64,000 nucleotides of DNA from Streptacidiphilus jeojiense (GTDB lineage: Bacteria > Actinomycetota > Actinomycetes > Streptomycetales > Streptomycetaceae): positions 124,001 through 188,000 of the forward strand of contig NZ_JOEH01000009.1 in assembly GCF_000719095.1 (NCBI RefSeq), written 5' to 3'. The notes beneath the pieces are model-generated. The model was given only the letters and a program-made list of their open reading frames with translations. It was not told where the DNA came from and did not search any database. Made by a program: the position numbers and the translations under genes. Position 1 is the first letter of the stretch, and each line of letters begins with the position of its first letter. This document shows, in pieces, positions 1 through 64,000 of this stretch.

Positions 1-2706
1 GACGCTGACGAGGCCCCCGGGATGGAGCTGCTCGCCGCGGCCGAGCGCACCGACGCCGTCGCCGCGCTGACCGCCGAGCGCGCTGCGATGCTCGCCGACT
101 GGCCGACCGTCGTGGAGCTCCCCAGCGACCTGGACCGGCCCGCGGTCCGCACCTGCGCCGGGGTCCGACTGCCCTTCACCATCACCGAGTCGGCCCGGGC
201 CGGCTGCGTGGCGCTGGCCGCATCGCTCGGCGTCAGCCGCAACGCGGTGCTCCTGGGCGCCTGGGCGCTGGTGGTGGCCCGGCGCACCGGACGGCAGCGG
301 CTGCTGGTGGGCGTCCCCACCGTCGGCCGGCACAACCGCAGTGCCATGCGGGTCGTCGGCGGTGCCACCGGCCTCGGCCCGGTGGCCTGCGAGATCCCGG
401 AGGACGGGACGGTGGCCGACTACGTCCGGAGCACCGCCCGGGCGCTGCGGGAACTGCTGCGGTACGGCCGGGTGCCGTTCGAGGACCTGGTGACCGGGCT
501 GACCCGGGGCGGCGACCGCTCCCGCAACCCGCTGGCACAGATCGCCTTCGGCGCGCACAGCGAGCTGGTGCCGACCGTGCTGCCGGCCGGCGGGGTGGAC
601 TTCGAGATCTGCGTCGGGCACACCGGCGGCACCGCCTACGACGCCATGCTGCACGTGCTCGGCTGGGACGCCCAGCCGGCGCTGGAACTCGAGTACGCGA
701 CCTCGGTGCTGACCGCGCAGGAGGCGCTCGACCTGGCCGGCTCCTTCGAGCAGGCGCTGCTCGAACTGGCCGCCGCCCCGGACCGCCCGCTGGCCGAGGT
801 CGGCACGGTCTCCCCGGCCCAGCGGCGCCGGCTGGACGCCCTGGAGCGCGGCCCCGAGGCGACCGTCGACGCGGGGCTGTGGCAGCTGATCGAGGAGGTG
901 GCCGTACGCACCCCGGACGCCCCCGCGGTCCGCGCCGACGAAGCCCCGGAGTCGACCCTGACCTACCGTCAACTGCTGGATGCTGCAGCCGAACTGTCCG
1001 CGCGTCTGGCCGCCGCCGGGGTCGCCGAGGGCGACCGGGTGGGCCTGGCGCTGCGCCGCTCGGTCGACGAGATCGTCGCGATCGCGGCGGTCCTGCGGAT
1101 CGGCGCCGCCTACGTGGGCATCGACGCCGGCAACCCGCCCGCGGCCAACACCGCGGTCCTGGACGGCGCGCAGGCACGGGTGGTGCTCGGCGACCCGGAC
1201 CGGCTGGAGGCGCTGGGCGCCGCCGGGACCGGGCGCACCCTGCTGACCGTGGCACCGCCCGCCGCCACCGCGCCGGTCGGTGTCGCGCTGGTCGGCACCG
1301 CGCCGGTCGGCACCGTGCCGCCGCCCGCGCCCGCCGACCCCGACCGGATCGCCTACCTGGCCTTCACCTCCGGCACCACCGGCGCGCCGAAGGGCGCGAT
1401 GATCCCCTGCCGGGGCGTGGTCCGGCTGGCCCACCGGCCGCAGTTCCTGCGGCCCGGGGCGACCGACCGCTTCCTGCGCCTGGCCCCGCTGGCCTTCGAC
1501 GCCTCGACGCTGGAGATCTTCGCCCCGCTGCTGGCCGGCGGCACGATCGAGGTCTTCACCGGCCGGCACGTCACCGCCTCGGCGCTGGCCCGGGTGCTGG
1601 AGCAGCGCGAGGTCACCGGCCTCTGGCTCTCCGCGGGCCTGTTCCGCCTGGTCGCCGACTTCCGCCCGGCCGCCTTCCGCTCGGTGCTGCAGCTGCTCAC
1701 CGGCGGGGACGTGGTGCCGCCGGCGCAGGTGGCCCAGGTCCTGCGGACCTGCCCCGGACTGCGCGTCAGCAACGGCTACGGGCCCACCGAGAACACCACC
1801 TTCACCACCGTCCACCATGTCGACGAACCGGCCGCCGCCACCGCGTCCGGGCTGCCGATCGGCCGCCCGATCCAGGGCACCGGCGTGCTGGTGCTCGACC
1901 GGTCCGGCCGACCGGTACCGCCCGGCGGCGTCGGCGAGCTGTACACCTACGGCGCCGGCCTGGCGGCGGGTTACGCCGGGGCGCCGGAGGAGACGGCCCG
2001 GGTCTTCGGGGAGTTCGGCGCCGCGGCCGGCGGCCGGCGGCTCTACCGCACCGGCGACCTGGTCCGCTGGGACGCCGAGGGCAACCTGCGCTTCCTCGGC
2101 CGCAGCGACCGCCAGGTCAAGGTCCGCGGCTTCCGGGTCGAGCCGGAGCAGGTGACCGCGGTGCTGCGGAGCCATCCCGAGGTCCGCGACGCCGCGGTGG
2201 CGGTGGTACCGCTCGGCAACGGCGACCACCAGCTGCTGGCCGCGGTCGTCGGCACCGCGCCCGGGCTCACGTCCGCGCTGCGCTCCTTCGCCGCCGGGCA
2301 GTTGCCCGGCCACGCCGTCCCCGGACTGTGGGCGCAGGTGGACGAGTTCCCGGTCACCGCCAACGGGAAGCTCGACCTGGACCGGCTGCGGCGCCTGGCC
2401 GCGGGCGAGGAGGCCGTCGCCCCCGCACCCGTCGCGGTCCCGGCGGCACCCGTCCGGTCCGAGGGCGACCGGCTGGTCTCGGTGGTCACCGAGGCCTGGG
2501 CCGAGGTCCTCGGCCACCGCGACTTCCGTCCCGACGACTGGTTCTTCGACGTCGGCGGCGACTCCCTGCTGCTGATCCGGGTCCACTCGATCCTCAAGGA
2601 GGCCCTGCCCGAGTACGAGGTCACCGTCGGCGACCTGTACGCCTGCAGCGCCATCGAGGACCTCGTTGCCAAACTCCGGGGCGCGCGGCAGCCCGCCGCC
2701 GCCTGA
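1..2706 (+). CDS. NRPS protein half-C-A-T, Val-type adenylation (5' end possibly outside window)
   Basis: This is a stand-alone amino acid-activating NRPS protein that opens the halogenation cassette. Counting from the ATG at base 22, residues 1-270 match only the C-terminal half of a condensation domain (ELPSDLDRP, then VGVPTVGR) and no HHxxxDG is present. The A domain (about 285-790) has FTSGTTGAPKG near 441, NGYGPTENTTF near 583 and NGKLD near 781. The T domain carries DVGGDSLL near 843. The specificity residues read DALWLGGTF plus the A10 lysine, which I recall as very close to the valine code of surfactin synthetase (DAFWIGGTFK). The frame is open from base 1, so the gene may start upstream. 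ATG 22 has only a weak GAGG at 10-13. The half-C-A protein at 7372-9498 has the same layout, which favours a start near 22. The halogenase follows after 103 bases. Confidence 0.85.
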   Translation, partial: DADEAPGMELLAAAERTDAVAALTAERAAMLADWPTVVELPSDLDRPAVRTCAGVRLPFTITESARAGCVALAASLGVSRNAVLLGAWALVVARRTGRQRLLVGVPTVGRHNRSAMRVVGGATGLGPVACEIPEDGTVADYVRSTARALRELLRYGRVPFEDLVTGLTRGGDRSRNPLAQIAFGAHSELVPTVLPAGGVDFEICVGHTGGTAYDAMLHVLGWDAQPALELEYATSVLTAQEALDLAGSFEQALLELAAAPDRPLAEVGTVSPAQRRRLDALERGPEATVDAGLWQLIEEVAVRTPDAPAVRADEAPESTLTYRQLLDAAAELSARLAAAGVAEGDRVGLALRRSVDEIVAIAAVLRIGAAYVGIDAGNPPAANTAVLDGAQARVVLGDPDRLEALGAAGTGRTLLTVAPPAATAPVGVALVGTAPVGTVPPPAPADPDRIAYLAFTSGTTGAPKGAMIPCRGVVRLAHRPQFLRPGATDRFLRLAPLAFDASTLEIFAPLLAGGTIEVFTGRHVTASALARVLEQREVTGLWLSAGLFRLVADFRPAAFRSVLQLLTGGDVVPPAQVAQVLRTCPGLRVSNGYGPTENTTFTTVHHVDEPAAATASGLPIGRPIQGTGVLVLDRSGRPVPPGGVGELYTYGAGLAAGYAGAPEETARVFGEFGAAAGGRRLYRTGDLVRWDAEGNLRFLGRSDRQVKVRGFRVEPEQVTAVLRSHPEVRDAAVAVVPLGNGDHQLLAAVVGTAPGLTSALRSFAAGQLPGHAVPGLWAQVDEFPVTANGKLDLDRLRRLAAGEEAVAPAPVAVPAAPVRSEGDRLVSVVTEAWAEVLGHRDFRPDDWFFDVGGDSLLLIRVHSILKEALPEYEVTVGDLYACSAIEDLVAKLRGARQPAAA

Positions 2707-2725
2707 GGCCGTCCGCGGCCGTCCA

Positions 2726-2786
2726 CACCGACCAGCCCGCCCGAACCGAACGAACCGAACCGACCGAACCAACCGAACCGACCGCA
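2726..2786. repeat. CCGAA/CCGAC short tandem repeat between genes
   Basis: The gap between the first NRPS gene and the halogenase is mostly repeats of a 4-5 base unit (cgaac, cgaaccgaccgaac and variants). It codes for nothing evident. The halogenase ribosome site (GAGAGGAAGAG) lies immediately after it. Confidence 0.7.
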
Positions 2787-2809
2787 TGATCCGAATGAGA
2801 GGAAGAGCT

Positions 2810-3757
2810 ATGTCCCAGAACGACTTCTCGCTCACCCCCGAGCAGGTGGAGCAGTTCGAGCGCGACGGCTACATCGGCCCGTTCGACCTGTACGACCCGG
2901 CCGAGATGGAGCAGAACCTGCGGGCGCTGCGCCCCAAGCTGATCAGCACCAAGAAGTCGATCTACAGCGACGAGAAGCAGGCGTCGGCCATCTCCAACTA
3001 CGACCGCCACTTCGACATCGACTTCCTGGCCGGCCACGTCACCCGTCCGGAGATCGTCGACCGGGTCGCCTCCATCCTCGGACCCGACACCCTGTGCTGG
3101 CGCTCGGAGTTCCTGGCCAAGTACCCCGGCGACGAGGGCACCGACTGGCACCAGGCCGAGGACTTCTCCAGCCTCACCGACAACGCCACCCCGCAGATCC
3201 AGTGGCCGGCCGACTCGGACCGCCGCGGCACCGTCACCGTATGGACCGCCTTCACCGAGGCCAGCGTCGAGACCGGGGCGCTGCAGTTCATTCCCGGCAC
3301 CCACAAGGAGATGAACTACGACGAGACCAAGGGCCTGACCTACGACGCCGACATCATCAACAACCTGGAGAAGCAGGGCACCAACCGCGGCTTCTTCGGC
3401 TACGACTACCGCCAGCTGCAGAAGAACCCCGACTGGGCCCCGGACGAGTCCAAGGCCATCTCCGCGGTCATGAAGCAGGGGCAGTTCATCATCTTCTGGT
3501 CCACGCTCATGCACGCCTCGCACCCCAACACCAGCGAGGACCAGGCCCGCCTGGGCTACTCGGTGCGCTACCTGCCCACCGCCGCCCGCGTCTACCCGGG
3601 GCTCACCGAGCTGAAGGAGTTCGGCTCCACGGTCAGCCTCGCCCGCTACGGGGCGATCCTCACCTCCGGCGAGGACACCTACCAGCACAACACGTACGTA
3701 CAGGAGACCGTGAACGGCTACGAGTTCCCGGTCCGTGACATTCGGAGGTCCGCATGA
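2810..3757 (+). CDS. SyrB2/CytC3-type non-heme Fe(II)/2-oxoglutarate halogenase
   Basis: The 315-residue protein is a PhyH-fold oxygenase whose facial triad is altered to the halogenase form. WHQAEDF at 113-119 gives His114-x-Ala116, where hydroxylases carry Asp or Glu, so chloride can occupy the third iron site. The second ligand is His235 in LMHASHPN, and Arg253 (SVRYLP) is the likely 2-oxoglutarate anchor. These positions are almost the same as those I recall for SyrB2 (His116, Ala118, His235, Arg254). Known relatives chlorinate unactivated methyl groups of Thr, aminobutyrate, Val, Leu or Ile held on a carrier protein. The start is ATG 2810 behind AGAGGAAG. The stop overlaps the start of the next gene, a free carrier protein, as ATGA. 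That coupling and the Val-type A domain upstream make a carrier-bound valine-like residue the likely substrate. Confidence 0.92.
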   Translation: MSQNDFSLTPEQVEQFERDGYIGPFDLYDPAEMEQNLRALRPKLISTKKSIYSDEKQASAISNYDRHFDIDFLAGHVTRPEIVDRVASILGPDTLCWRSEFLAKYPGDEGTDWHQAEDFSSLTDNATPQIQWPADSDRRGTVTVWTAFTEASVETGALQFIPGTHKEMNYDETKGLTYDADIINNLEKQGTNRGFFGYDYRQLQKNPDWAPDESKAISAVMKQGQFIIFWSTLMHASHPNTSEDQARLGYSVRYLPTAARVYPGLTELKEFGSTVSLARYGAILTSGEDTYQHNTYVQETVNGYEFPVRDIRRSA

Positions 3758-4026
3758 CCGTGCAGACGACGGGGAGCCGTCCGGCGACCCAACAGGAGAC
3801 CGAGGCCTGGGTGGCCGAGAGCTGGCGCGCCCTGGGGCTTGCGGTGGAGGGGCCGCAGACCGACTTCTTCGCGGTGGGCGGCACCTCGCTCGCGGCGGCG
3901 CGGTTCGTCGCCGGCGCCGAGGAACTGTTCGGCGAGGACGTGCTCCCGCCGGAGGACTTCTTCGAGGACAGCTCGGTGTCGGCCGTGGCCGCACTGCTCC
4001 TCCGCAACACCGGCGACGGGTCCTGA
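3754..4026 (+). CDS. Free-standing peptidyl carrier protein (halogenase partner)
   Basis: A 90-residue carrier protein. FFAVGGTSL gives Ser45 as the phosphopantetheine attachment site. The start overlaps the halogenase stop (ATGA), so the two are translationally coupled. In the coronamic acid and kutzneride pathways a free carrier of this kind holds the amino acid during chlorination. The same role is inferred here, with the residue coming from the T domain of the first protein or loaded directly by its A domain. About 166 bases without a recognisable gene separate it from the thioesterase. Confidence 0.85.
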   Translation: MTVQTTGSRPATQQETEAWVAESWRALGLAVEGPQTDFFAVGGTSLAAARFVAGAEELFGEDVLPPEDFFEDSSVSAVAALLLRNTGDGS

Positions 4027-4192
4027 CGGACCATCACCGCACTGACGCAGCAACCGCACCGCCGCGACACCCGCACCGATGTGACGTGGGGCCCCGACGA
4101 GCACGGCACCGCCCGTGCCGTCGCGGCCCCCGCGCCACCCCTCGGCCCAACCCCTACTCCGTCCGCCCCGCCCCGCAGAGAGGCAGCGACCT

Positions 4193-4963
4193 GTGACCGA
4201 CGCTCCCGTCCCGCAGTGGCTCTTCCCGCTGCGCAAGCAGTCCCCGGACGCCGCCGCACCGCAGGCGCGGCTCCTCGTCCTCCCCTACGCCGCAGCCGGC
4301 GCCGCCTCGCTGCGGCCGCTGGTGGCGGCCCTGCCCGCGGAGATCCAGGTACTGGGCGTCTCGCTGCCCGGCCGGGAGCGCCGCTTCTCGGAGCCGCCGG
4401 TGACCGGCCACACCGAGATCGTCACCGCCGTCACCCGCGAACTCGCCGCCCTGCCGCCCCTGCCCACCTGGCTGTTCGGCCACAGCATGGGCGCCAGCCT
4501 GGCGCTCGCCTGTGCCCTGGCCGCCCCCGAGCTGTGCCACGGCGTCGCGGTCAGCGCCCGCAAACCCACCGGCGTCGCCCTGGAGTCGCTGCGCGGCCTG
4601 GACGACGAGCAGATCGTCGGCTTCTTCGGCGCCGTCGGCAACACGGCACCCAAGCTGCTGGCCGACCCGTTCTGGCGGGCCCGGTTGATCGACCTCTTCC
4701 GCAGCGACACCCGGCTCGACGAGGAGGTGTCGGCCGCCATCGAGGGAGCCCCGCTGGACCTGCCGGTGCTCGCCCTCGGCGGTGCCGACGACCCGTACGT
4801 CCCCGCCGCCGAGCTCTACGAGTGGGAGCGGCGCACCAGCGGCGGCTGCGAGGTGCAGGTACTGCCCGGCGCGCACTTCTACCTGCTCGACCCGGGCAAC
4901 CGCGTCGCGGTGCAGCAGGCACTGGACGGGGCGCTGCGCCGGACCGCCGTCCCCGTCGGCTGA
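4193..4963 (+). CDS. Type II thioesterase (alpha/beta hydrolase)
   Basis: A 256-residue thioesterase of the GrsT/RifR class. The nucleophile elbow is FGHSMGA (Ser98), the acid lies in GGADDPY (199-200) and the histidine is in GAHFYL (His228). The early LPYAAAGAASL segment is typical of type II enzymes that act on carrier-bound acyl groups. The start chosen is GTG 4193 behind AGAGAGGCAGC. Upstream in-frame starts would add proline-rich sequence with no homology. In this cassette it could release a finished chlorinated residue, clear mis-loaded carriers, or hand the residue on. The last role is filled in coronamic acid synthesis by CmaE, which has a Cys nucleophile. The Ser here favours hydrolysis. 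Confidence 0.85.
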   Translation: MTDAPVPQWLFPLRKQSPDAAAPQARLLVLPYAAAGAASLRPLVAALPAEIQVLGVSLPGRERRFSEPPVTGHTEIVTAVTRELAALPPLPTWLFGHSMGASLALACALAAPELCHGVAVSARKPTGVALESLRGLDDEQIVGFFGAVGNTAPKLLADPFWRARLIDLFRSDTRLDEEVSAAIEGAPLDLPVLALGGADDPYVPAAELYEWERRTSGGCEVQVLPGAHFYLLDPGNRVAVQQALDGALRRTAVPVG

Positions 4964-5021
4964 GCAACCCGAGAACCGCCAGGAAACGAGCCCGGAGACG
5001 CTCCGGGGAAGGAGGCAGAAC

Positions 5022-6047
5022 GTGGTCGCAGCCCACCCGTCCGCTGACGGGGAAGCCCTGCTCGACTGGAACGAGAGTCCGATCGGCCCGCCACCGCTGG
5101 CCGTCAAGCGGGTCGTCGACGCCGCCGAGCGTCTGCACCGCTACCCCCGGGGTCTGCTGGAGGAGGTCACCGCACTGGCTGCCGCCCACCACGGCGTCAG
5201 CACCGACCAGGTGCTGCTGATGGCCGGCGTGGACGAGGCCATCGACATGACCCTCTCGCTGGCCGACCGGGCCTGGGGACTGAAGCCGGGATTCGACGGC
5301 TACCCGGACCGGGCGGCCGCCAACGACAAGCCGTTCCACCCGATCCCGCTCGGCCCGGACTGGCAGCCCCGGCCCGGCGTCCCGGCGGGACTCGGCGCCG
5401 GCGACATCGTCTACCTGGCCCAGCCCGGCAACCCCACCGGCAACCTGCTCCCCGCCGCCTGGATCGACGGCCTGCGCGCCGTCGCCGGACATGTCTTCGT
5501 CGACGAGACCTACCAGGAGTTCTCCGCGCAGCCCGGAATCCTCTCCCGCACCGGCGGCCCGGTGCCCGGGGTCCTGGTCTACCGCAGCTTCTCCAAGGCG
5601 GCCGGCCTGGCCGGGATCCGCCTCGGCTGCCTGGTCGCCGACGCCGCCACCATCGCCCGGCTGCGGCCGCTGCGCCGGTTCATGCCGATCGACGCGGTCA
5701 GCCTGCACGCGGCGGCCGGCCTGCTGGAGGAACCCGAGTTCATGACCCGGCTGGCCGAGTACGTCCGCGAGGCCCGTGCCGAACTGTGCACCACGCTGCG
5801 CGCCAGCGGCCTGTTCGAGGAGGTCCGCGAGTCGGAGACCAACTTCGTGCTGGTCCGCCCCGAGGCGGCCGTGCGCGAGGCACTCGCCACGGTCCTCGCC
5901 GAGGACCGGGTCCGGGTCAAGGACTGCGACGGCAACGGGCTGCCCGGCTGGCTCCGGATCAGCATCGGAAGCCGGGAGGACCACCAGCGGCTGGACCGCA
6001 GCCTGTGCCGCGTCGCCTGGACCCGCATCCTCCCCAGGGCGGCCTGA
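5022..6047 (+). CDS. HisC-like fold-type I PLP aminotransferase
   Basis: A 341-residue class I/II aminotransferase resembling histidinol-phosphate aminotransferase. The N-terminus has WNESPIGPP and RYPRG. PGNPTG (Asn137), VDETY (Asp161) and SFSKAAGLAGIRLG (Lys192 for the PLP Schiff base, Arg200) are all present. The start is GTG 5022, eight bases after GGAGG. It is unlikely to be the housekeeping HisC, because no other his gene is nearby and a methyltransferase follows 85 bases later. The family interconverts amino acids and 2-oxo acids. Paired with the MppJ-like methyltransferase, the inferred role is to supply or reclaim the 2-oxo acid that is methylated at its beta carbon. The actual substrate cannot be read from the sequence. 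Confidence 0.8.
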   Translation: MVAAHPSADGEALLDWNESPIGPPPLAVKRVVDAAERLHRYPRGLLEEVTALAAAHHGVSTDQVLLMAGVDEAIDMTLSLADRAWGLKPGFDGYPDRAAANDKPFHPIPLGPDWQPRPGVPAGLGAGDIVYLAQPGNPTGNLLPAAWIDGLRAVAGHVFVDETYQEFSAQPGILSRTGGPVPGVLVYRSFSKAAGLAGIRLGCLVADAATIARLRPLRRFMPIDAVSLHAAAGLLEEPEFMTRLAEYVREARAELCTTLRASGLFEEVRESETNFVLVRPEAAVREALATVLAEDRVRVKDCDGNGLPGWLRISIGSREDHQRLDRSLCRVAWTRILPRAA

Positions 6048-6132
6048 GCCCGGGACTCCCCGAATTCTCACCCCCGTACATCCACACCGCATTCACCCCG
6101 CACCGAATTCACCCCAGAGAGGCGAACCCATC

Positions 6133-7179
6133 ATGACCATCCTGACCGACGACTTCGAGCGCCGTCTGATCGACAACACCCAGCCGGTCCGTCAGTTCTT
6201 CCTGGCCCAGGCCCTGCACCACGCCATGCACGTGGGCCTGTTCGACGCGCTGAAGAAGGAGCCCGGAGCCACCGCGGAGACGCTGGCCGAGCAGCTCGGC
6301 CTGGACGCCTACCGCACCGGCGGGTTCCTCCGCTACCTGCGCAACGAGGGCTACGCCGTACTGGAGGAGGGCGGCTGGTCCATCAGCGGCAAGGCGCTGG
6401 AGGTGCTCCCCTTCGCCCCCTGGTACGAGATGATGGTCGGCGGCTACGCGCCCTCCATGGACCAGCTCGGCGACATCCTCGCGGACGGCACCCGCTTCGC
6501 CACCCGCAACACCACCAAGGTGGGCGAGGGCAGCTGCGGTATCGGCGCCTACGACGCCCTGCCGCTGGTCGAGCAGCTGCTGGACCCGGCCATGGCCAAC
6601 CGCCCGGAGACCGTGGTGGACCTCGGCTGCGGTGACGGCAGCTTCCTGATGGACCTGCTGGTGGCCCAGCCGGACCTGCGCGGCCTCGGCGTCGAGCCCA
6701 ACCAGGGCTCGGTCGAGCTCGGCGAGCGCCGCCGGGCCGAACTCGGCCTGGAGGGCCGGTTCGACGTGGTCCAGGGCGGCGCCGCCGACGCGCTGACGCT
6801 GGACCTGCCGGAGAACGGCCGGGGCATCTGCTTCATGACCGCCTTCGTGCTCCAGGAGGTGCTGCAGCAGGAGGGCCCGGAGTTCGTCGAGAACCTGCTG
6901 GCGCAGACCTTCGAGCGCTACCCCGAGGCCCGCTGGCTGGTCGTCGAGATGGACCACAAGCCGCTCTCGCCGGTGATGGGCAGCCACGGCCTGGCGAAGA
7001 CCTTCTACAACCCCTACTTCCTGATCCACCACATCACCGAGCAGCGCCTGGAGACGCGCACCTGGTGGGACGAGCTGTTCGAGCGCCTGGGCCTGACCGT
7101 CGAGGCCTCCGCCAACCCGGACCCGCGCGCCGACTCCACCGGCCTGCAGTTCGGCGTCCTGCTCTCCAAGAAGTCCTGA
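6133..7179 (+). CDS. SAM-dependent methyltransferase, MppJ/SgvM-like
   Basis: The 348-residue enzyme has an N-terminal helical dimerisation/winged-helix region (about 15-100) and a Rossmann methyltransferase domain with VVDLGCGDGSF at 161-171. Near the C-terminus, EMDHKP (Asp274, His275) and FLIHHITEQR (His299, His300) resemble the metal-binding region I recall from MppJ, the iron-containing phenylpyruvate beta-C-methyltransferase, and from SgvM, which methylates the 2-oxo acid of leucine. An O- or ring C-methyltransferase of the same broad family remains possible. The start is ATG 6133 after AGAGAGGCG. The upstream extension of the frame is non-homologous shadow sequence. With the adjacent aminotransferase it would give a beta-methyl amino acid. 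A3 of NRPS1 has a Phe-like code, so beta-methylphenylalanine is one candidate product. Confidence 0.75.
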   Translation: MTILTDDFERRLIDNTQPVRQFFLAQALHHAMHVGLFDALKKEPGATAETLAEQLGLDAYRTGGFLRYLRNEGYAVLEEGGWSISGKALEVLPFAPWYEMMVGGYAPSMDQLGDILADGTRFATRNTTKVGEGSCGIGAYDALPLVEQLLDPAMANRPETVVDLGCGDGSFLMDLLVAQPDLRGLGVEPNQGSVELGERRRAELGLEGRFDVVQGGAADALTLDLPENGRGICFMTAFVLQEVLQQEGPEFVENLLAQTFERYPEARWLVVEMDHKPLSPVMGSHGLAKTFYNPYFLIHHITEQRLETRTWWDELFERLGLTVEASANPDPRADSTGLQFGVLLSKKS

Positions 7180-7200
7180 CCCGGGGTCAGCCCGTCGACC

Positions 7201-7245
7201 CCGAAGGGGCGGTCCGCTCGCACTGCGAGCCGGCCGCCCCTTCGG
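7201..7245 (+). terminator. Hairpin downstream of methyltransferase
   Basis: A perfect 12-base stem (CCGAAGGGGCGG at 7201-7212 pairs with 7234-7245), with a second small stem in the loop. It lies 21 bases past the methyltransferase stop and probably ends the plus-strand operon. Confidence 0.7.
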
Positions 7246-7263
7246 CGTTCGAAGACAGAACGG

Positions 7264-7311
7264 GGGGCAGAGAGAACAGGCTGCAGAGAGAACGGGCGGC
7301 AGAGAGAAACG
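7264..7311. repeat. Three copies of GCAGAGAGAAC
   Basis: Three imperfect direct repeats with a period of about 17 bases lie between the two hairpins of the convergent terminator region. No function is evident. Confidence 0.6.
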
Positions 7312-7353
7312 GGAGGGCCCGGTACCGCTGATCGCGGTACCGGGCCCTCCCGT
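7309..7353. terminator. Bidirectional terminator between convergent cassettes
   Basis: A perfect 20-base inverted repeat (7309-7328 with 7334-7353) with a five-base loop TGATC. It sits between the plus-strand halogenase operon and the end of the minus-strand A-domain gene, so it can stop transcription from both sides. Confidence 0.85.
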
Positions 7354-7371
7354 TGGTGGTGCGGCTCAGCG

Positions 7372-9498
7372 TCAGCGCGCCGGTCGGGCCGAGGCGGCCA
7401 GGGCCTTGCGGTCCACCTTCCCGTTGCGGGTGAGCGGGAGCTCGTCCACCACGGTCCACAGCGCCGGCACCATGTAGGAGGGCAGCTGCTGCTCCAGCGC
7501 CTGCCGCAGCCCGACCGGTGCGGGTGCGCCGCCGGCCGCCGGGACGACCGCCGCGACCAGGCGCTTGGTGGCGCTGTCGGCACCGATCGCGAAGACCAAC
7601 GCGTCCTGCACACCCGGCAGTCGGGCGATCACGGCGGCGATCGCGGCCGGCTCGACCCGGTACCCGCGCAGTTTCACCTGGTCGTCGGCCCGGCCCAGGA
7701 AGCGCAGCCGGCCGAGGCCGTCGTAGCGGACCAGGTCCCCGGTCCGGTACAGCCGCTCCGCGGTGAGGTCGGTGGAGAAGCAGCCGAAGCGCCGGGCCGT
7801 CTCGTCCTCGTCGCCGAGGTACCCGGTGGCCAGGCCGGCACCGGAGGTGTACAGCTCGCCGACGGCCCCGGGGGGCAGCAGCCGTCCCCGGCCGTCGAGG
7901 ACATGGACCCGGGTGCCGGGGATCGGCGAGCCGATGGGCAGCGGGCCGTCCACGTCCTCCGGGCGGGCCACCGAGTGGGTGGTGGTGAAGGTGGTGTTCT
8001 CGGTGGGTCCGTAGCCGTTGGTGACGACCAGTCCGGGGTGGCGCTCCAGCAGCCGGGCCACGTGCTCGTGCGGGACCACGTCGCCGCCGGTCAGCACCTG
8101 CCGCAGGCCGTGCAGCGAGTCCGGGGCGAACTCGGCGAGCAGCCGGAAGAGTCCGGCGGTGAACCAGGCGACGGTGACGCCGCGCTCGACCAGGAACTCG
8201 CCCAGCTCGGTCGGCGACGGCAGCGGTTCGGTGTAGACCTCCAGGGCCGCGCCGGTCAGCAGCGCGCCCCACAGCTCCAGGGTGGACGCGTCGAAGGCCA
8301 GCGGGGAGAGCCGGAGCACCCGCTCGCCGGGCCCCAGCCGGGCGTAGTCCGCGCCGTGCACCAGCCGGACCACACCGAGGTGCGGCACGCAGACACCCTT
8401 GGGCTCGCCGGTGGAGCCGGAGGTGAAGGCCACATAGGCCAGTCGTTCGCCGGCCCCGCCCGGCAGCAGCGTGATGGAACCGGGGTCGGGGTCCGACTCA
8501 TCGTTCCAGGAGGGGTTCCAGACCGGCACCGAGCGGACCCCGGCCGGCGGCGCGGTGCCGTCCTCCGGGCTGTGCAGCACGGCCGCAGGGCGGCACTTGG
8601 CGACGATCCGGGCCAGGTGCGCCGGCGGCGAGCCGAGGTCCACGCCGACATAGGCGGCGCCGGCCTGGACCGTGCCCAGCACGGCCACGATCTCGGCGGC
8701 CGAACGGGGCAGGCCGATCAGCACCGTGTCGCCGGGAGCGACGCCCGCCTCGACCAGCAGCCGGGCCTGTTTCCCTGCCGCTGCCACAAGTTGGCGGTAC
8801 GTCAGTTCGACATCACCGTCCCGGACCGCGACCGCGTCCGGGAACCGCCGGGCGGTCCGGTGGAACAGCTCCTCCAGCGAGGCCGTCGGGAAGTCGCGGT
8901 CGGTCCCGTTGATCCGCCGGAGCAGCGCGCGCCGCTCCGGCGCGATGCAGCGGACGTCCTCCACCGGGCCGGAGGCCGCCGCCAGTTCGGCGACCGCCGC
9001 CAGCAGGTCGGCGCTGAACGCCGCCAGTTCCGCCGGGGTCCACACACCGGCCAGGCAGCCGGTCGAACCCGCCCAGCCGTCCCCCGGCCGGTCCGCACTC
9101 CAGTCGGCGCGCAGCACGACTTCCACGCCCTCGCCGAGTACGGCGTCCGGGCCGAAGCCCGCCTGGACCGGCCCGGACACCGCCGTGCTCCCGTGCAGCT
9201 GCTGCTCCACGGCCCTGATCAGCTCGTCCGTGCTCGACCCGTCGTCAACCTCGACCACCGCCGTCCGGTCCGCGCAGCGGACCGGCACGACAGCCGTGCC
9301 GGTCCAGCGGGCCAGCGTCAGCGCGTACGCCGCCAGCAGCAGGGCGTCCGGACCGGTGCCGAGCTTGGCGCAGCGGGTCAGGACCTCCGACCGCAGCCGC
9401 GGGTCCGGGGCCGGCAACGCCCGCAGGGCCGGGCCTCCCGAGGAGGTCCGGCCCTGAAGGTCGCTGGGGAAGTCCATACGGTCTTCCTCCTCGCTCAT
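7372..9498 (-). CDS. NRPS protein half-C-A, Val-type adenylation (no T domain)
   Basis: A 708-residue stand-alone adenylation protein. The first 190 residues match only the C-terminal lobe of a condensation domain and lack HHxxxDG, as in the protein at the left edge. The A domain (about 195-705) has FTSGSTGEPKG near 354, NGYGPTENTTF near 491 and NGKVDRKAL near 689. The code reads DALWLGGTF, identical to the first protein and close to the valine code I recall. It has no T domain. Its carrier is the free T encoded just upstream, whose TGA overlaps this ATG as ATGA. The A, T, P450 and thioesterase set resembles NikP1/NikQ or NovH/NovI systems, which hydroxylate a carrier-bound amino acid. Confidence 0.88.
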   Translation of the reverse strand: MSEEEDRMDFPSDLQGRTSSGGPALRALPAPDPRLRSEVLTRCAKLGTGPDALLLAAYALTLARWTGTAVVPVRCADRTAVVEVDDGSSTDELIRAVEQQLHGSTAVSGPVQAGFGPDAVLGEGVEVVLRADWSADRPGDGWAGSTGCLAGVWTPAELAAFSADLLAAVAELAAASGPVEDVRCIAPERRALLRRINGTDRDFPTASLEELFHRTARRFPDAVAVRDGDVELTYRQLVAAAGKQARLLVEAGVAPGDTVLIGLPRSAAEIVAVLGTVQAGAAYVGVDLGSPPAHLARIVAKCRPAAVLHSPEDGTAPPAGVRSVPVWNPSWNDESDPDPGSITLLPGGAGERLAYVAFTSGSTGEPKGVCVPHLGVVRLVHGADYARLGPGERVLRLSPLAFDASTLELWGALLTGAALEVYTEPLPSPTELGEFLVERGVTVAWFTAGLFRLLAEFAPDSLHGLRQVLTGGDVVPHEHVARLLERHPGLVVTNGYGPTENTTFTTTHSVARPEDVDGPLPIGSPIPGTRVHVLDGRGRLLPPGAVGELYTSGAGLATGYLGDEDETARRFGCFSTDLTAERLYRTGDLVRYDGLGRLRFLGRADDQVKLRGYRVEPAAIAAVIARLPGVQDALVFAIGADSATKRLVAAVVPAAGGAPAPVGLRQALEQQLPSYMVPALWTVVDELPLTRNGKVDRKALAASARPAR

Positions 9499-9758
9499 CG
9501 CGCCACCACGTCCCCTCCGGCGAGCAGCTCGGCCTGGCCCCGCACCGTGCCGGCGCGCAGTACGTCCATGGTGCGCACCGGCTGCCCGAAGGCCTGCCGG
9601 ATCCGCTCCACCAGGGCCACCAGCAGCAGCGAGTCGCCGCCGGCGTCGAAGAAGTTGGTGTCCTCGGGGACCTCGTCCACCTCGAGGACCTCCTGCCACA
9701 GCGCGCGGACCAGGGTGATCCGGTCGGCGTCGTGGGCGGTGAGTACGGGCTGGGTCAT
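9495..9758 (-). CDS. Free-standing peptidyl carrier protein (P450 partner)
   Basis: An 87-residue carrier protein with FFDAGGDSLLL (Ser43). It has a strong ribosome site (GGAGGTTCGACC then ATG). It lies between the P450 gene and the A-domain gene, overlapping the latter by four bases. It should be loaded by that A domain and then present the aminoacyl group to the P450. Its GGDSL motif differs from the GGTSL of the halogenase-side carrier. Confidence 0.88.
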   Translation of the reverse strand: MTQPVLTAHDADRITLVRALWQEVLEVDEVPEDTNFFDAGGDSLLLVALVERIRQAFGQPVRTMDVLRAGTVRGQAELLAGGDVVAR

Positions 9759-9775
9759 GGTCGAACCTCCTGGTT

Positions 9776-9843
9776 GTGGCGCACTGGTTGGAGCGGGTGT
9801 CTGGCACGGGTGTCTGGCACGGGTGTCCGGCGCGGACCGACGC
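9776..9843. repeat. GGGTGTCTGGCAC tandem repeat between genes
   Basis: Most of the gap between the P450 stop and the carrier protein start is three imperfect copies of a 13-base unit (ggtgtctggcacg). No gene or operator is recognisable. Confidence 0.55.
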
Positions 9844-11103
9844 CTACCGACGGTGGCGTGCGGTGATCGGGACGTGCTTGTAGCCGGAGGCGAAGTTGGA
9901 GATCAGTCGCTCGGGCCGGCCGGCCGCGCTGAAGTCCTGGTAGCGGGAGAGGAGTTCCTCGAAGAGCAGGCCCAGCGACGCGCGGGCGACGCTGTGTCCG
10001 ACGCAGTAGTGCGGGCCGATGCCGAAGGACAGGTGCTTGTTGGGACGGCGGCGGATGTCGAAGCGCTCCGGATCCGCGAAGACCCGCTCGTCGCGGTTGA
10101 CCGCGCCGAGCCAGACCACCACGGCGTCGCCGGCCGCGACCGGGGTGCCGTGCAGCACCGTGTCCCGGGTGGCGTAGCGCATCACGTGGTTGACCGGCGA
10201 GGCCCAGCGCAGCGCCTCGGCGTAGCCGGACTCGTTCAGTTCCGGGTGCGCCGCCCAGTCGGTCAGCACGTCGCTGTCCACGAACTCGGCCATCACGAAG
10301 GTGGGGGCGTGCGGGGTGGTGACATTGGCTCCGAGCAGCAGGCTGTAGCAGTTGGAGACGACCTCGCCCGGCGACATCAGCCGGCCCTCGAACCGGGTCG
10401 ACATCAACGCGCTGAGCAGGTCCTGGCCGAGGTTCTCGGAGCGGTGCCGGATCAGGTCCTGGAAGTAGCCGAACAGCTCCAGGTGCGCGGTGCTGAGGGT
10501 GGCGGCCCGGCCGCCCGGCTCCTGGAACTCCGGGTCGTCGGCGGCGATGCACATGGTGGTGACCCGGGTCAGCCACTCCCAGTCGGTGCGGGGCAGGGCC
10601 ATCATCGTGCCGGTGACCCACATCGGCATCGCCATCATCGCGGTGGCGAAGTCGAAGACCCCGCCGTCGCCCAGCGGTTCCAGCAGCTCGACCACCAGCG
10701 AACGGATCTGCTCGCGCTGCCGCCCCACCGCCTTGCTGGTGAGGGCGCGCTTCAGCCGGGCCTGCCGGGCGGTGTGCAGCGGCGGGTCGGTGACGGCCAG
10801 CTGCTGGCCGCCGGCCGGGTCGTCGGTGCCGAGCAGGTCGAGCAGGGTGCCGCGCTCGGAGGTGTAGGTGTCGGTGTCCCGCAGCACCTCGTCGGCCTCG
10901 CGGTAGTGGACCACGGACCAGAAGCCGCGGTCCGCGTCCACCTGCTGCCAGTGCAGGTGGTCCAGGGCCCGCAGTTCGCGCCAGAGTCGCGGGGCGTCCC
11001 CGTGGCTGTAGAGGCGTGGATCCACCAGGTCGGGCCCGGCCGGACGGAAGGGGCAGCCGGAGGCGGGCCCTCCGGTCACGCTCGGCACCTCGGTCACGGT
11101 CAT
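9844..11103 (-). CDS. Cytochrome P450, probable carrier-bound amino acid hydroxylase
   Basis: A soluble bacterial class P450 of 419 residues. The heme loop is SFGIGPHYCVGH with the thiolate Cys367, ExxR is EALR (296-299), and the I-helix reads LLLGANVTTP (about 256-264). The Asn-Val-Thr-Thr pattern departs from the usual A-G-x-D/E-T and recalls P450s acting on carrier-bound amino acids. It is transcribed between a thioesterase gene (3 bases upstream) and the free carrier and A-domain genes. That context points to beta-hydroxylation of a Val-like aminoacyl-S-carrier, as NikQ does for His and NovI for Tyr. Hydroxylation of the final peptide is the alternative. Confidence 0.85.
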   Translation of the reverse strand: MTVTEVPSVTGGPASGCPFRPAGPDLVDPRLYSHGDAPRLWRELRALDHLHWQQVDADRGFWSVVHYREADEVLRDTDTYTSERGTLLDLLGTDDPAGGQQLAVTDPPLHTARQARLKRALTSKAVGRQREQIRSLVVELLEPLGDGGVFDFATAMMAMPMWVTGTMMALPRTDWEWLTRVTTMCIAADDPEFQEPGGRAATLSTAHLELFGYFQDLIRHRSENLGQDLLSALMSTRFEGRLMSPGEVVSNCYSLLLGANVTTPHAPTFVMAEFVDSDVLTDWAAHPELNESGYAEALRWASPVNHVMRYATRDTVLHGTPVAAGDAVVVWLGAVNRDERVFADPERFDIRRRPNKHLSFGIGPHYCVGHSVARASLGLLFEELLSRYQDFSAAGRPERLISNFASGYKHVPITARHRR

Positions 11104-11106
11104 GGG

Positions 11107-11910
11107 TCAGCGGCTCCTTTCGAGCTCGTCGACGACGGTCCGCAGCAGGGCCTCGGCGTGTTCCGTCTCGGTGAGGTACATGTGTCCGCCGTCCAGCTCG
11201 ACGCTGCGGAAGCCGGCGGTGGTCTCGACGGACCATTCGGCCGCCTCCGCCGCGCTGACCAGCGCGTCGTCCCGGCCGCGCAGCGAGGTGACGGGTACGT
11301 CGAGCAGCTCGGCGTGGGCCGAGCGGTAGTCCTCGTGCATGGCGTTGTCGGCGCGCAGGAACGGCATCATCACCTGGAGCAGTTCCGGGTGGTCCATGGC
11401 CGGGTGGCGGTAGCCGGCCACCCGGCGCAGGCCCTCCAGGAAGGCCTCGTCGTCCAGGTGGCTGACCCGCTCCACCTGCCGGTCGCGCGGTCCGGGTGAG
11501 CCGCTGACCAGCAGCCGGGACACCGTGGTGCCCCGGGCGGCCAGGCGCCGGGTCAGCTCGAAGGCCAGCTCGGCGCCCAGGCTGTGGCCGAACAGGGCGA
11601 CCCGCTCGGCGGCTTCGCCCAGTGCGGCCAGCTGGTCGAGGACCCGCGGGAGGGCCTCGTCCATGGCCTGGTCGACATCGGTGTACGGGGTCTCGAAGTA
11701 GCGCTCCTCGCGGCCCGGGAGCTGGACCGGCAGCAGGGTGAGCCCCTCCGGGGCCAGCGAGCGCCACTTGCGGAAGAACCCGGCGCCGGCCCCGGCGAAG
11801 GGCAGGCAGATCAGTACGGTGGGAGCGGTTGTCGCGGGGACGGGGACGGTTGTCGCGGTGACGGTGGTCGTGGTGGGAGCAGGGGTCGTGGCGGGGACGG
11901 TGGTGGTCAT
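11107..11910 (-). CDS. Type II thioesterase with Thr/Pro-rich N-terminus
   Basis: A 267-residue type II thioesterase. LICLPFAGAGAGFF marks the N-terminal core, FGHSLGAE holds Ser110, RGRDDAL the acid (214-215) and GGHMYLTE the histidine (243). The first 30 residues are a low-complexity Thr/Pro/Val stretch absent from typical relatives, so a downstream start or a repeat expansion is possible. It is the second free thioesterase in the cluster and belongs to the A/T/P450 cassette, like NikP2 in nikkomycin synthesis. It may release the hydroxylated residue or proofread carriers. As no synthetase here has its own thioesterase, peptide release is also conceivable. Confidence 0.85.
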   Translation of the reverse strand: MTTTVPATTPAPTTTTVTATTVPVPATTAPTVLICLPFAGAGAGFFRKWRSLAPEGLTLLPVQLPGREERYFETPYTDVDQAMDEALPRVLDQLAALGEAAERVALFGHSLGAELAFELTRRLAARGTTVSRLLVSGSPGPRDRQVERVSHLDDEAFLEGLRRVAGYRHPAMDHPELLQVMMPFLRADNAMHEDYRSAHAELLDVPVTSLRGRDDALVSAAEAAEWSVETTAGFRSVELDGGHMYLTETEHAEALLRTVVDELERSR

Positions 11911-11922
11911 CGGATCTTCCTC

Positions 11923-12132
11923 TCAGGCCGCACTGCCGTGGCCGACCGCGAGCGCGTCGGTGCTCCAGCGCTCCAGCACCTGCTGCGGGTCGCCGGTGCT
12001 CAGCTCCTGCAGCAGCGCGTCGACCCGGTCGGTCCCGCGCACGCTGTTGACGGTGCGGCAGCGGTAGGTGATCAGCACGACGCTCTCGTCGATCCGGGAG
12101 TAGCCGTAGTACGGGGGCGTGAACCTGTCCAT
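11923..12132 (-). CDS. Small protein of unknown function in P450 operon
   Basis: A 69-residue protein that I do not recognise. It is soluble, with an aromatic N-terminus (FTPPYYGYSR), and has no transmembrane segment and no cysteine pair. It is not an MbtH protein: the SLWP and Trp pattern is missing, and a true MbtH gene lies at 13826. A ribosome site (AGGAGAGAGAGG) precedes the ATG and the thioesterase starts 12 bases after the stop, so it is probably translated with the operon. It could be a small helper of the P450 or carrier protein. That is guesswork from position only. Confidence 0.55.
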   Translation of the reverse strand: MDRFTPPYYGYSRIDESVVLITYRCRTVNSVRGTDRVDALLQELSTGDPQQVLERWSTDALAVGHGSAA

Positions 12133-12150
12133 GGCGATGTGCCTCTCTCT

Positions 12151-12220
12151 CCTGGTCGGACGGGCTGGTCGTAAGGGCTGGTCGTAAGGGCTGGTCGGAC
12201 GGGCTGGTCAGACTGGCTGG
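12151..12220. repeat. 13-base tandem repeat, about five copies
   Basis: Five imperfect copies of GGGCTGGTCGTAA/GGGCTGGTCGGAC fill the gap between the antiporter and the 69-residue gene and run into the antiporter C-terminal codons. Confidence 0.75.
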
Positions 12221-13521
12221 ATCTCCCGGGACGGCTGGACCACGGGTCGGACCGGGTCCGGCACCGGGACGGGAGCGGTGAGCTTGAAGCGCCGCAGCAG
12301 CGGGCCCGCCTGCGCGGTGGTCAGCAGCGCCACCAGCACCATGACGGTGAACAGTTCGGCGGAGATCAGGCCGAGCTGGCGGCCGATCCCGAGGACCACG
12401 ATCTCGGTCAGGCCCCGGGTGTTCATCAGCGTGCCGAAGGCCAGCGCGTCGCGTCCGCCCAGTCCGCTCAGCCGGGCCGGCACCGCGGCGCCGAGGTACT
12501 TGCCGACGGTGGCCACCGCGAGCGCCCCGACCAGGAGCAGCAGACCGGACAGGCCCAGCTTGCGGACGTCCACGGAGAGGCCGGTGAGCACGAAGTAGAC
12601 CGGCAGCAGCAGCGCCGCGGCCCGGTCCAGCGGAATCCCCACCCGCTGCGTCAGCTCGTCGCCGAGCCCGCGCTCGGCCCCGGTCCTGCGCGGCATCAGC
12701 AGGCCGAAGGCGAAGGCGCCGAAGATCGGGTGGATCCCGATCCAGGAGGTGACGAAGGCGGAGACCAGCAGGCCGCTGAGGATCACGGCGGTCAGCGCGC
12801 TGTCGCTGCCGCGCTCGTTCAGCCGGGCCAGCGCACGCCGCAGCAGCGGGCGGACGACCAGCAGCAGCACCGCGGCGAAGCCGGCGGTCAGGCCCAGGAC
12901 CTGGACGAAGCCGGCCGTCCCGTTGGACTTCGCGAGCGCGGTGACCAGCACCAGCACGCACCAGGCCACCACGTCGCAGAGGGCGGCGCAGGTCATCGCC
13001 ATGCCGCCGATCCTGGTCCGGGTCAGTCCCTGGTCGCGCAGGATGCGGGCCAGCACCGGGAACGCGGTGATGGAGAACGCGGTGGCGAGGAAGAGCACGA
13101 AGGCCGCCGGGCGGACCCCGGGTCCGGCCTGCTGATGCCGGATCAGGACGGCGAAGCCGCCGCCGAGGGCGAACGGAACGGCCATGGCCAGCACCGCCAG
13201 CGCACCTATGTTGCGGGTGTTGCTGCGCAGTTGGCGCGAGTCCAGTTCCCAGCCGCAGAGGAACATCAGCAGTGCCAGGCCGAGGTTGGCGACGGCCGAC
13301 AGCGGCAGCCGCGCGTCGGCGGGGAAGAGCCGGTCGGGCAGGTCGCCGGGGAGCATCCCCAGCAGGCTCGGGCCGAGCAGCAGTCCGGCGGCGATCTCGG
13401 CGATCACCGGCGGCTGGTGCAGCCGCCGGAGCAGTCGGGTCAGCACGGCGCAGACGGCGATGACGATGGCGATGTCGGCGAGGACCACTGCCTCCACCGG
13501 GATCGGAGCTGTAGGTACCAC
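12208..13521 (-). CDS. Kef/CPA2-type cation:proton antiporter
   Basis: A 437-residue membrane protein with about 12 hydrophobic segments, of the Na+/H+ exchanger (CPA2) family. It starts in a helix rich in Ala/Ile/Val (VVLADIAIVIAV), followed by QPPVIAEIAAGLLLGPSLLG, the typical CPA2 first re-entrant region. GTG 13521 is chosen because GGAGG lies five bases upstream. Earlier in-frame starts add 66 residues of Pro/Ala-rich sequence before the first membrane segment. Related antiporters occur in several antibiotic clusters, where export or self-protection has been suggested. It is the only transporter in the cluster, and a peptide transport role is unproven. It begins a new unit, because a terminator separates it from the MbtH gene. 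Confidence 0.78.
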   Translation of the reverse strand: MVPTAPIPVEAVVLADIAIVIAVCAVLTRLLRRLHQPPVIAEIAAGLLLGPSLLGMLPGDLPDRLFPADARLPLSAVANLGLALLMFLCGWELDSRQLRSNTRNIGALAVLAMAVPFALGGGFAVLIRHQQAGPGVRPAAFVLFLATAFSITAFPVLARILRDQGLTRTRIGGMAMTCAALCDVVAWCVLVLVTALAKSNGTAGFVQVLGLTAGFAAVLLLVVRPLLRRALARLNERGSDSALTAVILSGLLVSAFVTSWIGIHPIFGAFAFGLLMPRRTGAERGLGDELTQRVGIPLDRAAALLLPVYFVLTGLSVDVRKLGLSGLLLLVGALAVATVGKYLGAAVPARLSGLGGRDALAFGTLMNTRGLTEIVVLGIGRQLGLISAELFTVMVLVALLTTAQAGPLLRRFKLTAPVPVPDPVRPVVQPSREIQPV

Positions 13522-13825
13522 TGCGTCCTCCACGGAGCGAAGCCGCACGCCGGCGGCCGGGAGCGGATGGGGGTGCGGGGGTGCGGGTGCGAAGGTGCGG
13601 GGAACTTCGGGAACACCAGCGAGTGTGGCGATCGGGGCACCACCGGCTGAAGGAAAGCGAGCGGCAACTGTGCGGTTGCCGCTGTGCCGGTCCACCGCCG
13701 TACCGGCACCCGTCGGCACCCGACGGCACCCGTGAACGCAGATGTGCCGCCCGGCTCCTGGGACCAGGAACCGGGCGGCACGGTGGGTGGGACAGTGGGT
13801 GGGACGGGACAGCGGGCGGGACGGG
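13522..13825. other. Gene-less interval between antiporter and MbtH gene
   Basis: A 304-base stretch. It holds the terminator at 13744-13781, GTGGGTGGGAC-type tandem repeats at 13781-13830 and, by position, the promoter of the antiporter operon in 13522-13743. I see no clear -10/-35 pair and no credible small gene. Confidence 0.5.
13744..13781 (-). terminator. Terminator after NRPS1-MbtH unit
   Basis: An inverted repeat in which GTGCCGCCCGG (13744-13754) pairs with 13771-13781, continued inward by TCCTGG/CCAGGA after one mismatch. It is 45 bases past the MbtH stop on the minus strand. Confidence 0.75.
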
Positions 13826-14041
13826 TCAGGCGGCCGCGGCGCTCGCCGCTATCAGGCTCTTCGGCCGCATGTCGGTCCAGGCCTCCTCGATGTGGTTGAG
13901 GCAGGTCTCCCGGTCCTCCGGACCGCGGACCACGGTCCAGCCGGCCGGGACGGCGGCGAAGCTGGGCCACAGCGAGTACTGTCCTTCGTCGTTGACCAGG
14001 GCGAGGTAGGACTGGTCCTGGTTCTCGAACGGGTTGGCCAT
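13826..14041 (-). CDS. MbtH-like protein
   Basis: A 71-residue MbtH-family protein. It starts MANPFEN and contains [15 protein letters not shown] followed by [17 protein letters not shown], the hallmark motif with its conserved tryptophans. MbtH proteins bind adenylation domains and are often needed for their folding or activity. It lies directly downstream of NRPS1 in the same transcriptional direction, and AAGGAG precedes the ATG. It is the only MbtH gene in the window, so it probably serves the A domains of NRPS1 and NRPS2 and perhaps the two stand-alone A proteins. Its C-terminus ends in an alanine run. Confidence 0.95.
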
Positions 14042-14174
14042 GACGGACTCCTTCTGCTTGTTCTGCTGGATCTGACGGATGTTCAGGGCTTGGTGCCTTC
14101 GGTGTTCCGGTCGGGTTCCGCCGTGCGGTGGTGCGCCTTGCCGTGGTGGCGGGCGGGCGCTGCGGGGGTGGTGG

Positions 14175-17100
14175 TCAGACACGGAGCAGCTCCTCGAACT
14201 CGTCCAGTTCCTCGGCGCTGAGCTCGACCAGGGACTCCGGCTCCGGCTCCGCCGCCCGTTCCTGCGGCTGCACGGTCACGTCCGCCTCGGTGGCGACCTG
14301 CGCGATGCCGGCCGGGGTCTTCGCGGTGAACACGTCGCGCGGTGCGAAGACCAGTCCCGCCTTGCGTGCCCGGGCCACGAGTTGGATGGAGGTGATGGAG
14401 TCGCCGCCGAGTTCGAAGAAGTTGTCGTCGATCCCGAGGGCGCCGAGGCCGAGGAGGTCGGCGATCAGGGTGCAGAGCAGTTCCTCCCGCTCGGTGCGCG
14501 GGGCCCGGCTGTCGGCGCTGCCGGTGAACTCGGGTGCGGGCAGTGCCTTGCGGTCGAGCTTGCCGGTGATGGTGACCGGAAGGGCGTCCAGGGCGACGAA
14601 GGCGGCCGGGACCATGTACTCGGGAAGCGTCCCGCCGAGGTGCTCGCGCAGCCGCTCCGGGTCGGGCGTACTGCCGGGGACCGGGACCAGGTAGGCGACC
14701 AGTCGCTTGATGCCGGGCTGGTCCTCCCGGACCACCACGGTGGCCTGGTCGACGTCGGGGTGGTCGCGCAGGGTGGTCTCGATCTCGCCGAGTTCGATCC
14801 GGAAGCCGCGGATCTTGACCTGCTCGTCGGCCCGGCCGGCGAACTCGAGCTGTCCGTCGTCGGTCCAGCGGGCGAGGTCGCCGGTGCGGTACATCCGCGA
14901 GCCGGGTGTGCCGAACGGTGAGGCGACGAAGCGTTCCGCGGTCAGCCGGGGCTGGTTGACGTAGCCGCGGGCCAGGCCGTCGCCGCCGATGTAGAGCTCG
15001 CCGGTGGTGCCGGGCGGGACCGGGCGCAGGGCCTGGTCGAGCACGTACACCTGGGTGTTGACGATCGGTCGGCCGATGACCGGGGCGTCCCCGGGGCGGA
15101 GGTCCGGGGACACCGTGGCCCAGATCGTGGTCTCGGTGGGGCCGTAGGCGTTGAACATGCTCCGGCCTGCGGACCAGCGGTCCAGCAGCGGTCGGGTCAG
15201 CGCCTCCCCGGCGACCACCAGGGTGGTCAGGGTCGGCACGGCCTCGGGGTCGAGGGCGGCCAGGACCGAGGGGATGAGCGTGGCGTGGGTGACGCCGTGC
15301 TCGGCGATGAGCTCGACCAGCTGCTCGCCGGGGAGCCGGGACTCGCCCGGTGCCAGTACCAGGCGCGCTCCGGTCAGCAGGGCCATCGCGCACTCGAAGA
15401 CGATGGCGTCGAAGCCGGGGGAGGAGAACTGCAGGACGGTGCTGTCGGGGGTGACGTTCAGCTGGGTGGTCTGCGCGTGGCTGAGGGCGGCGAGCCCCTG
15501 GTGGGTGACGGCGACTCCCTTCGGGGTTCCGGTCGAGCCGGAGGTGTAGATGACGTAGGCGGTGTGCTGCCGGCGGGTGTCGGGGGCGGGGTTGCCCGCG
15601 GGCTCGTGGCCCAGGGCGTTCTGGACCTCGGGGTCGTCCAGGTGGAGGGTCCGCCGGTGGGCGAGCCCGGTCTGTGCAGGTCCCGTCTGTGCAGGTCCCG
15701 TCTGTGCGAGCCCGGTCTGTGCGGTGGTGACCAGGAGACCGGGTCGGGCGTCGGCCAGGATGTGGTTGATCCGGTCGGCGGGGTAGGCGAGGTCGATCGG
15801 GATGAAGGCGGCACCGGTCTTGGTGACGGCGAGGACGGTGGTGATCCAGTCGGTGCCGCGGGGCAGGGCCAGTGCGACCCGGTCGTCGGGGCCGATGCCG
15901 TGGGCGTCAGCCAGGTGGTGCGCCAGGCGGTTGGCGCGTTCGTTGAGCTCGGTGTAGCTGAGCTGGGTGCCGTCGCAGATCAGCGCGGTGGCACCGCCGT
16001 CGCGGGCGACCTGGCGCTCGAAGAGCTGCGCCATGGTGGCCGGCTCCAGCGGCACCGGCGCCCCGTTCCACTCCCGCAGCACCAGCTCCCGCTGAGCGGG
16101 CGTCAGCAGCTCGATCTCGCCGACCCGCCGGTCCAGCCCGGTCGCCAGCGCCGTCAGCAGCTGCTCCAGCTGCTCCGCTAGCCGGCTGACGGCCTCCTCG
16201 CGGTAGAGGTCCGACCGGTAGCCGAGCTCCAGCCGCCAGCCGGCCTCGCCGGGGTGCACCGACAGGCTCAGCGGATAGTGGATGACCGGCGGCTGCTCGT
16301 CCTCCTCGTAGCCGCGGACCTGCAGCTCCTCCGACTGCAGGGTCGCGTTGTCCCAGTCCAGGTTCTGGAACACCACCGCGGTGTCGAAGAGTTCGGCGTG
16401 CCCGGTGCGGCGCAGCAGGGCCGGCAGGCTGGTGTGGTGGTGCGGGGTGAGCGCGGCCTGCTGGTCCTGCACGTCGCCGAGGACGGCGGCGAGGGTCCGG
16501 GCCGGGTCCAGGGTGACCCGGACCGGGATGGTGTTGATCAGCAGCCCGACCAGGTCCTCGATGCCGGGGATCTCCGGCGGGCGGCCGGAGACGGTCGCGC
16601 CGAAGACCACGTCCTGACGGCCGGTCAGTGTGGACAGCAGCAGCGCCCAGGCGCCCTGGACCAGGGTGTTGGTGGTCAGCCCGCGGGAGCGGGCAGCGAC
16701 CGACAGCGCGGTGGCGGTCGGAGCGTCCAGCTCGGCGGTGACCCGGGCCGGCGGCCTGGTCAGCGTGGTGCCGGCGCCGGGGGCGACCAGGGTCGGCTCC
16801 TCCAGCCCGGCCATCGCCTCGCCCCAGGCGGCCAGGCCGGCCTCCTGGTCCTGCGCCGTGAGCCAGCTCAGATAGGTGCGGAAGGGCACCGGCTGCGGCA
16901 GCGACCCGGCGTCCCCGCCGGAGCGGTAGATCCGCAGCGCCTCGTCGAAGGCCCGGGTCATCGACCAGCCGTCCCAGACGATGTGGTGGCTGGTGACCAC
17001 CAGGACGTGCTGGTCGGGGCCGAGCCGCAGCAGGGCGATGCGGATCAGCGGCGGCGCGGCGGGGTCGAAGCGCACCGAGCGGTCGGCGGTGAGCAGTTCG

Positions 17101-20100
17101 GCGGTGCGGGCCCGCTGCCGCTCGGGGGTGAGCCCGCTGAGGTCGTGCTCGGTCCAGGGCAGCGGGGTGTGCCGGGGGATGATCTGCACCGGGTCGCCGC
17201 CGGTCCGCAGGGTGAAGCCGGCCCGCAGCGCGGGGTGGCGGTCCAGCAGGGCCTCGAAGGCGGCCCGCAGCCGGCCCGGGTCCAGCTCGCCCTCCAGCCG
17301 CAGCGGCATCTGCATGGCGTACGGGTCGGTGCCGTCGCTGTCGTACAGCGCGTGGAAGAGCAGTCCCTCCTGCAGCGGGGTGACCGGCCAGACCTCGTCC
17401 ACCCGGCTGTAGCCGGCGGTGAGTTCGGCGAACTCGGCCTCGTCCAGCTCCAGCAGCGGGCCGTCGGCCGGGGTGAACTCGACCGTCTGGTCCAGGTCGA
17501 CCGCCAGCTCGGCCAGGGCCGCGACGGTCTTGCCGGCGAAGACGTCGCGCGGGGCGAAGACCACGCCGGCCCGGCGTCCTCTGGTGGCCAGCTGGATGGA
17601 GGTGATGGAGTCCCCGCCGAGCTCGAAGAAGCTGTCGTCGATGCCGACCCGGTCGAGCCCCAGCACCTCGGCGTAGAGCGCGCAGAGCAGCGTCTCGCGG
17701 GCGTTGCGGGGGGCACGGCTGTCGGTGGCGCCGGTGAACTGCGGTGCGGGCAGTGCCTTGCGGTCGAGCTTGCCGGTGGCACCGACCGGCATGGCCGCCA
17801 GCACCACGAAGGCGGCCGGGATCATGAAGTCGGGCAGGGTCGCCGCGAGGTGCCGGCGCAGGCTGTCGGTGTCCGGACTGTCGGTGTCGGGGCTGTCGGC
17901 GTCCGGGCCCGCGCCGTCCCGGGCGTGGCCGGACAGGACCACATAGGCGGCCAGCCGCTTGACGCCGGGGTGGTCCTCGCGGGCCACCACCGCGGCCTCC
18001 TCCACCTGCGGGTGCCGCCGCAGCGCCGTCTCGATCTCGCCGAGCTCGATCCGGAAGCCGCGGATCTTGACCTGCTCGTCCGCCCGGCCCAGGAACTCGA
18101 GCTCGCCGTCCGGGGTCCAGCGCACCAGGTCACCGGTGCGGTACATGCGCTCGCCCGTCGCGCTGAACGGGGAGGCGACGAAGCGCTCCGCGGTCAGCGC
18201 CGACCGGTTGACGTAGCCGCGGCTCAGCCCGGCGCCGGCGATGTACAGCTCGCCGGGTGCCCCCGGCGGGACCGGGCGCAGCGACGGGTCCAGCACGTAG
18301 CACTGGGCGTTCTCGACCGGTCGTCCGATCCTGCTGGTCACGTCGCCGGCGATGCGGCTGTAGGTGGAGTCCACGGTGCACTCGGTGGGCCCGTAGAAGT
18401 TGTAGGCCGGGACGGGGCCGGTGCCGAGCTCGGTCCACAGCCCCGGGTCGACCAGTTCGCCGCCGAGCGAGATCAGCCGCGGCCGGTAGCCGGGGACCTC
18501 CATCAGGCCGGCCGCCAGCAGCTGGGTGGCGTGCATCGGAGTGACGCTCAGTGAGTCGATGCCGTGCCGGGCCGCGTAGGCGATCAGCCCCTGCGCGTCG
18601 CGGCGCAGGTCCTCCTCGATCAGGTGCAGCTCGTGCCCGGCGACCATGCGCAGCAGGTCGGCCCAGGCGGCGTCGAAGCCGAAGCCCGACACCAGCGCGA
18701 CCTTGAGCCTGCGGACACCAGCCTCGGCGGCGGTCGGCAGCATGTAGCCGTTGTTCTGCGCGTGGAACATGTTGACGATGTTGCGGTGGGTCACCGCCAC
18801 GCCCTTGGGACGGCCGGTGGACCCGGAGGTGTGAATCACATAGGCGAGGTGGGCGGGGAGCAGCGGCCGCAACCGGTCGCCGTCGTCGGGGTCCTGGGCT
18901 TCGGGGTCCTGTGCCGCGTCTTCAGCCACGCTGACGTCCTCGATCCGCAGCACCGTCCACGCGCCGGACCCGTCCGGCACCTGGGCCTCGGTGGCGGCGT
19001 CGGTGACCACCACCACCGGCCGGACGTCGGCCAGCAGCCCGCTGATGCGCTCCCGGGGCCAGCTCAGCTCGGTCGGCAGGTAGGTGCAGCCGGCCTTGAG
19101 GATGCCGAGGACGGCGACCACCGCGTCCGCGGACCGCGGCAGCATCACCGCGACCAGGTCGTCGGTGCCGGCGCCCCGGGCGATCAGCCGGTGGGCCAGC
19201 CGGTTGGCCTCGCGGTTCAGTTCGGCGTAGCTGAGCGAGCGGCCGCCGACCACCAGCGCGGTCTCCTCGGGGGTGGCCCTGACCTGGTCCTCGAAGAGCC
19301 GCGGCAGGGTGGAGTCGGGGCTCTGGCCCGCGGTCGCGCTCCAGGCCTCCAGCCGCGCCTGCTCCTCCTCGGACAGCAGCGACACCCGCCCGACCAGCTG
19401 GTCCGGGTCGTCGGCGAAGGCCAGCAGCACCCGCTTGAGGCGCTCGGCCAGCCGCAGCGCGGCGTCGGCGTCGAACAGGTCGGGCCGGTAGCTGACCTCC
19501 ACCCGCAGCTCGGGGCCGGGGAAGACGTCCAGGCTGAGCGGGAAGTGGGTGAAGCCGCCGCCTGCCTGTTCGCCTGCCTGCCCGCCAGAATGCTCGCCCG
19601 CCTGCTCCAGCGGCCGCAGGCTCAGCGTGGCGGTGCGCAGGGTGTCGTCGTCCCAGGGCGCGTTCTGGAAGACGATCGAGGTGTCGAAGAGTTCGGTGTG
19701 GCCGGTGCGGCGCAGGATCGCGGGCAGCCCGGTGTGGTGGTGCGGGGTGAGCGCGGCCTGCTGGTCCTGGACCGCGGTGAGCAGGTCGGTCAGGGTCTGC
19801 GCGGGGTCCAGTGCGACCCGGACCGGGACGGTGTTGATGAGCAGGCCGACCAGGTCCTCGACGCCGGGGATCTCCGGCGGGCGCCCCGACACGGTGGCCC
19901 CGAAGACGACGTCCTGCTGGCCGGTGAGCGAGGCGAGCAGCAGCGCCCAACCGCCCTGCACCAGGGTGTTCCCGGTCAGCCCCCGGGACCGTGCCGCGGC
20001 TGACAGCCGCTCGGTGCCCTCCCGGTCCAGCGAGGTCACCACCCGGACCGGCAGCACCGGCAGCTCGGAGGAGGCGCCGGGCGCCGCCAGCGTCGGCTCG

Positions 20101-23100
20101 TCCAGGCCGGCCAGGTGGTCGGCCCATGCGTCGAGCGCGGCGTCGGCGTCCTGGCTGCTGAGCCAGTCCAGGTAGCGGCGGTAGGGGACCGGTTCGGGAA
20201 GCGCCCCGGGCGCGCCGTCGGCCTCGTAGTGGGCCAGCACGTCGCCGATCGCGCGGGTCATCGACCAGCCGTCCCAGACGATGTGGTGACCGGTGATCAG
20301 CAGCACGTGCTGCCGCGGCGCCAGCCGGACCAGGGTCACCCGGACCAGCGGGGGCCGGGCGACGTCGAAGCGGGTGGCCCGGTCGGCGGCCAGGAGTTCA
20401 CGGATCCGCGCCTGCCGCAGGTCGTCGTCCAGGTCGGAGAGGTCGTGCTCGGCCCAGGGGATCGGCACGCTGCCGGCGATGATCTGGACCGGTTCGCCGC
20501 CGCTGCGGACGGTGAAGCCGGCCCGCAGCGCGGCATGCCGGTCCAGCAGGCTCTGGAAGGCGGCGCGCAGCCGGCCCGCCTCCAGCTCGCCCTCGACCAG
20601 CAGCGGGATCTGCCCGACGTAGACGTCGCCGGGTCCGGTTCCGTCGTCGGCGCCCTCGTAGAGGGCGTGGAACAGCAGTCCGTGCTGCAGCGGGGCCAGC
20701 GGCAGGATCTCCTCCACCGGGCCGTGGCCGGCGGTGAGTTCGGCGTACTCGTGGTCGTCCAGCGGCACCAGCGGTCCGCTCGGGGCGGGGGCCTCGGCAG
20801 CCGGCTCGGCGTCGGTCGCCCGCTCGGCGAGCCGGGCCACGGTCTTGCACTCGAAGACGTCGCGCGGGGCGAGGGACAGCCCGGCGTCATTGGCCCGTGC
20901 CGCGAGCTGGATCGAGCTGATGGAGTCGCCGCCCAGTTCGAAGAAGCTGTCGTCGATGCCGACCCGGTCCACCCCGAGCAGGTCGCCGACCAGCGAGCAG
21001 AGCAGCCGCTCGCGGTCGTCGCGCGGGGCCCGGCCGTCGGCGCTGCCGCTGAACTCCGGTGCGGGCAGGGCCTTGCGGTCCAGCTTGCCGGTGACGGTGG
21101 CCGGGAAGGCGTCCAGCAGGACGAAGGCCGCCGGGACCATGTAGTGCGGCAGGGTTGCGGCCAGGTGCTCGCGCAGCGCGTCCGCCTGCGGGGCCTCACC
21201 GTTCGGGACGAGGTAGGCCACCAGGCGCTTGGTCCCGGGCTGGTCCTCGCGGACCAGCACGACGGCCTGGCCCACCTGCGGGTGGCTGCTGAGGGTGGCC
21301 TCGATCTCGCCGAGCTCGATCCGGAAGCCGTGCAGCTTCACCTGGTGGTCGGCGCGGCCGACGAACTCCAGTTGTCCGTCCGCGGTCCAGCGGACCAGGT
21401 CCCCGCTGCGGTACATGCGCTCCCCGGGGGCGCCGAACGGGCAGGCCGCGAAGGCGGCCAGGGTCAGCCCGGGATCGTTGACGTAGCCGCGGGTGACGCC
21501 GGGCCCGGCGATGTAGAGCTCCCCGGTGAAGCCGGGCGGGACCGGGCGCAGGAACGGGTCCAGGACGTAGAGGCGGGCCCCGGCGATGGGCCGGCCGATC
21601 ACCGGCAGGTCCCCGGCGTTCAGCGGCTCGGAGGCGGTGATGATGACCGTGGTCTCGGTGGGCCCGTACACGTTGTGGAAGCGGCGGCCGGGCGCCCAGC
21701 GCTCCAGCAGCGCCGGCGGCAGCGCCTCGGCGCCGACCGCCAGCGTGGTCAGTGTCGGCACGGCGGCCGGGTCGATCGCGGCCAGCAGCGACGGGACGAT
21801 GAACATGTGCGAGACCCGGTGCCGGGCGATGAGTTCGACCAGCTGCTCGCCGGGCAGCCGGGACTCGCCGGGGGCGAGCACCAGCCGCGCACCGGACAGC
21901 AGCGACATGCCCAGTTCCATGACGATGGCGTCGAAGCTCGGGGAGGAGAACTGCAGCACCGCGCTGTCGGCGGTGATCCGCAGCCGGGTCGCCAGGCTGT
22001 GGGTCAGGCCGGCCAGGCCGAGGTGGGTGACGTCGACGCCCTTGGGGACGCCGGTGGAGCCGGAGGTGTAGATCAGGTAGGCGCTCTGCGCGGGGTCGAT
22101 CCCCGGCACCGGGTCGGTCGTCGGCCGGTGGCCCAGCGCCTCCCGGAGGACCGGGTCGTCCAGGTGCAGCACCTGCGGGACGGCGGTTCCGTGCGCCAGC
22201 GGGGTCCGGCCGGTGGTGATCAGGGCCGCGGGCCGGGCGTCGGCGAGGATCAGCTCGATGCGGTCGAGCGGGAAGGCCAGATCGACCGGGACGAAGGTGG
22301 CGCCGGTCTTGGTGACGGCGAGCACGGCGGTGACCCAGTCGGTGCCGCGCGGCAGCCCCACCGCCACCCGGGTGCCCGGACCGACGCCGTGTTCGGCGGC
22401 CAGATGGTGGGCCAGGCGGTTGGCCGCCTCGTTGAGCTCGTTGTAGCTGATCTCGGTGGACTCGCTGAGCAGCGCGACGGCGTCGCCGCTGCGGGCGACC
22501 TGCGCCTCGAACAGCTGGGCCAGGGTGGCCGGGGCCGGCGGCTCCTCGGTGGTGTTCCACTCCCGCAGCACCCGGTCCAGCTGCGGCGCCGAGAGCAGCG
22601 GGACCTGGGCCACCATCCGCTCCGGCTCCACGGCCAGGACCGTCATCAGCTGCTTCAGGCAGTCCACCAGCCCCTGCACGAACCCGGCCTCGAAGACGTC
22701 CTGACGGTAGCTCAGCTCGATCCGCAGCTCAGGGCCGGGGAAGACGACCAGGGTGAGCGGGAAGTGGCCGAAACCGCGGCTCTCCTGGGCCTCCTCCGGC
22801 AGCAGGTCGAGCTGCTCGCCGCGGAGGAAGCCGGCCTCCCACAGCCCGCCCGAGGCGGCGTCGGCCGCGAAGTTCTCGAAGCCGGTGTGGGTGTCGAACA
22901 GCTCGTCGAAGCCGGACTGCCGCTGGATCGCAGCCAGGCTCAGGTGGTGGTGCGGCGTCAGCGCGGCCTGCTGCTCCTGGATCCCGGCCAGCAGCGCGCC
23001 CACCGGCTGCGTCGGATTCAGCGAGACCCGGACCGGGACGGTGTTGATCAGCAGTCCGACCACCTGCTCCACCCCTGGCAGCTCCGGTGGGCGGCCGGAG

Positions 23101-24287
23101 ACGGTGGCGCCGAAGACCACGTCCTGGCGTCGAGTGAGGGTGCCGAGCAGCATCGCCCAGGCGCCCTGGAGCAGGGTGTTCATGGTCAGGCCCTGGGCCC
23201 GGACCGAGGCGGTGACCCGCGCCGTGGTCTCCTCGTCCAGGGAGCCCACCACCCGGGCCGGCAGCGCGGACAGCGTGGACCCGGCGCCGGGGGCGACCAG
23301 GGTCGGCTCCTCCAGCCCGGCCAGCGCCTCGCCCCAGGCGGCCAGGCTCGCCTCCCGGTCCTGCGCCGCCAGCCAGCTCAGATAGGTGCGGAACGGCACC
23401 ACCTCCGGCAGCGGCACCGTGGCGTCGCCGTCACCATCCCTGTCGGCATCCCCGTCGCCATCCCCGTCCGCCGCGTAGAGGCGGGACACCTCGTCCAGGG
23501 CACGGGCCATCGACCAGCCGTCCCAGATGATGTGATGGCTGGTCAGCACCAGCAGATGCTGGTCGGAGGCCACCCGCAGCAGCAGCGCCCGCAGCAGCGG
23601 CGGACGGGCCGGGTCGAAGCGCTCCAGACGGTCCACCCGCAGCAGCTCGGCGATCCGCTCCCGGCGCGGCTGCTCCGCCAGGCCGCTCAGGTCCTGCTCC
23701 TGCCAGGGCAGTTCCACCGAAGCCCGGATCACCTGGACCGGCTGGCCGGACCGGCGCATCACGAAGCCGGCGCGCAGCCCGGCGTGCCGCTGCAGCAGGG
23801 CCTCGAACGCCGCCCGGAGCCGTCCGGAGTCGACCGCGCCCGACAGCACCAGCGGCGCCTGCACCAGGTAGGGGTCGGCCTGCCGCTCGTCGTAGACGGA
23901 GTGGAAGAGCAGGCCCTCCTGCAACGGGGTGACCGGCCAGACGTCCTCCACCGGGCCGTGACCGGCGGTGAGTTCGGCGTACTCGGCCTCGTCCAGCCGT
24001 ACCAGCGGACCGTCCGCGGCGACGAAGGCGTCCTCCGCGACCACGTCCTGTGCCGCCTCGGCCAGCGCGGCCGGGGTCTCGCCCTCGAAGACGTGCCGGT
24101 ACTCCAGGGCGAGGCCGGCCGCGTGGGCCTTGGCCACCAGTTCGATCGAGGTGATCGAGTCGCCGCCCAGCTCGAAGAAGCTGGAGTCGGCGTCGATCTC
24201 GGTGACGTCGAGTTCGAGGACCGCTGCGAACAGCTCACGCAGCAGAGCCTCGCGTGCGGTCCGGTCCTGCTGGGTGGGCGCGTTCAT
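14175..24287 (-). CDS. NRPS1: T-C-A-T-C-A-T-C-A-T
   Basis: A 3370-residue synthetase adding three residues. It begins with an A-less T (GGDSI near residue 40). The modules are C1 (HHIIWDGWS near 251), A1 (near 740) and T2 (near 1112); C2 (near 1333), A2 (near 1816) and T3 (near 2216); and C3 (near 2433), A3 (near 2911) and T4 (near 3286). My code readings are A1 DAMFAGVVI (aliphatic, near Ile/Leu-type codes), A2 DAASSGFVD (no match known to me) and A3 DAFTVAAIW (Phe-like, but Trp where Cys is usual). The tail [12 protein letters not shown] looks like a COM donor that would meet the short N-terminus of NRPS2. T1 must be loaded in trans. Loop expansions occur, such as repeated AQTGP near 2860 and [11 protein letters not shown] near 280. 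It lies 133 bases upstream of the MbtH gene. Confidence 0.95.
15667..15724. repeat. In-frame repeat encoding AQTG(P/L) units in NRPS1 A3
   Basis: About four copies of a 15-base unit encode [10 protein letters not shown] in the loop between A-domain core motifs A2 and A3. The frame is kept. It looks like a recent repeat expansion on a surface loop. Confidence 0.7.
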
Positions 24288-24426
24288 GTCGTCGGTCCCT
24301 TTCCTGATGATCTGTGCAACTGACGGGGGTAGGGGAGGAGCTGGTGCTGTGGGTCTGTCCTGTGGATCTGTGCCGTGGGGCTGTGCTCAGGGCTGGTGCT
24401 GCGGGGCTGGTGTGCCGGACTGCCGG
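24288..24426. repeat. Intergenic region rich in GTGGGGCTGTG-like repeats
   Basis: The 139 bases between the oxygenase stop and the NRPS1 start hold irregular repeats of a 10-13 base unit (gctgtgggtctgt, gctggtgctg). The NRPS1 ribosome site AGGAAAGGGA lies at its low-coordinate end. No separate terminator is evident, so the oxygenase and NRPS1 are probably cotranscribed. Confidence 0.5.
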
Positions 24427-25470
24427 CTAGAGCCGCACCCGCTGGAGCGGGTCGGCGCCGTGCGCGCCCAGGTCCCGGCTGACGATGATCTTGCGGAGCC
24501 ACCGGTCGGTGCCGTCGTAGTGGGCGGTGAAGGAGTCGCGGGCGTGGGCCACGCTCCGGTTGTCGAGGATCAGCAGCGTGCCGGGGGCCGCCACCAGCGG
24601 TCGCCGCACCCGGTCCAGCTCGGACCGGAGCCGGGACAGCGCCCGCTCGGCCGCCGGGTCGTCCCCGAGGCAGCGCATGAACGGGACGTCCAGCCGGACG
24701 TGCGGGTTGGCCGGGTCGTCGAAGAGCACCGGGACCGACTTCGGCCGGTCGCGCATCGCGATCGCCCGCTCCAGGGCGGGGTCGCCCGGGGCCCGCAGTT
24801 CCAACTGCCGGATGTGCTCGTCGTCCGGGACGATGTGGAACCGGGGCTCCGACAGCACCTCCCGGTCGTACTCGCTCAGTTCGGCGTCGCGGACGGCGGC
24901 GACGAAGGTCGGCACCACGTCGATGTTGCGGATCCCGAACAGCAGCAGGTAGTCGGCGGAGTCGGGCCGGAAGGCGTCGTCGGTGTGGAAGGAGAGGAAG
25001 CCCTCGCTGCCGTGGCCGCTCTCGCGGCGCTCGTCGCCGCGGATCGGGAAGATGTCCTGGATCATCCGGCCGTACTGCAGCGTCGCCCAGGCGAAGGGGT
25101 CGCCGAGCGCGGAGCCGCACATGGCCAGGTAGATATCCGACTGCAGGGTGGCGGAGCACCCCTCGGGTCGCTCCCAGTGCATCGGGGTCGGACCGACCTC
25201 GGCGTCGTCGATCGGGAAGCCGTGCACCTGGCAGACGGTGGCGGCCGGGTCGTCGCGGAACTGCTCCAGGAAGCGGAGCAGCCGGGGCGGCAGCAGTTCC
25301 TGGGCCCGGTCGAACTTCCGGTAGAAGTCCGGCTCGATCGGCGAGATCCCGGTCTCGGTGAACTCCTGCACCCGGTCCAGGATGTCGTCTATCTCGGCCT
25401 CGTTCAGCATGTACGAGGGAACTCGTGAACCATTCGTGCACGGAGTGGAAACTTGACTGTATGTGAGCAT
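24427..25470 (-). CDS. Fe(II)/2-oxoglutarate oxygenase, VioC/AsnO-like (clavaminate synthase family)
   Basis: A 347-residue TauD/clavaminate synthase-like oxygenase. FLSFHTDDAFRP gives His162-x-Asp164, NRSVAHARDSF gives His309, and TDRWLRKI (Arg323 or Arg326) should bind 2-oxoglutarate. The layout matches amino acid beta-hydroxylases such as VioC (Arg), AsnO (Asn), KtzO/KtzP (carrier-bound Glu) and MppO (enduracididine). Those usually have His-x-Glu where this protein has His-x-Asp. The second acid is retained, so it should hydroxylate rather than halogenate. ATG 25470 follows GGAGATTCTC. It probably makes a beta-hydroxy amino acid for one of the NRPS modules. A2 of NRPS1 and the A domain of NRPS2, with unrecognised codes, are candidates. 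Confidence 0.85.
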   Translation of the reverse strand: MLTYSQVSTPCTNGSRVPSYMLNEAEIDDILDRVQEFTETGISPIEPDFYRKFDRAQELLPPRLLRFLEQFRDDPAATVCQVHGFPIDDAEVGPTPMHWERPEGCSATLQSDIYLAMCGSALGDPFAWATLQYGRMIQDIFPIRGDERRESGHGSEGFLSFHTDDAFRPDSADYLLLFGIRNIDVVPTFVAAVRDAELSEYDREVLSEPRFHIVPDDEHIRQLELRAPGDPALERAIAMRDRPKSVPVLFDDPANPHVRLDVPFMRCLGDDPAAERALSRLRSELDRVRRPLVAAPGTLLILDNRSVAHARDSFTAHYDGTDRWLRKIIVSRDLGAHGADPLQRVRL

Positions 25471-25490
25471 GAGAATCTCCGGTGTCGTAT

Positions 25491-25546
25491 GGGTGCTCAG
25501 TCGGATGCCCAGTCGGGTGCTCAGTCGGGTGCTCAGTCGGTGCTCA
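25491..25546. repeat. 12-base tandem repeat GGGTGCTCAGTC, five copies
   Basis: Five near-identical copies fill the short gap between the SDR stop and the oxygenase leader and overlap the SDR stop codon. Together with the other gap repeats it shows a local habit of repeat expansion. Confidence 0.75.
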
Positions 25547-26299
25547 GCTGACGAGGGAGCCCTGCGGAACCGCCGCGCCGAAGTCGGATGTGGTGGAGCC
25601 GGCGATCTCGCCGCCGTCGATGACGAGTTCCTGGCCGGTCAGGAAGGCGGCCTCGGCCGAGGCCAGGTAGAAGAAGGCGGCCGCGATCTCCGCAGGTCGG
25701 GCGTGCCGCCCGGCGGGGATCCGCTCGTTCACCGCGGCGAGCATCTCCGGGCTGTACTCGGCCAGCTGCATGGGGGTCAGCACCGCGCCGGGGGAGACGC
25801 AGGCGACCCGCACCACGGGGCTCAGTTCCAGGGCGAAGGTGCGGCACAGCGCCGCGATGCCGGCCTTGGTGGCGTTGTAGTCGGCGTAGTGCGGGAAGCC
25901 GCGGTGGCCGTTGACGGAGGCGGTGGCCAGCAGCACGCCGCCGCCCTGGGCGACCATCCGGCGGGCCGAGGCCTGCCACAGGGCGAACACCCCCAGCAGG
26001 TTCACGTCCACCACCTGCCGGGCCTCGGCCCAGGTGGTTTCGAGCACGTGGTGGCGGATGCTGATGCCGGCGTTGGCGATCACGACGTCCAGGCGCCCGT
26101 GCTCGCGGTGGACACCGGCGACGGCCTCCTCCACGGCGGCCCAGTTGGCGACGTCGGTGGCCAGCCAGGTGACGCCCGGCGCGGCCGCGGCCGGCGGCCG
26201 GACGTCCAGGTTGTAGACCCGGTCGCCGGCCTCGGCGAAACGGGTGGCGGTGGCTGCGCCGATACCGCTGGACGCCCCGGATATCAGAACGACGCGCAT
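25544..26299 (-). CDS. Short-chain dehydrogenase/reductase
   Basis: A 251-residue classical SDR. The cofactor motif is GASSGIG at 8-14, NAG is at 76-78, and the catalytic set is Ser128, Tyr141 and Lys145 (YNATK). Asp32 after the second strand suggests NAD(H) preference. ATG 26299 is chosen because GGAG lies just upstream and the fold begins at once (MRVVLISG). Possible earlier starts add a Lys/Pro-rich segment. It heads the transcript SDR, oxygenase, NRPS1, MbtH. It might oxidise a hydroxyl introduced by the oxygenase or P450, or help make a precursor. The substrate cannot be inferred. Confidence 0.85.
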   Translation of the reverse strand: MRVVLISGASSGIGAATATRFAEAGDRVYNLDVRPPAAAAPGVTWLATDVANWAAVEEAVAGVHREHGRLDVVIANAGISIRHHVLETTWAEARQVVDVNLLGVFALWQASARRMVAQGGGVLLATASVNGHRGFPHYADYNATKAGIAALCRTFALELSPVVRVACVSPGAVLTPMQLAEYSPEMLAAVNERIPAGRHARPAEIAAAFFYLASAEAAFLTGQELVIDGGEIAGSTTSDFGAAVPQGSLVS

Positions 26300-26622
26300 G
26301 GCCGACTCCATTTCCCTGGGGATCTTTTTCGGGGGTGGTTTTTTCTTCTCCTTCATGCTGGCAGTCGCCCGGAGCCCGACCCAGGCAGCGTCCCGGCAAT
26401 TCCCGTTTCGTTCCCGGCAATACCGTTCGGCAGGAACGGACGGCGCCGGAAGGGAATCTGCCGGGAACGAAACGGGAACGGGGCAGGAACGGGCCCCTGA
26501 GCGGGAACGGGAACGGGAACGAGGGCGGGAACAGGAACGGGAACGGGCCCCGGACACAGCAGAGCAGCCGGGCACCGTAACGGTGCCCGGCTGCTCTGCT
26601 GCCGTGGTTCAACTGCCGTGGT
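26300..26622. promoter_or_regulatory. SDR-oxygenase-NRPS1 upstream region with inverted repeats
   Basis: A 323-base gap. It contains the NRPS2 terminator (26558-26600), a perfect 20-base inverted repeat 26400-26419/26459-26478 (arm TTCCCGTTTCGTTCCCGGCA) enclosing a smaller hairpin, and GGGAAC units repeated across about 26461-26545. As the SDR lies just downstream on the minus strand, its promoter should be here. The repeats may be regulator sites or a second terminator. I cannot separate these options. Confidence 0.45.
26558..26600 (-). terminator. Terminator after NRPS2
   Basis: A perfect 20-base stem (26558-26577 with 26581-26600) with a three-base loop TAA, 22 bases beyond the NRPS2 stop on the minus strand. 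It separates the NRPS2 transcript from the SDR-NRPS1 transcript. Confidence 0.85.
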
Positions 26623-29600
26623 TCAGCCCTTGACTGTCGCCCCCGCCAGACGCTCGGCCGTGCGGCAGCGGAAGACGGTCCGGACGTCGGGAGCCGCCCC
26701 GAACTGCATGCCGAACCGAGCGCCGATCCGCCCGGCGAGCCGGAGCGCCCCGACGGAGTCCAGCCCGGCCGCGAACAGGTCCTCGTCCGGCGCCACCGCC
26801 CGACCGAGCAACTCCCCGGCCAGAGCGGCCACTTCCCGCACCCGACCGTCCTCCGGCAGCCCGCCGACCGGCTCCCCCGGGGCGGCGGCGAAGCCCGCCA
26901 GCAGCCCCTGCAACCGGTCCAGCAGCTGCCCCGCCTCCTCGGCGGAGACGGCCTCCGGCCGATGGTCGAGCGCCAGCAGCAGCCGCTCACCCGGTGCCGC
27001 GGTGAGCTTCAGCGCGTAGTGGTAGGCGTCGGTGCCGGACAGGCCGGTGATCCGCGGGCCGGCCCCGGGGGGCGTCGCCGGCCGGGTCTCGTCCTGCGGG
27101 TAGTTCTCGAAGACCATCGACGCGTCGTAGAGCGGGCCGAGGCCCGCGGCGCGCTGCACCGCCACCGCGCCCAGATGCGTGTGCGGAGCCAACTCCGCCT
27201 GCTGACGCGCCACCTGACGGAGCAGGCCGGTGACGGAGTCGGCGCCGTCCAGGCGCACCCGCACCGGGACCGTGCTCAGCAGCAGGCCGACCATCGACTC
27301 CACACCCGGCAGCTCCGGCGGACGGACCGAGACCGTCGCGCCGAAGACCACGTCACGTCGCCCGGTCGCCTCGCCCAGCAGTGCCGCGAAGGCCAGCTGG
27401 ACCACGGTGTTGACGGTGGTTCCGCTGGAACGGGCCAGCCGGGTCAGCTGTTGCGTCAGTTGCTGCGGCAGTTCGGCCGTGCGCCGCTGCGGCAACGTGG
27501 GCAGCGCGGCCGCGTCGACCCCGGGCGCGACCAGCGTGGGGCCGTCCAGACCGGCCAGGGCCGCGGCCCAGGCCGCCGCGGCGGCCGGACGGTCCTGCCC
27601 GGCCAGCCAGGCGTGGTACGGCCGGACCGGCTCCGCCGCTGCGGCCGGCGCCGTGCCGGCGACCAGCGCACTCAACTCGCCCACCAGCAGCGGCAGCGAC
27701 CAGCCGTCCACCAGAATGTGATGCAGCGTCAACACGAGTCGGCACCGGTCCGCCGCCAACCGCAGCAGGGTCCCGCGCAGCAGCGGAGCCGCCTCGGGGT
27801 CGAAGCGGCGCAGCCGGTCCTCGGCCAGGAACGCGACCGCTGCCCCCTCGTCCACCGCCAGCTCGCTCCAGGGGAGGCGGACGCCTTCGACGATCAGCTG
27901 CACCGGGTTCCCGGACCCGTCGGACCGGAAGGCGGCGCGCAGCGAGGCGTGCCGGTCGACCAGCGTCTGGCAGGCCCGGTGCAGCGCCTCGCCGTCCACC
28001 GGTCCCTCCAGGTCCAGCACCAGCTGCATCTGGTAGACGTCGGGCACCTCCGGACGGTAGCGGTTGTGGAAGAGCAGGCCCTCCTGCATCGGGGTCAGCG
28101 GCCAGACGTCGCTCACCCGTCGGTCCTGCGCGGACTCCGCGGCCTCGAAGCCCTCCAGTTCCGACTGGCCAAGGACGGCCGGCAGCACGTCGGACGGCGT
28201 CAGCCCGCCGGCCTGGGCGGATCCGGCGTGGACGGCCAGCTCGCGCAGCGCGTCCAGCCAGGCGGCGCCGAGGTCCTGTGCCTCCTGCTCCGGGAGCAGT
28301 GCGTCCGGCCAGGTCAGCTGCAACTGCAGGACCGGACCGGCGGGCGAGTCCGCCGCGGCCGCGGTCACCTCCAGCGGGTGCGCCAACGACAGCTGCGGAT
28401 GCGCCATCGGACCCAGCTCGGCGCTCTCCGGTGCCGGACCCCAGGTGTTGGCTGTCAGGGCACCGGCCTTCACCGTGCCGCTGCGGCCCAGGTAGTTGAA
28501 GCCGATCTGCGGCTGTGGCAGCGCGGCCAGCACCGGCGCCGTCTCCGGGTTCAGCCGGCGCAGCAGCCCGTAGCCGATCCCGTGGTCGGGCAGCGCACGC
28601 AGCTGCTCCTTCACCCGCTTCAACGCCGCGCCGGGCCCGACCGCCCCGCCGTCGCCGTCGGGGCCGTCAGCGCCCGGATCCAGCCGGACCGGGCGCAGGT
28701 CGGTGAACCAGCCGACGGTACGGGACAGGTCCGAGCCCGGGTCACCGGCACCGATCTCCTGCCGGCCGTGGCCCTCCAGATCCACCAGCAGACCCGGACC
28801 CGGAGCCGGAGCCGGACCCCGAGCCGGACCCGGAGCCGGACCCGGAGCCGGACCCGGAGCCGGAGCGCCCGCCGCCGCCTCCTCCCGACCCGTGGGCCGC
28901 CAACGCTGCACCGCCAGCGCCAACCCGGTGAGCAGCACCTCCTCCACACCCGACCGGTACGCCGTGGGCAGCGCGCTGAGCAGCGGCCCGGCCTGCTCCG
29001 GCGGCAGTGTCCAGGAGAGCGACCGGGCGCTGCCGTTCACGTCGGTGGCGGGGTCCAGCGCCCGGGCCGTCAGCGGAGCGTCCCCGCTGGTCAGAAGCCT
29101 CTGCCAGAACGGAAGTTCGGCGACCCGGGACGGATCGGCGGCCGCCTCGGCGAGTTGGTGCGCCCAGGTGCGCAGCGAGGTGCCCACCGGGGCGAGGACT
29201 GGTGCGACGCCGCGGACGGCGGCCTCCCAGGCCTGGCGCAGATCCGGTACCAGGGTGCGCCAGGAGACCTCGTCCACGGCCAGGTGGTGCGCGACCAGCA
29301 GCAGCCGCCCCTCCGCCGGTCCCGCGTCGAACCACACGACGCGCAGCAACTGCCGCAGTTCCGGGTCGAGTTCACCGCGTGAGCGGGCGGTCTCGGTCGC
29401 GATCAGGGCGGTCAGGGCGTCTTGGTCGAGCCCCTCGGCGGCCACCCGGCGCACGCAGTCCCAGGCCCGCAGCGCCCCGGCCGGCGCGACATCGAGCGTC
29501 CAGCCGACCCGGTCCCTGTCGGGGACGGCTGCCCGGAGCCGGAGGGCGTCGTGCCGGTCGAGCAGCGCCTGCACCGCGGTCGTCAGCCGGTCGGTCCCCA

Positions 29601-32600
29601 GGGCGGACGGCACCGTCAGCAGGGTCGCCTGGGCGAAGTCGTGCTTGGGCCCCGAGTGTTCGGCCAGCCAGTGCATGATCGGGGTGGCCGGCAGCGCTCC
29701 GGTGCCCGCGTCGGCAGCCTCGGTCTCGACCGGCGCCGCCGTCCCGGCGATCCGGGCCAGCGCCGCCACCGTCCGGTGGGTGAACACGTCCTTGGGCGTG
29801 AACGGCAGCTCGGCCTGGCGGGCCCTGGCCACCAGCTGGATCGAGGTGATCGAGTCGCCGCCGAGCTCGAAGAAGCTGTCCTCGGCCCCGACGGAGTGCT
29901 GGTCCGCCTCGGCGCCGTAGAGCACCTCGGCGAACAGCCGGGCCAGCTCGGTCTCGGTCGGTCCCATCGGCGGCCGCCCGGCGGCGACGGTGGTGGCGAC
30001 CGGCGCGGGCAGCGCCTTGCGGTCCAACTTGCCGTTGGGGGTCAGCGGGAGCTCGGCCAGGTCGACCAGGATCGAGGGGATCATGTAGTCGGGCAGGGTG
30101 GCGGCCGCGTGGGCCAGCAACCCGGCCCGGTCCAGCTCCGCCCCCGGCTCCGCGACCACGTAGCCCACCAGCTGCTTGGCGCCGCCGGCCGTCTCCCGCA
30201 CCACGACCGCGGCCTGGGCCACCGAGGGGTGCCGGGTCAGCGCCGTCTGGATCTCGCCCAGCTCGATCCGCTGGCCGCGCAGTTTGACCTGCCCGTCGGT
30301 GCGGCCGAGGTAGTCGAGCTCGCCGTCCTCGGTCCAGCGCACCACGTCGCCGGTCCGGTACATCCGGCTGCCCGGCTCCCCGTACGGGTCGGCGACGAAG
30401 CGCTCCGCGGTGAGCCCGGGCCGGCCCAGGTAGCCGTCGGCCAGCTGCCGCCCGGCCAGGTACAGCTCGCCCGCGACGCCGGGCGGCACCGGGCGCAGCG
30501 CCTCGTCGAGGACGTAGGTCCGGGAGTTCCAGATCGGCCGTCCGATGGTGACCGGGGCGTTCTCCGCCGCCAGGGTGAGGTCGTCGCCGCCGGTGATCGA
30601 GACCGCGGCCTCGGTGGGCCCGTAGAGGTTGTGCAGTTCGGCGTCGAACCCGGCCCGGAAGCGGTCGCGGGTCTCCGGCGACAGCGCCTCGCCGCAGCAG
30701 ATCACCTGACGCAGGCTCCGGCACCGATCGGCGTCCGCCTCCAGCAGGAAGGCCTGCAGCATGGAGGGGACGAACTGCACCGTGGTGACCGACTCGCGTT
30801 CGATCAGCCCGGTGAGGTAGGCCGGATCGCGGTGGCCGCCCGGGGCGGCTATCACCAGCGTGGCCCCGGTCTGCAGCGGCCAGAGCAGTTCCCAGAACGA
30901 GGTGTCGAAGCCCGCGGAGGTCTTCAGCAGCACCCGGTCCCGGCCGTCCAGCGCGAACCGGTTCTGCATCCAGCGCAGGTTGTTGACGATCGCCCGGTGC
31001 GGGACGACCACGCCCTTCGGCCGTCCGGTCGAGCCGGAGGTGAACAGCAGGTAGGCGGCGTCACCGGGCAGCGGCCCGCGCCGCCCGGCGCCCTCGCCCG
31101 CCCCGGGGACGCCGCCGTCGGCCGGGGCGACCGGCAGCGGCGCGTCGAGCAGCAGCAGCGGCAGTGCGCCCGGCAGCGCCGCGGCCACCTGACCGTTCGT
31201 CACCACCAGTGCGGGGCTCGCGTCCTCCATGATCCAGCCGATGCGCTCGGCCGGGTAGTCGGGGTCGACGGGGAGGTAGGTCGCGCCCGCCTCCAGCACC
31301 GCGTGCAGCGCCACGACCAGCTCGACCGACCGGTGGAGGGCGACGGCCACCCGGTCGCCTGCGCCCACCCCCCGTGCGCGCAGCACGAACACCAGCTGCT
31401 CGACGCGTTCCGCGAACTCGGCATAGCTCAGCTCCTTCCCGTCGAAGACGGCAGCGGTGGCCTGCGGGGTGCGTGCCACCTGGGCTCGGAAGAGGTCCGG
31501 CAGCGTCAGCTGCTCCGGCAGCTGCTGCTCGGTGTCGTTCCACTTGGACAGCACCTGCTCCAGCTCGTCCTCGGCCAGCAGCGGGATCCGGCCGACGAGC
31601 GTCGCGGGTTCGGTCGCGAAGACCGTCAGCAGCGAGCGCAGCCGGCCGAGCAGCCGGTCGGCGTCCAGCGCGTCGAAGAGGTCGGTCTGGTGGCTGAGCG
31701 CGAGCCGCAGCGAACGGCCGACGCCGGCGGTGAGGTTGAGGGGGTAGTGGGTGGAGCCGGTCGCTGTGCCGTTCTGCTCGCCGGCGTCGGCGAGGAAGCG
31801 CACCGCGGTGCCGTCGACCCGGAAGGCTGCGTCGGTCGGCGTGTCGGTGTCGGTGGCGGTGTCGGGGCCGGCGGCACCGGACGGCGCGTTGACGAAGGCG
31901 ACCGTGCTGTCGTAGAGGTCGCCGAGGCCGACCCGGCGCTGGATCTCCGACAGGCCCAGGTGGTGGTGCGGCTCCAGCTCCGCCTGCTCGTGCTGGATCC
32001 GCGACAGCAGCTCGGTCAGCGTCTCGTTGGGATCCATCAGCACCCGCACCGGGGCGGCCCCGATCAGCAGGCCGACGATCTCCTCCACCCCGTCCAGCTC
32101 CGGCGGCCGACCGGAGACGGTCTGGCCGAAGGCGACGTCCGAGGTGCCGGTCAGTCCGGCCAGCAGCAGCGCCCACGCCCCCTGGACCACGGTGTTGACG
32201 GTCAGTCCCGCAGCCCGTGCCGTGCGGCGCAGCGCCGCCGTCAGCTCCTCGGACAGGTCGGCCGTGGCGAGCCGGGGCAGCGCCTGCGGGCCACGGCCCG
32301 CCGTCCGCCCGCGCGCCACCAGCGTGGGCGTCTCGAATCCGGCGAAGGCCGAGGCCCAGGCGTCCCCGGCGGCCTCCCGGTCCTGCGCCTCCAGCCAGGC
32401 CAGGTACCGCCGGAACGGCACCACCGGTGCCAGCTCGGCGGGGTCGGCCCCGGGGCGGCAGAGCGCGAACAGCTCCTGCAGCACCTGCTGGAACGACCAG
32501 GCGTCCAGCAGGATGTGATGGTAGGTGAGCACCAGGACGCGCCGCTGCTCCGCGAGGCGCAGCACCCCGGCCCGCAGCAGCGGGGGACGGGCCAGGTCGA

Positions 32601-32949
32601 ACCGCCGGGCGCGCTCGTCCGTCCGGTAGCGGTCGAGCTCCCGTCGCTGCGCCGCCTCGTCCAGCCCCCGCAGGTCCGCCTCCTGCCAGGGAAGCTCCAC
32701 CGACCGGCTGATCAACTGCACCGGCTCGCCGGACTTGCGCAGCTGGAACCCGGCCCGCAGCACCGCGTGCCGGGCCAGCAGCCGCTCCAGGGCGCCGCGC
32801 AGCTCCGCCTCGCCGAGGGGTCCACGCAGGTCGAAGGCCACCTGGACGGTGTAGGCGTCCACTCCCTCGTCCTCGTAGAGCGCATGGAACAGCATTCCGT
32901 GCTGCAGAGGGGTCAACGGCAGGGCGGCTTCCAGACGGGACTGCGTCAT
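26623..32949 (-). CDS. NRPS2: C-A-T-E-C-T, no thioesterase
   Basis: A 2108-residue synthetase. The first C has HHILLDAWS near residue 143, with Ala for the last Gly of HHxxxDG. The A domain ([11 protein letters not shown] near 633) reads DTWQICLVS, polar and not known to me. The T domain (GGDSI near 1028) is followed by an E domain with [10 protein letters not shown] near 1219, EGHGR and TVGWFTDL, so this residue becomes D. The second C has HHILVDGWS near 1743. It leads directly to a last T (AGLDSV near 2060), with no A domain and no thioesterase. The N-terminus begins at the C domain, as in COM acceptors. The last T must be loaded by another A protein, and release needs a separate enzyme. 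A Pro-Ala-Gly repeat interrupts the E domain near 1361-1385. Confidence 0.95.
28795..28866. repeat. In-frame CCGGAGCCGGAC repeat encoding PAPGP in the E domain
   Basis: About six copies of a 12-base unit encode a Pro-Ala-Gly-rich insertion within the epimerization domain of NRPS2, between VQRWRPTG and the [10 protein letters not shown] motif. The frame is kept, so the domain may still fold with a longer loop. Confidence 0.75.
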
Positions 32950-33164
32950 CTCGGGACTCCAAGGGGGCAGCGTCGTGACATCACCCCCGGATCGTCGCGC
33001 CGGAGGGCCGCCGGTCCCAGGAATCCATGCGGCAACTCGACCGGAAGGTTCGCGCCGCCGTGCCGAACGGGCACGGCCGCGGACGTCAGGTCCGTTCGGG
33101 CGGCAGCCGCGTTACTGTGGCGTGGCTTATCCGAATAAATGGGATATTACGGTCACGATCGCAT

Positions 33165-34172
33165 GTGACTACTCTCCGTACGGCGGTCGATGCCGCCTCC
33201 GCTTCCGTGTCCTCCGTAGTCCTCGGCGTGATCCTCTCCCTCGGCTGTCTGGCCACCACCTGCACCGGCGCCGTGGCGGACCCGGCCACCCGGGACTCCG
33301 GTCTGCTCGCACAGGTCCGGCTGTCCGACCTGGAGGCGGTCGCGGTACCGCGCCTCGCCGAGCTGAGCGACGACGCCGTCATGGCGGCCCCGCTCGCCGC
33401 ACCTCTTGCCGCACCCCTCACGACCCCCTTCGCCGTACCCGCCGCCGTCCGGGCCCGGAGGATCTTCCGGGGCCAGGCCTTCGACACCTGCGCCGCCCCC
33501 GGCCTCGGCACCCTCCGGGCCTGGCGGCACGACTCCCCGTACGGCGCCCTCGGCATCTACATCGGCGGCCGGAACCGCGCCTGCGCCCAGCCCCAGCTCA
33601 GCGCGGGCTGGACCCGGTCGGCGAGCTCGATGGGATGGGGTCTGCTGCCGCTCTACGTCGGCCTCCAGTCCCCGTGCATCAGCACCGGCCGCTCGGCCAG
33701 GATGAGCCCGGGCAGCGCCGCGAGCCAGGGCGGCGCCGAGGGCCGGGACGCCGTGAACCGCGCCAGGGACCTGGCCATCCGGCCCGGCAGCCCGATCTAC
33801 CTCGACATGGAGACCTACGACCGCGACAGCGACCGCTGCACCCGGGCCGTGCTCCAGTACACCGCCGCCTGGACGCACGCGGTGCACGCGGCCGGCTACC
33901 TGTCCGGCTTCTACAGCAGCGCCGACAGCGGCGTCGCCGACCTGGCCTGTGGCGCCGCAGGCCGGCGGATCTCCGAGCTGCCGGACATCGTCTGGTACGC
34001 CCGCTGGGACGGCCGGAACGACACCAGCGGTTACAACGCGCTGGACTCCGGCGAGTGGGTGTACCACCAGCGGGTGCACCAGTTCGTCGGCAACACCTCC
34101 GAGAGCCACGGCGGGGTCCGGATCAACATCGACCGCAACGCGGTGGACGCACCGGTCGCCGTGGTGGGCTGA
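33165..34172 (+). CDS. Secreted DUF1906 (Rv2525c-like) glycoside hydrolase-like protein
   Basis: From the likely GTG start the protein has 335 residues. A hydrophobic signal-like segment (SVVLGVILSLGCLATTC) is followed by a variable linker, and then a domain starting RGQAFDTCAAPG and containing IYIGG and IYLDMETYD, typical of DUF1906 (related to Rv2525c and GH25-like folds). The acidic residues in LDMET occupy the catalytic-like position. The start is uncertain: no good ribosome site is visible and the frame is open back to 33027. The 216-base gap to NRPS2 is shared by two divergent genes. It probably acts on or near the cell wall and is not obviously part of the peptide pathway. Confidence 0.72.
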   Translation: MTTLRTAVDAASASVSSVVLGVILSLGCLATTCTGAVADPATRDSGLLAQVRLSDLEAVAVPRLAELSDDAVMAAPLAAPLAAPLTTPFAVPAAVRARRIFRGQAFDTCAAPGLGTLRAWRHDSPYGALGIYIGGRNRACAQPQLSAGWTRSASSMGWGLLPLYVGLQSPCISTGRSARMSPGSAASQGGAEGRDAVNRARDLAIRPGSPIYLDMETYDRDSDRCTRAVLQYTAAWTHAVHAAGYLSGFYSSADSGVADLACGAAGRRISELPDIVWYARWDGRNDTSGYNALDSGEWVYHQRVHQFVGNTSESHGGVRINIDRNAVDAPVAVVG

Positions 34173-34190
34173 CCACCGCCGTCCCTCACG

Positions 34191-34220
34191 GATGCCGGAT
34201 GCCGGATGCCGGATGCCGGC
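34191..34220. repeat. 7-base tandem repeat ATGCCGG, four copies
   Basis: Four copies of ATGCCGG lie just after the DUF1906 gene. This is another short intergenic repeat with no evident function. Confidence 0.7.
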
Positions 34221-34339
34221 TCCCGACCGCTGCGGAGTAGGTGCCCGCTACTGACAGGACGGCTGGTGAGCGACACAATCACCACTCGTACCCGCCACTA
34301 CTGAGTGGTAGGCAGCACGTACGGTCAAGGAGGACCCAG

Positions 34340-36022
34340 GTGCTCAGCACGATGCAGGACGTCCCGCTCACCATCGGCCGCATCCTCGCCCACGGGGAGA
34401 CCTTCCACGGCCGTTCCACCGTCGCCACCTGGGACGGCGAGAAGGCCGTGGCCAGCAGCTTCGCCGAGGTCGGCGCCCGCGCCGCACAGCTCGCCAACGC
34501 GCTGCGCGACGAACTGGGGGTCACCGGCGACCAGCGGGTGGCCACCCTGATGTGGAACAACACCGAGCACCAGGAGGCGTACCTCGCCGTCCCCTCCATG
34601 GGCGCCGTGCTGCACACCCTCAACCTGCGGCTGCCCCCGCAGCAGCTGGCCTTCATCATCAACCACGCCGCCGACCACACCATCATCGCCAACTGCACCG
34701 TGCTGCCGCTGCTCGCCCCGTTGCTGCCGAAGCTGAACCCGACGCTGCGTCACATCGTGGTCGTCGGCGAGGGCGACCTGGCGCCGCTGGACGGCTTCAG
34801 CGGCGGGGTGCACCGCTACGAGGAGCTGATCGCCGACCGCTCCACCGTCTTCCCGCACCCGACCGGTCTGGACGAACGCACCGCCGGCGCGCTCTGCTAC
34901 ACCTCCGGCACCACCGGGGACCCCAAGGGCGTCGCCTACTCGCACCGCTCCATGTACCTGCACTCCATGCAGGTGCTCTCGGCCGAGAGCTTCGGACTGA
35001 CCAGCGCCGACAAGGTGCTCCCGGTCGTGCCGATGTTCCACGTCAACGCCTGGGGCATCCCGTACGCCGCCTTCATGGCCGGGACCTCGCTGCTGATGCC
35101 GGACCGCTTCCTGCAGCCGCAGCCGCTTGCCGCGATGATCACCGCCGAGCACCCCACCTTCAGCGCCGCCGTCCCCACCATCTGGACCGGCCTGCTGGAC
35201 GAGCTCGACGCCCACCCGGGGGCCTACGACACCAGCACCCTGAGCCGGGTCGTCATCGGCGGCTCCGCCTGCCCGCCCGCGCTGATGAAGGCCTTCGAGG
35301 ACCGCTACGGGATCAATGTCATTCACGCCTGGGGGATGACCGAGACCTCCCCGCTCGGCAGCGTCTCGCACCCGCCGGCCGGGCTCGGCCCCGAGGAGAC
35401 CTGGCGCTACCGGCTCACCCAGGGCCGCTTCCCGGCCTCGGTCGAGCCCCGCCTGATCGGCCCGGACGGCACCGCCCTGCCGCACGACGGCGAGTCCGCC
35501 GGCGAGCTGGAGGTCCGCGGCCCGTGGATCGCCGCCGCCTACTACGGCGGTGAGGGCAAGGACGCAGCCTTGGAAACACTGGAGACGGGGGAGAAGTTCA
35601 GCGAGGACGGCTGGCTGCGCACCGGCGACGTCGGCACCATCAGCCCCGACGGCTTCCTCACCCTCACCGACCGGGCCAAGGACGTGATCAAGTCCGGCGG
35701 CGAGTGGATCTCGTCCGTGGAGCTGGAGAACCAGCTGATGGCCCACCCGGACGTGCTGGAGGCCGCCGTGGTCGCCGTCCCCGACGAGAAGTGGGGCGAG
35801 CGGCCGCTGGCCACGGTGGTGCTGCGGCCCGGCACCGGCACCGGCCTGGCCGAGCTGCGCGCCTTCCTCGCCGACCGGGTGGCCCACTGGCAGCTGCCGG
35901 AGCGCTGGTCGATCGTCGAGTCGGTGCCCAAGACCTCGGTCGGCAAGTTCGACAAGAAGGTGATCAGGAAGTCCTACGCCGAGGGCGAGCTGGACGTGAC
36001 CAACCTCCGCAAGGGCGAGTAG
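34340..36022 (+). CDS. Long-chain fatty acid-CoA ligase (FadD family)
   Basis: A 560-residue ANL-superfamily enzyme. CYTSGTTGDPKGV is the phosphate-binding loop, VPMFHVNAWG and GMTETSPL are the fatty-acid ligase motifs, and DRAKDVIKSGGEWISS with the C-terminal lysine (TSVGKFDKK) closes the reaction set. It activates a medium- or long-chain acid as acyl-AMP and acyl-CoA. GTG 34340 follows AAGGAGGA by five bases. It might supply an acyl group for the nearby peptide, but NRPS1 starts with a T and not a lipoinitiation C domain, and fatty acid degradation is the simpler reading. It converges on the next gene with 27 bases between them. Confidence 0.9.
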   Translation: MLSTMQDVPLTIGRILAHGETFHGRSTVATWDGEKAVASSFAEVGARAAQLANALRDELGVTGDQRVATLMWNNTEHQEAYLAVPSMGAVLHTLNLRLPPQQLAFIINHAADHTIIANCTVLPLLAPLLPKLNPTLRHIVVVGEGDLAPLDGFSGGVHRYEELIADRSTVFPHPTGLDERTAGALCYTSGTTGDPKGVAYSHRSMYLHSMQVLSAESFGLTSADKVLPVVPMFHVNAWGIPYAAFMAGTSLLMPDRFLQPQPLAAMITAEHPTFSAAVPTIWTGLLDELDAHPGAYDTSTLSRVVIGGSACPPALMKAFEDRYGINVIHAWGMTETSPLGSVSHPPAGLGPEETWRYRLTQGRFPASVEPRLIGPDGTALPHDGESAGELEVRGPWIAAAYYGGEGKDAALETLETGEKFSEDGWLRTGDVGTISPDGFLTLTDRAKDVIKSGGEWISSVELENQLMAHPDVLEAAVVAVPDEKWGERPLATVVLRPGTGTGLAELRAFLADRVAHWQLPERWSIVESVPKTSVGKFDKKVIRKSYAEGELDVTNLRKGE

Positions 36023-36049
36023 GCACTCCCGGGCCCTGCTCCTGCCCTC

Positions 36050-39000
36050 CTACTGTCCGAGGCTGCCGATCTTCCCCAGCAGATCCACTATCCGGGCCTG
36101 CACCTCGGCACTGGTCGAGCGCTCCGCGAGGAACAGCACCGTCTCGCCGGAGCGCAGACCGGAACTCTCCGCGGGTCCGTCCACCGAGGTGTAGACGACC
36201 AGCGGGGTGCGGTGCAGCTGGTTGCTGCCGCGCAGCCAGTCCACGATGCCCACCCGGCGGCGGCGGATCAGCATCAGGTCCATCACCACCAGGTTCGGCT
36301 GGACGCTGCCGGCCTTCTCCACCGCGTCGTTCTCGCTCAGCGCGTGCACCACGTGCATGCCGCGCCGCTCCAGGGTCGCGGTGAACGCCGCCGCGATGTC
36401 CGGGTCCTGCTCGACCAGCAGCACCCGCGGCGCGTGCCGCTCACTGTCGCGCGGCGCCAGGGCGCGCAGCAGCACGGCCGGGTCGGCGCCGTACGCGGCC
36501 TCCCGGGTCGCCTGCCCGAGACCGGCCGTCACCAGCACCGGCACATTGGCGTCCCCGGCCGCAGAGCGCAGCGACTGCAGCGCCGTCCGGGTGATCGGTC
36601 CGGTCAGCGGGTCCACGAACAGGGCCGCAGGGAACCCGGCGACCTGTCCCTCGACCTCCTCGCGGGTACGGACGATGACCGGACGGTAGCCGCGGTCCTG
36701 CAGCGCCTGGCGGGTGGAGGGGTCGGGCTCGGGCCAGACCAGCAGCCGGCGCGGCCGCCCGTCCGCGGCGGGGGCGACCATGGTCGGGTAGTCGGCCCCG
36801 GCGATGAACTCCAGCCGACTCTCGGTACCGGCGGCCTCGTCCGCGCCCTGGTCCGCCTGGTCCGGGCCGGCTTCGAGCGCGCGCGAGTCCGGGGACGGCG
36901 CCAGGGCCGCGCTGCCACCGCCGACCGTTCCGCCACCACCGTCCGGGCCGAACCGCCCGCCGAACGGTGCCGCCGCCGGCACCGGCTGCAGCGCCGCCGG
37001 ACCGGAGGCGGCCTGCGGCTGCGGCGCCTGGGACTGCTGGGCCGGCGCGGGGGCCTGCGACGGCACCGGCACCGGCTCCAGCTCCAACGGCGCCGAGGCG
37101 GCTGCACCCTGGTTTGCTGCATCCTGATTCGCACGGCCGTCATCGGTGCCCGGAGGCATGGCCAGACGTCGCCGCCGGCCGCCGCTCGGCGCGGGCAGCT
37201 CGGCGACAGCGGCCGGGGCCGGGGTGTCGAGCCTGGCCCCGGCGGGCGGAAGGGCGTGTTCGAGTCCCGGGTAGACAGGTCCGCCGATCAGCCCGGGAAA
37301 CCCATTGGTCCCCGTCCCCTGCGACTGACCCTGATTCTGGACCTGCCCCTGCCCCTGGGCCCGACGCTCCTCCTCCTCGCGCTGCTGCCGCCCGGCCGCC
37401 TGCTGAGCCTCCGTCACCGCACGCGGCGGCCGGACCACCTCGGGCGCCGGCAACGCCCTGCGCCGCCGCGAGCGGTCTATCCCCTCAGCAGGTGTCTCCG
37501 ACCCGGCACTGCCACTGCCACCATTACCGGCACCGCCGCCGGCACCACCACCAGTGCTGTCACCGCCGCCCGTACTGCGCTCCGGGGCCCGCCCCGGCAG
37601 GCTCTCGTCACTGCGCCGCGCAGCCGGCAGCGCCGCTCCGACGCCCGCTCCGGGAGCCTCCTGCGGCTGGGGCCCGCCCATCCCGGGGAGCTCCGGCAGC
37701 ATCGCCGTGTCGTTCTCCTTCGGCCGGTCCGCCGTCCGCGCCGCAGCGGCGGCACGCTCGGCCGCCTCCTGCGCGGTCGCCGGGTCCAGCGGGAGCTCCA
37801 CCACATAGGTGCGGCCCTGCTTGCCCGGGAGCTCGTGCGACTGCAGCACGCCGCCGTGCCGCTCCACCATGCCCCGAGCTATCGGCAGGTGCACCGGGCT
37901 GCCGCCCGCACTCGGCCCGCGCACCTCGATCCGTGCCACCGAGCCGCGCTGCGCCGCCGCTATCACCACGGTCGGGCCCTGCGCCGGCGTCCCGGTCAGC
38001 CCGGAGGCCACCCCCACGGCCATCCCGTACAGGCCGGCGTTGCTCCCCGAGGAAGCCTCGGCGGGGCTGTCCGCGGCCGAGGCCACGTCCGCGATCAGAT
38101 GTCCCAGGGCCTGCGCCAGCCGCTCCTGGTCGGCGATCACCTCGACCTCGGACGGATGCACCGCGAACCGCACCCGGTCCTCGCCGACCAGCTCGGTCGC
38201 GGCCGCGACCGCACGCCGGACCACCTGGTCCAGCCCGATCGGCCGACGGTCCAGGGTCTCCCGTCCGGCGTCCAGCGCGGCGTCGAAGCGCTGGTACGAC
38301 AGCACCCCGTCGACCAGCCGCGAGCTGCGCGAGATGTCGGCGGCCAGCCGCCGCAGCACCCAGTTGGCCTCCGGCCACAGCTGCCCGGCCGGGTCCGCGG
38401 CCAGCTTCTCCAGGGTGGTCTGAAGCCGTGTCAGCGGCTCCTTCAGCTCCTCCTCCAGCACGGCGGTGAGGTGCTTGTGCCGCGCGGCCAGGGCCAGGTA
38501 GGCGCTGCGGTCGGTGAACGTCATCACCGCGCCGACCAGCTGGTCCCCGTCCCGCACCGGGGCCGTGGACAGTTCCACGCTCACCGGGCGGCCGTCCTTG
38601 CGCCACAGCACCGCGGTGCGCACCCGGTGCTTGCGGCCCGAGGCGAGGGTGTCCGCCAGCGGCGACTCCTCGGCGGGCTGCGGGGTGCCGTCCGGCTTGG
38701 AGTGCTGGACCAGCGGCAGCAGCTCCTGGCCGCCGAGCTCACTGGCCCGGTAGCCGAGGATGTGCGCGGCCGCCGGATTGACCAGCACCACCCGGCCGTC
38801 GATGTCCACGCCGAGCACGCCCTCGGCGGCGGCGCGCAGGATCATCTCGGTCTGCTTGTGCTGGCGCCGCAGCTCGGCCTCGACCTCCAGCCGTCCCGAG
38901 AGGTCCCGCACCACGATCAGCAGCAGCTGCCGGTCGGCCGGACGGCCACTGCCGCCGCCGCTCGCGCCGTACCCGTAGCGGGACACGCCGCCGTAGGAGT

Positions 39001-39397
39001 CGTAGGGGCCGTAGCCGTCCCTGCTGCTGTTCTCGCCCAGCCCGCCGCCGAGCAGGCCGTCGTCCTCGAACTCGTTGCCGGACACCTCGACGGGGAAGAC
39101 CGTCCCGTCGGTCCGCCGTGCCGACATCCGCACCGGCGCGCCGTCGTCCTCCTCGGCGCCGTCCTCGCCCCGGGTGCGCGGGCGCATCGAGCCCGGGATC
39201 CGGCTCGGGTCGAACTCCGGGAGCAGGTCGAGCACGCCCATGCCCACCAGCGAACTGCCCGGGGCCTGCAGCGTGCGCACGGCTGCGGCATTCGCGTCCA
39301 CCACGGTGCCGTTGCTGTTCACCAGCAGCAAGGCGTCCGGAAGCGCGTCGAGTATGGCTGCGAGGCGAGCAGTGCCTCGGGTCGGCCTGCTGCTCAC
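36050..39397 (-). CDS. PAS-PAS hybrid sensor-like protein with degenerate kinase core
   Basis: An 1115-residue cytoplasmic protein. A PAS domain starts near 12 (ILDALPDALLLVNSNG), a second near 190 (ILRAAAEGVLGVDIDG), then a DHp-like helix near 310-340, an ATPase-like domain to about 560, a long Pro/Gln/Ala-rich linker (about 570-870), and a receiver-like domain from about 985 (RVLLVEQDPD, VVMDLML). The dimerisation helix reads EEELKEPLTRL where HELRTPL is expected, so the phospho-accepting His is missing. The receiver keeps its Asp but lacks the usual Lys-Pro. It may sense or scaffold and not phosphorylate itself. GTG 39397 is preceded by GGGAGGACGG. No response regulator is adjacent. Confidence 0.75.
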   Translation of the reverse strand: MSSRPTRGTARLAAILDALPDALLLVNSNGTVVDANAAAVRTLQAPGSSLVGMGVLDLLPEFDPSRIPGSMRPRTRGEDGAEEDDGAPVRMSARRTDGTVFPVEVSGNEFEDDGLLGGGLGENSSRDGYGPYDSYGGVSRYGYGASGGGSGRPADRQLLLIVVRDLSGRLEVEAELRRQHKQTEMILRAAAEGVLGVDIDGRVVLVNPAAAHILGYRASELGGQELLPLVQHSKPDGTPQPAEESPLADTLASGRKHRVRTAVLWRKDGRPVSVELSTAPVRDGDQLVGAVMTFTDRSAYLALAARHKHLTAVLEEELKEPLTRLQTTLEKLAADPAGQLWPEANWVLRRLAADISRSSRLVDGVLSYQRFDAALDAGRETLDRRPIGLDQVVRRAVAAATELVGEDRVRFAVHPSEVEVIADQERLAQALGHLIADVASAADSPAEASSGSNAGLYGMAVGVASGLTGTPAQGPTVVIAAAQRGSVARIEVRGPSAGGSPVHLPIARGMVERHGGVLQSHELPGKQGRTYVVELPLDPATAQEAAERAAAAARTADRPKENDTAMLPELPGMGGPQPQEAPGAGVGAALPAARRSDESLPGRAPERSTGGGDSTGGGAGGGAGNGGSGSAGSETPAEGIDRSRRRRALPAPEVVRPPRAVTEAQQAAGRQQREEEERRAQGQGQVQNQGQSQGTGTNGFPGLIGGPVYPGLEHALPPAGARLDTPAPAAVAELPAPSGGRRRRLAMPPGTDDGRANQDAANQGAAASAPLELEPVPVPSQAPAPAQQSQAPQPQAASGPAALQPVPAAAPFGGRFGPDGGGGTVGGGSAALAPSPDSRALEAGPDQADQGADEAAGTESRLEFIAGADYPTMVAPAADGRPRRLLVWPEPDPSTRQALQDRGYRPVIVRTREEVEGQVAGFPAALFVDPLTGPITRTALQSLRSAAGDANVPVLVTAGLGQATREAAYGADPAVLLRALAPRDSERHAPRVLLVEQDPDIAAAFTATLERRGMHVVHALSENDAVEKAGSVQPNLVVMDLMLIRRRRVGIVDWLRGSNQLHRTPLVVYTSVDGPAESSGLRSGETVLFLAERSTSAEVQARIVDLLGKIGSLGQ

Positions 39398-39623
39398 AAC
39401 GAGCCGTCCTCCCTAGCTGAACATCCCTGCCGCACCGGCCCGGTCCGCCGCTGCGTCGGCTGACCTCCCCCAGGCTCACCAGCAAGCACTATCCCACACT
39501 CATTTTTGCGATTGCGGCGATCCGCCTAGTAACGTGGTCTCCGGTTAGCCGCAGCCCGCGTGGCTGTGGCATCATCCATGCAGACGGCCGTGATCGCCAG
39601 TAGGCGTGTCACGTCCCACGCAG

Positions 39624-39714
39624 GGAGGCTTCGCCTAGTCCGGTCTATGGCGCCGCACTGCTAATGCGGTTTGGGCCTTCAAGCCCATCGAGGGTTCAAA
39701 TCCCTCAGCCTCCG
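39624..39714 (+). tRNA. tRNA-Ser(GCT)
   Basis: The acceptor stem GGAGGCT (39624-39630) pairs with AGCCTCC (39707-39713), with G as discriminator. The anticodon loop CTGCTAA sits between CCGCA and TGCGG and gives anticodon GCT, reading AGC/AGU. A long variable arm fits class II tRNA-Ser, and GGTTCAAATCC is the T loop. CCA is not encoded. TTGCGA (39506) and TAGTAA (39527) upstream might be its promoter, but the 15-base spacing is short. Confidence 0.95.
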
Positions 39715-39720
39715 CGTGAC

Positions 39721-39751
39721 GAGGGCCCTTCGCTTCGGCGAGGGGCCCTCT
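39721..39751. terminator. Hairpin after tRNA-Ser
   Basis: GAGGGCCCTTCGC pairs with GCGAGGGGCCCTC (one G-T pair) around a TTCG loop. It lies between tRNA-Ser and the convergent flavoprotein gene, so it may serve both. Confidence 0.75.
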
Positions 39752-39768
39752 CTGCATCTCGCCCCGCA

Positions 39769-40278
39769 TCACTTCGGCAGGGCTTCCAGCGCCAGCCCCC
39801 AGGGAAATCCCCCGTCCTCGGATCCACACCGGATCTGCACGTCCACCCCGGCCTCCCGCAGCGCGTCCAGGCTGCGCCCGAAGACCCGGTTCCCCGCGAG
39901 CGCGTCGCCGACGGACGGGAGCACCACCACCGGCAGCCCGAGCCCGGTCGCCTCGGCGAACGAGCCCAGCGCGTAGTTGTCGACGATGCCGGCCGCCCAC
40001 TTGTTGATGGTGTTGTACGTCGCCGGAGCGACCACCACCGCGTCCGCCGCCGGCTGCCGCTTGGCCTCGCCCGGCCGCCGGTACTCGCTGAACACCGGCC
40101 ACCCGGTCTGTGCCTCGACCGCCGCCACGTCGAGGAACGCCACCGCCGCCGGGGTGGCCAGCACGCAGACCTCCCACCCCTCGTCGATCGCCGCCCCGAT
40201 CAGCTCCCCGACCCCGGGCGCCGGCGCGGCAGCGCAAACGATCACGTACAGAACCCGCGAACCACGGCCACCACTCAT
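39769..40278 (-). CDS. Flavoprotein of the HFCD/Dfp-like family
   Basis: A 169-residue flavoprotein-domain protein. After VLYVIVCAAAPAPG it has a nucleotide-binding pattern and VVAPATYNTINKWAAGIVDNYAL, the motif around the FMN site in PPC decarboxylase and lantibiotic decarboxylase relatives. The ribosome site is weak. ATG 40278 is chosen over GTG 40299 because the fold begins soon after it. It lies between two tRNA genes, away from any coenzyme A operon, so a housekeeping CoaBC role is unlikely. Its substrate is unknown. Confidence 0.8.
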   Translation of the reverse strand: MSGGRGSRVLYVIVCAAAPAPGVGELIGAAIDEGWEVCVLATPAAVAFLDVAAVEAQTGWPVFSEYRRPGEAKRQPAADAVVVAPATYNTINKWAAGIVDNYALGSFAEATGLGLPVVVLPSVGDALAGNRVFGRSLDALREAGVDVQIRCGSEDGGFPWGLALEALPK

Positions 40279-40439
40279 CCGCCGATTCCAGCGCGCCACG
40301 CCGCAGCCCGCAACCCCGTCCCCGGCCGCAGCCCAGGTCAGGGCCCCCGATAACTCGATTTCACCCGAGGCCGGGGCTCGTGTAATGTAGTCATCGCAAG
40401 GCAGCGGGGCGAACGAAAAACGCCCGGAAGCCGCGCAAG

Positions 40440-40512
40440 GCGCTCATAGCTCAACGGATAGAGCACTTGACTACGGATCAAGAGGTTGCAGGTTCGAATC
40501 CTGCTGAGCGCA
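40440..40512 (+). tRNA. tRNA-Arg(ACG)
   Basis: The acceptor stem GCGCTCA (40440-40446) pairs with TGAGCGC (40505-40511), with A as discriminator. The anticodon stem CTTGA/TCAAG holds loop CTACGGA with anticodon ACG (inosine at the wobble position). GGTTCGAATCC is the T arm. CCA is not encoded. TTTCAC (40359) and TAATGT (40383) with an 18-base spacer are a plausible promoter. Confidence 0.95.
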
Positions 40513-40516
40513 CAGT

Positions 40517-40565
40517 ACGAAGGCCCTCCGGCCCGGAGCTTGACTCCGGATCAGGGGGCCTTTCG
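40517..40565 (+). terminator. Terminator after tRNA-Arg
   Basis: GAAGGCCCT pairs with the GGGGGCCTTTC segment around an inner CTCCGG/CCGGAG pairing, directly after the tRNA and ending in a short T run. Confidence 0.65.
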
Positions 40566-40680
40566 CATGGCCCGGGCCGGTCGGACCGTGATCGGCCCGC
40601 CGACCCCTGCGGAACCCTGCTCGCAGGCGGTGCGTTGAACCGGCCGACCCGAATCGGGGGCTCCAGGGCGGGGGAGGTCC

Positions 40681-41736
40681 ATGGCAGTTCGTTCAGCGGT
40701 GGCCGGCATCGACGCGGACGACCCGGGGACGCGCCGGACCAGGCGGCTGGTGCGGATCGCCGACGGGGCCGTCAGCCTGCAGTGGCTGGCGATCACCGGG
40801 ATCAGCACGGTGCTCGTCACCCGCGGCTACCTGAGCGCCACCGGCTACCCGCAGGTCGGGAACGGCACCCTGCACATCGCCCACGCGCTCTGGGGCGGAC
40901 TGCTGATGCTGGCGGCGATCGCGGTCGCCCTGGTGTACGCAGGAGCGGACTCGCGGGCCTGGACGGTGCTGCTCGGCGGCGCGGGCCTGGGCCTGTTCGC
41001 CGACGAGATCGGCAAGTACCTGACCCGCACCGACGACTACTTCTACCGACCCGCCGCAGCCATCATCTACCTGCTCTTCGCCCTACTGCTGGTGCTGGCC
41101 TCGCTGCTGGAGCGGGGAACCGTCGACGACGGCGACGCCCGACTGGGTGAGGCGGCGCACATCGCGGCGACCGGACTGGTCTCAGGGCTCGGTGCGGAGC
41201 GTCGCAGCCGGGCGATGGCCGCGCTGGAGGGCCGTGCGGACCCGGCCGGCCTCGCCGTGCTCCGCCTGCTGGAACTGGCACCCGAGCGGAGGCCCGGGGT
41301 GCTCCGGCGGATCCGGCGCGGCCTCGAAGCACGGGCCCGGCGGCTGGCCGACCGGCGCGGGGCGGGAGAGGTGGTGGCGGTGCTGCTGTTCCTGTCCCAC
41401 CTGGTCGTGGCCATCGTCTTCCTCGTCCAGGCCTGCCTGCTCGGCGCCGGGGAGCACCTCGCCCCCGGCACCGAGGACTGGGCGGTGGTCGCCGAGGCGG
41501 GGACACGCAGTGTCTCGCTGCTACTGGTCTCGGTCGGGCTCATCCGGTGGCGGGCCGATCGCCAGTCGGCCTACCGGTGGTTCCGCGCGGCGCTGCTGGT
41601 CGACCTGCTCATCACCCAGGTCCTCAACTTCAGCGACAGCCAGTTCCGCGCGGTGGCGGAACTGCCGTACCAACTGGTCCTGCTGGCCTTCGTGACCTAT
41701 TGGCTGCGGTCGGCGGCGGCTGCGGGGAGGCAGTAA
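40681..41736 (+). CDS. Polytopic membrane protein of unknown function
   Basis: A 351-residue protein with about seven hydrophobic segments: four in the first half (for example WLAITGISTVLV, LLMLAAIAVALVYAG and AAIIYLLFALLLVLAS), then an Arg-rich cytoplasmic region of about 90 residues (ARARRLADRRG), and three more near the C-terminus. GGGGGAGGTCC precedes the ATG. I recognise no family. It stands alone between a tRNA terminator and a secreted hydrolase gene. Confidence 0.7.
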   Translation: MAVRSAVAGIDADDPGTRRTRRLVRIADGAVSLQWLAITGISTVLVTRGYLSATGYPQVGNGTLHIAHALWGGLLMLAAIAVALVYAGADSRAWTVLLGGAGLGLFADEIGKYLTRTDDYFYRPAAAIIYLLFALLLVLASLLERGTVDDGDARLGEAAHIAATGLVSGLGAERRSRAMAALEGRADPAGLAVLRLLELAPERRPGVLRRIRRGLEARARRLADRRGAGEVVAVLLFLSHLVVAIVFLVQACLLGAGEHLAPGTEDWAVVAEAGTRSVSLLLVSVGLIRWRADRQSAYRWFRAALLVDLLITQVLNFSDSQFRAVAELPYQLVLLAFVTYWLRSAAAAGRQ

Positions 41737-41798
41737 CTGCCGTGTGCCCTGGCACGGTTCGTCATCGGAGCCAATAATGTGTCGCCGAGTGGTCGTCG

Positions 41799-41830
41799 TA
41801 CGTACATGCTGAACTACGTACATGCCGAAC
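41799..41830. promoter_or_regulatory. Two adjacent 16-base direct repeats upstream of hydrolase
   Basis: TACGTACATGCTGAAC and TACGTACATGCCGAAC stand head to tail and end 14 bases before the hydrolase ATG. Exact adjacent repeats at this distance suggest a regulator binding site or a repeat expansion. Confidence 0.45.
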
Positions 41831-41844
41831 CAGGGGGTAGGCGT

Positions 41845-42825
41845 ATGCAGCGCGGAACACGGAACCGGGGCCGAGGTCGCTCCCTGACTCGTTGTGCGGC
41901 AGCGGTCTCGGGCATCGCCCTGATCGCCGCAGCCTGTTGCACCGTACCCGCAGCGGCGGCGGCGACCCCGGGTGCCGGTGCGGCCGCCGCATCGATCTCG
42001 GCCCCGGCTCCGGACATCCTGACCGCGCCGACGCTCATCGCATCCACAGCCAAGGGGGACGTCGCCTACCGCACGGTGGGCCACGGCCGACCGCTCCTGC
42101 TGATCATGGGTTACGGCGGCTCGATGGACGACTGGGCCCCTTCGTTCGTCGACGCCCTCGCCGCCCACTTCCGCGTCATCGTCTTCGACAACGCCGGGGT
42201 CGGTCAGACCAGTGCCCTGCCCGCGCCCTTGGACGTTCCGGCGATGGCCGAGCAGACCAGCGCGTTGATCTCCTCGCTGCGACTGCACAGGCCGACCGTG
42301 CTCGGCTGGTCCATGGGCGGCATGATCGCCCAGGCGCTGGCCGTACGGCACCCGGGGCAGGTCGGACGCCTCGTCCTGGCCGCCACCCAGGCCGGCACCG
42401 GCATGGCCTTGCCCATCCCCGCTGCCGCGGCTGCCGCGCTGAACAGTCCGAACCCGGCAGTGGTGCTCTCGGTACTCTTCCCGGCCGACCAGCTGGCCGC
42501 ACTACGGGCCTACGCCGCCCAGATCACCCAGTACCCGAACTTCTACGCAGCACCCAGCACCGTGAAGGCCGAGCAGACCGCCGCCATCCAGGAGTGGATG
42601 GCCGGCGACGATCCAGTGGGCCATCGGTTGAACCGGATCCACGTGCCCACCCTGGTCGCTGACGGCACGGAGGACGCCCTGAACCCGGCAGCCAATGCCG
42701 TCCTCCTGGCGCACGGCATTCCCCGCTCACGCCTCCTGCTCGACCCGGACGCCGGCCACGCCTTCCTCTTCCAGGACGCAGCCACCTTCGTCCCAGCCGT
42801 GACCCACTTCGCGAACGGGGCCTGA
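41845..42825 (+). CDS. Secreted alpha/beta hydrolase
   Basis: A 326-residue protein. An Arg-rich start and hydrophobic stretch (AVSGIALIAAACC, then an Ala-rich run) form a signal peptide, possibly a Tat or lipoprotein type. The hydrolase fold follows with FDNAGVGQT, LGWSMGGM (Ser nucleophile), VADGTEDALNP (Asp) and DAGHAFLF (His). ATG 41845 follows AGGGGGTAG; in-frame starts further upstream lie before any ribosome site. The substrate is unknown. It converges with the next gene, with nine bases between the stops. Confidence 0.8.
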   Translation: MQRGTRNRGRGRSLTRCAAAVSGIALIAAACCTVPAAAAATPGAGAAAASISAPAPDILTAPTLIASTAKGDVAYRTVGHGRPLLLIMGYGGSMDDWAPSFVDALAAHFRVIVFDNAGVGQTSALPAPLDVPAMAEQTSALISSLRLHRPTVLGWSMGGMIAQALAVRHPGQVGRLVLAATQAGTGMALPIPAAAAAALNSPNPAVVLSVLFPADQLAALRAYAAQITQYPNFYAAPSTVKAEQTAAIQEWMAGDDPVGHRLNRIHVPTLVADGTEDALNPAANAVLLAHGIPRSRLLLDPDAGHAFLFQDAATFVPAVTHFANGA

Positions 42826-42834
42826 AGCCGGTCC

Positions 42835-45599
42835 TCACCGTCCGACCGCGTAGTAGCCCTCGAGGTCGGCGATGACGTCGACGGTGCCGTAGGCGTTGTG
42901 GACGGTGATGTAGCCGTTGCTGTTGACCGGGACGGTGACCAGGGCTGGACGGGTCTGGCCCGGTGTGAGGTCGAGGTTGGAGGCAATGGGCAGGGACCCG
43001 CTGCCGAAGGCGGTGAGGTAGGTGGCTCGAGTGCTGCCGGTGCCGGTCAGGTTGACGGTGACAGCGCCGATCCCTGCCGGGACCCCCTGTACCCCGGTGA
43101 CCTTGATGCGTAGATCGGCGCCGGCACCGAGGTGCCTGCTGCCCACCCGGGTGTCGACCAGACGGGTGGGTGCCGTGGGAACGTACGCGGCGCCTGCAGG
43201 ACTGCTGCTGAAGTAGCCCTGGACGTCGGCGATGAGGGCCGTCCGGCCGAGACGGTTGAACAGCCTGATCGAGCGTGAGGAGTCGACGGGGAGGACCACT
43301 GCGTTGGAGGTGGTCTGGCCGGCCTTGAGATTGAGGTCGGAGACGTTCGGCAGCGCGCCGGCGCCGGGGTAGGCGGTGATGAAGCCGTCGGTGGTGGGTG
43401 AGGCCGCAGTCACGTTCACGATCACGGCGGTGGCATCAAGCGGAACTGTGCCTGCTGGCAGGGCCACGACGGTGGTGCTTCCCGGGCCTGCGGGCTGCTC
43501 GGGCGCGCCGGTACCGTTCCGGGTGTCCAGGATGCGGGTCGGGACGACAGGGGTGAACAGGCCGCCGTCCGTGCCCTGACCGGACTGCGTCGAAGGGCTG
43601 GTGGAGTAGTAGCCCTGCACATCGGCGATGAGGTCGATCCTGCCGGAGGCGTTGTAGAGGTCGACGTAGCCGTCTGCGCCGACCGGGACGGTCACGAGAT
43701 TGGGATCGGTCTCCCCGGACTTGACATTGAGGTCGGAGCTCTGGGGCCGGGGGCTGCCGTCGGGGTAGGCGACGACCCAGTCGGCGCTGGTCGGGTTGGT
43801 GCCGGTGACGTTCATGGTGACAGCGGCCACACCGGCGGTCGGGATGCCGTTCGCCCCGGCGATCTTGAGGCGGAGCACAGATCCCGGGCCGACCTTGGCT
43901 TTCGGCGCGCCGGTGCCGACGCGTGTGTCCAGGACCCGGATTGGTGTGACCGGTACCAGTGTCGAGCCCACGGTCAGTTGGTGAGTGATCGTCAGTTTCT
44001 GTTGCGCCTCGTCGGTGACGTACAGAGTGGCGGTGTAGGTGCCCGGCGCGGGATAGGTGTGGACAAGACTCATGTCCGAATCGCCCTCGGCGGGCTGACT
44101 GCCGTCGCCGAAGACGACCATCATGTCGAGGATGCCCCAGGGACTCGCCGCTTGGGCCTTCAGATCGGCTGTGAGCCGGGTGGAGCCGGTCAACTTCAGC
44201 GATGCGGTGAGCGGCCCAGGTGCGTTGACCTGTACGTGACCGCTTCCGGGGGCGGTTCGCTCGGTTCCGTCCGGCAGGGTGGCCGTCACCGTGAGGGGAT
44301 AGCCACCCTGTGGGCCGACCTGGGTGTAGGTGTGTGTTGCCGTGGGCTTCGACGAGGTCACCGGGGTGCTGCCGTCGCCGAAGTCGAAGGTGTAGGCGAT
44401 ACCGGTCGTGGACCAGGGGTTGGTGACGTAGGTGGTGGCGGTCACGCGCAGAGGTGTCGGTCCTTGCCGTGAGTCTGCGCCCGGGATCGCGAGGTGGAGC
44501 GGATTCTGGAACTCGTAGGCTCCACGGTCGACCGTGCCGGTTCCCGTCCCGGTGTTCGGGACCAGGGAGTCGTCGACGCGTGGGTTCCCATGGATGTCGG
44601 TCGGCGTCTCTCCTGGGGCGTCAGCGTCGCCGGAGTCGATCAGTCCTGAACCTTCGGAGGGGACTGGAGTGGCGCTGGCGCCGGAGGCGTCGTGACGACC
44701 CTGGCCGGTGCCGGCAGCGAAGGCGGCAACGGAGGTGTAGGCGGTGCTGCCCCAGACGTACGCAGGGTGGGACGCATCCGAAAGCGAGACGACGTTGTAG
44801 TCGGCGGAGTCGGAGGAGACGCTGATCCTGGTCCCGTTGTCGGGAGAGGAGAAAACCGTGTTCTCTATGGAGCCCGTCGAGGTTCCGGAGACGGTGATTC
44901 CGACACCACCCCTGGTCTGCACACTGTCACCAGCCAGGATCAGGCCTGTCGTGCCGTCAGCAGTGACCCCGCCGCCGGTGGCGCTGTTGGTGACGGCACA
45001 GCTCGCAATGGTGACGAACGAAGCTCCAGAGGCCACCTTGACGGCGTCTCCCGTCGAACTGCTGTCGAAGGCGGTGTCCGTGAGGCTCACATGCGACGAA
45101 GCGCCGTCGATGTCCACCGCGTCGACGGGCGATGCGGTCGCTCCCCAGGAAAACGTGCTTCGTGTGACGGTGATGTGCTGTGAGCCCTGCACGTTGAGTG
45201 GCGTGTGACCGGAATCGCCAATTGTCAGGTTGTCCAGCGTTATGTACTGGGCGTTACTGATGATCAGCAGAGGACCGTCTGAGGCAGCTCCCGCGCTGAG
45301 GCTCCCGCCGGTGAACGTATGGGTTGCTCAGCGGTGCCTGACCGATTGACCACCACTGGCTTCGTCAGGCCCAGATCGCCCCCGTGCACTGTCTGGCCGG
45401 GCTGGACGACGTCCGCTGCCGCCTGCAGGGTGCAGAACGGCACAGCCGAACTGCCCGGCCCTGTGTTACTGCAACCGCTGACGGAGCGGACGTAGAGATC
45501 TGTGGCCAAGCCGTCAGCGTGGGCGGTGGTGGTCGCACCGAGGCCGCCGAAGAGCAGGGCGATGGCGATGGTGCCTATGAGCGCACGTGGGCGCGGCAT
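42835..45599 (-). pseudogene. Secreted beta-helix/PKD repeat protein, frameshifted
   Basis: The N-terminal part (ATG 45599) has a signal peptide ([22 protein letters not shown]) and the start of a right-handed beta-helix ([17 protein letters not shown]), and reaches AEQPI near 45316. The rest continues in another frame ([10 protein letters not shown]) down to 42835: beta-helix turns, two PKD-like domains (FGDGS) and three repeats of about 130 residues with RVLDTR...IADVQGYYS. Restoring one base near 45316 would give AEQPIRFTGGS and one protein of about 920 residues. It is either a recent one-base deletion or a sequencing error. If real, the C-terminal part loses its secretion signal. It would be a surface or spore-coat type protein of unknown role. 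Confidence 0.75.
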
Positions 45600-45715
45600 G
45601 TTCGTCCCCCCGGGCGCGGAGGAGCGCGTGCAATGCGCTACTACTTCGCACCAGTGATTCGCATGAAGATCCTGTGAGCGCTGACAGTATCGGTACGGAG
45701 CTGACGGCGTCACGC

Positions 45716-46987
45716 CTAAGTGGCGGGCACGGGTTGGTCGGTGTAGGTGTGGCCGGTGGGGGCGGTCCAGGTGACGTTGCCGGTGTGGTGGTTGTAGCGG
45801 GTGTGCCAGCCGGCGCGGTGTTTGGTGAGGTGGTGTCGGCGGCAGAGCGGGATGAGGTTGTCGGGGGTGGTCAGCCCTCCGCTGTGCGGCTTGGTTTGGT
45901 TGAAGGGGGTGACGTGGTCCAGGTCGCAGCGTCGGGAGGGGCGGGTGCAGCCGGGGAAGCGGCAGTGGGGGTCGCGGGCGATCACGTGGCGGGTGACCTC
46001 GGTGGTGGGGCGGTAGGTGGTGGGGTCGGTTTTGAGGACCTGGCCGGTGGTGGGGTGGGTGAGCAGGCGGCGCCAGATGCTGCCGGGGCGGGTGGCCAGG
46101 GTGCGGGCCTGGGCGGCGGTGATGGGGCCGTGGCCCTGGAGGTCGGCGGGGTGGTCGGCGGTGCCGATCAGGGCGTCGAACGGGACGGTGACCACGATCG
46201 TGGCGGTGGTGGAACTTGTCGCGGTTCCGGAGACAAGTTCCACCAGCGCGTCGGCGCAGCGTTGAGGCAGGGTGCGGCCGTCGGCGTCGAGGGTGTGGGC
46301 GTGGGCGGTGACGGCGGCGTCGACCAGGGCGGCGTCGCCTGCCGTCAGCAGGGCGCCGTACCAGGCCATGCCCTCGGGGTGGGCCTGAAGGGTGGTGCGC
46401 CGGTCCTCCTGGGCGCGGGTGTGGCGCTGCTCGGCGCCGGCCGGGTCGGCCTTGATCACCGCGCGGCTGATGGCCTTGCGCGCCGCACCCACCGTCTGGG
46501 TCGGCAGCTTGGGCAGCACCAGGGCTTCCACCTGGGTGGCGGTCTCGTCGTCGAGGGCGGCGGTGTGTTCCAGCAGGGCCTTGAGGTGCATGATCTGCAC
46601 CTGCCCCTGGGCCAGCAGCCCCAGCGCGGCCGGGAAGCGGGCAGTGAGCTGCTGGGCCTCGACCAGGCGCCCCCGGGCGGTGTCCGGGGAGATCCGCAGC
46701 GCACAGGCCACCTGCTCCTGGGTCTCCAGGAAATCCCCCAACGCATCCGGCCGTCCGGGGATGCAGGTCAGCGGCTGCTCCTGCAGTCCGGCGAGCATGG
46801 CGATCTGGACGGCCTCCAGCCAGCACCGCGCCCGTGCGACCGCCACCAGCGCATCGATCCGCCCGGCCGCCGAGAGTGCCGCGCCCTCCAGGTCGGCGAT
46901 CCCGGCCACACTCTCCGCCCCCGGCACCGACCGCGCCAACCCCGCCGCCAGCGCATCCCCGTCCTCCAACCAGCCCACCACAACCAC
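45716..46987 (-). CDS. DUF222/13E12-type HNH endonuclease domain protein
   Basis: A 423-residue protein. A helical DUF222 region (about 1-260) precedes an HNH domain with [18 protein letters not shown], then [14 protein letters not shown]. These proteins are numerous in actinobacteria and are often linked with mobile repeats, but their function is not settled. The GTG start follows CTGGAGGGG. It lies beside the frameshifted surface protein gene in the same direction, 116 bases upstream of it. I see no inverted repeats or target duplication that would define an element here. Confidence 0.85.
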
Positions 46988-47174
46988 CCCCTCCAGGTAA
47001 TCCGTACACCCCTGATTCTATCCTGACCCACCGTCAAAACCGTCACCGATAGGGCCCCTGAACTGCACGAACGGTTGCGCATCGAACTCCCGCACGCCCC
47101 CCGAGCCTGCGCCCGAACCTGTCTCCAAAACCGGGACAGGACCGTCGCCGGCATGGTCCGACGGCGCGCTGAGC

Positions 47175-47894
47175 ATGATCCAGGGGGTGATCACACCCCG
47201 CAGGCCGGAGCGAGCCACTGGATGTGCCGCGACCGCGCGCAATGTCTGGTACGCCGCATACGGGTCGAACATGCATCTTGATCGACTGAACTACTACCTC
47301 TCGGGCGGACGGCCCCCTGGCAGCAGGCGTACGTACCCCGGATGCCGTGACCGGCGTCCTCCGCGGCAGACGGTCCCGGTGCTGCTGCCCGGTCGGCTCT
47401 ACTTCGCGCTGGAGTCCATGGCCTGGACCGGTGGCATGGGCTTCTACGATCCCCTGGACGAAGGGGAGATGCCTGCCCGGGCCTACCTCCTGACGGCCTC
47501 GCAGTTCGCTGACATCGCTGCTCAGGAGATGTACGAGACCCCCGGCGAGGACCTCGACCTGAGTGCGGTGCTCATCGCTGGACGGGCGAGTCTCGGCGAC
47601 GGGCGGTACCAGACGCTCGTCTGCCCGGGGGTGCTGGACGGCTGCCCGGTGCTGACGTTCACTGCTCCCTGGCGCAGCGCCGAGGCGCCGCTGAACAAGC
47701 CGTCGGCTGCGTATCTGCGCAATCTGGCCTCGGGGCTCCGGGAGTCCCACGGCTGGACGCGCGAGAAGATCGCCGACTACCTCGCCGGACGGCCTGGCGC
47801 CGAGGGCGAGTGGGACGCGGCCGACATCGCGGCCCTGCTGGACGGCAACGGCGACCGGACGGGCATGCCGGACAGGCATGTAGGAGGGAATTAA
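47175..47894 (+). CDS. Gamma-glutamylcyclotransferase-like fold protein
   Basis: A 239-residue protein. WYAAYGSNMHLDRL is the YGSN loop that starts gamma-glutamylcyclotransferase-like folds, followed by TYPGCRD, PGRLYFALESMAWTGGMGFYDP and ARAYLLTASQFADIAAQEM. The catalytic Glu of true cyclotransferases cannot be placed with confidence. The start is uncertain: ATG 47175 has no good ribosome site and the fold begins about 20 residues later. The 187-base gap to the HNH gene carries both divergent promoters. Substrate unknown. Confidence 0.6.
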   Translation: MIQGVITPRRPERATGCAATARNVWYAAYGSNMHLDRLNYYLSGGRPPGSRRTYPGCRDRRPPRQTVPVLLPGRLYFALESMAWTGGMGFYDPLDEGEMPARAYLLTASQFADIAAQEMYETPGEDLDLSAVLIAGRASLGDGRYQTLVCPGVLDGCPVLTFTAPWRSAEAPLNKPSAAYLRNLASGLRESHGWTREKIADYLAGRPGAEGEWDAADIAALLDGNGDRTGMPDRHVGGN

Positions 47895-47914
47895 ACGATG
47901 CCGTGTACAGTTAC

Positions 47915-47931
47915 TTGCTGGAGACAAGCAA
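47915..47931. promoter_or_regulatory. Candidate MarR operator
   Basis: TTGCT and AGCAA form an inverted repeat with a seven-base spacer, 37 bases before the MarR start. ACTT/AAGT extend the symmetry loosely. MarR proteins commonly bind such sites in their own promoter. Confidence 0.4.
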
Positions 47932-47967
47932 TTAAGTGGCGACCAGCAGCATCCGGGAGGGACCGCC

Positions 47968-48567
47968 ATGGAACGGACAGTGACCGCGACAGCAACGGCG
48001 GCACCAGCGTCGACACCGGCATCGACACCGGCATCGGCACCGATGCAGCCGGGGGGCACCGCCACCGCGGCGGAGGCCGCGCTCGCGCTCGGTGACGAGG
48101 TCAGCCGGTTCACGCGACTGATCCACGCGTGGAAGCTCCGGGCCCGGGAGGACAACGGCGGCGGGGACCGCCTGCTGCTCGCGCGCCTGGTGAACTACGG
48201 TCCGCGACGGGCCACCGACCTCGCGGCCGAGACGCTGCTGGACCTGTCCACGGTGAGCCGGCAGGTCCGCTCGCTGGTCGACCGGGGCCTGGTCGAGCGC
48301 ACTCCCGACCCCGAGGACCGCCGCGGCACGCTGCTGTCGGCCTCCGAGGCCGGCGTGCTCGCCTTCCAGCACTACCGGGACCTGCGCAACCAGCGGCTGG
48401 CCCGGCTGCTCGAGGCCTGGACGGCCGAGGACCGCTACGAGCTGGTCCGGCTGTTCGGACGCCTCAACGACGACTTCGCAGAGAACCACCACGAACTCTT
48501 CGGCGGAACGCTCGGGGCCACCGCCCCGACGGCGTCCGCCGCGGCACGGCAAGGAGAGCCCAAGTGA
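47968..48567 (+). CDS. MarR-family transcriptional regulator
   Basis: A 199-residue MarR regulator. After an Ala/Thr/Pro repeat N-terminus (about 30 residues), the winged helix is LARLVNYGPRRATDLAAETLLDLSTVSRQVRSLVDRG in outline, followed by the wing ERTPDPEDRRGTLL. ATG 47968 follows GGGAGGGACC. Its TGA overlaps the GTG of the transporter gene, so the two are cotranscribed and coupled. The usual arrangement is repression of the pump until a ligand binds the regulator. Confidence 0.9.
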   Translation: MERTVTATATAAPASTPASTPASAPMQPGGTATAAEAALALGDEVSRFTRLIHAWKLRAREDNGGGDRLLLARLVNYGPRRATDLAAETLLDLSTVSRQVRSLVDRGLVERTPDPEDRRGTLLSASEAGVLAFQHYRDLRNQRLARLLEAWTAEDRYELVRLFGRLNDDFAENHHELFGGTLGATAPTASAAARQGEPK

Positions 48568-50300
48568 GCAGTAGCAGCAGCAGCGGGGGGACGGCGGTCG
48601 CGTCGCCGGAGCCCATACCCGCACCGGGCGGGCTGAGTCACCGCCAGATCATGACCATCCTCAGCGGTCTGATGATCGGCATGTTCCTGGCCGCCCTCGA
48701 CCAGACCATCGTCAGCACCGCGATCCGGACCATCGCCGACGACCTGCACGGCCTCAGCCAGCAGGCCTGGACCACCACGGCCTACCTGATCACCTCGACC
48801 ATCGCCACGCCGCTCTACGGCAAGCTCTCCGACATGCACGGCCGCAAGCCGTACTTCCTCGCGGCCATCAGCATCTTCGTGACCGGCTCGATCGCCTGTA
48901 CCTTCGCCACCTCGATGATCGAGCTGGCCGCGTTCCGCGCCTTCCAGGGCCTGGGCGCCGGTGGTCTGATGTCGCTCGCGCTGGCGATCATCGGCGACAT
49001 CGTGCCGCCGCGCGAGCGGGCCCGCTACCAGGGCTACATCCTCGCCGTGTTCGCCACCTCCAGCGTGCTGGGCCCGCTGGTCGGCGGTTTCCTGGCCGGT
49101 CAGAGCACCATCCTCGGCATCGCCGGCTGGCGCTGGGTGTTCCTGGTGAACGTGCCGATCGGCATGGTCGCGCTGGTCGTGGTCGCCAAGGTGCTCAACG
49201 TCCCGCACACCCGCCGCAACCACCGGATCGACTGGTGGGGCGCGGTCACCATCGCCCTGGGCGTCGTCCCGCTGCTGCTGGTCGCCGAACAGGGGCAGAC
49301 CTGGGGCTGGCTCTCCGGCCGGTCGCTGGCCTGCTACGTCATCGGCGTGGCCGGCGTGGTCGCCTGGATCCTGGTGGAGCGCCGGATGGGCGACGCCGCG
49401 CTGATCCCGATGCGGCTGTTCGGCAACAAGGTCTTCAGCCAGACCAGCGTGCTGTCGGTGCTGGTGGGCATGGGGATGTTCGGCGGGATGCTGATGATCC
49501 CGCAGTACCTGCAGATCGTGAAGGGCGCGTCGCCGACCAAGTCCGGTCTGCTGATGCTGCCGCTGATGCTGGGCATGATGTCCGCCTCGATCGCCACCGG
49601 TCAGCTCACCGCCCGCACCGGCCGCTACAAGATCTTCCCGGTGATCGGCACCGCACTCCTGGTCGTCGCCATGCTGCTGTTCCACTTCGAGGTGCAGTGG
49701 AACACCCCGCTGATGGAGACCATGGTCTTCATGCTGCTCTTCGGCATCGGCCTGGGCCTCACCATGCAGACGCTGACCCTGTCGGTGCAGAACGCCGTCC
49801 CGGCGAAGGACATGGGCGTGGCCACCGCCTCGTCCACCTTCTTCCGCCAGCTCGGCGCCACCGCCGGTACCGCGATCTTCCTGTCGGTGCTGTTCAGTAC
49901 CGTCGGCGACAAGATCAACAACGCCTTCACGGCCGCGGCGAAGACCCCGCAGTTCCAGCAGGCGCTGAACAACCCCGCCGTCGCGGGGAAGGCCGGCAAC
50001 CAGCCGGTGGTGCAGATGATCCAGCACCCGGGCTCCAGCGGCGGCGGTGCCTCGGTGCTGAGCGACTCCTCGTTCATCCAGAAGCTGGACGACGTGTTCG
50101 CGGCCCCGTTCAAGCAGGGCTTCGCCGACTCTATGCACCTGGTGTTCCTGCTCGGCGCCGGTGTGATGGTGCTGGCCTTCGTGCTCGTGCTCTTCATCAA
50201 GGAGGTGCCGCTGCGCAGCGTCTCCGGCATCCAGGCCCAGGCGCAGGCCGCGGCCGCGGCGATGGAGAAGGCAGCGGCGAAGGAAGCTGACGCCTCGTAG
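48564..50300 (+). CDS. MFS drug efflux transporter, DHA2 (14 TMS) family
   Basis: A 578-residue major facilitator with about 14 membrane segments. AALDQTIVSTAIRTIADDL is motif D1, GKLSDMHGRKPYF is motif A and GGLMSLALAIIGDIVPPRERARYQG spans motif C-type sequence, as in EmrB/QacA/LfrA pumps. The Ser-rich N-terminus begins at GTG 48564 after AAGGAGAG. Substrates are unknown. It is separated from the peptide cluster by about 15 kb and is probably a general resistance pump. Confidence 0.9.
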   Translation: MSSSSSSGGTAVASPEPIPAPGGLSHRQIMTILSGLMIGMFLAALDQTIVSTAIRTIADDLHGLSQQAWTTTAYLITSTIATPLYGKLSDMHGRKPYFLAAISIFVTGSIACTFATSMIELAAFRAFQGLGAGGLMSLALAIIGDIVPPRERARYQGYILAVFATSSVLGPLVGGFLAGQSTILGIAGWRWVFLVNVPIGMVALVVVAKVLNVPHTRRNHRIDWWGAVTIALGVVPLLLVAEQGQTWGWLSGRSLACYVIGVAGVVAWILVERRMGDAALIPMRLFGNKVFSQTSVLSVLVGMGMFGGMLMIPQYLQIVKGASPTKSGLLMLPLMLGMMSASIATGQLTARTGRYKIFPVIGTALLVVAMLLFHFEVQWNTPLMETMVFMLLFGIGLGLTMQTLTLSVQNAVPAKDMGVATASSTFFRQLGATAGTAIFLSVLFSTVGDKINNAFTAAAKTPQFQQALNNPAVAGKAGNQPVVQMIQHPGSSGGGASVLSDSSFIQKLDDVFAAPFKQGFADSMHLVFLLGAGVMVLAFVLVLFIKEVPLRSVSGIQAQAQAAAAAMEKAAAKEADAS

Positions 50301-50327
50301 GACCGCTCGTAGGAGTGTCCGACGCGT

Positions 50328-50357
50328 GAACGGCCCCACCGTGAGGTGGGGCCGTTC
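50328..50357 (+). terminator. Terminator after the MFS gene
   Basis: A perfect 13-base stem (GAACGGCCCCACC, 50328-50340, with 50345-50357) around a GTGA loop, 28 bases past the stop codon. Confidence 0.85.
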
Positions 50358-50486
50358 GCATGTTCGGGGTCAAACCTGGGAGGGTGTGGCCCGCGCCAGT
50401 TCCCCTGTCCCAACCCCCCCGTCAGACCCCCCAGTCCCAGCCCCCAGTCCCAGTCGCTGGCGCCGGACAGTACGGAGAAGAGAACC

Positions 50487-50933
50487 ATGAAGGGTTTCCG
50501 CAGTTTCCTGCTGCGCGGGAACGTCGTCGACCTCGCGGTCGGCATCGTGATCGGTGCGGCCTTCACGGCCGTGGTGAACGGGTTCGTCACCGCGTTCCTG
50601 ACGCCGATCGTCGGCCTGATCACCAACTCGACGGGTGACTACAGCAAGAAGACCTTCAACGTCAGCGGGGTCACCTTCCCGTACGGCGCCCTGGTCTCCG
50701 CCCTGATCAGCTTTGTGCTGATAGCGATCGTCGTCTACTACTTCGTCGTCATGCCGATCAACCGGCTGCACGAGCGCTTCTTCCCGGCGAAGGAGCCCGA
50801 CGTCCACACCAAGGACTGCCCGGAGTGCCTGAGCACGGTTCCGGCCGCTGCGACCCGCTGCTCCTTCTGCACCATCCCGCTGACGGTCCAGGTCGAGATG
50901 CCCAAGCAGTTCCCGCAGAACCCGCAGTACTGA
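50487..50933 (+). CDS. mscL: Large-conductance mechanosensitive channel
   Basis: A 148-residue MscL. MKGFRSFLLRGNVVDLAVGIVIGAAF is the amphipathic N-terminus and first membrane helix, and YGALVSALISFVLIAIVVYYFVV the second. The C-terminus adds CPECLSTVPAAATRCSFC, two Cys pairs that look like a zinc ribbon and are absent from the E. coli protein. It opens on membrane tension to release solutes during osmotic downshock. ATG 50487 follows GGAGAAGAG. The preceding 100 bases hold CCCCAGTCCC-type repeats. It stands alone. Confidence 0.93.
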   Translation: MKGFRSFLLRGNVVDLAVGIVIGAAFTAVVNGFVTAFLTPIVGLITNSTGDYSKKTFNVSGVTFPYGALVSALISFVLIAIVVYYFVVMPINRLHERFFPAKEPDVHTKDCPECLSTVPAAATRCSFCTIPLTVQVEMPKQFPQNPQY

Positions 50934-50958
50934 CGTCACTCGCAGTACTGACGTCCGC

Positions 50959-51603
50959 TCAGCCGACGACCAGCGCCGGTCGGCGCGGGTCGTCGGCCCG
51001 GACGACCAGGTCGGCGGCGTCCGTCGGCAGGGTCTCCGCCTCGTAGCGGGCGAAGGCGGGCAGGGTCCACCGTTCGTCCTCCGGGGTCCGCCGCTCCAGC
51101 GCGGCGGGGCTGAGCCGCAGATGGACAGTCAGGTCCAGCGGCAGCCAACGGCCGAGCAGCAGCGGGCCGTCCAGCAGCAGGACGCCGCCGGGCGGCAACG
51201 GTACCGGCAGGGCGCGGACGGCGCGGTCCGCCCGGGCGTCCCACAGCGCGGGCAGGACCAGGCCGCTGCCGCCCGGCTCCAGCGGATCGAAGACCTCGCG
51301 GAACAGGGCGTTGGTGTCCAGCCAGCCGTCGAAGTAGGCGTCGGCGTCCTGGTGGCCGTACTCGAGCCGGAGCGAGGCCGGGCGCAGGTAGTCGGCCGCA
51401 CTGACGCGCACCACCGGCCGCCCGAGCAGCCGCAGCAGCGCGGCGGCGGCCTCCGCGAGGCCGCCGGGGTCGGCGGCGGGCGCCCCGTCCACCGCCACCC
51501 GCAGCCGCCCGCCCTCGGGGAGCGGCAACGCGTGCACCCGTTCCGCGAGGGTGTCGGCGAGCGCTGCCGGTGTCAGCGGACGGACCTCCACGGGAATCCC
51601 CAA
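50959..51603 (-). CDS. Uridine kinase-like protein lacking a P-loop
   Basis: A 214-residue protein with the overall pattern of bacterial uridine kinase-like P-loop proteins: RVAVDGAPAADPGGLAEA near 34, VSAADYLRPASLRLEYG, GWLDTNALFREVFDPL, then LLLDGPLLL and LDLTVHLRLSPAALERR. The Walker A stretch should read G-x-x-x-x-G-K-S/T, but AADPGG replaces it, so ATP binding in the usual way is doubtful. The start is TTG 51603 next to AGGAAGGGA, or GTG 51591. A non-enzymatic or altered-specificity role is inferred. Confidence 0.65.
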   Translation of the reverse strand: MGIPVEVRPLTPAALADTLAERVHALPLPEGGRLRVAVDGAPAADPGGLAEAAAALLRLLGRPVVRVSAADYLRPASLRLEYGHQDADAYFDGWLDTNALFREVFDPLEPGGSGLVLPALWDARADRAVRALPVPLPPGGVLLLDGPLLLGRWLPLDLTVHLRLSPAALERRTPEDERWTLPAFARYEAETLPTDAADLVVRADDPRRPALVVG

Positions 51604-51642
51604 TCCCTTCCTACGATTACGGCGACCGGTTACGCCGACCGA

Positions 51643-52620
51643 TTACGCGGACGCGGCCGTGAGCAGCTGGATCTCGTCCGCGCCCAGCTCCAGGTCGATG
51701 GCCGCGACCAGGCCGGGGAGCTGCTCCACGGTACGGGCACTGGCGATCGGGGCGGCCACGGTCGGCTGCGCCAGCAGCCAGGCCAGGGCGACGGTACCGA
51801 GTTCGGCGCCGTGCGCGGCGGCGACGGTGTCCAGCGCCTCCAGCACCTTGGGCCCGGTCGGGGTCTCCAGGTACTTGGACGCACCGGCGGCCCTGACACT
51901 GTCGACGGCGGCGCCGCCCGGACGGTACTTGCCGGTCAAGAAGCCGGCGGCGAGTCCGGCGTAGGGGACCGCTGACAGCCCGAACGCCGCGGCGACGTCG
52001 GCGAGCTCGCCCTCGTAGCTGTCGCGGGAGACCAGGTTGTACCTCGGCTGCAGCGCGACGTACGCGGCCAGGCCCTCGCGCCTGGAGAACTCCAGCGAGT
52101 CGGTGAGCCGGCGCGGCGAGATGTTGGACGCGGCGATGTGGCGGACCTTGCCGGCCCGGACCAGGGCGTCCAGCGCGGTGACGATCTCCTCCACCGGGGT
52201 GCTCTCGTCGTCGAAGTGCGTGTAGAGCAGGTCGATGGTGTCCGTGCCGAGGCGGCGCAGGGACTGCTCGGTGGCGGCGGCGATGGTGGCGGCCTTGAGT
52301 CCCCGGTACTCCGGGTGCGAGCCGACCTTGGTGGCCACCACGATCTCGGCGCGGTTGCCGCGCGCGGCCAGCCACTCACCGAGGACGGTCTCCGACTCGC
52401 CGCCGGAGTTCCCCGGCGCCCAGGCGGAGTAGACGTCGGCGGTGTCGATGAAGTTGCCGCCGGCCGCGGTGTAGGCGTCGAGGACCGCGAACGACTGCTC
52501 GGTGTCCGCGGTCCAGCCGAAGACATTGCCGCCGAGGGAGAGCGGGGAGACCGAGAGGTCGGAGGCGCCGAGGGTGGTGCGCCAGGGGGAGGGGGACCCG
52601 GAAGCGGAGGTAGAGGTCAT
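51643..52620 (-). CDS. Aldo/keto reductase
   Basis: A 325-residue aldo/keto reductase. FIDTADVYS holds the catalytic Asp and Tyr, VVATKVG the Lys and LLYTHFDDE the His. The C-terminal NADPH region has PIASARTVEQL. It is likely a reductase of aldehydes or ketones, including sugars. No ribosome site is clear at ATG 52620, and GC-rich Ser-coding repeats follow the start. It is on the same strand as the KDG kinase gene, 67 bases downstream of it, so it may belong to the sugar-acid locus. Confidence 0.9.
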   Translation of the reverse strand: MTSTSASGSPSPWRTTLGASDLSVSPLSLGGNVFGWTADTEQSFAVLDAYTAAGGNFIDTADVYSAWAPGNSGGESETVLGEWLAARGNRAEIVVATKVGSHPEYRGLKAATIAAATEQSLRRLGTDTIDLLYTHFDDESTPVEEIVTALDALVRAGKVRHIAASNISPRRLTDSLEFSRREGLAAYVALQPRYNLVSRDSYEGELADVAAAFGLSAVPYAGLAAGFLTGKYRPGGAAVDSVRAAGASKYLETPTGPKVLEALDTVAAAHGAELGTVALAWLLAQPTVAAPIASARTVEQLPGLVAAIDLELGADEIQLLTAASA

Positions 52621-52687
52621 GATCAGGGGCAACGCGGCGGTGCGGCGGGGTATTTCCACCGCCGCACCCGCCCTGCCCCCGCTACCG

Positions 52688-53656
52688 CTACCGCAGCGTC
52701 GTGCCCGCCTCCGCGTCCAGTAGCCCCAGTTCGTCGCGGGTCGGTTGGCCGGACCAGTCATTGGGGACGGTGACGGCGAAGGCTCCGGTGAGGCAGGCGA
52801 GCCGGAGGCGTTCCGCGACGGGGGCGCCGTCCAGCAGCGCGGTGAGGTAGCCGGCCACGAAGGCGTCGCCCGCGCCGACCGGGTCGAGGGCCCGCACCGG
52901 GACGGCCGCGCGGTGCAGCTCGGGGTTGCCGTCCGCCGGATACACGGAGGCGCCCCGCGCTCCGCGCTTGACCACCAGCTCGGGGCCGCCGGAACCGCCA
53001 GGGCCGCCGAGCCGGGCCACCGCTGACGGTTCGTCGGTCGCGTCGGCGAGCAGCAGGAGTTCCTCCTCGCCGCCGAAGAGGTGGGAGAGGTGCGGCAGCA
53101 GCGGCGCCAGCCGCTCCCGCAGCAGTTCCGCTCCGCCCAGCGCGGCGCGGTGGTTGACGTCCAGTGAGACCGGGACCTCCGCCGCGACCGCGAGCTCAAC
53201 CGCCCGGGCGACGGCCCCGGCCGCGCTCGGTGAGAGCAGCGGGGTGATTCCGGTGATGTGCAGGACACCGGCGCCGGTGATCACCCCGACCGCCGCGTCC
53301 ACGTCGGCCGGGCAGAGCCGGGAGCCTGCCGAGCCGGTGCGGTAGTACTGGACGCGGGTGACGTCCGGGGTGCGCTGCTCCTTGACGAGCAGTCCGGTGG
53401 GGGCGTCCGGGTCCACCAGCGCGCCGCTCACCTCGACCTGTTCGGCGCGCAGCCGCTCCAGCACCAGCGCGCCGAACTCGTCGGCGCCGACCCGGCCGAT
53501 CCACGCTGCCGGGTGCCCCAGTCTGCGCACGCCGATGGCGACGTTGGACTCTGCGCCGCCGATGGAGAGTTCCAGGTGGGGGGCGTGCCGCAGCGGGCCG
53601 GGGCGCGGGGAGCCCAGCACGGCCATGGTCTCGCCCAGGGTGACCAGGCCGGGCAT
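52688..53656 (-). CDS. kdgK: 2-keto-3-deoxygluconate kinase (PfkB family)
   Basis: A 322-residue PfkB sugar kinase. LGETMAVLG and IGGAESNVAIGVRRLG form the substrate end, and ALDPVGAGDAFVAGYL is the C-terminal signature with the catalytic Asp. The LGETM and VQYYRTGSAGSRL features resemble KDG kinases. Its ATG shares a base with the stop of the KDPG aldolase gene (TGATG), a coupling that supports the assignment: the kinase makes KDPG and the aldolase splits it to pyruvate and glyceraldehyde 3-phosphate. Fructokinase-type activity is the main alternative. Confidence 0.82.
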   Translation of the reverse strand: MPGLVTLGETMAVLGSPRPGPLRHAPHLELSIGGAESNVAIGVRRLGHPAAWIGRVGADEFGALVLERLRAEQVEVSGALVDPDAPTGLLVKEQRTPDVTRVQYYRTGSAGSRLCPADVDAAVGVITGAGVLHITGITPLLSPSAAGAVARAVELAVAAEVPVSLDVNHRAALGGAELLRERLAPLLPHLSHLFGGEEELLLLADATDEPSAVARLGGPGGSGGPELVVKRGARGASVYPADGNPELHRAAVPVRALDPVGAGDAFVAGYLTALLDGAPVAERLRLACLTGAFAVTVPNDWSGQPTRDELGLLDAEAGTTLR

Positions 53657-54324
53657 CAGCGCTCCGCCGAGGTCGCGGCGACGTAGGCCCGGGCCCGTTC
53701 GGCGAGGGCGGCCAGCGCGGCCGGGCTGCTGTCCGTCCCGGCCTCGCGCAGTAGCGGGGAGCCGACGCCGACGGCGACGGCGCCCGCGGCGAAGTAGTCG
53801 GCGATGTCGTCCAGGGCTATGCCGCCGATGGCGATGAAGGGGACGTCGGGGAGGGGCGCCCGGAGGTCCCGCAGATAGCGCGCGCCACCGACGGCGTAGG
53901 CGGGGAAGAGCTTCACGGCGGTGGCGCCGAGCCGTACCGCGGCCATCGCCTCGCTGGGCGTGAGCGCTCCGCAGAGCACCGGAACGCCCTGGTCGACGCC
54001 TTCGGCGAGGACCTCCTCGGTGACACCGGGGGTGACCAGGTAGCGGGCCCCCGCGTCGATGGCGGCCCTGGCCTGGTCCCGGGTCAGCACCGTCCCGGCG
54101 CCCAGCACGGTGTCGGGCGGGAGTGTGCGGTCGGCCGCGACGCGGCGCAGCGCGGTGAGCCCGGCGTCGCTGGAGAGGGTCAGCTCGATCAACCGGACGC
54201 CGTTGGCGGCGAGGACGGCGGTGGCGGCGGTGAGCGCGTCGGCGTCGGCGCCACGCAGGACGGCGACCAGCCGCTCCCGGCGCAGCAGGTCGAGGACGGG
54301 GGGACGGGGGGTGGCGAGTTCCAT
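53656..54324 (-). CDS. KDPG/KHG aldolase
   Basis: A 222-residue class I aldolase. LVAVLRGADAD, LIELTLSS (Glu of the active site), GAGTVLTRDQA and ATAVKLFPAYAVGG (Schiff-base Lys) are the family motifs. It cleaves 2-keto-3-deoxy-6-phosphogluconate. It heads the minus-strand aldolase-kinase operon and is divergent from the GntR gene. A GGCAGGCAGG repeat lies between its start and the regulator promoter. The neighbours point to uronate or aldonate breakdown and not to the Entner-Doudoroff pathway proper, since no edd gene is seen. Confidence 0.88.
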   Translation of the reverse strand: MELATPRPPVLDLLRRERLVAVLRGADADALTAATAVLAANGVRLIELTLSSDAGLTALRRVAADRTLPPDTVLGAGTVLTRDQARAAIDAGARYLVTPGVTEEVLAEGVDQGVPVLCGALTPSEAMAAVRLGATAVKLFPAYAVGGARYLRDLRAPLPDVPFIAIGGIALDDIADYFAAGAVAVGVGSPLLREAGTDSSPAALAALAERARAYVAATSAER

Positions 54325-54498
54325 GGGTGGGTCTCCAGGCGCAGGCAGGCGTGCAGGGGGGCAGGCAGGCAGGGGGCAGGCAGGTGGGCAGTGGGACGGC
54401 AGCGGATCCTGATGGAGCAGCACGAACGATAATCGATTGGATGGATGCCGGATACCCCCCGACCGATAGAGTCGGTTCCGACACTGAGGAGCACCGCC
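54325..54498. promoter_or_regulatory. Divergent control region with candidate GntR site
   Basis: The 174-base gap between the aldolase and GntR genes has GGCAGGCAGG repeats (54340-54390) and CGATAATCG at 54427-54435, a perfect odd palindrome (CGAT-N-ATCG). The same palindrome on the other strand lies upstream of the dehydratase operon at 55200-55208. It is the likely operator of the GntR protein. Confidence 0.5.
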
Positions 54499-55158
54499 AT
54501 GACTGTTGAGCCCGTACTCGGCGGACGGTTGTCCGACCAGGTGTACGACCTCGTCCGCGCCTCCATCACCGCGGGCGAGCTGGTGCCGGGTGCCCGGCTG
54601 GTCGAGTTGGAGCTGGCCCGCCGCTACGGCGTCAGCCAGGCGCCGGTGCGCGACGCACTGCGGCGGCTGGCGGCCGACGGCCTGGTGCTGCAGTTCCCGC
54701 GCCGGGGCAGCTACGTCGCCGACATCTCCGAGGAGGACGCCCGCCAGGCCTACCGGGTGCGGGCGGTGCTGGAGCAGTTCGCGGCCACCGAGGTGTGCCG
54801 GCTGGCCCCGGCCGGGCTGGTCGAGGTGCTGCACGGGGACGTCGCGGCGATGCGCGAGGCGGCCGGCCGCGACGATGTCGCCGGCGTGGTGGACAGCGAC
54901 GTGTCGTTCCACCGGCACGTCTGGGAGGCGGCGGGGAACGGGCTGCTGGCGCGGATGTGGACGGTGACCGAGGCCAGCCTGCGCAGCTTCACCGCAGTGT
55001 CCAACAAGGTGTACTTCGGCCGGCTCGAGGAGATCGTGGAGCACCACACCCCGCTGGTCGCGGCGCTCCAGGGCGGCGTCCCGGAGGTGGCCGGAATCCT
55101 CTTCCGGGAGCATGTGCTGGACATCTGGGAGCGCATCGGCACGCCGATCGCCGACTGA
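54499..55158 (+). CDS. GntR-family regulator, FadR/FCD type
   Basis: A 219-residue regulator. The winged helix (about 10-75) has RLVELELARRYGVSQAPVRDALRRLAADGLV, and the FCD ligand domain follows with its metal His residues in SFHRHVW and a later EHHTPLV and EHV. FCD regulators often respond to sugar acids. ATG 54499 follows GAGGA. It sits between the KDPG aldolase/kinase operon and the dehydratase operon. A shared CGATTATCG site in both promoter regions suggests that it represses both and itself until a uronate or aldarate intermediate binds. Confidence 0.88.
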   Translation: MTVEPVLGGRLSDQVYDLVRASITAGELVPGARLVELELARRYGVSQAPVRDALRRLAADGLVLQFPRRGSYVADISEEDARQAYRVRAVLEQFAATEVCRLAPAGLVEVLHGDVAAMREAAGRDDVAGVVDSDVSFHRHVWEAAGNGLLARMWTVTEASLRSFTAVSNKVYFGRLEEIVEHHTPLVAALQGGVPEVAGILFREHVLDIWERIGTPIAD

Positions 55159-55196
55159 TCAGCGGTCGACCGGCGGCCGAACAGCACCTCATCTCT

Positions 55197-55290
55197 GGCC
55201 GATTATCGATCGGACCACCGCCCCGAATGGGAGGGGTGGGGTTTCCGCGCTCCCAAATCGTTCAGTAAACTGAATGCAGTTCATGAACAT
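55197..55290 (+). promoter_or_regulatory. Dehydratase operon promoter region with palindromes
   Basis: CGATTATCG (55200-55208) matches the palindrome in the divergent region. TTCAGT-AA-ACTGAA (55261-55274) and GTTCATGAAC (from about 55279) are further palindromes before the ATG at 55321. The first is the probable GntR site. The others may bind another regulator. Confidence 0.45.
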
Positions 55291-55320
55291 GAACGACCTG
55301 ATGCCCTGCTGAGGAGCCCC

Positions 55321-56337
55321 ATGGACCTCCACGCCGTACTCACCCCACCGCTGTCCTTCCCGTTGACCCCCTTCACCGACGACGACCGACTCGCCCTGGA
55401 CGTCCTCGCCGTCCATGTCGAGCAGCAGGTGGCCGCCGGTACCGCCGCGGTGTTCATCGCCTGCGGCACCGGGGAGTTCACCGCCCTCAGCCGGGAGGAG
55501 TACCGCGAGGTGGTCGCCCTCGCCGTGAAGACCGTCGCCGGGCGGGTCCCGGTCTTCGCCGGCGTCGGCGGCGGTCCGGCTGTCGCCCGTGAGTACCTGG
55601 CCGACGCCGCGGACTGCGGCGCGGACGGGGTGCTGCTGCTGCCGCCGTACCTGGTCAGCTCCACCCCGGAGGGGGTCCTCGGCCACATCCGCTACGTGGT
55701 GCGGGACAGCCCGCTGCCGGTGATCGTCTACCAGCGGGCCAATGCCCGGCTGAACCCGGCCACGGCCCTCGCCCTGCTGGACCTGGAGCAGGTGGTCGGG
55801 CTCAAGGACGGCCTCGGCGACGTCGAGCAGATGCAGCGGATCGTCGCCACCGTCCGGACCAGCGGGCACCGGCGCGCCGCCGACTTCCACTTCCTCAACG
55901 GTCTGCCGACGGCCGAGCTCTCGGCCCGCGCCTACCGGGCCATCGGCGTCGGCAGCTACTCCTCGGCGGTGCACTCCTTCGCCCCCGACCTGGCCCACGG
56001 CTTCGCCCGGGCGCTGGACTCCGGAGACGACGAGCTGGTCGACGCCCTCCTCGCGGCCTTCCTGCTGCCGCTGGCGGACCTGCGCGACAAGGTCCCCGGC
56101 TATGCCGTCTCACTGGTCAAGGCCGCCGCGGTGCGCGAGGGGCTGGCCGTCGGGCGGGTCCGTCCGCCGCTGGTCGAGGCGGCGGAGGAGGATGTGGACG
56201 AGCTGGTCCGGCTGATCGCCGCAGGACGGGCCGTCCTGGCCGCGTCCACTGCTGCCGCAGCCACTGCATCCACTGCCACCGCATCCACCGCCACTGCATC
56301 CACCGACACCGCATCCGCCGTCGAGGAGGCCAAGTGA
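55321..56337 (+). CDS. 5-dehydro-4-deoxyglucarate dehydratase (DHDPS family)
   Basis: A 338-residue class I lyase of the dihydrodipicolinate synthase family. ACGTGEFTALSREEY is the substrate loop, VIVYQRAN the active-site Tyr and QVVGLKDGLGD the Schiff-base Lys. It should dehydrate and decarboxylate 5-keto-4-deoxyglucarate to 2-oxoglutarate semialdehyde. The next gene, glucarate dehydratase, makes that substrate and overlaps as GTGA. The last 30 residues are an Ala/Ser/Thr repeat encoded by a 9-base tandem unit and are longer than in the family. True DapA is unlikely, because the GTGEF loop and context differ. Confidence 0.9.
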   Translation: MDLHAVLTPPLSFPLTPFTDDDRLALDVLAVHVEQQVAAGTAAVFIACGTGEFTALSREEYREVVALAVKTVAGRVPVFAGVGGGPAVAREYLADAADCGADGVLLLPPYLVSSTPEGVLGHIRYVVRDSPLPVIVYQRANARLNPATALALLDLEQVVGLKDGLGDVEQMQRIVATVRTSGHRRAADFHFLNGLPTAELSARAYRAIGVGSYSSAVHSFAPDLAHGFARALDSGDDELVDALLAAFLLPLADLRDKVPGYAVSLVKAAAVREGLAVGRVRPPLVEAAEEDVDELVRLIAAGRAVLAASTAAAATASTATASTATASTDTASAVEEAK

Positions 56338-57596
56338 AGATCCGCCAGGTCACCGTCACCCCGGTCGCCTTCCACGACCCGGCCCTGCTCAACGCCGTCG
56401 GCGTGCACGAGCCCTACGCCCTGCGCAGCATCATCCAGCTGCACTGCGACGACGGTGTCGTCGGTCTCGGCGAGTCCTACGGAGACGACGCCTTCCTCGC
56501 CCTGCTGGAGGCCGCCGCCGACGCGATCACCGGCCTGGATGTGTTCCACCTCGGCCTGATCGAGCAGGCCGTCAGCCGCGCCGTCGGCGGCGGGGCCTTC
56601 GCCGACAGCCACGGCCTGACCGGCGGCTCCTCCAGCTCCAAGACCGTGCTCTCGGTCTTCTCGGCCTTTGAGGTCGCCTGTCTCGACGCCCAGGGCAAAT
56701 CCGTCGGCCGTCCCGTCGCCGACCTGCTCGGCGGTGCGGTGCGGGACCGGGTGCCCTTCTCGGCCTACCTCTTCTACAAGTGGGCTGCCCACCCGGGCGG
56801 CGCGGAGGACGAGTGGGGCGCGGCGCTCGACCCGGACGGGATCGTCCGGCAGGCGCGCTGCATGATCGACCGCTACGGCTTCGGCGCCGTCAAGCTCAAG
56901 GGCGGGGTGTTCCCCCCTGAGGAGGAAATCGAAGCGATCCGCGCGCTGCGCGCCGCCTTCCCCGACCTCCCGCTCCGGCTGGACCCCAACGCCGCCTGGA
57001 CCGTCCCCACCTCGCTCAAGGTCGCCGCCGAACTGGACGGTGTGCTGGAGTACCTGGAGGACCCGACCGCCGGTATCGAGGGCATGGCGGAGGTCGCCCG
57101 GCAGGCGCCGATGCCGCTGGCCACCAACATGTGCGTGGTCGCCCCCGAGCACCTGGCCCCGGGGCTGAAGCAGCAGGCCATCGGGGTGCTGCTGTCGGAC
57201 CACCACTACTGGGGCGGGCTGCGCCACTCCCAGCAGGTCTCGGCGCTCTGCGCCACCTTCGGCGTGGGCCTGTCCATGCACTCCAACAGCCACCTCGGGA
57301 TCAGCCTCGCCGCCATGGTCCAGCTCGCGGCGGCGACCCAGCACCTCAGCTACGCCTGCGACACCCACTGGCCGTGGAAGCGCGAGGACGAGGACGTGAT
57401 CGTCCCCGGCGCGCTGACCTTCCGCGAGGGCGCGGTGGCGCTGCCGTCCGGCCCCGGCCTCGGCGTCGAACTGGACCAGGACGCCCTGGACCGGCTGCAC
57501 CGGCTGTACCTCGACTGCGGGCAGCGACGCCGGGACGACACCGCGTACATGCAGCGGTTGCACCCGGGTTACCAGCCGCACACGCCGGGTTGGTGA
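56334..57596 (+). CDS. gudD: Glucarate dehydratase (enolase superfamily)
   Basis: A 420-residue enolase-superfamily enzyme. LTGGSSSSKTVLSVFSAFEVACLDAQG, AVKLKGG (the K-x-K base), RLDPNAAW (metal Asp and Asn), YLEDP and MHSNSHLGIS (catalytic His) are glucarate dehydratase features. It converts D-glucarate, and perhaps idarate, to 5-keto-4-deoxyglucarate, which the upstream gene product consumes. The GTG start overlaps that gene by four bases. The gene ends the operon. An aldehyde dehydrogenase to finish the path to 2-oxoglutarate is not in the window. Confidence 0.92.
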   Translation: MKIRQVTVTPVAFHDPALLNAVGVHEPYALRSIIQLHCDDGVVGLGESYGDDAFLALLEAAADAITGLDVFHLGLIEQAVSRAVGGGAFADSHGLTGGSSSSKTVLSVFSAFEVACLDAQGKSVGRPVADLLGGAVRDRVPFSAYLFYKWAAHPGGAEDEWGAALDPDGIVRQARCMIDRYGFGAVKLKGGVFPPEEEIEAIRALRAAFPDLPLRLDPNAAWTVPTSLKVAAELDGVLEYLEDPTAGIEGMAEVARQAPMPLATNMCVVAPEHLAPGLKQQAIGVLLSDHHYWGGLRHSQQVSALCATFGVGLSMHSNSHLGISLAAMVQLAAATQHLSYACDTHWPWKREDEDVIVPGALTFREGAVALPSGPGLGVELDQDALDRLHRLYLDCGQRRRDDTAYMQRLHPGYQPHTPGW

Positions 57597-57679
57597 GGCA
57601 GGAGTTTCACTTGATCGGTACAGGACTGCGACAGACACGCGCGACCACTGCTCACCCTGATTGGCTAGAGTCACCTGCC

Positions 57680-57871
57680 ATGGCCGACTACCAGAACCCC
57701 CCTGTCGAGGACCCCTCCGCGAGCACGCAGATGTTCCGGGCCTTCGTCGACGAGCCCCAGCCCAAGCCCGCCACCGCTGTCAGCGAGAGCAGCCGCACGG
57801 GCGTCATCACGGTCGGCGTGATCGTCGCGCTGGCGATCATCGCCGCTGTGGTCTACCTCGCAGTCAAGTAG
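57680..57871 (+). CDS. Small single-pass membrane protein
   Basis: A 63-residue protein with a polar N-terminus and one C-terminal membrane helix (VITVGVIVALAIIAAVVYLAV) ending in Lys. No function is recognised. No ribosome site is obvious before ATG 57680, so the message may be leaderless or weakly translated. Small proteins of this kind are common in streptomycetes. Confidence 0.6.
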   Translation: MADYQNPPVEDPSASTQMFRAFVDEPQPKPATAVSESSRTGVITVGVIVALAIIAAVVYLAVK

Positions 57872-57874
57872 CAA

Positions 57875-57970
57875 CCACTGCACCAGAGCACTACTGCACC
57901 ACAGCACCACAGCACCGCTGCACCACCGGCACTCGTGGCCGGCAGCACCGGCACCAGCAGCACAGCACCC
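57875..57970. repeat. GCACCACA-type tandem repeat
   Basis: Irregular CAGCACCACAGCACC repeats follow the small membrane protein and lead into the terminator. No gene is seen between 57872 and 58158. Confidence 0.6.
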
Positions 57971-58022
57971 CGCCGACCGGCGCGCCCACCCCCGCAGGGG
58001 CACGCCGGTCGGCGGGGTGCTG
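57963..58022. terminator. Strong hairpin terminator
   Basis: A perfect 20-base inverted repeat (57963-57982 with 58003-58022), the loop of which contains a second small stem. It lies between the small membrane protein and the phosphatase gene. Confidence 0.8.
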
Positions 58023-58158
58023 CCCTGCGTCCGGCAGGCGTCGGCCCGGCAGGTGCCGCCGACCCCGCCAATTTACTGACGAGTCATCAGATGGAAAGGG
58101 TGAGTCTCCCCGCCCTGCCTAGACTGGCCTGCAGCACTCGGCCAGGGGAGAGAACGAC

Positions 58159-59007
58159 GTGACCGCAGACCAGCACGGGACCCGCGCCCGCAGCCTCGGC
58201 CTCAAGGCTGCCGCCAACGCCCGCGATCTCGGCGGCTACCGCACCGCGGACGGCCGCACCGTCCGCAGCGGGGTCGCCCTGCGCGGCGACGCGCTGAACC
58301 GGCTCACCGATGCCGACCTGGACGTCCTCGCCGGGCTCGGGCTGCGGCACGTGGTGGACCTGCGCGGGCTCAACGAGGTCGAGGAGAACGGCAGCGACCG
58401 GCTGCCCGAGGGCGTCCCGGCCGGCGCCGACGGGCCGGTGCGGCTGGTGCACCTGCCGGTCTACTCGCCCGAGCACGACATCTACCTCTCGCTGCGCGAC
58501 GTCCTGGCCGGTCAGGACGCCCGGGAGCAGCACGCCCTGCTGGGCGACGGCGGTGCCGAGCGGATCATGGCGGAGATGTACGGCTGGTTCGTCACCGACC
58601 CCGCGATCCGCGAGCTGTTCGCCGGCGCGGTCCGGCTGCTGGCCGACCCGGACGGGATCCCGCTGATGTTCCACTGCACGGCCGGCAAGGACCGGACCGG
58701 CTGGACCGCCGCGATCGTGCTGACCGCGCTGGGTGTGGACCGCGACACCGTCTACGAGGACTACCTGCTGACCAACACGCGCTCGGCCGCGCTGATCGAG
58801 CGGATCATGGAGGTCTTCAACAGCAGGGGGGTGATGGAGGACCCGTCCTTGATGCTGCCGGTCATCCGGGCCGAGGCCGCCTACCTGGACGCCGCCTTCG
58901 CGGCCGTCGAGCAGGGCTGGCCGAGCTTCGACGCCTTCCTCGGCGAGGGGCTGGGGCTGGACGCCGCCACGCTCGCCGCGCTGCGGAAGAACCTGCTGGA
59001 GGACTGA
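58159..59007 (+). CDS. Protein tyrosine/serine phosphatase (PtpB-like)
   Basis: A 282-residue phosphatase. AANARDLGGYRTADGRTV is the N-terminal family motif, and MFHCTAGKDRTGW is the C-x5-R active-site loop with its Lys-Asp-Arg, as in mycobacterial PtpB and lipid/tyrosine phosphatases. A general-acid Asp precedes it. GTG 58159 follows GGGGAGAGAACGAC. It may act on phosphotyrosine, phosphoserine or phosphoinositide-like substrates. It is alone in its operon. Confidence 0.88.
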   Translation: MTADQHGTRARSLGLKAAANARDLGGYRTADGRTVRSGVALRGDALNRLTDADLDVLAGLGLRHVVDLRGLNEVEENGSDRLPEGVPAGADGPVRLVHLPVYSPEHDIYLSLRDVLAGQDAREQHALLGDGGAERIMAEMYGWFVTDPAIRELFAGAVRLLADPDGIPLMFHCTAGKDRTGWTAAIVLTALGVDRDTVYEDYLLTNTRSAALIERIMEVFNSRGVMEDPSLMLPVIRAEAAYLDAAFAAVEQGWPSFDAFLGEGLGLDAATLAALRKNLLED

Positions 59008-59098
59008 GCGCGGCCCGCCGGGCCGCTGGAGGCCTGAGGCCTGGCCGGTCCGTTCGTGAGCCGGACGGTGGGCAGCGGGCCCGCCGTCCGGCCGGCGG

Positions 59099-60007
59099 TC
59101 ATCCCTCGGAGATCAGGCCCTCCCGGAGCTGCGCCAGGGTCCGCGTCAGCAGCCGGGAGACGTGCATCTGCGAGATCCCGATCTCCTCGCCGATCTGCGA
59201 CTGGGTCATGTTCCCGAAGAAGCGCAGCATGATGATCCGGCGCTCGCGGGCGGGGAGCCGGGCCAGCAGCGGCTTGAGCGACTCGCGGTACTCCACGCCC
59301 TCCATCGCGGTGTCCTCGTAGCCGAGGCGCTCCGCGAGCGGGCCGTCGCCGTCCTCGTCGGTCGGGGTGGTGTCCAGCGAGCTGGCCGTGTAGGCGTTGC
59401 CGACGGCGAGGCCCTCGACCACGTCCTCCTCGCTGACGCCCAGGCAGGCGGCCAGCTCGGCGACGGTGGGCGAGCGGTCCAGCTTCTGGGCCAGCTCGTC
59501 GCCGGCCCTGGTGAGCGAGAGCCGCAGCTCCTGGAGCCGGCGGGGGACCCGCACCGACCAGCTGGTGTCGCGGAAGAACCGTTTGATCTCGCCGATGATG
59601 GTCGGCATCGCGAAGGTCGGGAACTCGACGCCGCGCTCGTTGTCGAACCGGTCGATGGCCTTGATCAGGCCGATCGTGCCGACCTGGACGATGTCCTCCA
59701 TCGGCTCGTTGCGGCTGCGGAACCGGGCCGCGGCGTAGCGGACCAGCGGGAGGTTCAGCTCGATCAGGGTGTCCCTGACGTACGGGTGGTCGGGGTGCTC
59801 GGGGGTCAGCGTGGCGAAGCGCTGGAACAGGCTGCGGGAGAGGGAACGGGTGTCGAGCCCGGCCTCCGCCTCGGTGGCGATCTCGGGCTCCGCCGGCGTA
59901 CCGGGCGTCGCGCCCGGAAGGATCGGAGCTTCGACCTCGGCCGCCCGGGGGGCGGGGAGGACTGCTGCGTGGGAGTGAACCTCAGGGCTGCCCAGTTCTA
60001 CGGACAC
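59099..60007 (-). CDS. RNA polymerase sigma factor, SigB/F/G family
   Basis: A 302-residue sigma-70 group 3 protein. Region 2 has [30 protein letters not shown], region 3 has [17 protein letters not shown], and region 4 has [38 protein letters not shown]. An N-terminal Ala/Pro-rich tail of about 50 residues is extra. The GTG start follows GAGGGGGTAGC. The adjacent paralog recalls the S. coelicolor sigF/sigN pair (SCO4035/SCO4034), so this may be SigF or SigN. Members control sporulation and stress genes and are usually held by anti-sigma factors, none of which is encoded next to it. Confidence 0.92.
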   Translation of the reverse strand: MSVELGSPEVHSHAAVLPAPRAAEVEAPILPGATPGTPAEPEIATEAEAGLDTRSLSRSLFQRFATLTPEHPDHPYVRDTLIELNLPLVRYAAARFRSRNEPMEDIVQVGTIGLIKAIDRFDNERGVEFPTFAMPTIIGEIKRFFRDTSWSVRVPRRLQELRLSLTRAGDELAQKLDRSPTVAELAACLGVSEEDVVEGLAVGNAYTASSLDTTPTDEDGDGPLAERLGYEDTAMEGVEYRESLKPLLARLPARERRIIMLRFFGNMTQSQIGEEIGISQMHVSRLLTRTLAQLREGLISEG

Positions 60008-60226
60008 GCTACCCCCTCATGGTGACAAAACCGCCGCTGCCCGAGTCGACAAGGCGACGACTCGATGTACCTCCACTGGGATACCGGCTCAGCATCCATC
60101 GCAAACCCCAACACGACCAGACGTCACGCGATGGTAACGCGCTGCAATGCTGGCTTTGGCACGGAAAGTGACGGATTGTCACCAAGTGAACTGCAGGTTT
60201 GAAACGGCCCCGGGCGGGCCCGGGAA

Positions 60227-61060
60227 TCAGTTCTCCCAGGCGTTACTGCTGCGTAGCCGGGCGAAGATCCGTGCCAGCAAACGGGATACGTGCATCTGCG
60301 ACATTCCGAGCTCGGTACTGATCTGGGACTGCGTCAGATTGCCGAAGAAACGCAACATCACAATCTGTCGCTCACGGTCGGGCAGCTGCACCAGCAGGTG
60401 CCGGACCATGTCCCTGTGCTCCACATGGGTGAGGGCGGAGTCCTCGTACCCCAGCCGGTCGAGCAGGGCCAGGCCGCCGTCGTGCTCCTGGGTGGCCTCC
60501 AGCGAGGTGGCGTTGTAGGCGCGGCCGGCGTCCAGGCAGGCCCGGACGTCCTCCTCGGGGATGCGCAGGCTGGCGGCGATCTCCGGGACCTTGGGCATCC
60601 GCCCGTGGGCCACCGTCAGATCCTCCATGGCGGCGCTGACCTGGACCCACAGCTCCTGGAGCCGGCGCGGTACGTGCATGGTGCGGACGTTGTCGCGGAA
60701 GTAGCGCTTGATCTCGCCGAGGATGGTCGGCAGGGCGTACGTCGGGAACTGCACGCCCCTGTTCGGGTCGAACCGGTCGATGGCGTTGATCAGTCCGATG
60801 GTGCCGACCTGCACCACGTCCTCCATGGGCTCGCTGCGGCCGCGGAAGCGGGCGGCGGCGTAGCGCACCAGGGGCAGGTTCACCTCGATCAGTGCGGCTC
60901 GGACGTGCTCGTGCTCCGGGGTCCCCGGGGTGAGCTCGGCCATCCGTTCGAAGAGCACGCGTGTGAGGGTGCGGACGTCCACACGGCTGGAGTCGACCGG
61001 CGCGGGAGCCGCTGGCGCGTCACCTTCGTCCTTTGCGCTCCCCTGTGTCTGCACCGACAC
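60227..61060 (-). CDS. RNA polymerase sigma factor, SigB/F/G family (paralog)
   Basis: A 277-residue sigma factor closely related to its neighbour: [32 protein letters not shown] in region 2, [13 protein letters not shown] in region 3 and [28 protein letters not shown] in region 4. GTG 61060 is chosen because GAGGGGTGGC precedes it exactly as GAGGGGGTAGC precedes the paralog. Longer versions to ATG 61081 or GTG 61111 lack that site. The 219-base gap to the next sigma gene gives room for a separate promoter. The pair probably arose by duplication. Confidence 0.92.
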
Positions 61061-61204
61061 GCCACCCCTCGCGAGCTCCATGGAGGCGCAACGCGTGCCC
61101 CAGTTCACCATCCGGCAAACCGGTCATAGCATCACAAGAGGGATGCTATTCGGGCAAGCACCACATATGGGTGTGTTGATCTCGGCCGGTACCCAGGAGT
61201 GAAT

Positions 61205-61244
61205 CGGCGCCGCCGTCCGGTCCTGCTCCGGGGTGGCGGCGCCG
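61205..61244 (-). terminator. Hairpin between Dabb and sigma genes
   Basis: CGGCGCCGCC (61205-61214) pairs with GGCGGCGCCG (61235-61244). It is downstream of the Dabb gene on the minus strand. The remainder of 61061-61334 shows nothing clear. Confidence 0.65.
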
Positions 61245-61334
61245 GGGCGCACTGTCGGGGTGCTGTCGGTGGGCTGTCGGGATGCGGCCGGTGGGCTGCC
61301 GCGCCCCCGGGGGCCCTAGACGGGAGGGGAGGTC

Positions 61335-61628
61335 CTAGACCTCGATGTCGGCGATCACCCAGGTCGCGAACTCGCGCCAGAGGGCGACCCCGGCCTGGTG
61401 TGCGGGGTGGGTGAGGTAGGCCTGCAGCGCCTCGGCGTCGTCGACCAGGCTGTTGATCGCGTAGTCGTAGGCGATGTCCCGGACCGTCAGGTTCCAGCCG
61501 CACTGCCACTCGCGCAGCTCGTCGATCTGCTTGCCGAGCCCTTCGAACGCCGCGACGCCGGCGAGTACCCGCGGCTCGTCCTTGGCGACGCCCTCGTTCA
61601 GCTTGAAAAGGACCAGGTGGCGAATCAT
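61335..61628 (-). CDS. Dabb-family stress-responsive alpha/beta barrel protein
   Basis: A 97-residue protein of the dimeric alpha/beta barrel (Dabb) family. It begins MIRHLVLFKLNEGV and contains DYAINSLVDDAEALQAYLTHPAH, the usual core with its conserved His. Small homodimers of this type bind varied ligands or act as monooxygenase or cyclase-like proteins. No catalytic assignment is possible. GAGGAGCC precedes the ATG. Confidence 0.88.
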   Translation of the reverse strand: MIRHLVLFKLNEGVAKDEPRVLAGVAAFEGLGKQIDELREWQCGWNLTVRDIAYDYAINSLVDDAEALQAYLTHPAHQAGVALWREFATWVIADIEV

Positions 61629-61735
61629 GGATGGCTCCTCGGGAGTGGTGTCCGACGGCCCGAGGCTACTTCACGGCTCCCGCGATGGATGCTCCGACAG
61701 ATGGTCCGGCAGATGCTCCGGCCGGGACAGCAGCC

Positions 61736-61900
61736 TCACTTGACCAGGCTGGTCATAAAGGTCCCCACCGACTTGGCCGCACTGGAGATGCCCGTGAAGC
61801 CGACCTGCACCAGGTCGGCGGCCCGCACCGGAGACGTGATGATCGTATAGAGCACAAAGATGACCAGGCAATACATCGCGATCTTCTTCGCCTGCCCCAT
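61736..61900 (-). CDS. Small membrane protein of unknown function
   Basis: A 54-residue protein with one N-terminal membrane helix (IAMYCLVIFVLYTIIT) and a short amphipathic tail (GISSAAKSVGTFMTSLV). A GGCGGGGGTC ribosome site precedes the ATG. It may be conserved among streptomycetes, but I assign no function. Confidence 0.6.
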   Translation of the reverse strand: MGQAKKIAMYCLVIFVLYTIITSPVRAADLVQVGFTGISSAAKSVGTFMTSLVK

Positions 61901-62147
61901 GACCCCGCCCGCCTCCCAGCGCCCCACTCCTATGGCCGAAGCTTAGTGCTCCCGGATCCGCTCGTGGACGGCAATCCCGGGCCGGATCCCACCTGCCCCT
62001 TCCGTGCCCCGGCTAAAGTCCCGGTGAACCCGAAGGGACCAAGGTCCCCCCGGAAGGGGACGCTTGCCGGGTGCGCGGCCCCGCTCCGTGCAGCAGAGTA
62101 GAAGGTGTACCGAGCGGGTCTGGCAGGAACCTCCCGGTACACGGACC

Positions 62148-62251
62148 GGAGTCCCCGCTGTGGGACCGGCCGCCGCGGCATCCCCCCGACGCGACGGCCG
62201 GTTGTGGGACTCCGCCGGGGGAGCGGCCTGTCCCCCCACGGCCGCTCCCCC
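62148..62251 (+). ncRNA. 6C RNA
   Basis: Two stem-loops each expose a run of six cytosines, the defining trait of the actinobacterial 6C RNA motif. In the first, GGAGTCCC (62148-62155) pairs with 62206-62213, ACCGGCCG (62165-62172) pairs with 62195-62202, and the C run is 62182-62187. In the second, GGGGGAGCGGCC (62217-62228) pairs with 62240-62251 and the C run is 62232-62237. The M. tuberculosis relative is B11. C-rich loops there are thought to pair with G-rich ribosome sites of target mRNAs. Exact ends are not known. Confidence 0.82.
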
Positions 62252-62283
62252 TCCTTCCGGCAGTACCTTCCGGATCTTCCGGC

Positions 62284-62342
62284 AAGCCCCCTCCCCGGGT
62301 TCTGGTGATCAGCACCCGGGTGCAGGGGGTTTCGTCATGTCC
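62284..62342. terminator. Terminator between 6C RNA and lactonase gene
   Basis: AAGCCCCCT pairs with AGGGGGTTT (G-T pairs allowed) around an inner CCCGGGT (62294-62300)/ACCCGGG (62324-62330) stem, ending in a T run. It can serve the 6C RNA on the plus strand and perhaps the convergent lactonase gene. Confidence 0.65.
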
Positions 62343-62389
62343 GGCGGCTTCCCGTCGGGCTGGCGTCCCGTCCCGCCCGGCCGTGGACG

Positions 62390-63472
62390 TCAGAGCGCCA
62401 GCGTGCAGATCACCGAGGGGATGGCGGCGGCCGGGGCGGGCTGCTCCAGGGAGCCGTCGTCCAGGATGCGCAGGGCGGCGACGGTGCCGCTGTACTGGTT
62501 GGCGACGAGCAGGTGACCTGCGGTCAGGGCCAGCCCACGGGGCCAGCTGCCGCCGCTGGGGGTCTCCCCGACGGGCTGCAGGGTGTCGCCCTCGACCCGG
62601 AAGGCGGCCACCGTGTCGGCGCCGCGGTTGGTCATCCAGACGAAGCGGCCGCAGGGCGAGGCGACGATGCCGCCCGGCTGGTTGTGGGTGTCGGCCGTGG
62701 TGGCGCGGACGCTGGAGACCTCGGTGAAGGTGCCGGCCGCCGCGTCGTAGCGCAGGCCGGTGACGGAGGAGGAGAGCTCGTCCGCGATCCAGGCCTGGTC
62801 GCCGCCGGGGGCGAAGGCGAGGTGCCGGGGTCCGGATCCGGCCCGCAACTGGTTGGCGACGACCAGCTCCAGGGTCCCGGAGGCGGTGTCGAGCCGGTAG
62901 GTGTAGACCGTGTCGGTGCCGAGGTCCACCGCGAGCACATGGCGGCCGGACGGGTCGACGACCACCTGGTGGGCGTGGCTGACCTCCTGCCGCCCGGCGA
63001 CCGGACCGCCGCCCTGGTGGAAGACGACATCGGTGAGCTCGACCGGGACGCCGTCCTCGTCGAGCCGGTGCACGGCCACCGTGCCGGCGATGGTGTCGTC
63101 GCCGTAGTTGGCGGTCAGCAGCCAGCCGCCGTCCGGGTGGACGCTCAGATGGCAGGGGTTGGTGCCGCCGCTCGCGATCGGGGACCCCAACGGGACCAGC
63201 GCGCCGTCCGGCTGCCGGGCGAAGGCGCTGACGGTCCCGGACACGGACTCGTTGGTGCTGTAGACGACCTGCCCGGACGGGTGGGCCACCAGGAAGGAGG
63301 GGCCGCTGACGGGGACCTCCGGCAGGGCGGCGTCGACCGTGAGGGTGCCCGTCTCCGGGTCGAACCGCAGGGCGGCCAGGCCGATGCCCTCACCACCGGT
63401 GTCCGGGGTGTAGGAGCCGGTGTGGACGAGGAGACCGGGGTGCGGGCCGGTGGGGGCGGGGTGCGCTGTCAT
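62390..63472 (-). CDS. Lactonase-family seven-bladed beta-propeller
   Basis: A 360-residue protein of the 6-phosphogluconolactonase (PF10282) propeller family. Repeated blades carry TNESVSGTVSAFA, HPDGGWLLTANYGDDTIAG, HAHQVVVDPSG and GPRHLAFAPGGDQAW. No signal peptide is seen from ATG 63472. Starts further upstream lie in Arg/Gly-rich shadow sequence. It may hydrolyse a sugar lactone, which would suit the sugar-acid locus 5 kb away, but family members have several activities. Confidence 0.85.
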   Translation of the reverse strand: MTAHPAPTGPHPGLLVHTGSYTPDTGGEGIGLAALRFDPETGTLTVDAALPEVPVSGPSFLVAHPSGQVVYSTNESVSGTVSAFARQPDGALVPLGSPIASGGTNPCHLSVHPDGGWLLTANYGDDTIAGTVAVHRLDEDGVPVELTDVVFHQGGGPVAGRQEVSHAHQVVVDPSGRHVLAVDLGTDTVYTYRLDTASGTLELVVANQLRAGSGPRHLAFAPGGDQAWIADELSSSVTGLRYDAAAGTFTEVSSVRATTADTHNQPGGIVASPCGRFVWMTNRGADTVAAFRVEGDTLQPVGETPSGGSWPRGLALTAGHLLVANQYSGTVAALRILDDGSLEQPAPAAAIPSVICTLAL

Positions 63473-63539
63473 GGGGATCAGTGTCCACGGTGGGGCGTCG
63501 GTGCGGCGGAGCGGGTGCCGACTGTTTGCGCCGACCCCG

Positions 63540-63640
63540 CGCCCCACCCCGCCGCAGCCCACCCCACTTCGCCCCACCATGCCGCGCCCCACCGGGCCCC
63601 GCCCCGCACCCCACCGCAGCCCACCGAGCCAGGCTGCTGC
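63540..63640. repeat. CCCCACC-rich simple repeat
   Basis: The gap between the last two genes is dominated by CGCCCCACC/GCAGCCCACC units. No gene is visible in 63473-63660. Confidence 0.5.
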
Positions 63641-63660
63641 TCAGCCGTGCTGACGGGATG

Positions 63661-64000
63661 TCACCAGCCGCGGGTGGAGCCCGCCTCGCGCTCGATGGTG
63701 AGGTGGTCGAACGCCGTGCCGGACTCGGTCAGGGCGGTCAGCTTCAGCTTGGCGGTCGCACCCTTCCGGGCCGGGACCACGTCGACGCGGAGGAAGGAGT
63801 AGCCGGTGTAGCGGACCCGGGACCAGTCGATGGTCTCGGCGACCTTCACCGAACCCTTCTCCCAGTGGTAGGTGACCAGCTCGTCCACCCGGTGCTCGTT
63901 GCCCTCGTAGGTGTCCGCGTAGTCGAAGCTGTAGAGGCTGCGACCGGCGGCACCCGCCGTCACGTACACCACGCCGTCCTCGGCCGGACGGATGCTCGCA
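63661..64000 (-). CDS. C-terminal part of a secreted-type protein, possibly a metallophosphoesterase (partial)
   Basis: The frame is open to the right edge of the window, so only about 113 C-terminal residues are visible. They read ASIRPAEDGVVYVTAGAAGRSLYSF, then WEKGSVKVAETIDWSRVRYTGYSFLRVDVVPA and a beta-rich end (KLKLTALTESG). VVYVTAGAAGRSL resembles the end of calcineurin-like phosphoesterase domains followed by a C-terminal beta domain, as in actinobacterial purple acid phosphatase relatives. The catalytic part is outside the window, so the assignment is tentative. Confidence 0.5.
   Translation of the reverse strand, partial: ASIRPAEDGVVYVTAGAAGRSLYSFDYADTYEGNEHRVDELVTYHWEKGSVKVAETIDWSRVRYTGYSFLRVDVVPARKGATAKLKLTALTESGTAFDHLTIEREAGSTRGW

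Follow-up and report, generated by a model that had tools for sequence, protein, structure and literature searches.

Gene content of the locus

The window (64,000 nucleotides of the 9.16-Mb genome of Streptacidiphilus jeojiense; G000:C9:124001-188000 in our genome set) contains a peptide (NRPS) cluster with two convergent operons, each of which holds its own A domain, oxygenase, free carrier protein, and thioesterase. Parts were assigned using Pfam and NCBIfam profiles, and coordinates refer to the window unless stated otherwise.

L009:18108-19370 (outside the window), plus strand (left operon): P450u1, a further P450 of the halogenase operon
1..2706 (gene begins 539 bases upstream of position 1), plus strand: CAT1, C-A-T module, 1081 aa, code DALWLGGTFK
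2810..3757, plus strand: Fe(II)/2-oxoglutarate halogenase with an HQA motif
3754..4026, plus strand: T1, free carrier protein (GGTSL), resembling carriers of other halogenase loci
4193..4963, plus strand: TE1, type II thioesterase (GHSMG)
5022..6047, plus strand: HisC/CobD-like aminotransferase
6133..7179, plus strand: methyltransferase near 2-ketoarginine methyltransferase (TIGR04543, 369 bits, under the cut-off of 425)
7309..7353, no strand: terminator-like hairpin of 20 pairs between the convergent operons
7372..9498, minus strand: CA2, C-terminal half of a C domain plus an A domain, 708 aa, code DALWLGGTFK, without its own carrier
9495..9758, minus strand: T2, free carrier (GGDSL)
9844..11103, minus strand: P450b, aminoacyl-carrier-type P450 (I-helix GANVTT, usual acid absent)
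11107..11910, minus strand: TE2, type II thioesterase (GHSLG)
11923..12132, minus strand: 69-aa protein, kept in PB12-B1b and S. pinicola
13826..14041, minus strand: MbtH-like protein
14175-24287, minus strand: NRPS1 (T-C-A-T-C-A-T-C-A-T), with an A-less N-terminal carrier at 24033..24287
24427..25410, minus strand: GntD/VioC-like 2-oxoglutarate oxygenase, under both curated cut-offs
26623-32895, minus strand: NRPS2 (C-A-T-E-C-T; E domain read by eye from its motif), with an A-less C-terminal C-T at 26623..28173

With the left flank added to the window, the plus-strand operon runs in the order P450u1, CAT1, halogenase, T1, TE1, aminotransferase, and methyltransferase, and the minus-strand set, read from right to left, includes TE2, P450b, T2, and CA2. 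The two operons meet at the hairpin (one found, compared with a mean of 0.2 in shuffled sequences). An earlier sequence-only reading had proposed opposed operons carrying halogenase/T1/TE1 and P450b/T2/TE2, respectively; all of these parts are present and converge on the hairpin. The layout is not the clean mirror of a halogenase side and a P450 side that it described, however, because a second P450 (P450u1) sits in the halogenase operon, outside the window.

The same reading had described both A proteins as half-C-A proteins, which holds for CA2 (708 aa) but was rejected for CAT1. Because CAT1 begins 539 bases before the window, its apparent half C domain is a window-edge artefact, and the full-length protein is a whole C-A-T module with HHVVLDG and GGDSL motifs. 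In alignments, the N terminus of CA2 falls on the latter half of the C domain of relatives that are complete C-A-T proteins, so that the half with the HHxxxDG motif is absent; the N terminus matches the C domain of CAT1 only weakly (E 0.010). The relative of CA2 in PB12-B1b (P0129), at 814 aa, includes a carrier domain and thus looks like a fusion of T2 and CA2.

A pocket code shared by two A domains

When aligned to the GrsA A domain (a reference that returned its own known code, DAWTIAAICK), the A domains of CAT1 and CA2 both read DALWLGGTFK. This confirms the identity of specificity codes (DALWLGGTF) claimed in the earlier reading and extends it to ten residues. The four core motifs examined (A3, A5, A8, and A10) are intact in both proteins, and the counterparts of CAT1 and CA2 in S. 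pinicola and PB12-B1b carry the same ten-residue code. We take DALWLGGTFK to be a valine code, and the assignment of valine as the substrate follows from it; the code string was printed in no paper that we found in the open-licence literature.

Among the 14 matches to CA2 in its own genome (E <= 1e-30), DALWLGGTFK is exclusive to CAT1 and CA2. Two further same-code pairs (DVWHLSLVDK twice and DAESIGTVVK twice) are present among these matches, and code sharing alone is therefore not rare. CAT1 is the closest match of CA2 within the genome, and a recent duplication of the two A domains was rejected on their identity of 47%. The code is frequent in both families, occurring as DALW[L/I]GGTFK in 23 of 34 CAT1 relatives (P0241-P0274) and as DALWLGGTFK in 18 of 25 CA2 relatives (P0121-P0145), where both counts include the window's own or near-identical entries; thus, the identity of the two codes is largely inherited, not convergent. 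A shared inherited code still predicts the same residue for CAT1 and CA2.

The halogenase and its A-domain partners

The halogenase has HQA at residue 114 and a His at 235, and its Arg aligns with those of CytC3 and SyrB2. In such enzymes, the HxA motif has Ala in place of the facial-triad Asp/Glu and is accompanied by a distal His and a 2-oxoglutarate Arg. The protein scored 401.3 bits against TIGR01762 (cut-off, 226.3), and its closest solved relatives are CytC3 (8e-115) and SyrB2 (3e-109). Both its residues and its profile score are those of a SyrB2/CytC3-type carrier-dependent halogenase.

For a survey of halogenase loci, stretches were fetched from 18 of the 37 other matching genomes; they contain 19 of the 42 other halogenase matches. 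A stand-alone T1-like carrier frame was present in 12 of the 18 stretches. The A domain nearest the halogenase read DAFFLGV[T/V]F in 10 stretches, DFW[N/S]VGMVH, presumably a Thr-type code, in 6, and DIWLTGLCI in 2. One of the DIWLTGLCI stretches carries an additional second halogenase, the neighbouring A domain of which reads DFWNVGMVH.

In the halogenase tree, the halogenases on contigs or from strains with an intact CAT1 form a single clade (7 rows, 100/100), within which the five whose CAT1 reads DALW[L/I]GGTF form a subclade (99/96; for the six P rows, CAT1 codes were assigned via equal contig size or, in the case of NPDC004561, via the strain name alone). These five are apart from the halogenases beside DAFFLGV[T/V]F or DFW[N/S]VGMVH A domains, and the tree has 5 label changes, compared with 14.3 in shuffles.

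Both thioesterases have a Ser nucleophile (GHSMG in TE1 and GHSLG in TE2), as do 16 of the 16 TE1-like proteins found in halogenase loci. The acyl shuttles SyrC and CmaE have a Cys nucleophile, and neither TE1 nor TE2 is a Cys-nucleophile acyl shuttle of the kind found in the Cma-type set. Regarding the remainder of the left operon, a link between valine and either the aminotransferase or the 2-ketoarginine-methyltransferase-like enzyme is unlikely. The latter and the GntD/VioC-like oxygenase, all under curated cut-offs, suggest an arginine-derived residue; with such arginine-type enzymes in the cluster, the left operon probably serves, in part, another amino acid.

The identical codes may nevertheless conceal different substrates, with CAT1 activating 2-aminobutyrate or (allo-)isoleucine and CA2 activating valine, so that no residue is split. 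Two CAT1 relatives from Streptomyces with related halogenases read DAFFLGLAYK and DGFFLGLAYK, and 2-aminobutyrate is the reported substrate of CytC3 (PMC8407142), the closest solved halogenase. Against this, the ten-residue codes are identical in all three species, and we regard different substrates as quite unlikely.

Distribution and a relative with a different chlorination cassette

PB12-B1b has a match to each of the 20 query proteins, from the regulator to NRPS2, and their order is preserved. S. pinicola has matches to 14 of the 20, starting at the regulator and reaching the 69-aa protein, as far as the end of the contig. The cluster is present in 3 of the 14 genomes of the genus (the window genome, G008 [S. 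pinicola], and G012 [PB12-B1b]). P450b was detected in 4 of the 14 (E 1e-90), 3 of which have the cluster; in the fourth (G007), it lies elsewhere, and the 20 kb fetched there contained neither a halogenase nor CAT1. Two contigs, of 1,165,334 and 54,243 bases (contigs equated by size), likewise carry relatives of both CAT1 and CA2.

Across 391 genomes of the order, from whose matches G008 and G012 were absent, 38 had the halogenase (E 1e-100) and 19 had P450b (E 1e-130). Only three (G000, G169, and G372) had both, which share a contig only in the window's own genome; these counts speak against the two cassettes being a frequent combination. As a marker of the cluster, the methyltransferase (E 1e-110) was detected in 2 of the 391 order genomes (its own and G030) and in 1 of 394 genomes of the class (its own).

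The G030 genome, inferred to be that of Actinospica robiniae, retains NRPS1 (58%) and NRPS2 (57%), including both A-less carriers, together with P450u1, CAT1, T1, TE1, the aminotransferase, and the methyltransferase. After removal of overlapping weaker hits, the 76 kb fetched gave no match to P450b or T2; CA2 hit nothing but the A domain next to the halogenase (41%), and TE2 gave just a 40% match upstream. G030 is also missing from the 19 order genomes with P450b. The G030 halogenase falls outside the clade of seven intact-CAT1 halogenases and adjoins a separate A domain (DAFFLGVTFK), which is followed by an acyl-CoA-dehydrogenase family protein. The A domain of CAT1 in G030 is degenerate (code QALWLGGLFG; motifs TSGSDGVLKG and GFGSPQN; A10 absent), although the C and T motifs are retained. 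Given a halogenase of a different lineage and a degenerate CAT1 A domain, the two clusters appear to share a scaffold on which one chlorination cassette has taken the place of another.

Two P450s

CA2, T2, P450b, and TE2 provide an A domain, a free carrier, a P450, and a thioesterase as adjacent genes, the composition of a Nik/Ply-type hydroxylation cassette. The best solved match of P450b is 4l0e (225 bits), which we take to be P450sky. Its heme Cys motif (FGIGPHYCVG) and ExxR motif (EALR) are present, but its I-helix (GANVTT) has no canonical acid-alcohol pair, and the acid is absent in 41 of 41 aligned relatives (of the 42 loci L017-L058, the 41 that gave a blastp hit at 1e-60, which excludes L057; L059-L078 were left out of the alignment). 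That pair is usual for P450s but is not known to define the Nik/Ply type.

At the 21 loci with a P450b of at least 65% identity, the A domain most similar to CA2 was readable in 20 (all except L029) and read DALW[L/I]GGTF in 20 of 20, a pairing that is biased toward this code by the picking of the A domain most similar to CA2; 12 codes with a TF/FT alignment shift were confirmed on the raw motif. The halogenase clade and this P450b-to-A pairing together support the action of each oxygenase on the residue of its neighbouring A domain. The halogenase by its clade and P450b by its neighbourhood are thus linked to A domains with a Val code, which supports the view that one kind of residue undergoes both chlorination and P450 oxidation.

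P450u1 is closer to 4l0e (543 bits, E 2.7e-162; its best solved match by far) than P450b is and has an intact I-helix (GGDETS). It probably hydroxylates a main-line residue, but it could act on the CAT1 residue instead. In the latter case, P450u1 and the halogenase might both modify the same CAT1-bound residue, making the left pool doubly modified and both cassettes sources of hydroxylated residues. In each of the four clusters compared (window genome, S. pinicola, PB12-B1b, and G030), P450u1 adjoins CAT1, which favors such a role, as does its similarity to 4l0e. Its retention in Actinospica despite the degenerate CAT1 A domain and the other-lineage halogenase speaks against it, as does the preference of P450sky itself for residues loaded on carriers of the main line. 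We assign this double modification a low probability.

The main NRPS line and its A-less carriers

The A domains of NRPS1 read DAMFAGVVIK, DAASSGFVDK, and DAFTVAAIWK, and that of NRPS2 reads DTWQICLVSK. Two carriers have no A domain, namely, the first carrier of NRPS1 and that of the terminal C-T of NRPS2; no TE domain was detected in either protein. The earlier reading had matched the two residue pools to these two positions. Both carriers exist, but the match is weakened because the Actinospica relative keeps both of them without the second cassette and because CAT1, whose C domain has an intact HHxxxDG motif, may be an ordinary elongation module.

CAT1 could then follow the C-T of NRPS2 as a regular main-line C-A-T module whose residue is chlorinated in place, and the P450b cassette alone would feed an A-less position. 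Consistent with this arrangement, CAT1 is a full C-A-T with HHxxxDG and a carrier Ser, its C and T motifs survive the degeneration of the A domain in Actinospica, and NRPS2 ends without a TE. Conversely, the halogenase is accompanied by a free carrier and a thioesterase, like many stand-alone halogenase loci, and the C domain of the Actinospica CAT1 is weak in Pfam (107 bits, compared with 733 for the three C domains of NRPS1 together). Given this weak score for a full-length protein, the domain may belong to an atypical class of C domains. On balance, we consider the elongation-module arrangement rather doubtful.

Interpretation

The reading that we prefer, which we judge to have an even chance of being correct, is that of an NRPS cluster in which two carrier-bound tailoring cassettes share one Val-type amino acid and deliver their products to the A-less carriers. 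On the left, CAT1 would activate a Val-type residue, the halogenase would chlorinate it on the CAT1 carrier or possibly on free T1, and TE1 may act as a proofreader or releaser. On the right, CA2 would activate the same residue and load T2, P450b would hydroxylate the T2-bound residue, most likely at the beta carbon, and TE2 may release or move the hydroxylated product. The tailored products would then pass to the main-line carriers that have no A domain of their own. The genes, their motifs, the two codes, and the conservation of the pair come directly from the sequences, whereas valine as the residue, the position that is modified, the carrier used by the halogenase, the tasks of TE1 and TE2, and a joint destination in one peptide are inferred. 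Several observations count against this reading: the Ser nucleophiles of the thioesterases, the presence of P450u1 in the left operon, the loss of the acid in P450b, the commonness of the code, and the gene content of the Actinospica relative.

The central proposal of the sequence-only reading, that one Val-type residue is split into two pools, gains support from the codes, the halogenase clade, and the neighbourhood of P450b; its further step, the entry of both modified residues into one peptide, is plausible. That step is not established, because the A-less positions persist in Actinospica without the P450b cassette, because CAT1 might work as a regular module, and because P450u1 brings in a further oxidation. 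Tentatively, then, and with less confidence than in the shared amino acid, we suggest that the valine supply is divided into chlorinated and hydroxylated residues for different positions of one peptide, and that the cassettes are exchangeable units, as the kutzneride-like set and degenerate CAT1 A domain in Actinospica would illustrate.

If this is true, two activation modules compete for one amino acid, and each must deliver its version to the right position; carrier recognition by the halogenase, the P450s, and the thioesterases would be testable inside one system. In the Actinospica relative, nature seems to have swapped the halogenation cassette on a kept scaffold, which may guide the engineering of modified residues. 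The results also point to a lineage of halogenases whose partner is of the Val type.

Comparison with known systems

In the open-licence literature, we found no paper on the present cluster, and none that reports chlorovaline with a nonribosomal peptide or 3-hydroxyvaline in related contexts. The Cma (coronamic acid) and Ktz (kutzneride) sets comprise an A-T protein, a second free carrier, a thioesterase, and a halogenase, and KtzA is an acyl-CoA-dehydrogenase-like partner. The window cluster resembles both sets in these parts, but no cyclopropane-forming partner was seen in it, and a scan of 39 proteins from the window and its left flank detected no acyl-CoA-dehydrogenase-like partner; in Actinospica, the acyl-CoA-dehydrogenase family protein beside the A domain of the halogenase resembles KtzA. 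Compared with P450sky/NikQ-type hydroxylases, represented by 4l0e, which is the top solved hit for P450b as well as for P450u1, P450b differs in its acid-free I-helix.

SyrB1/SyrB2/SyrC (syringomycin) and CytC3 likewise combine separate activation and a carrier with a halogenase of the same family to supply an A-less C-T of the main line (PMC8949500). Here, in contrast, CAT1 has a C domain, TE1 has a Ser nucleophile, the code is of the Val type, and the A-less module is without a TE.

The earlier claim that no cluster of this kind has been described is not contradicted in the open-licence literature, but polyoxypeptin is a partial precedent. There, one A protein of the PlyC/D/Q/R/S set is proposed to supply two free carriers for two different modifications (PMC3943440). 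The two systems are alike in using a free A protein, carriers, a P450, and thioesterases to make building blocks (PMC3943440); polyoxypeptin has one A protein and pairs N-hydroxylation with beta-hydroxylation, whereas the present cluster has two A proteins and pairs chlorination with P450 oxidation. The cluster is a new combination of known cassettes.

Pocket codes and accessory genes of the cluster

The genes considered here are as follows (negative coordinates lie left of the window):
5022-7179, aminotransferase and 2-ketoarginine-methyltransferase-like enzyme
24427-25410, GntD/VioC-like oxygenase
26623-32895, main-line NRPS protein NRPS2
11923-12132, 69-aa protein
12208-13488, Na+/H+ exchanger-like protein
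-1892 to -630 (L009:18108-19370), P450 of the halogenase operon

The A code of NRPS2 was DTWQICLVSK in the window versus DVWHFSLVDK, a Ser-type code, in the relatives PB12-B1b and G030; judged by these codes, the window lineage is the one with the changed pocket. The presence of the aminotransferase, the methyltransferase-like enzyme, and the oxygenase suggests an arginine-type residue that is methylated and/or hydroxylated, associated here with the second A domain of the other main-line protein, NRPS1 (code DAASSGFVDK).

The 69-aa protein, kept in PB12-B1b and S. pinicola (59-61%), had no match in Pfam or NCBIfam. The exchanger-like protein, also a cluster member in PB12-B1b (63%) and G030 (57%), possibly serves in export or resistance.

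Related loci and enzymes

In the related cluster of G030 (L115, 6620-9354 and 13952-17167), a halogenase occurs together with a separate A domain, whose code is DAFFLGVTFK, and with a member of the acyl-CoA-dehydrogenase family. The C-A-T protein CAT1 of this cluster keeps its C and T motifs, but its A domain is degenerate.

The right cassette (thioesterase, P450b, free carrier, half-C-A protein) also occurs in Streptomyces sp. NBC_01306, alongside other NRPS genes; no halogenase match was found within the 21 kb fetched. Many actinomycete loci (L019-L033) combine a Val-coded A domain with a P450b relative; L022 and L023, the two inspected with Pfam, also encode an aldo-keto reductase as well as a PKS module.

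The P450 directly left of the window closely matched 4l0e, the P450sky structure (543 bits).
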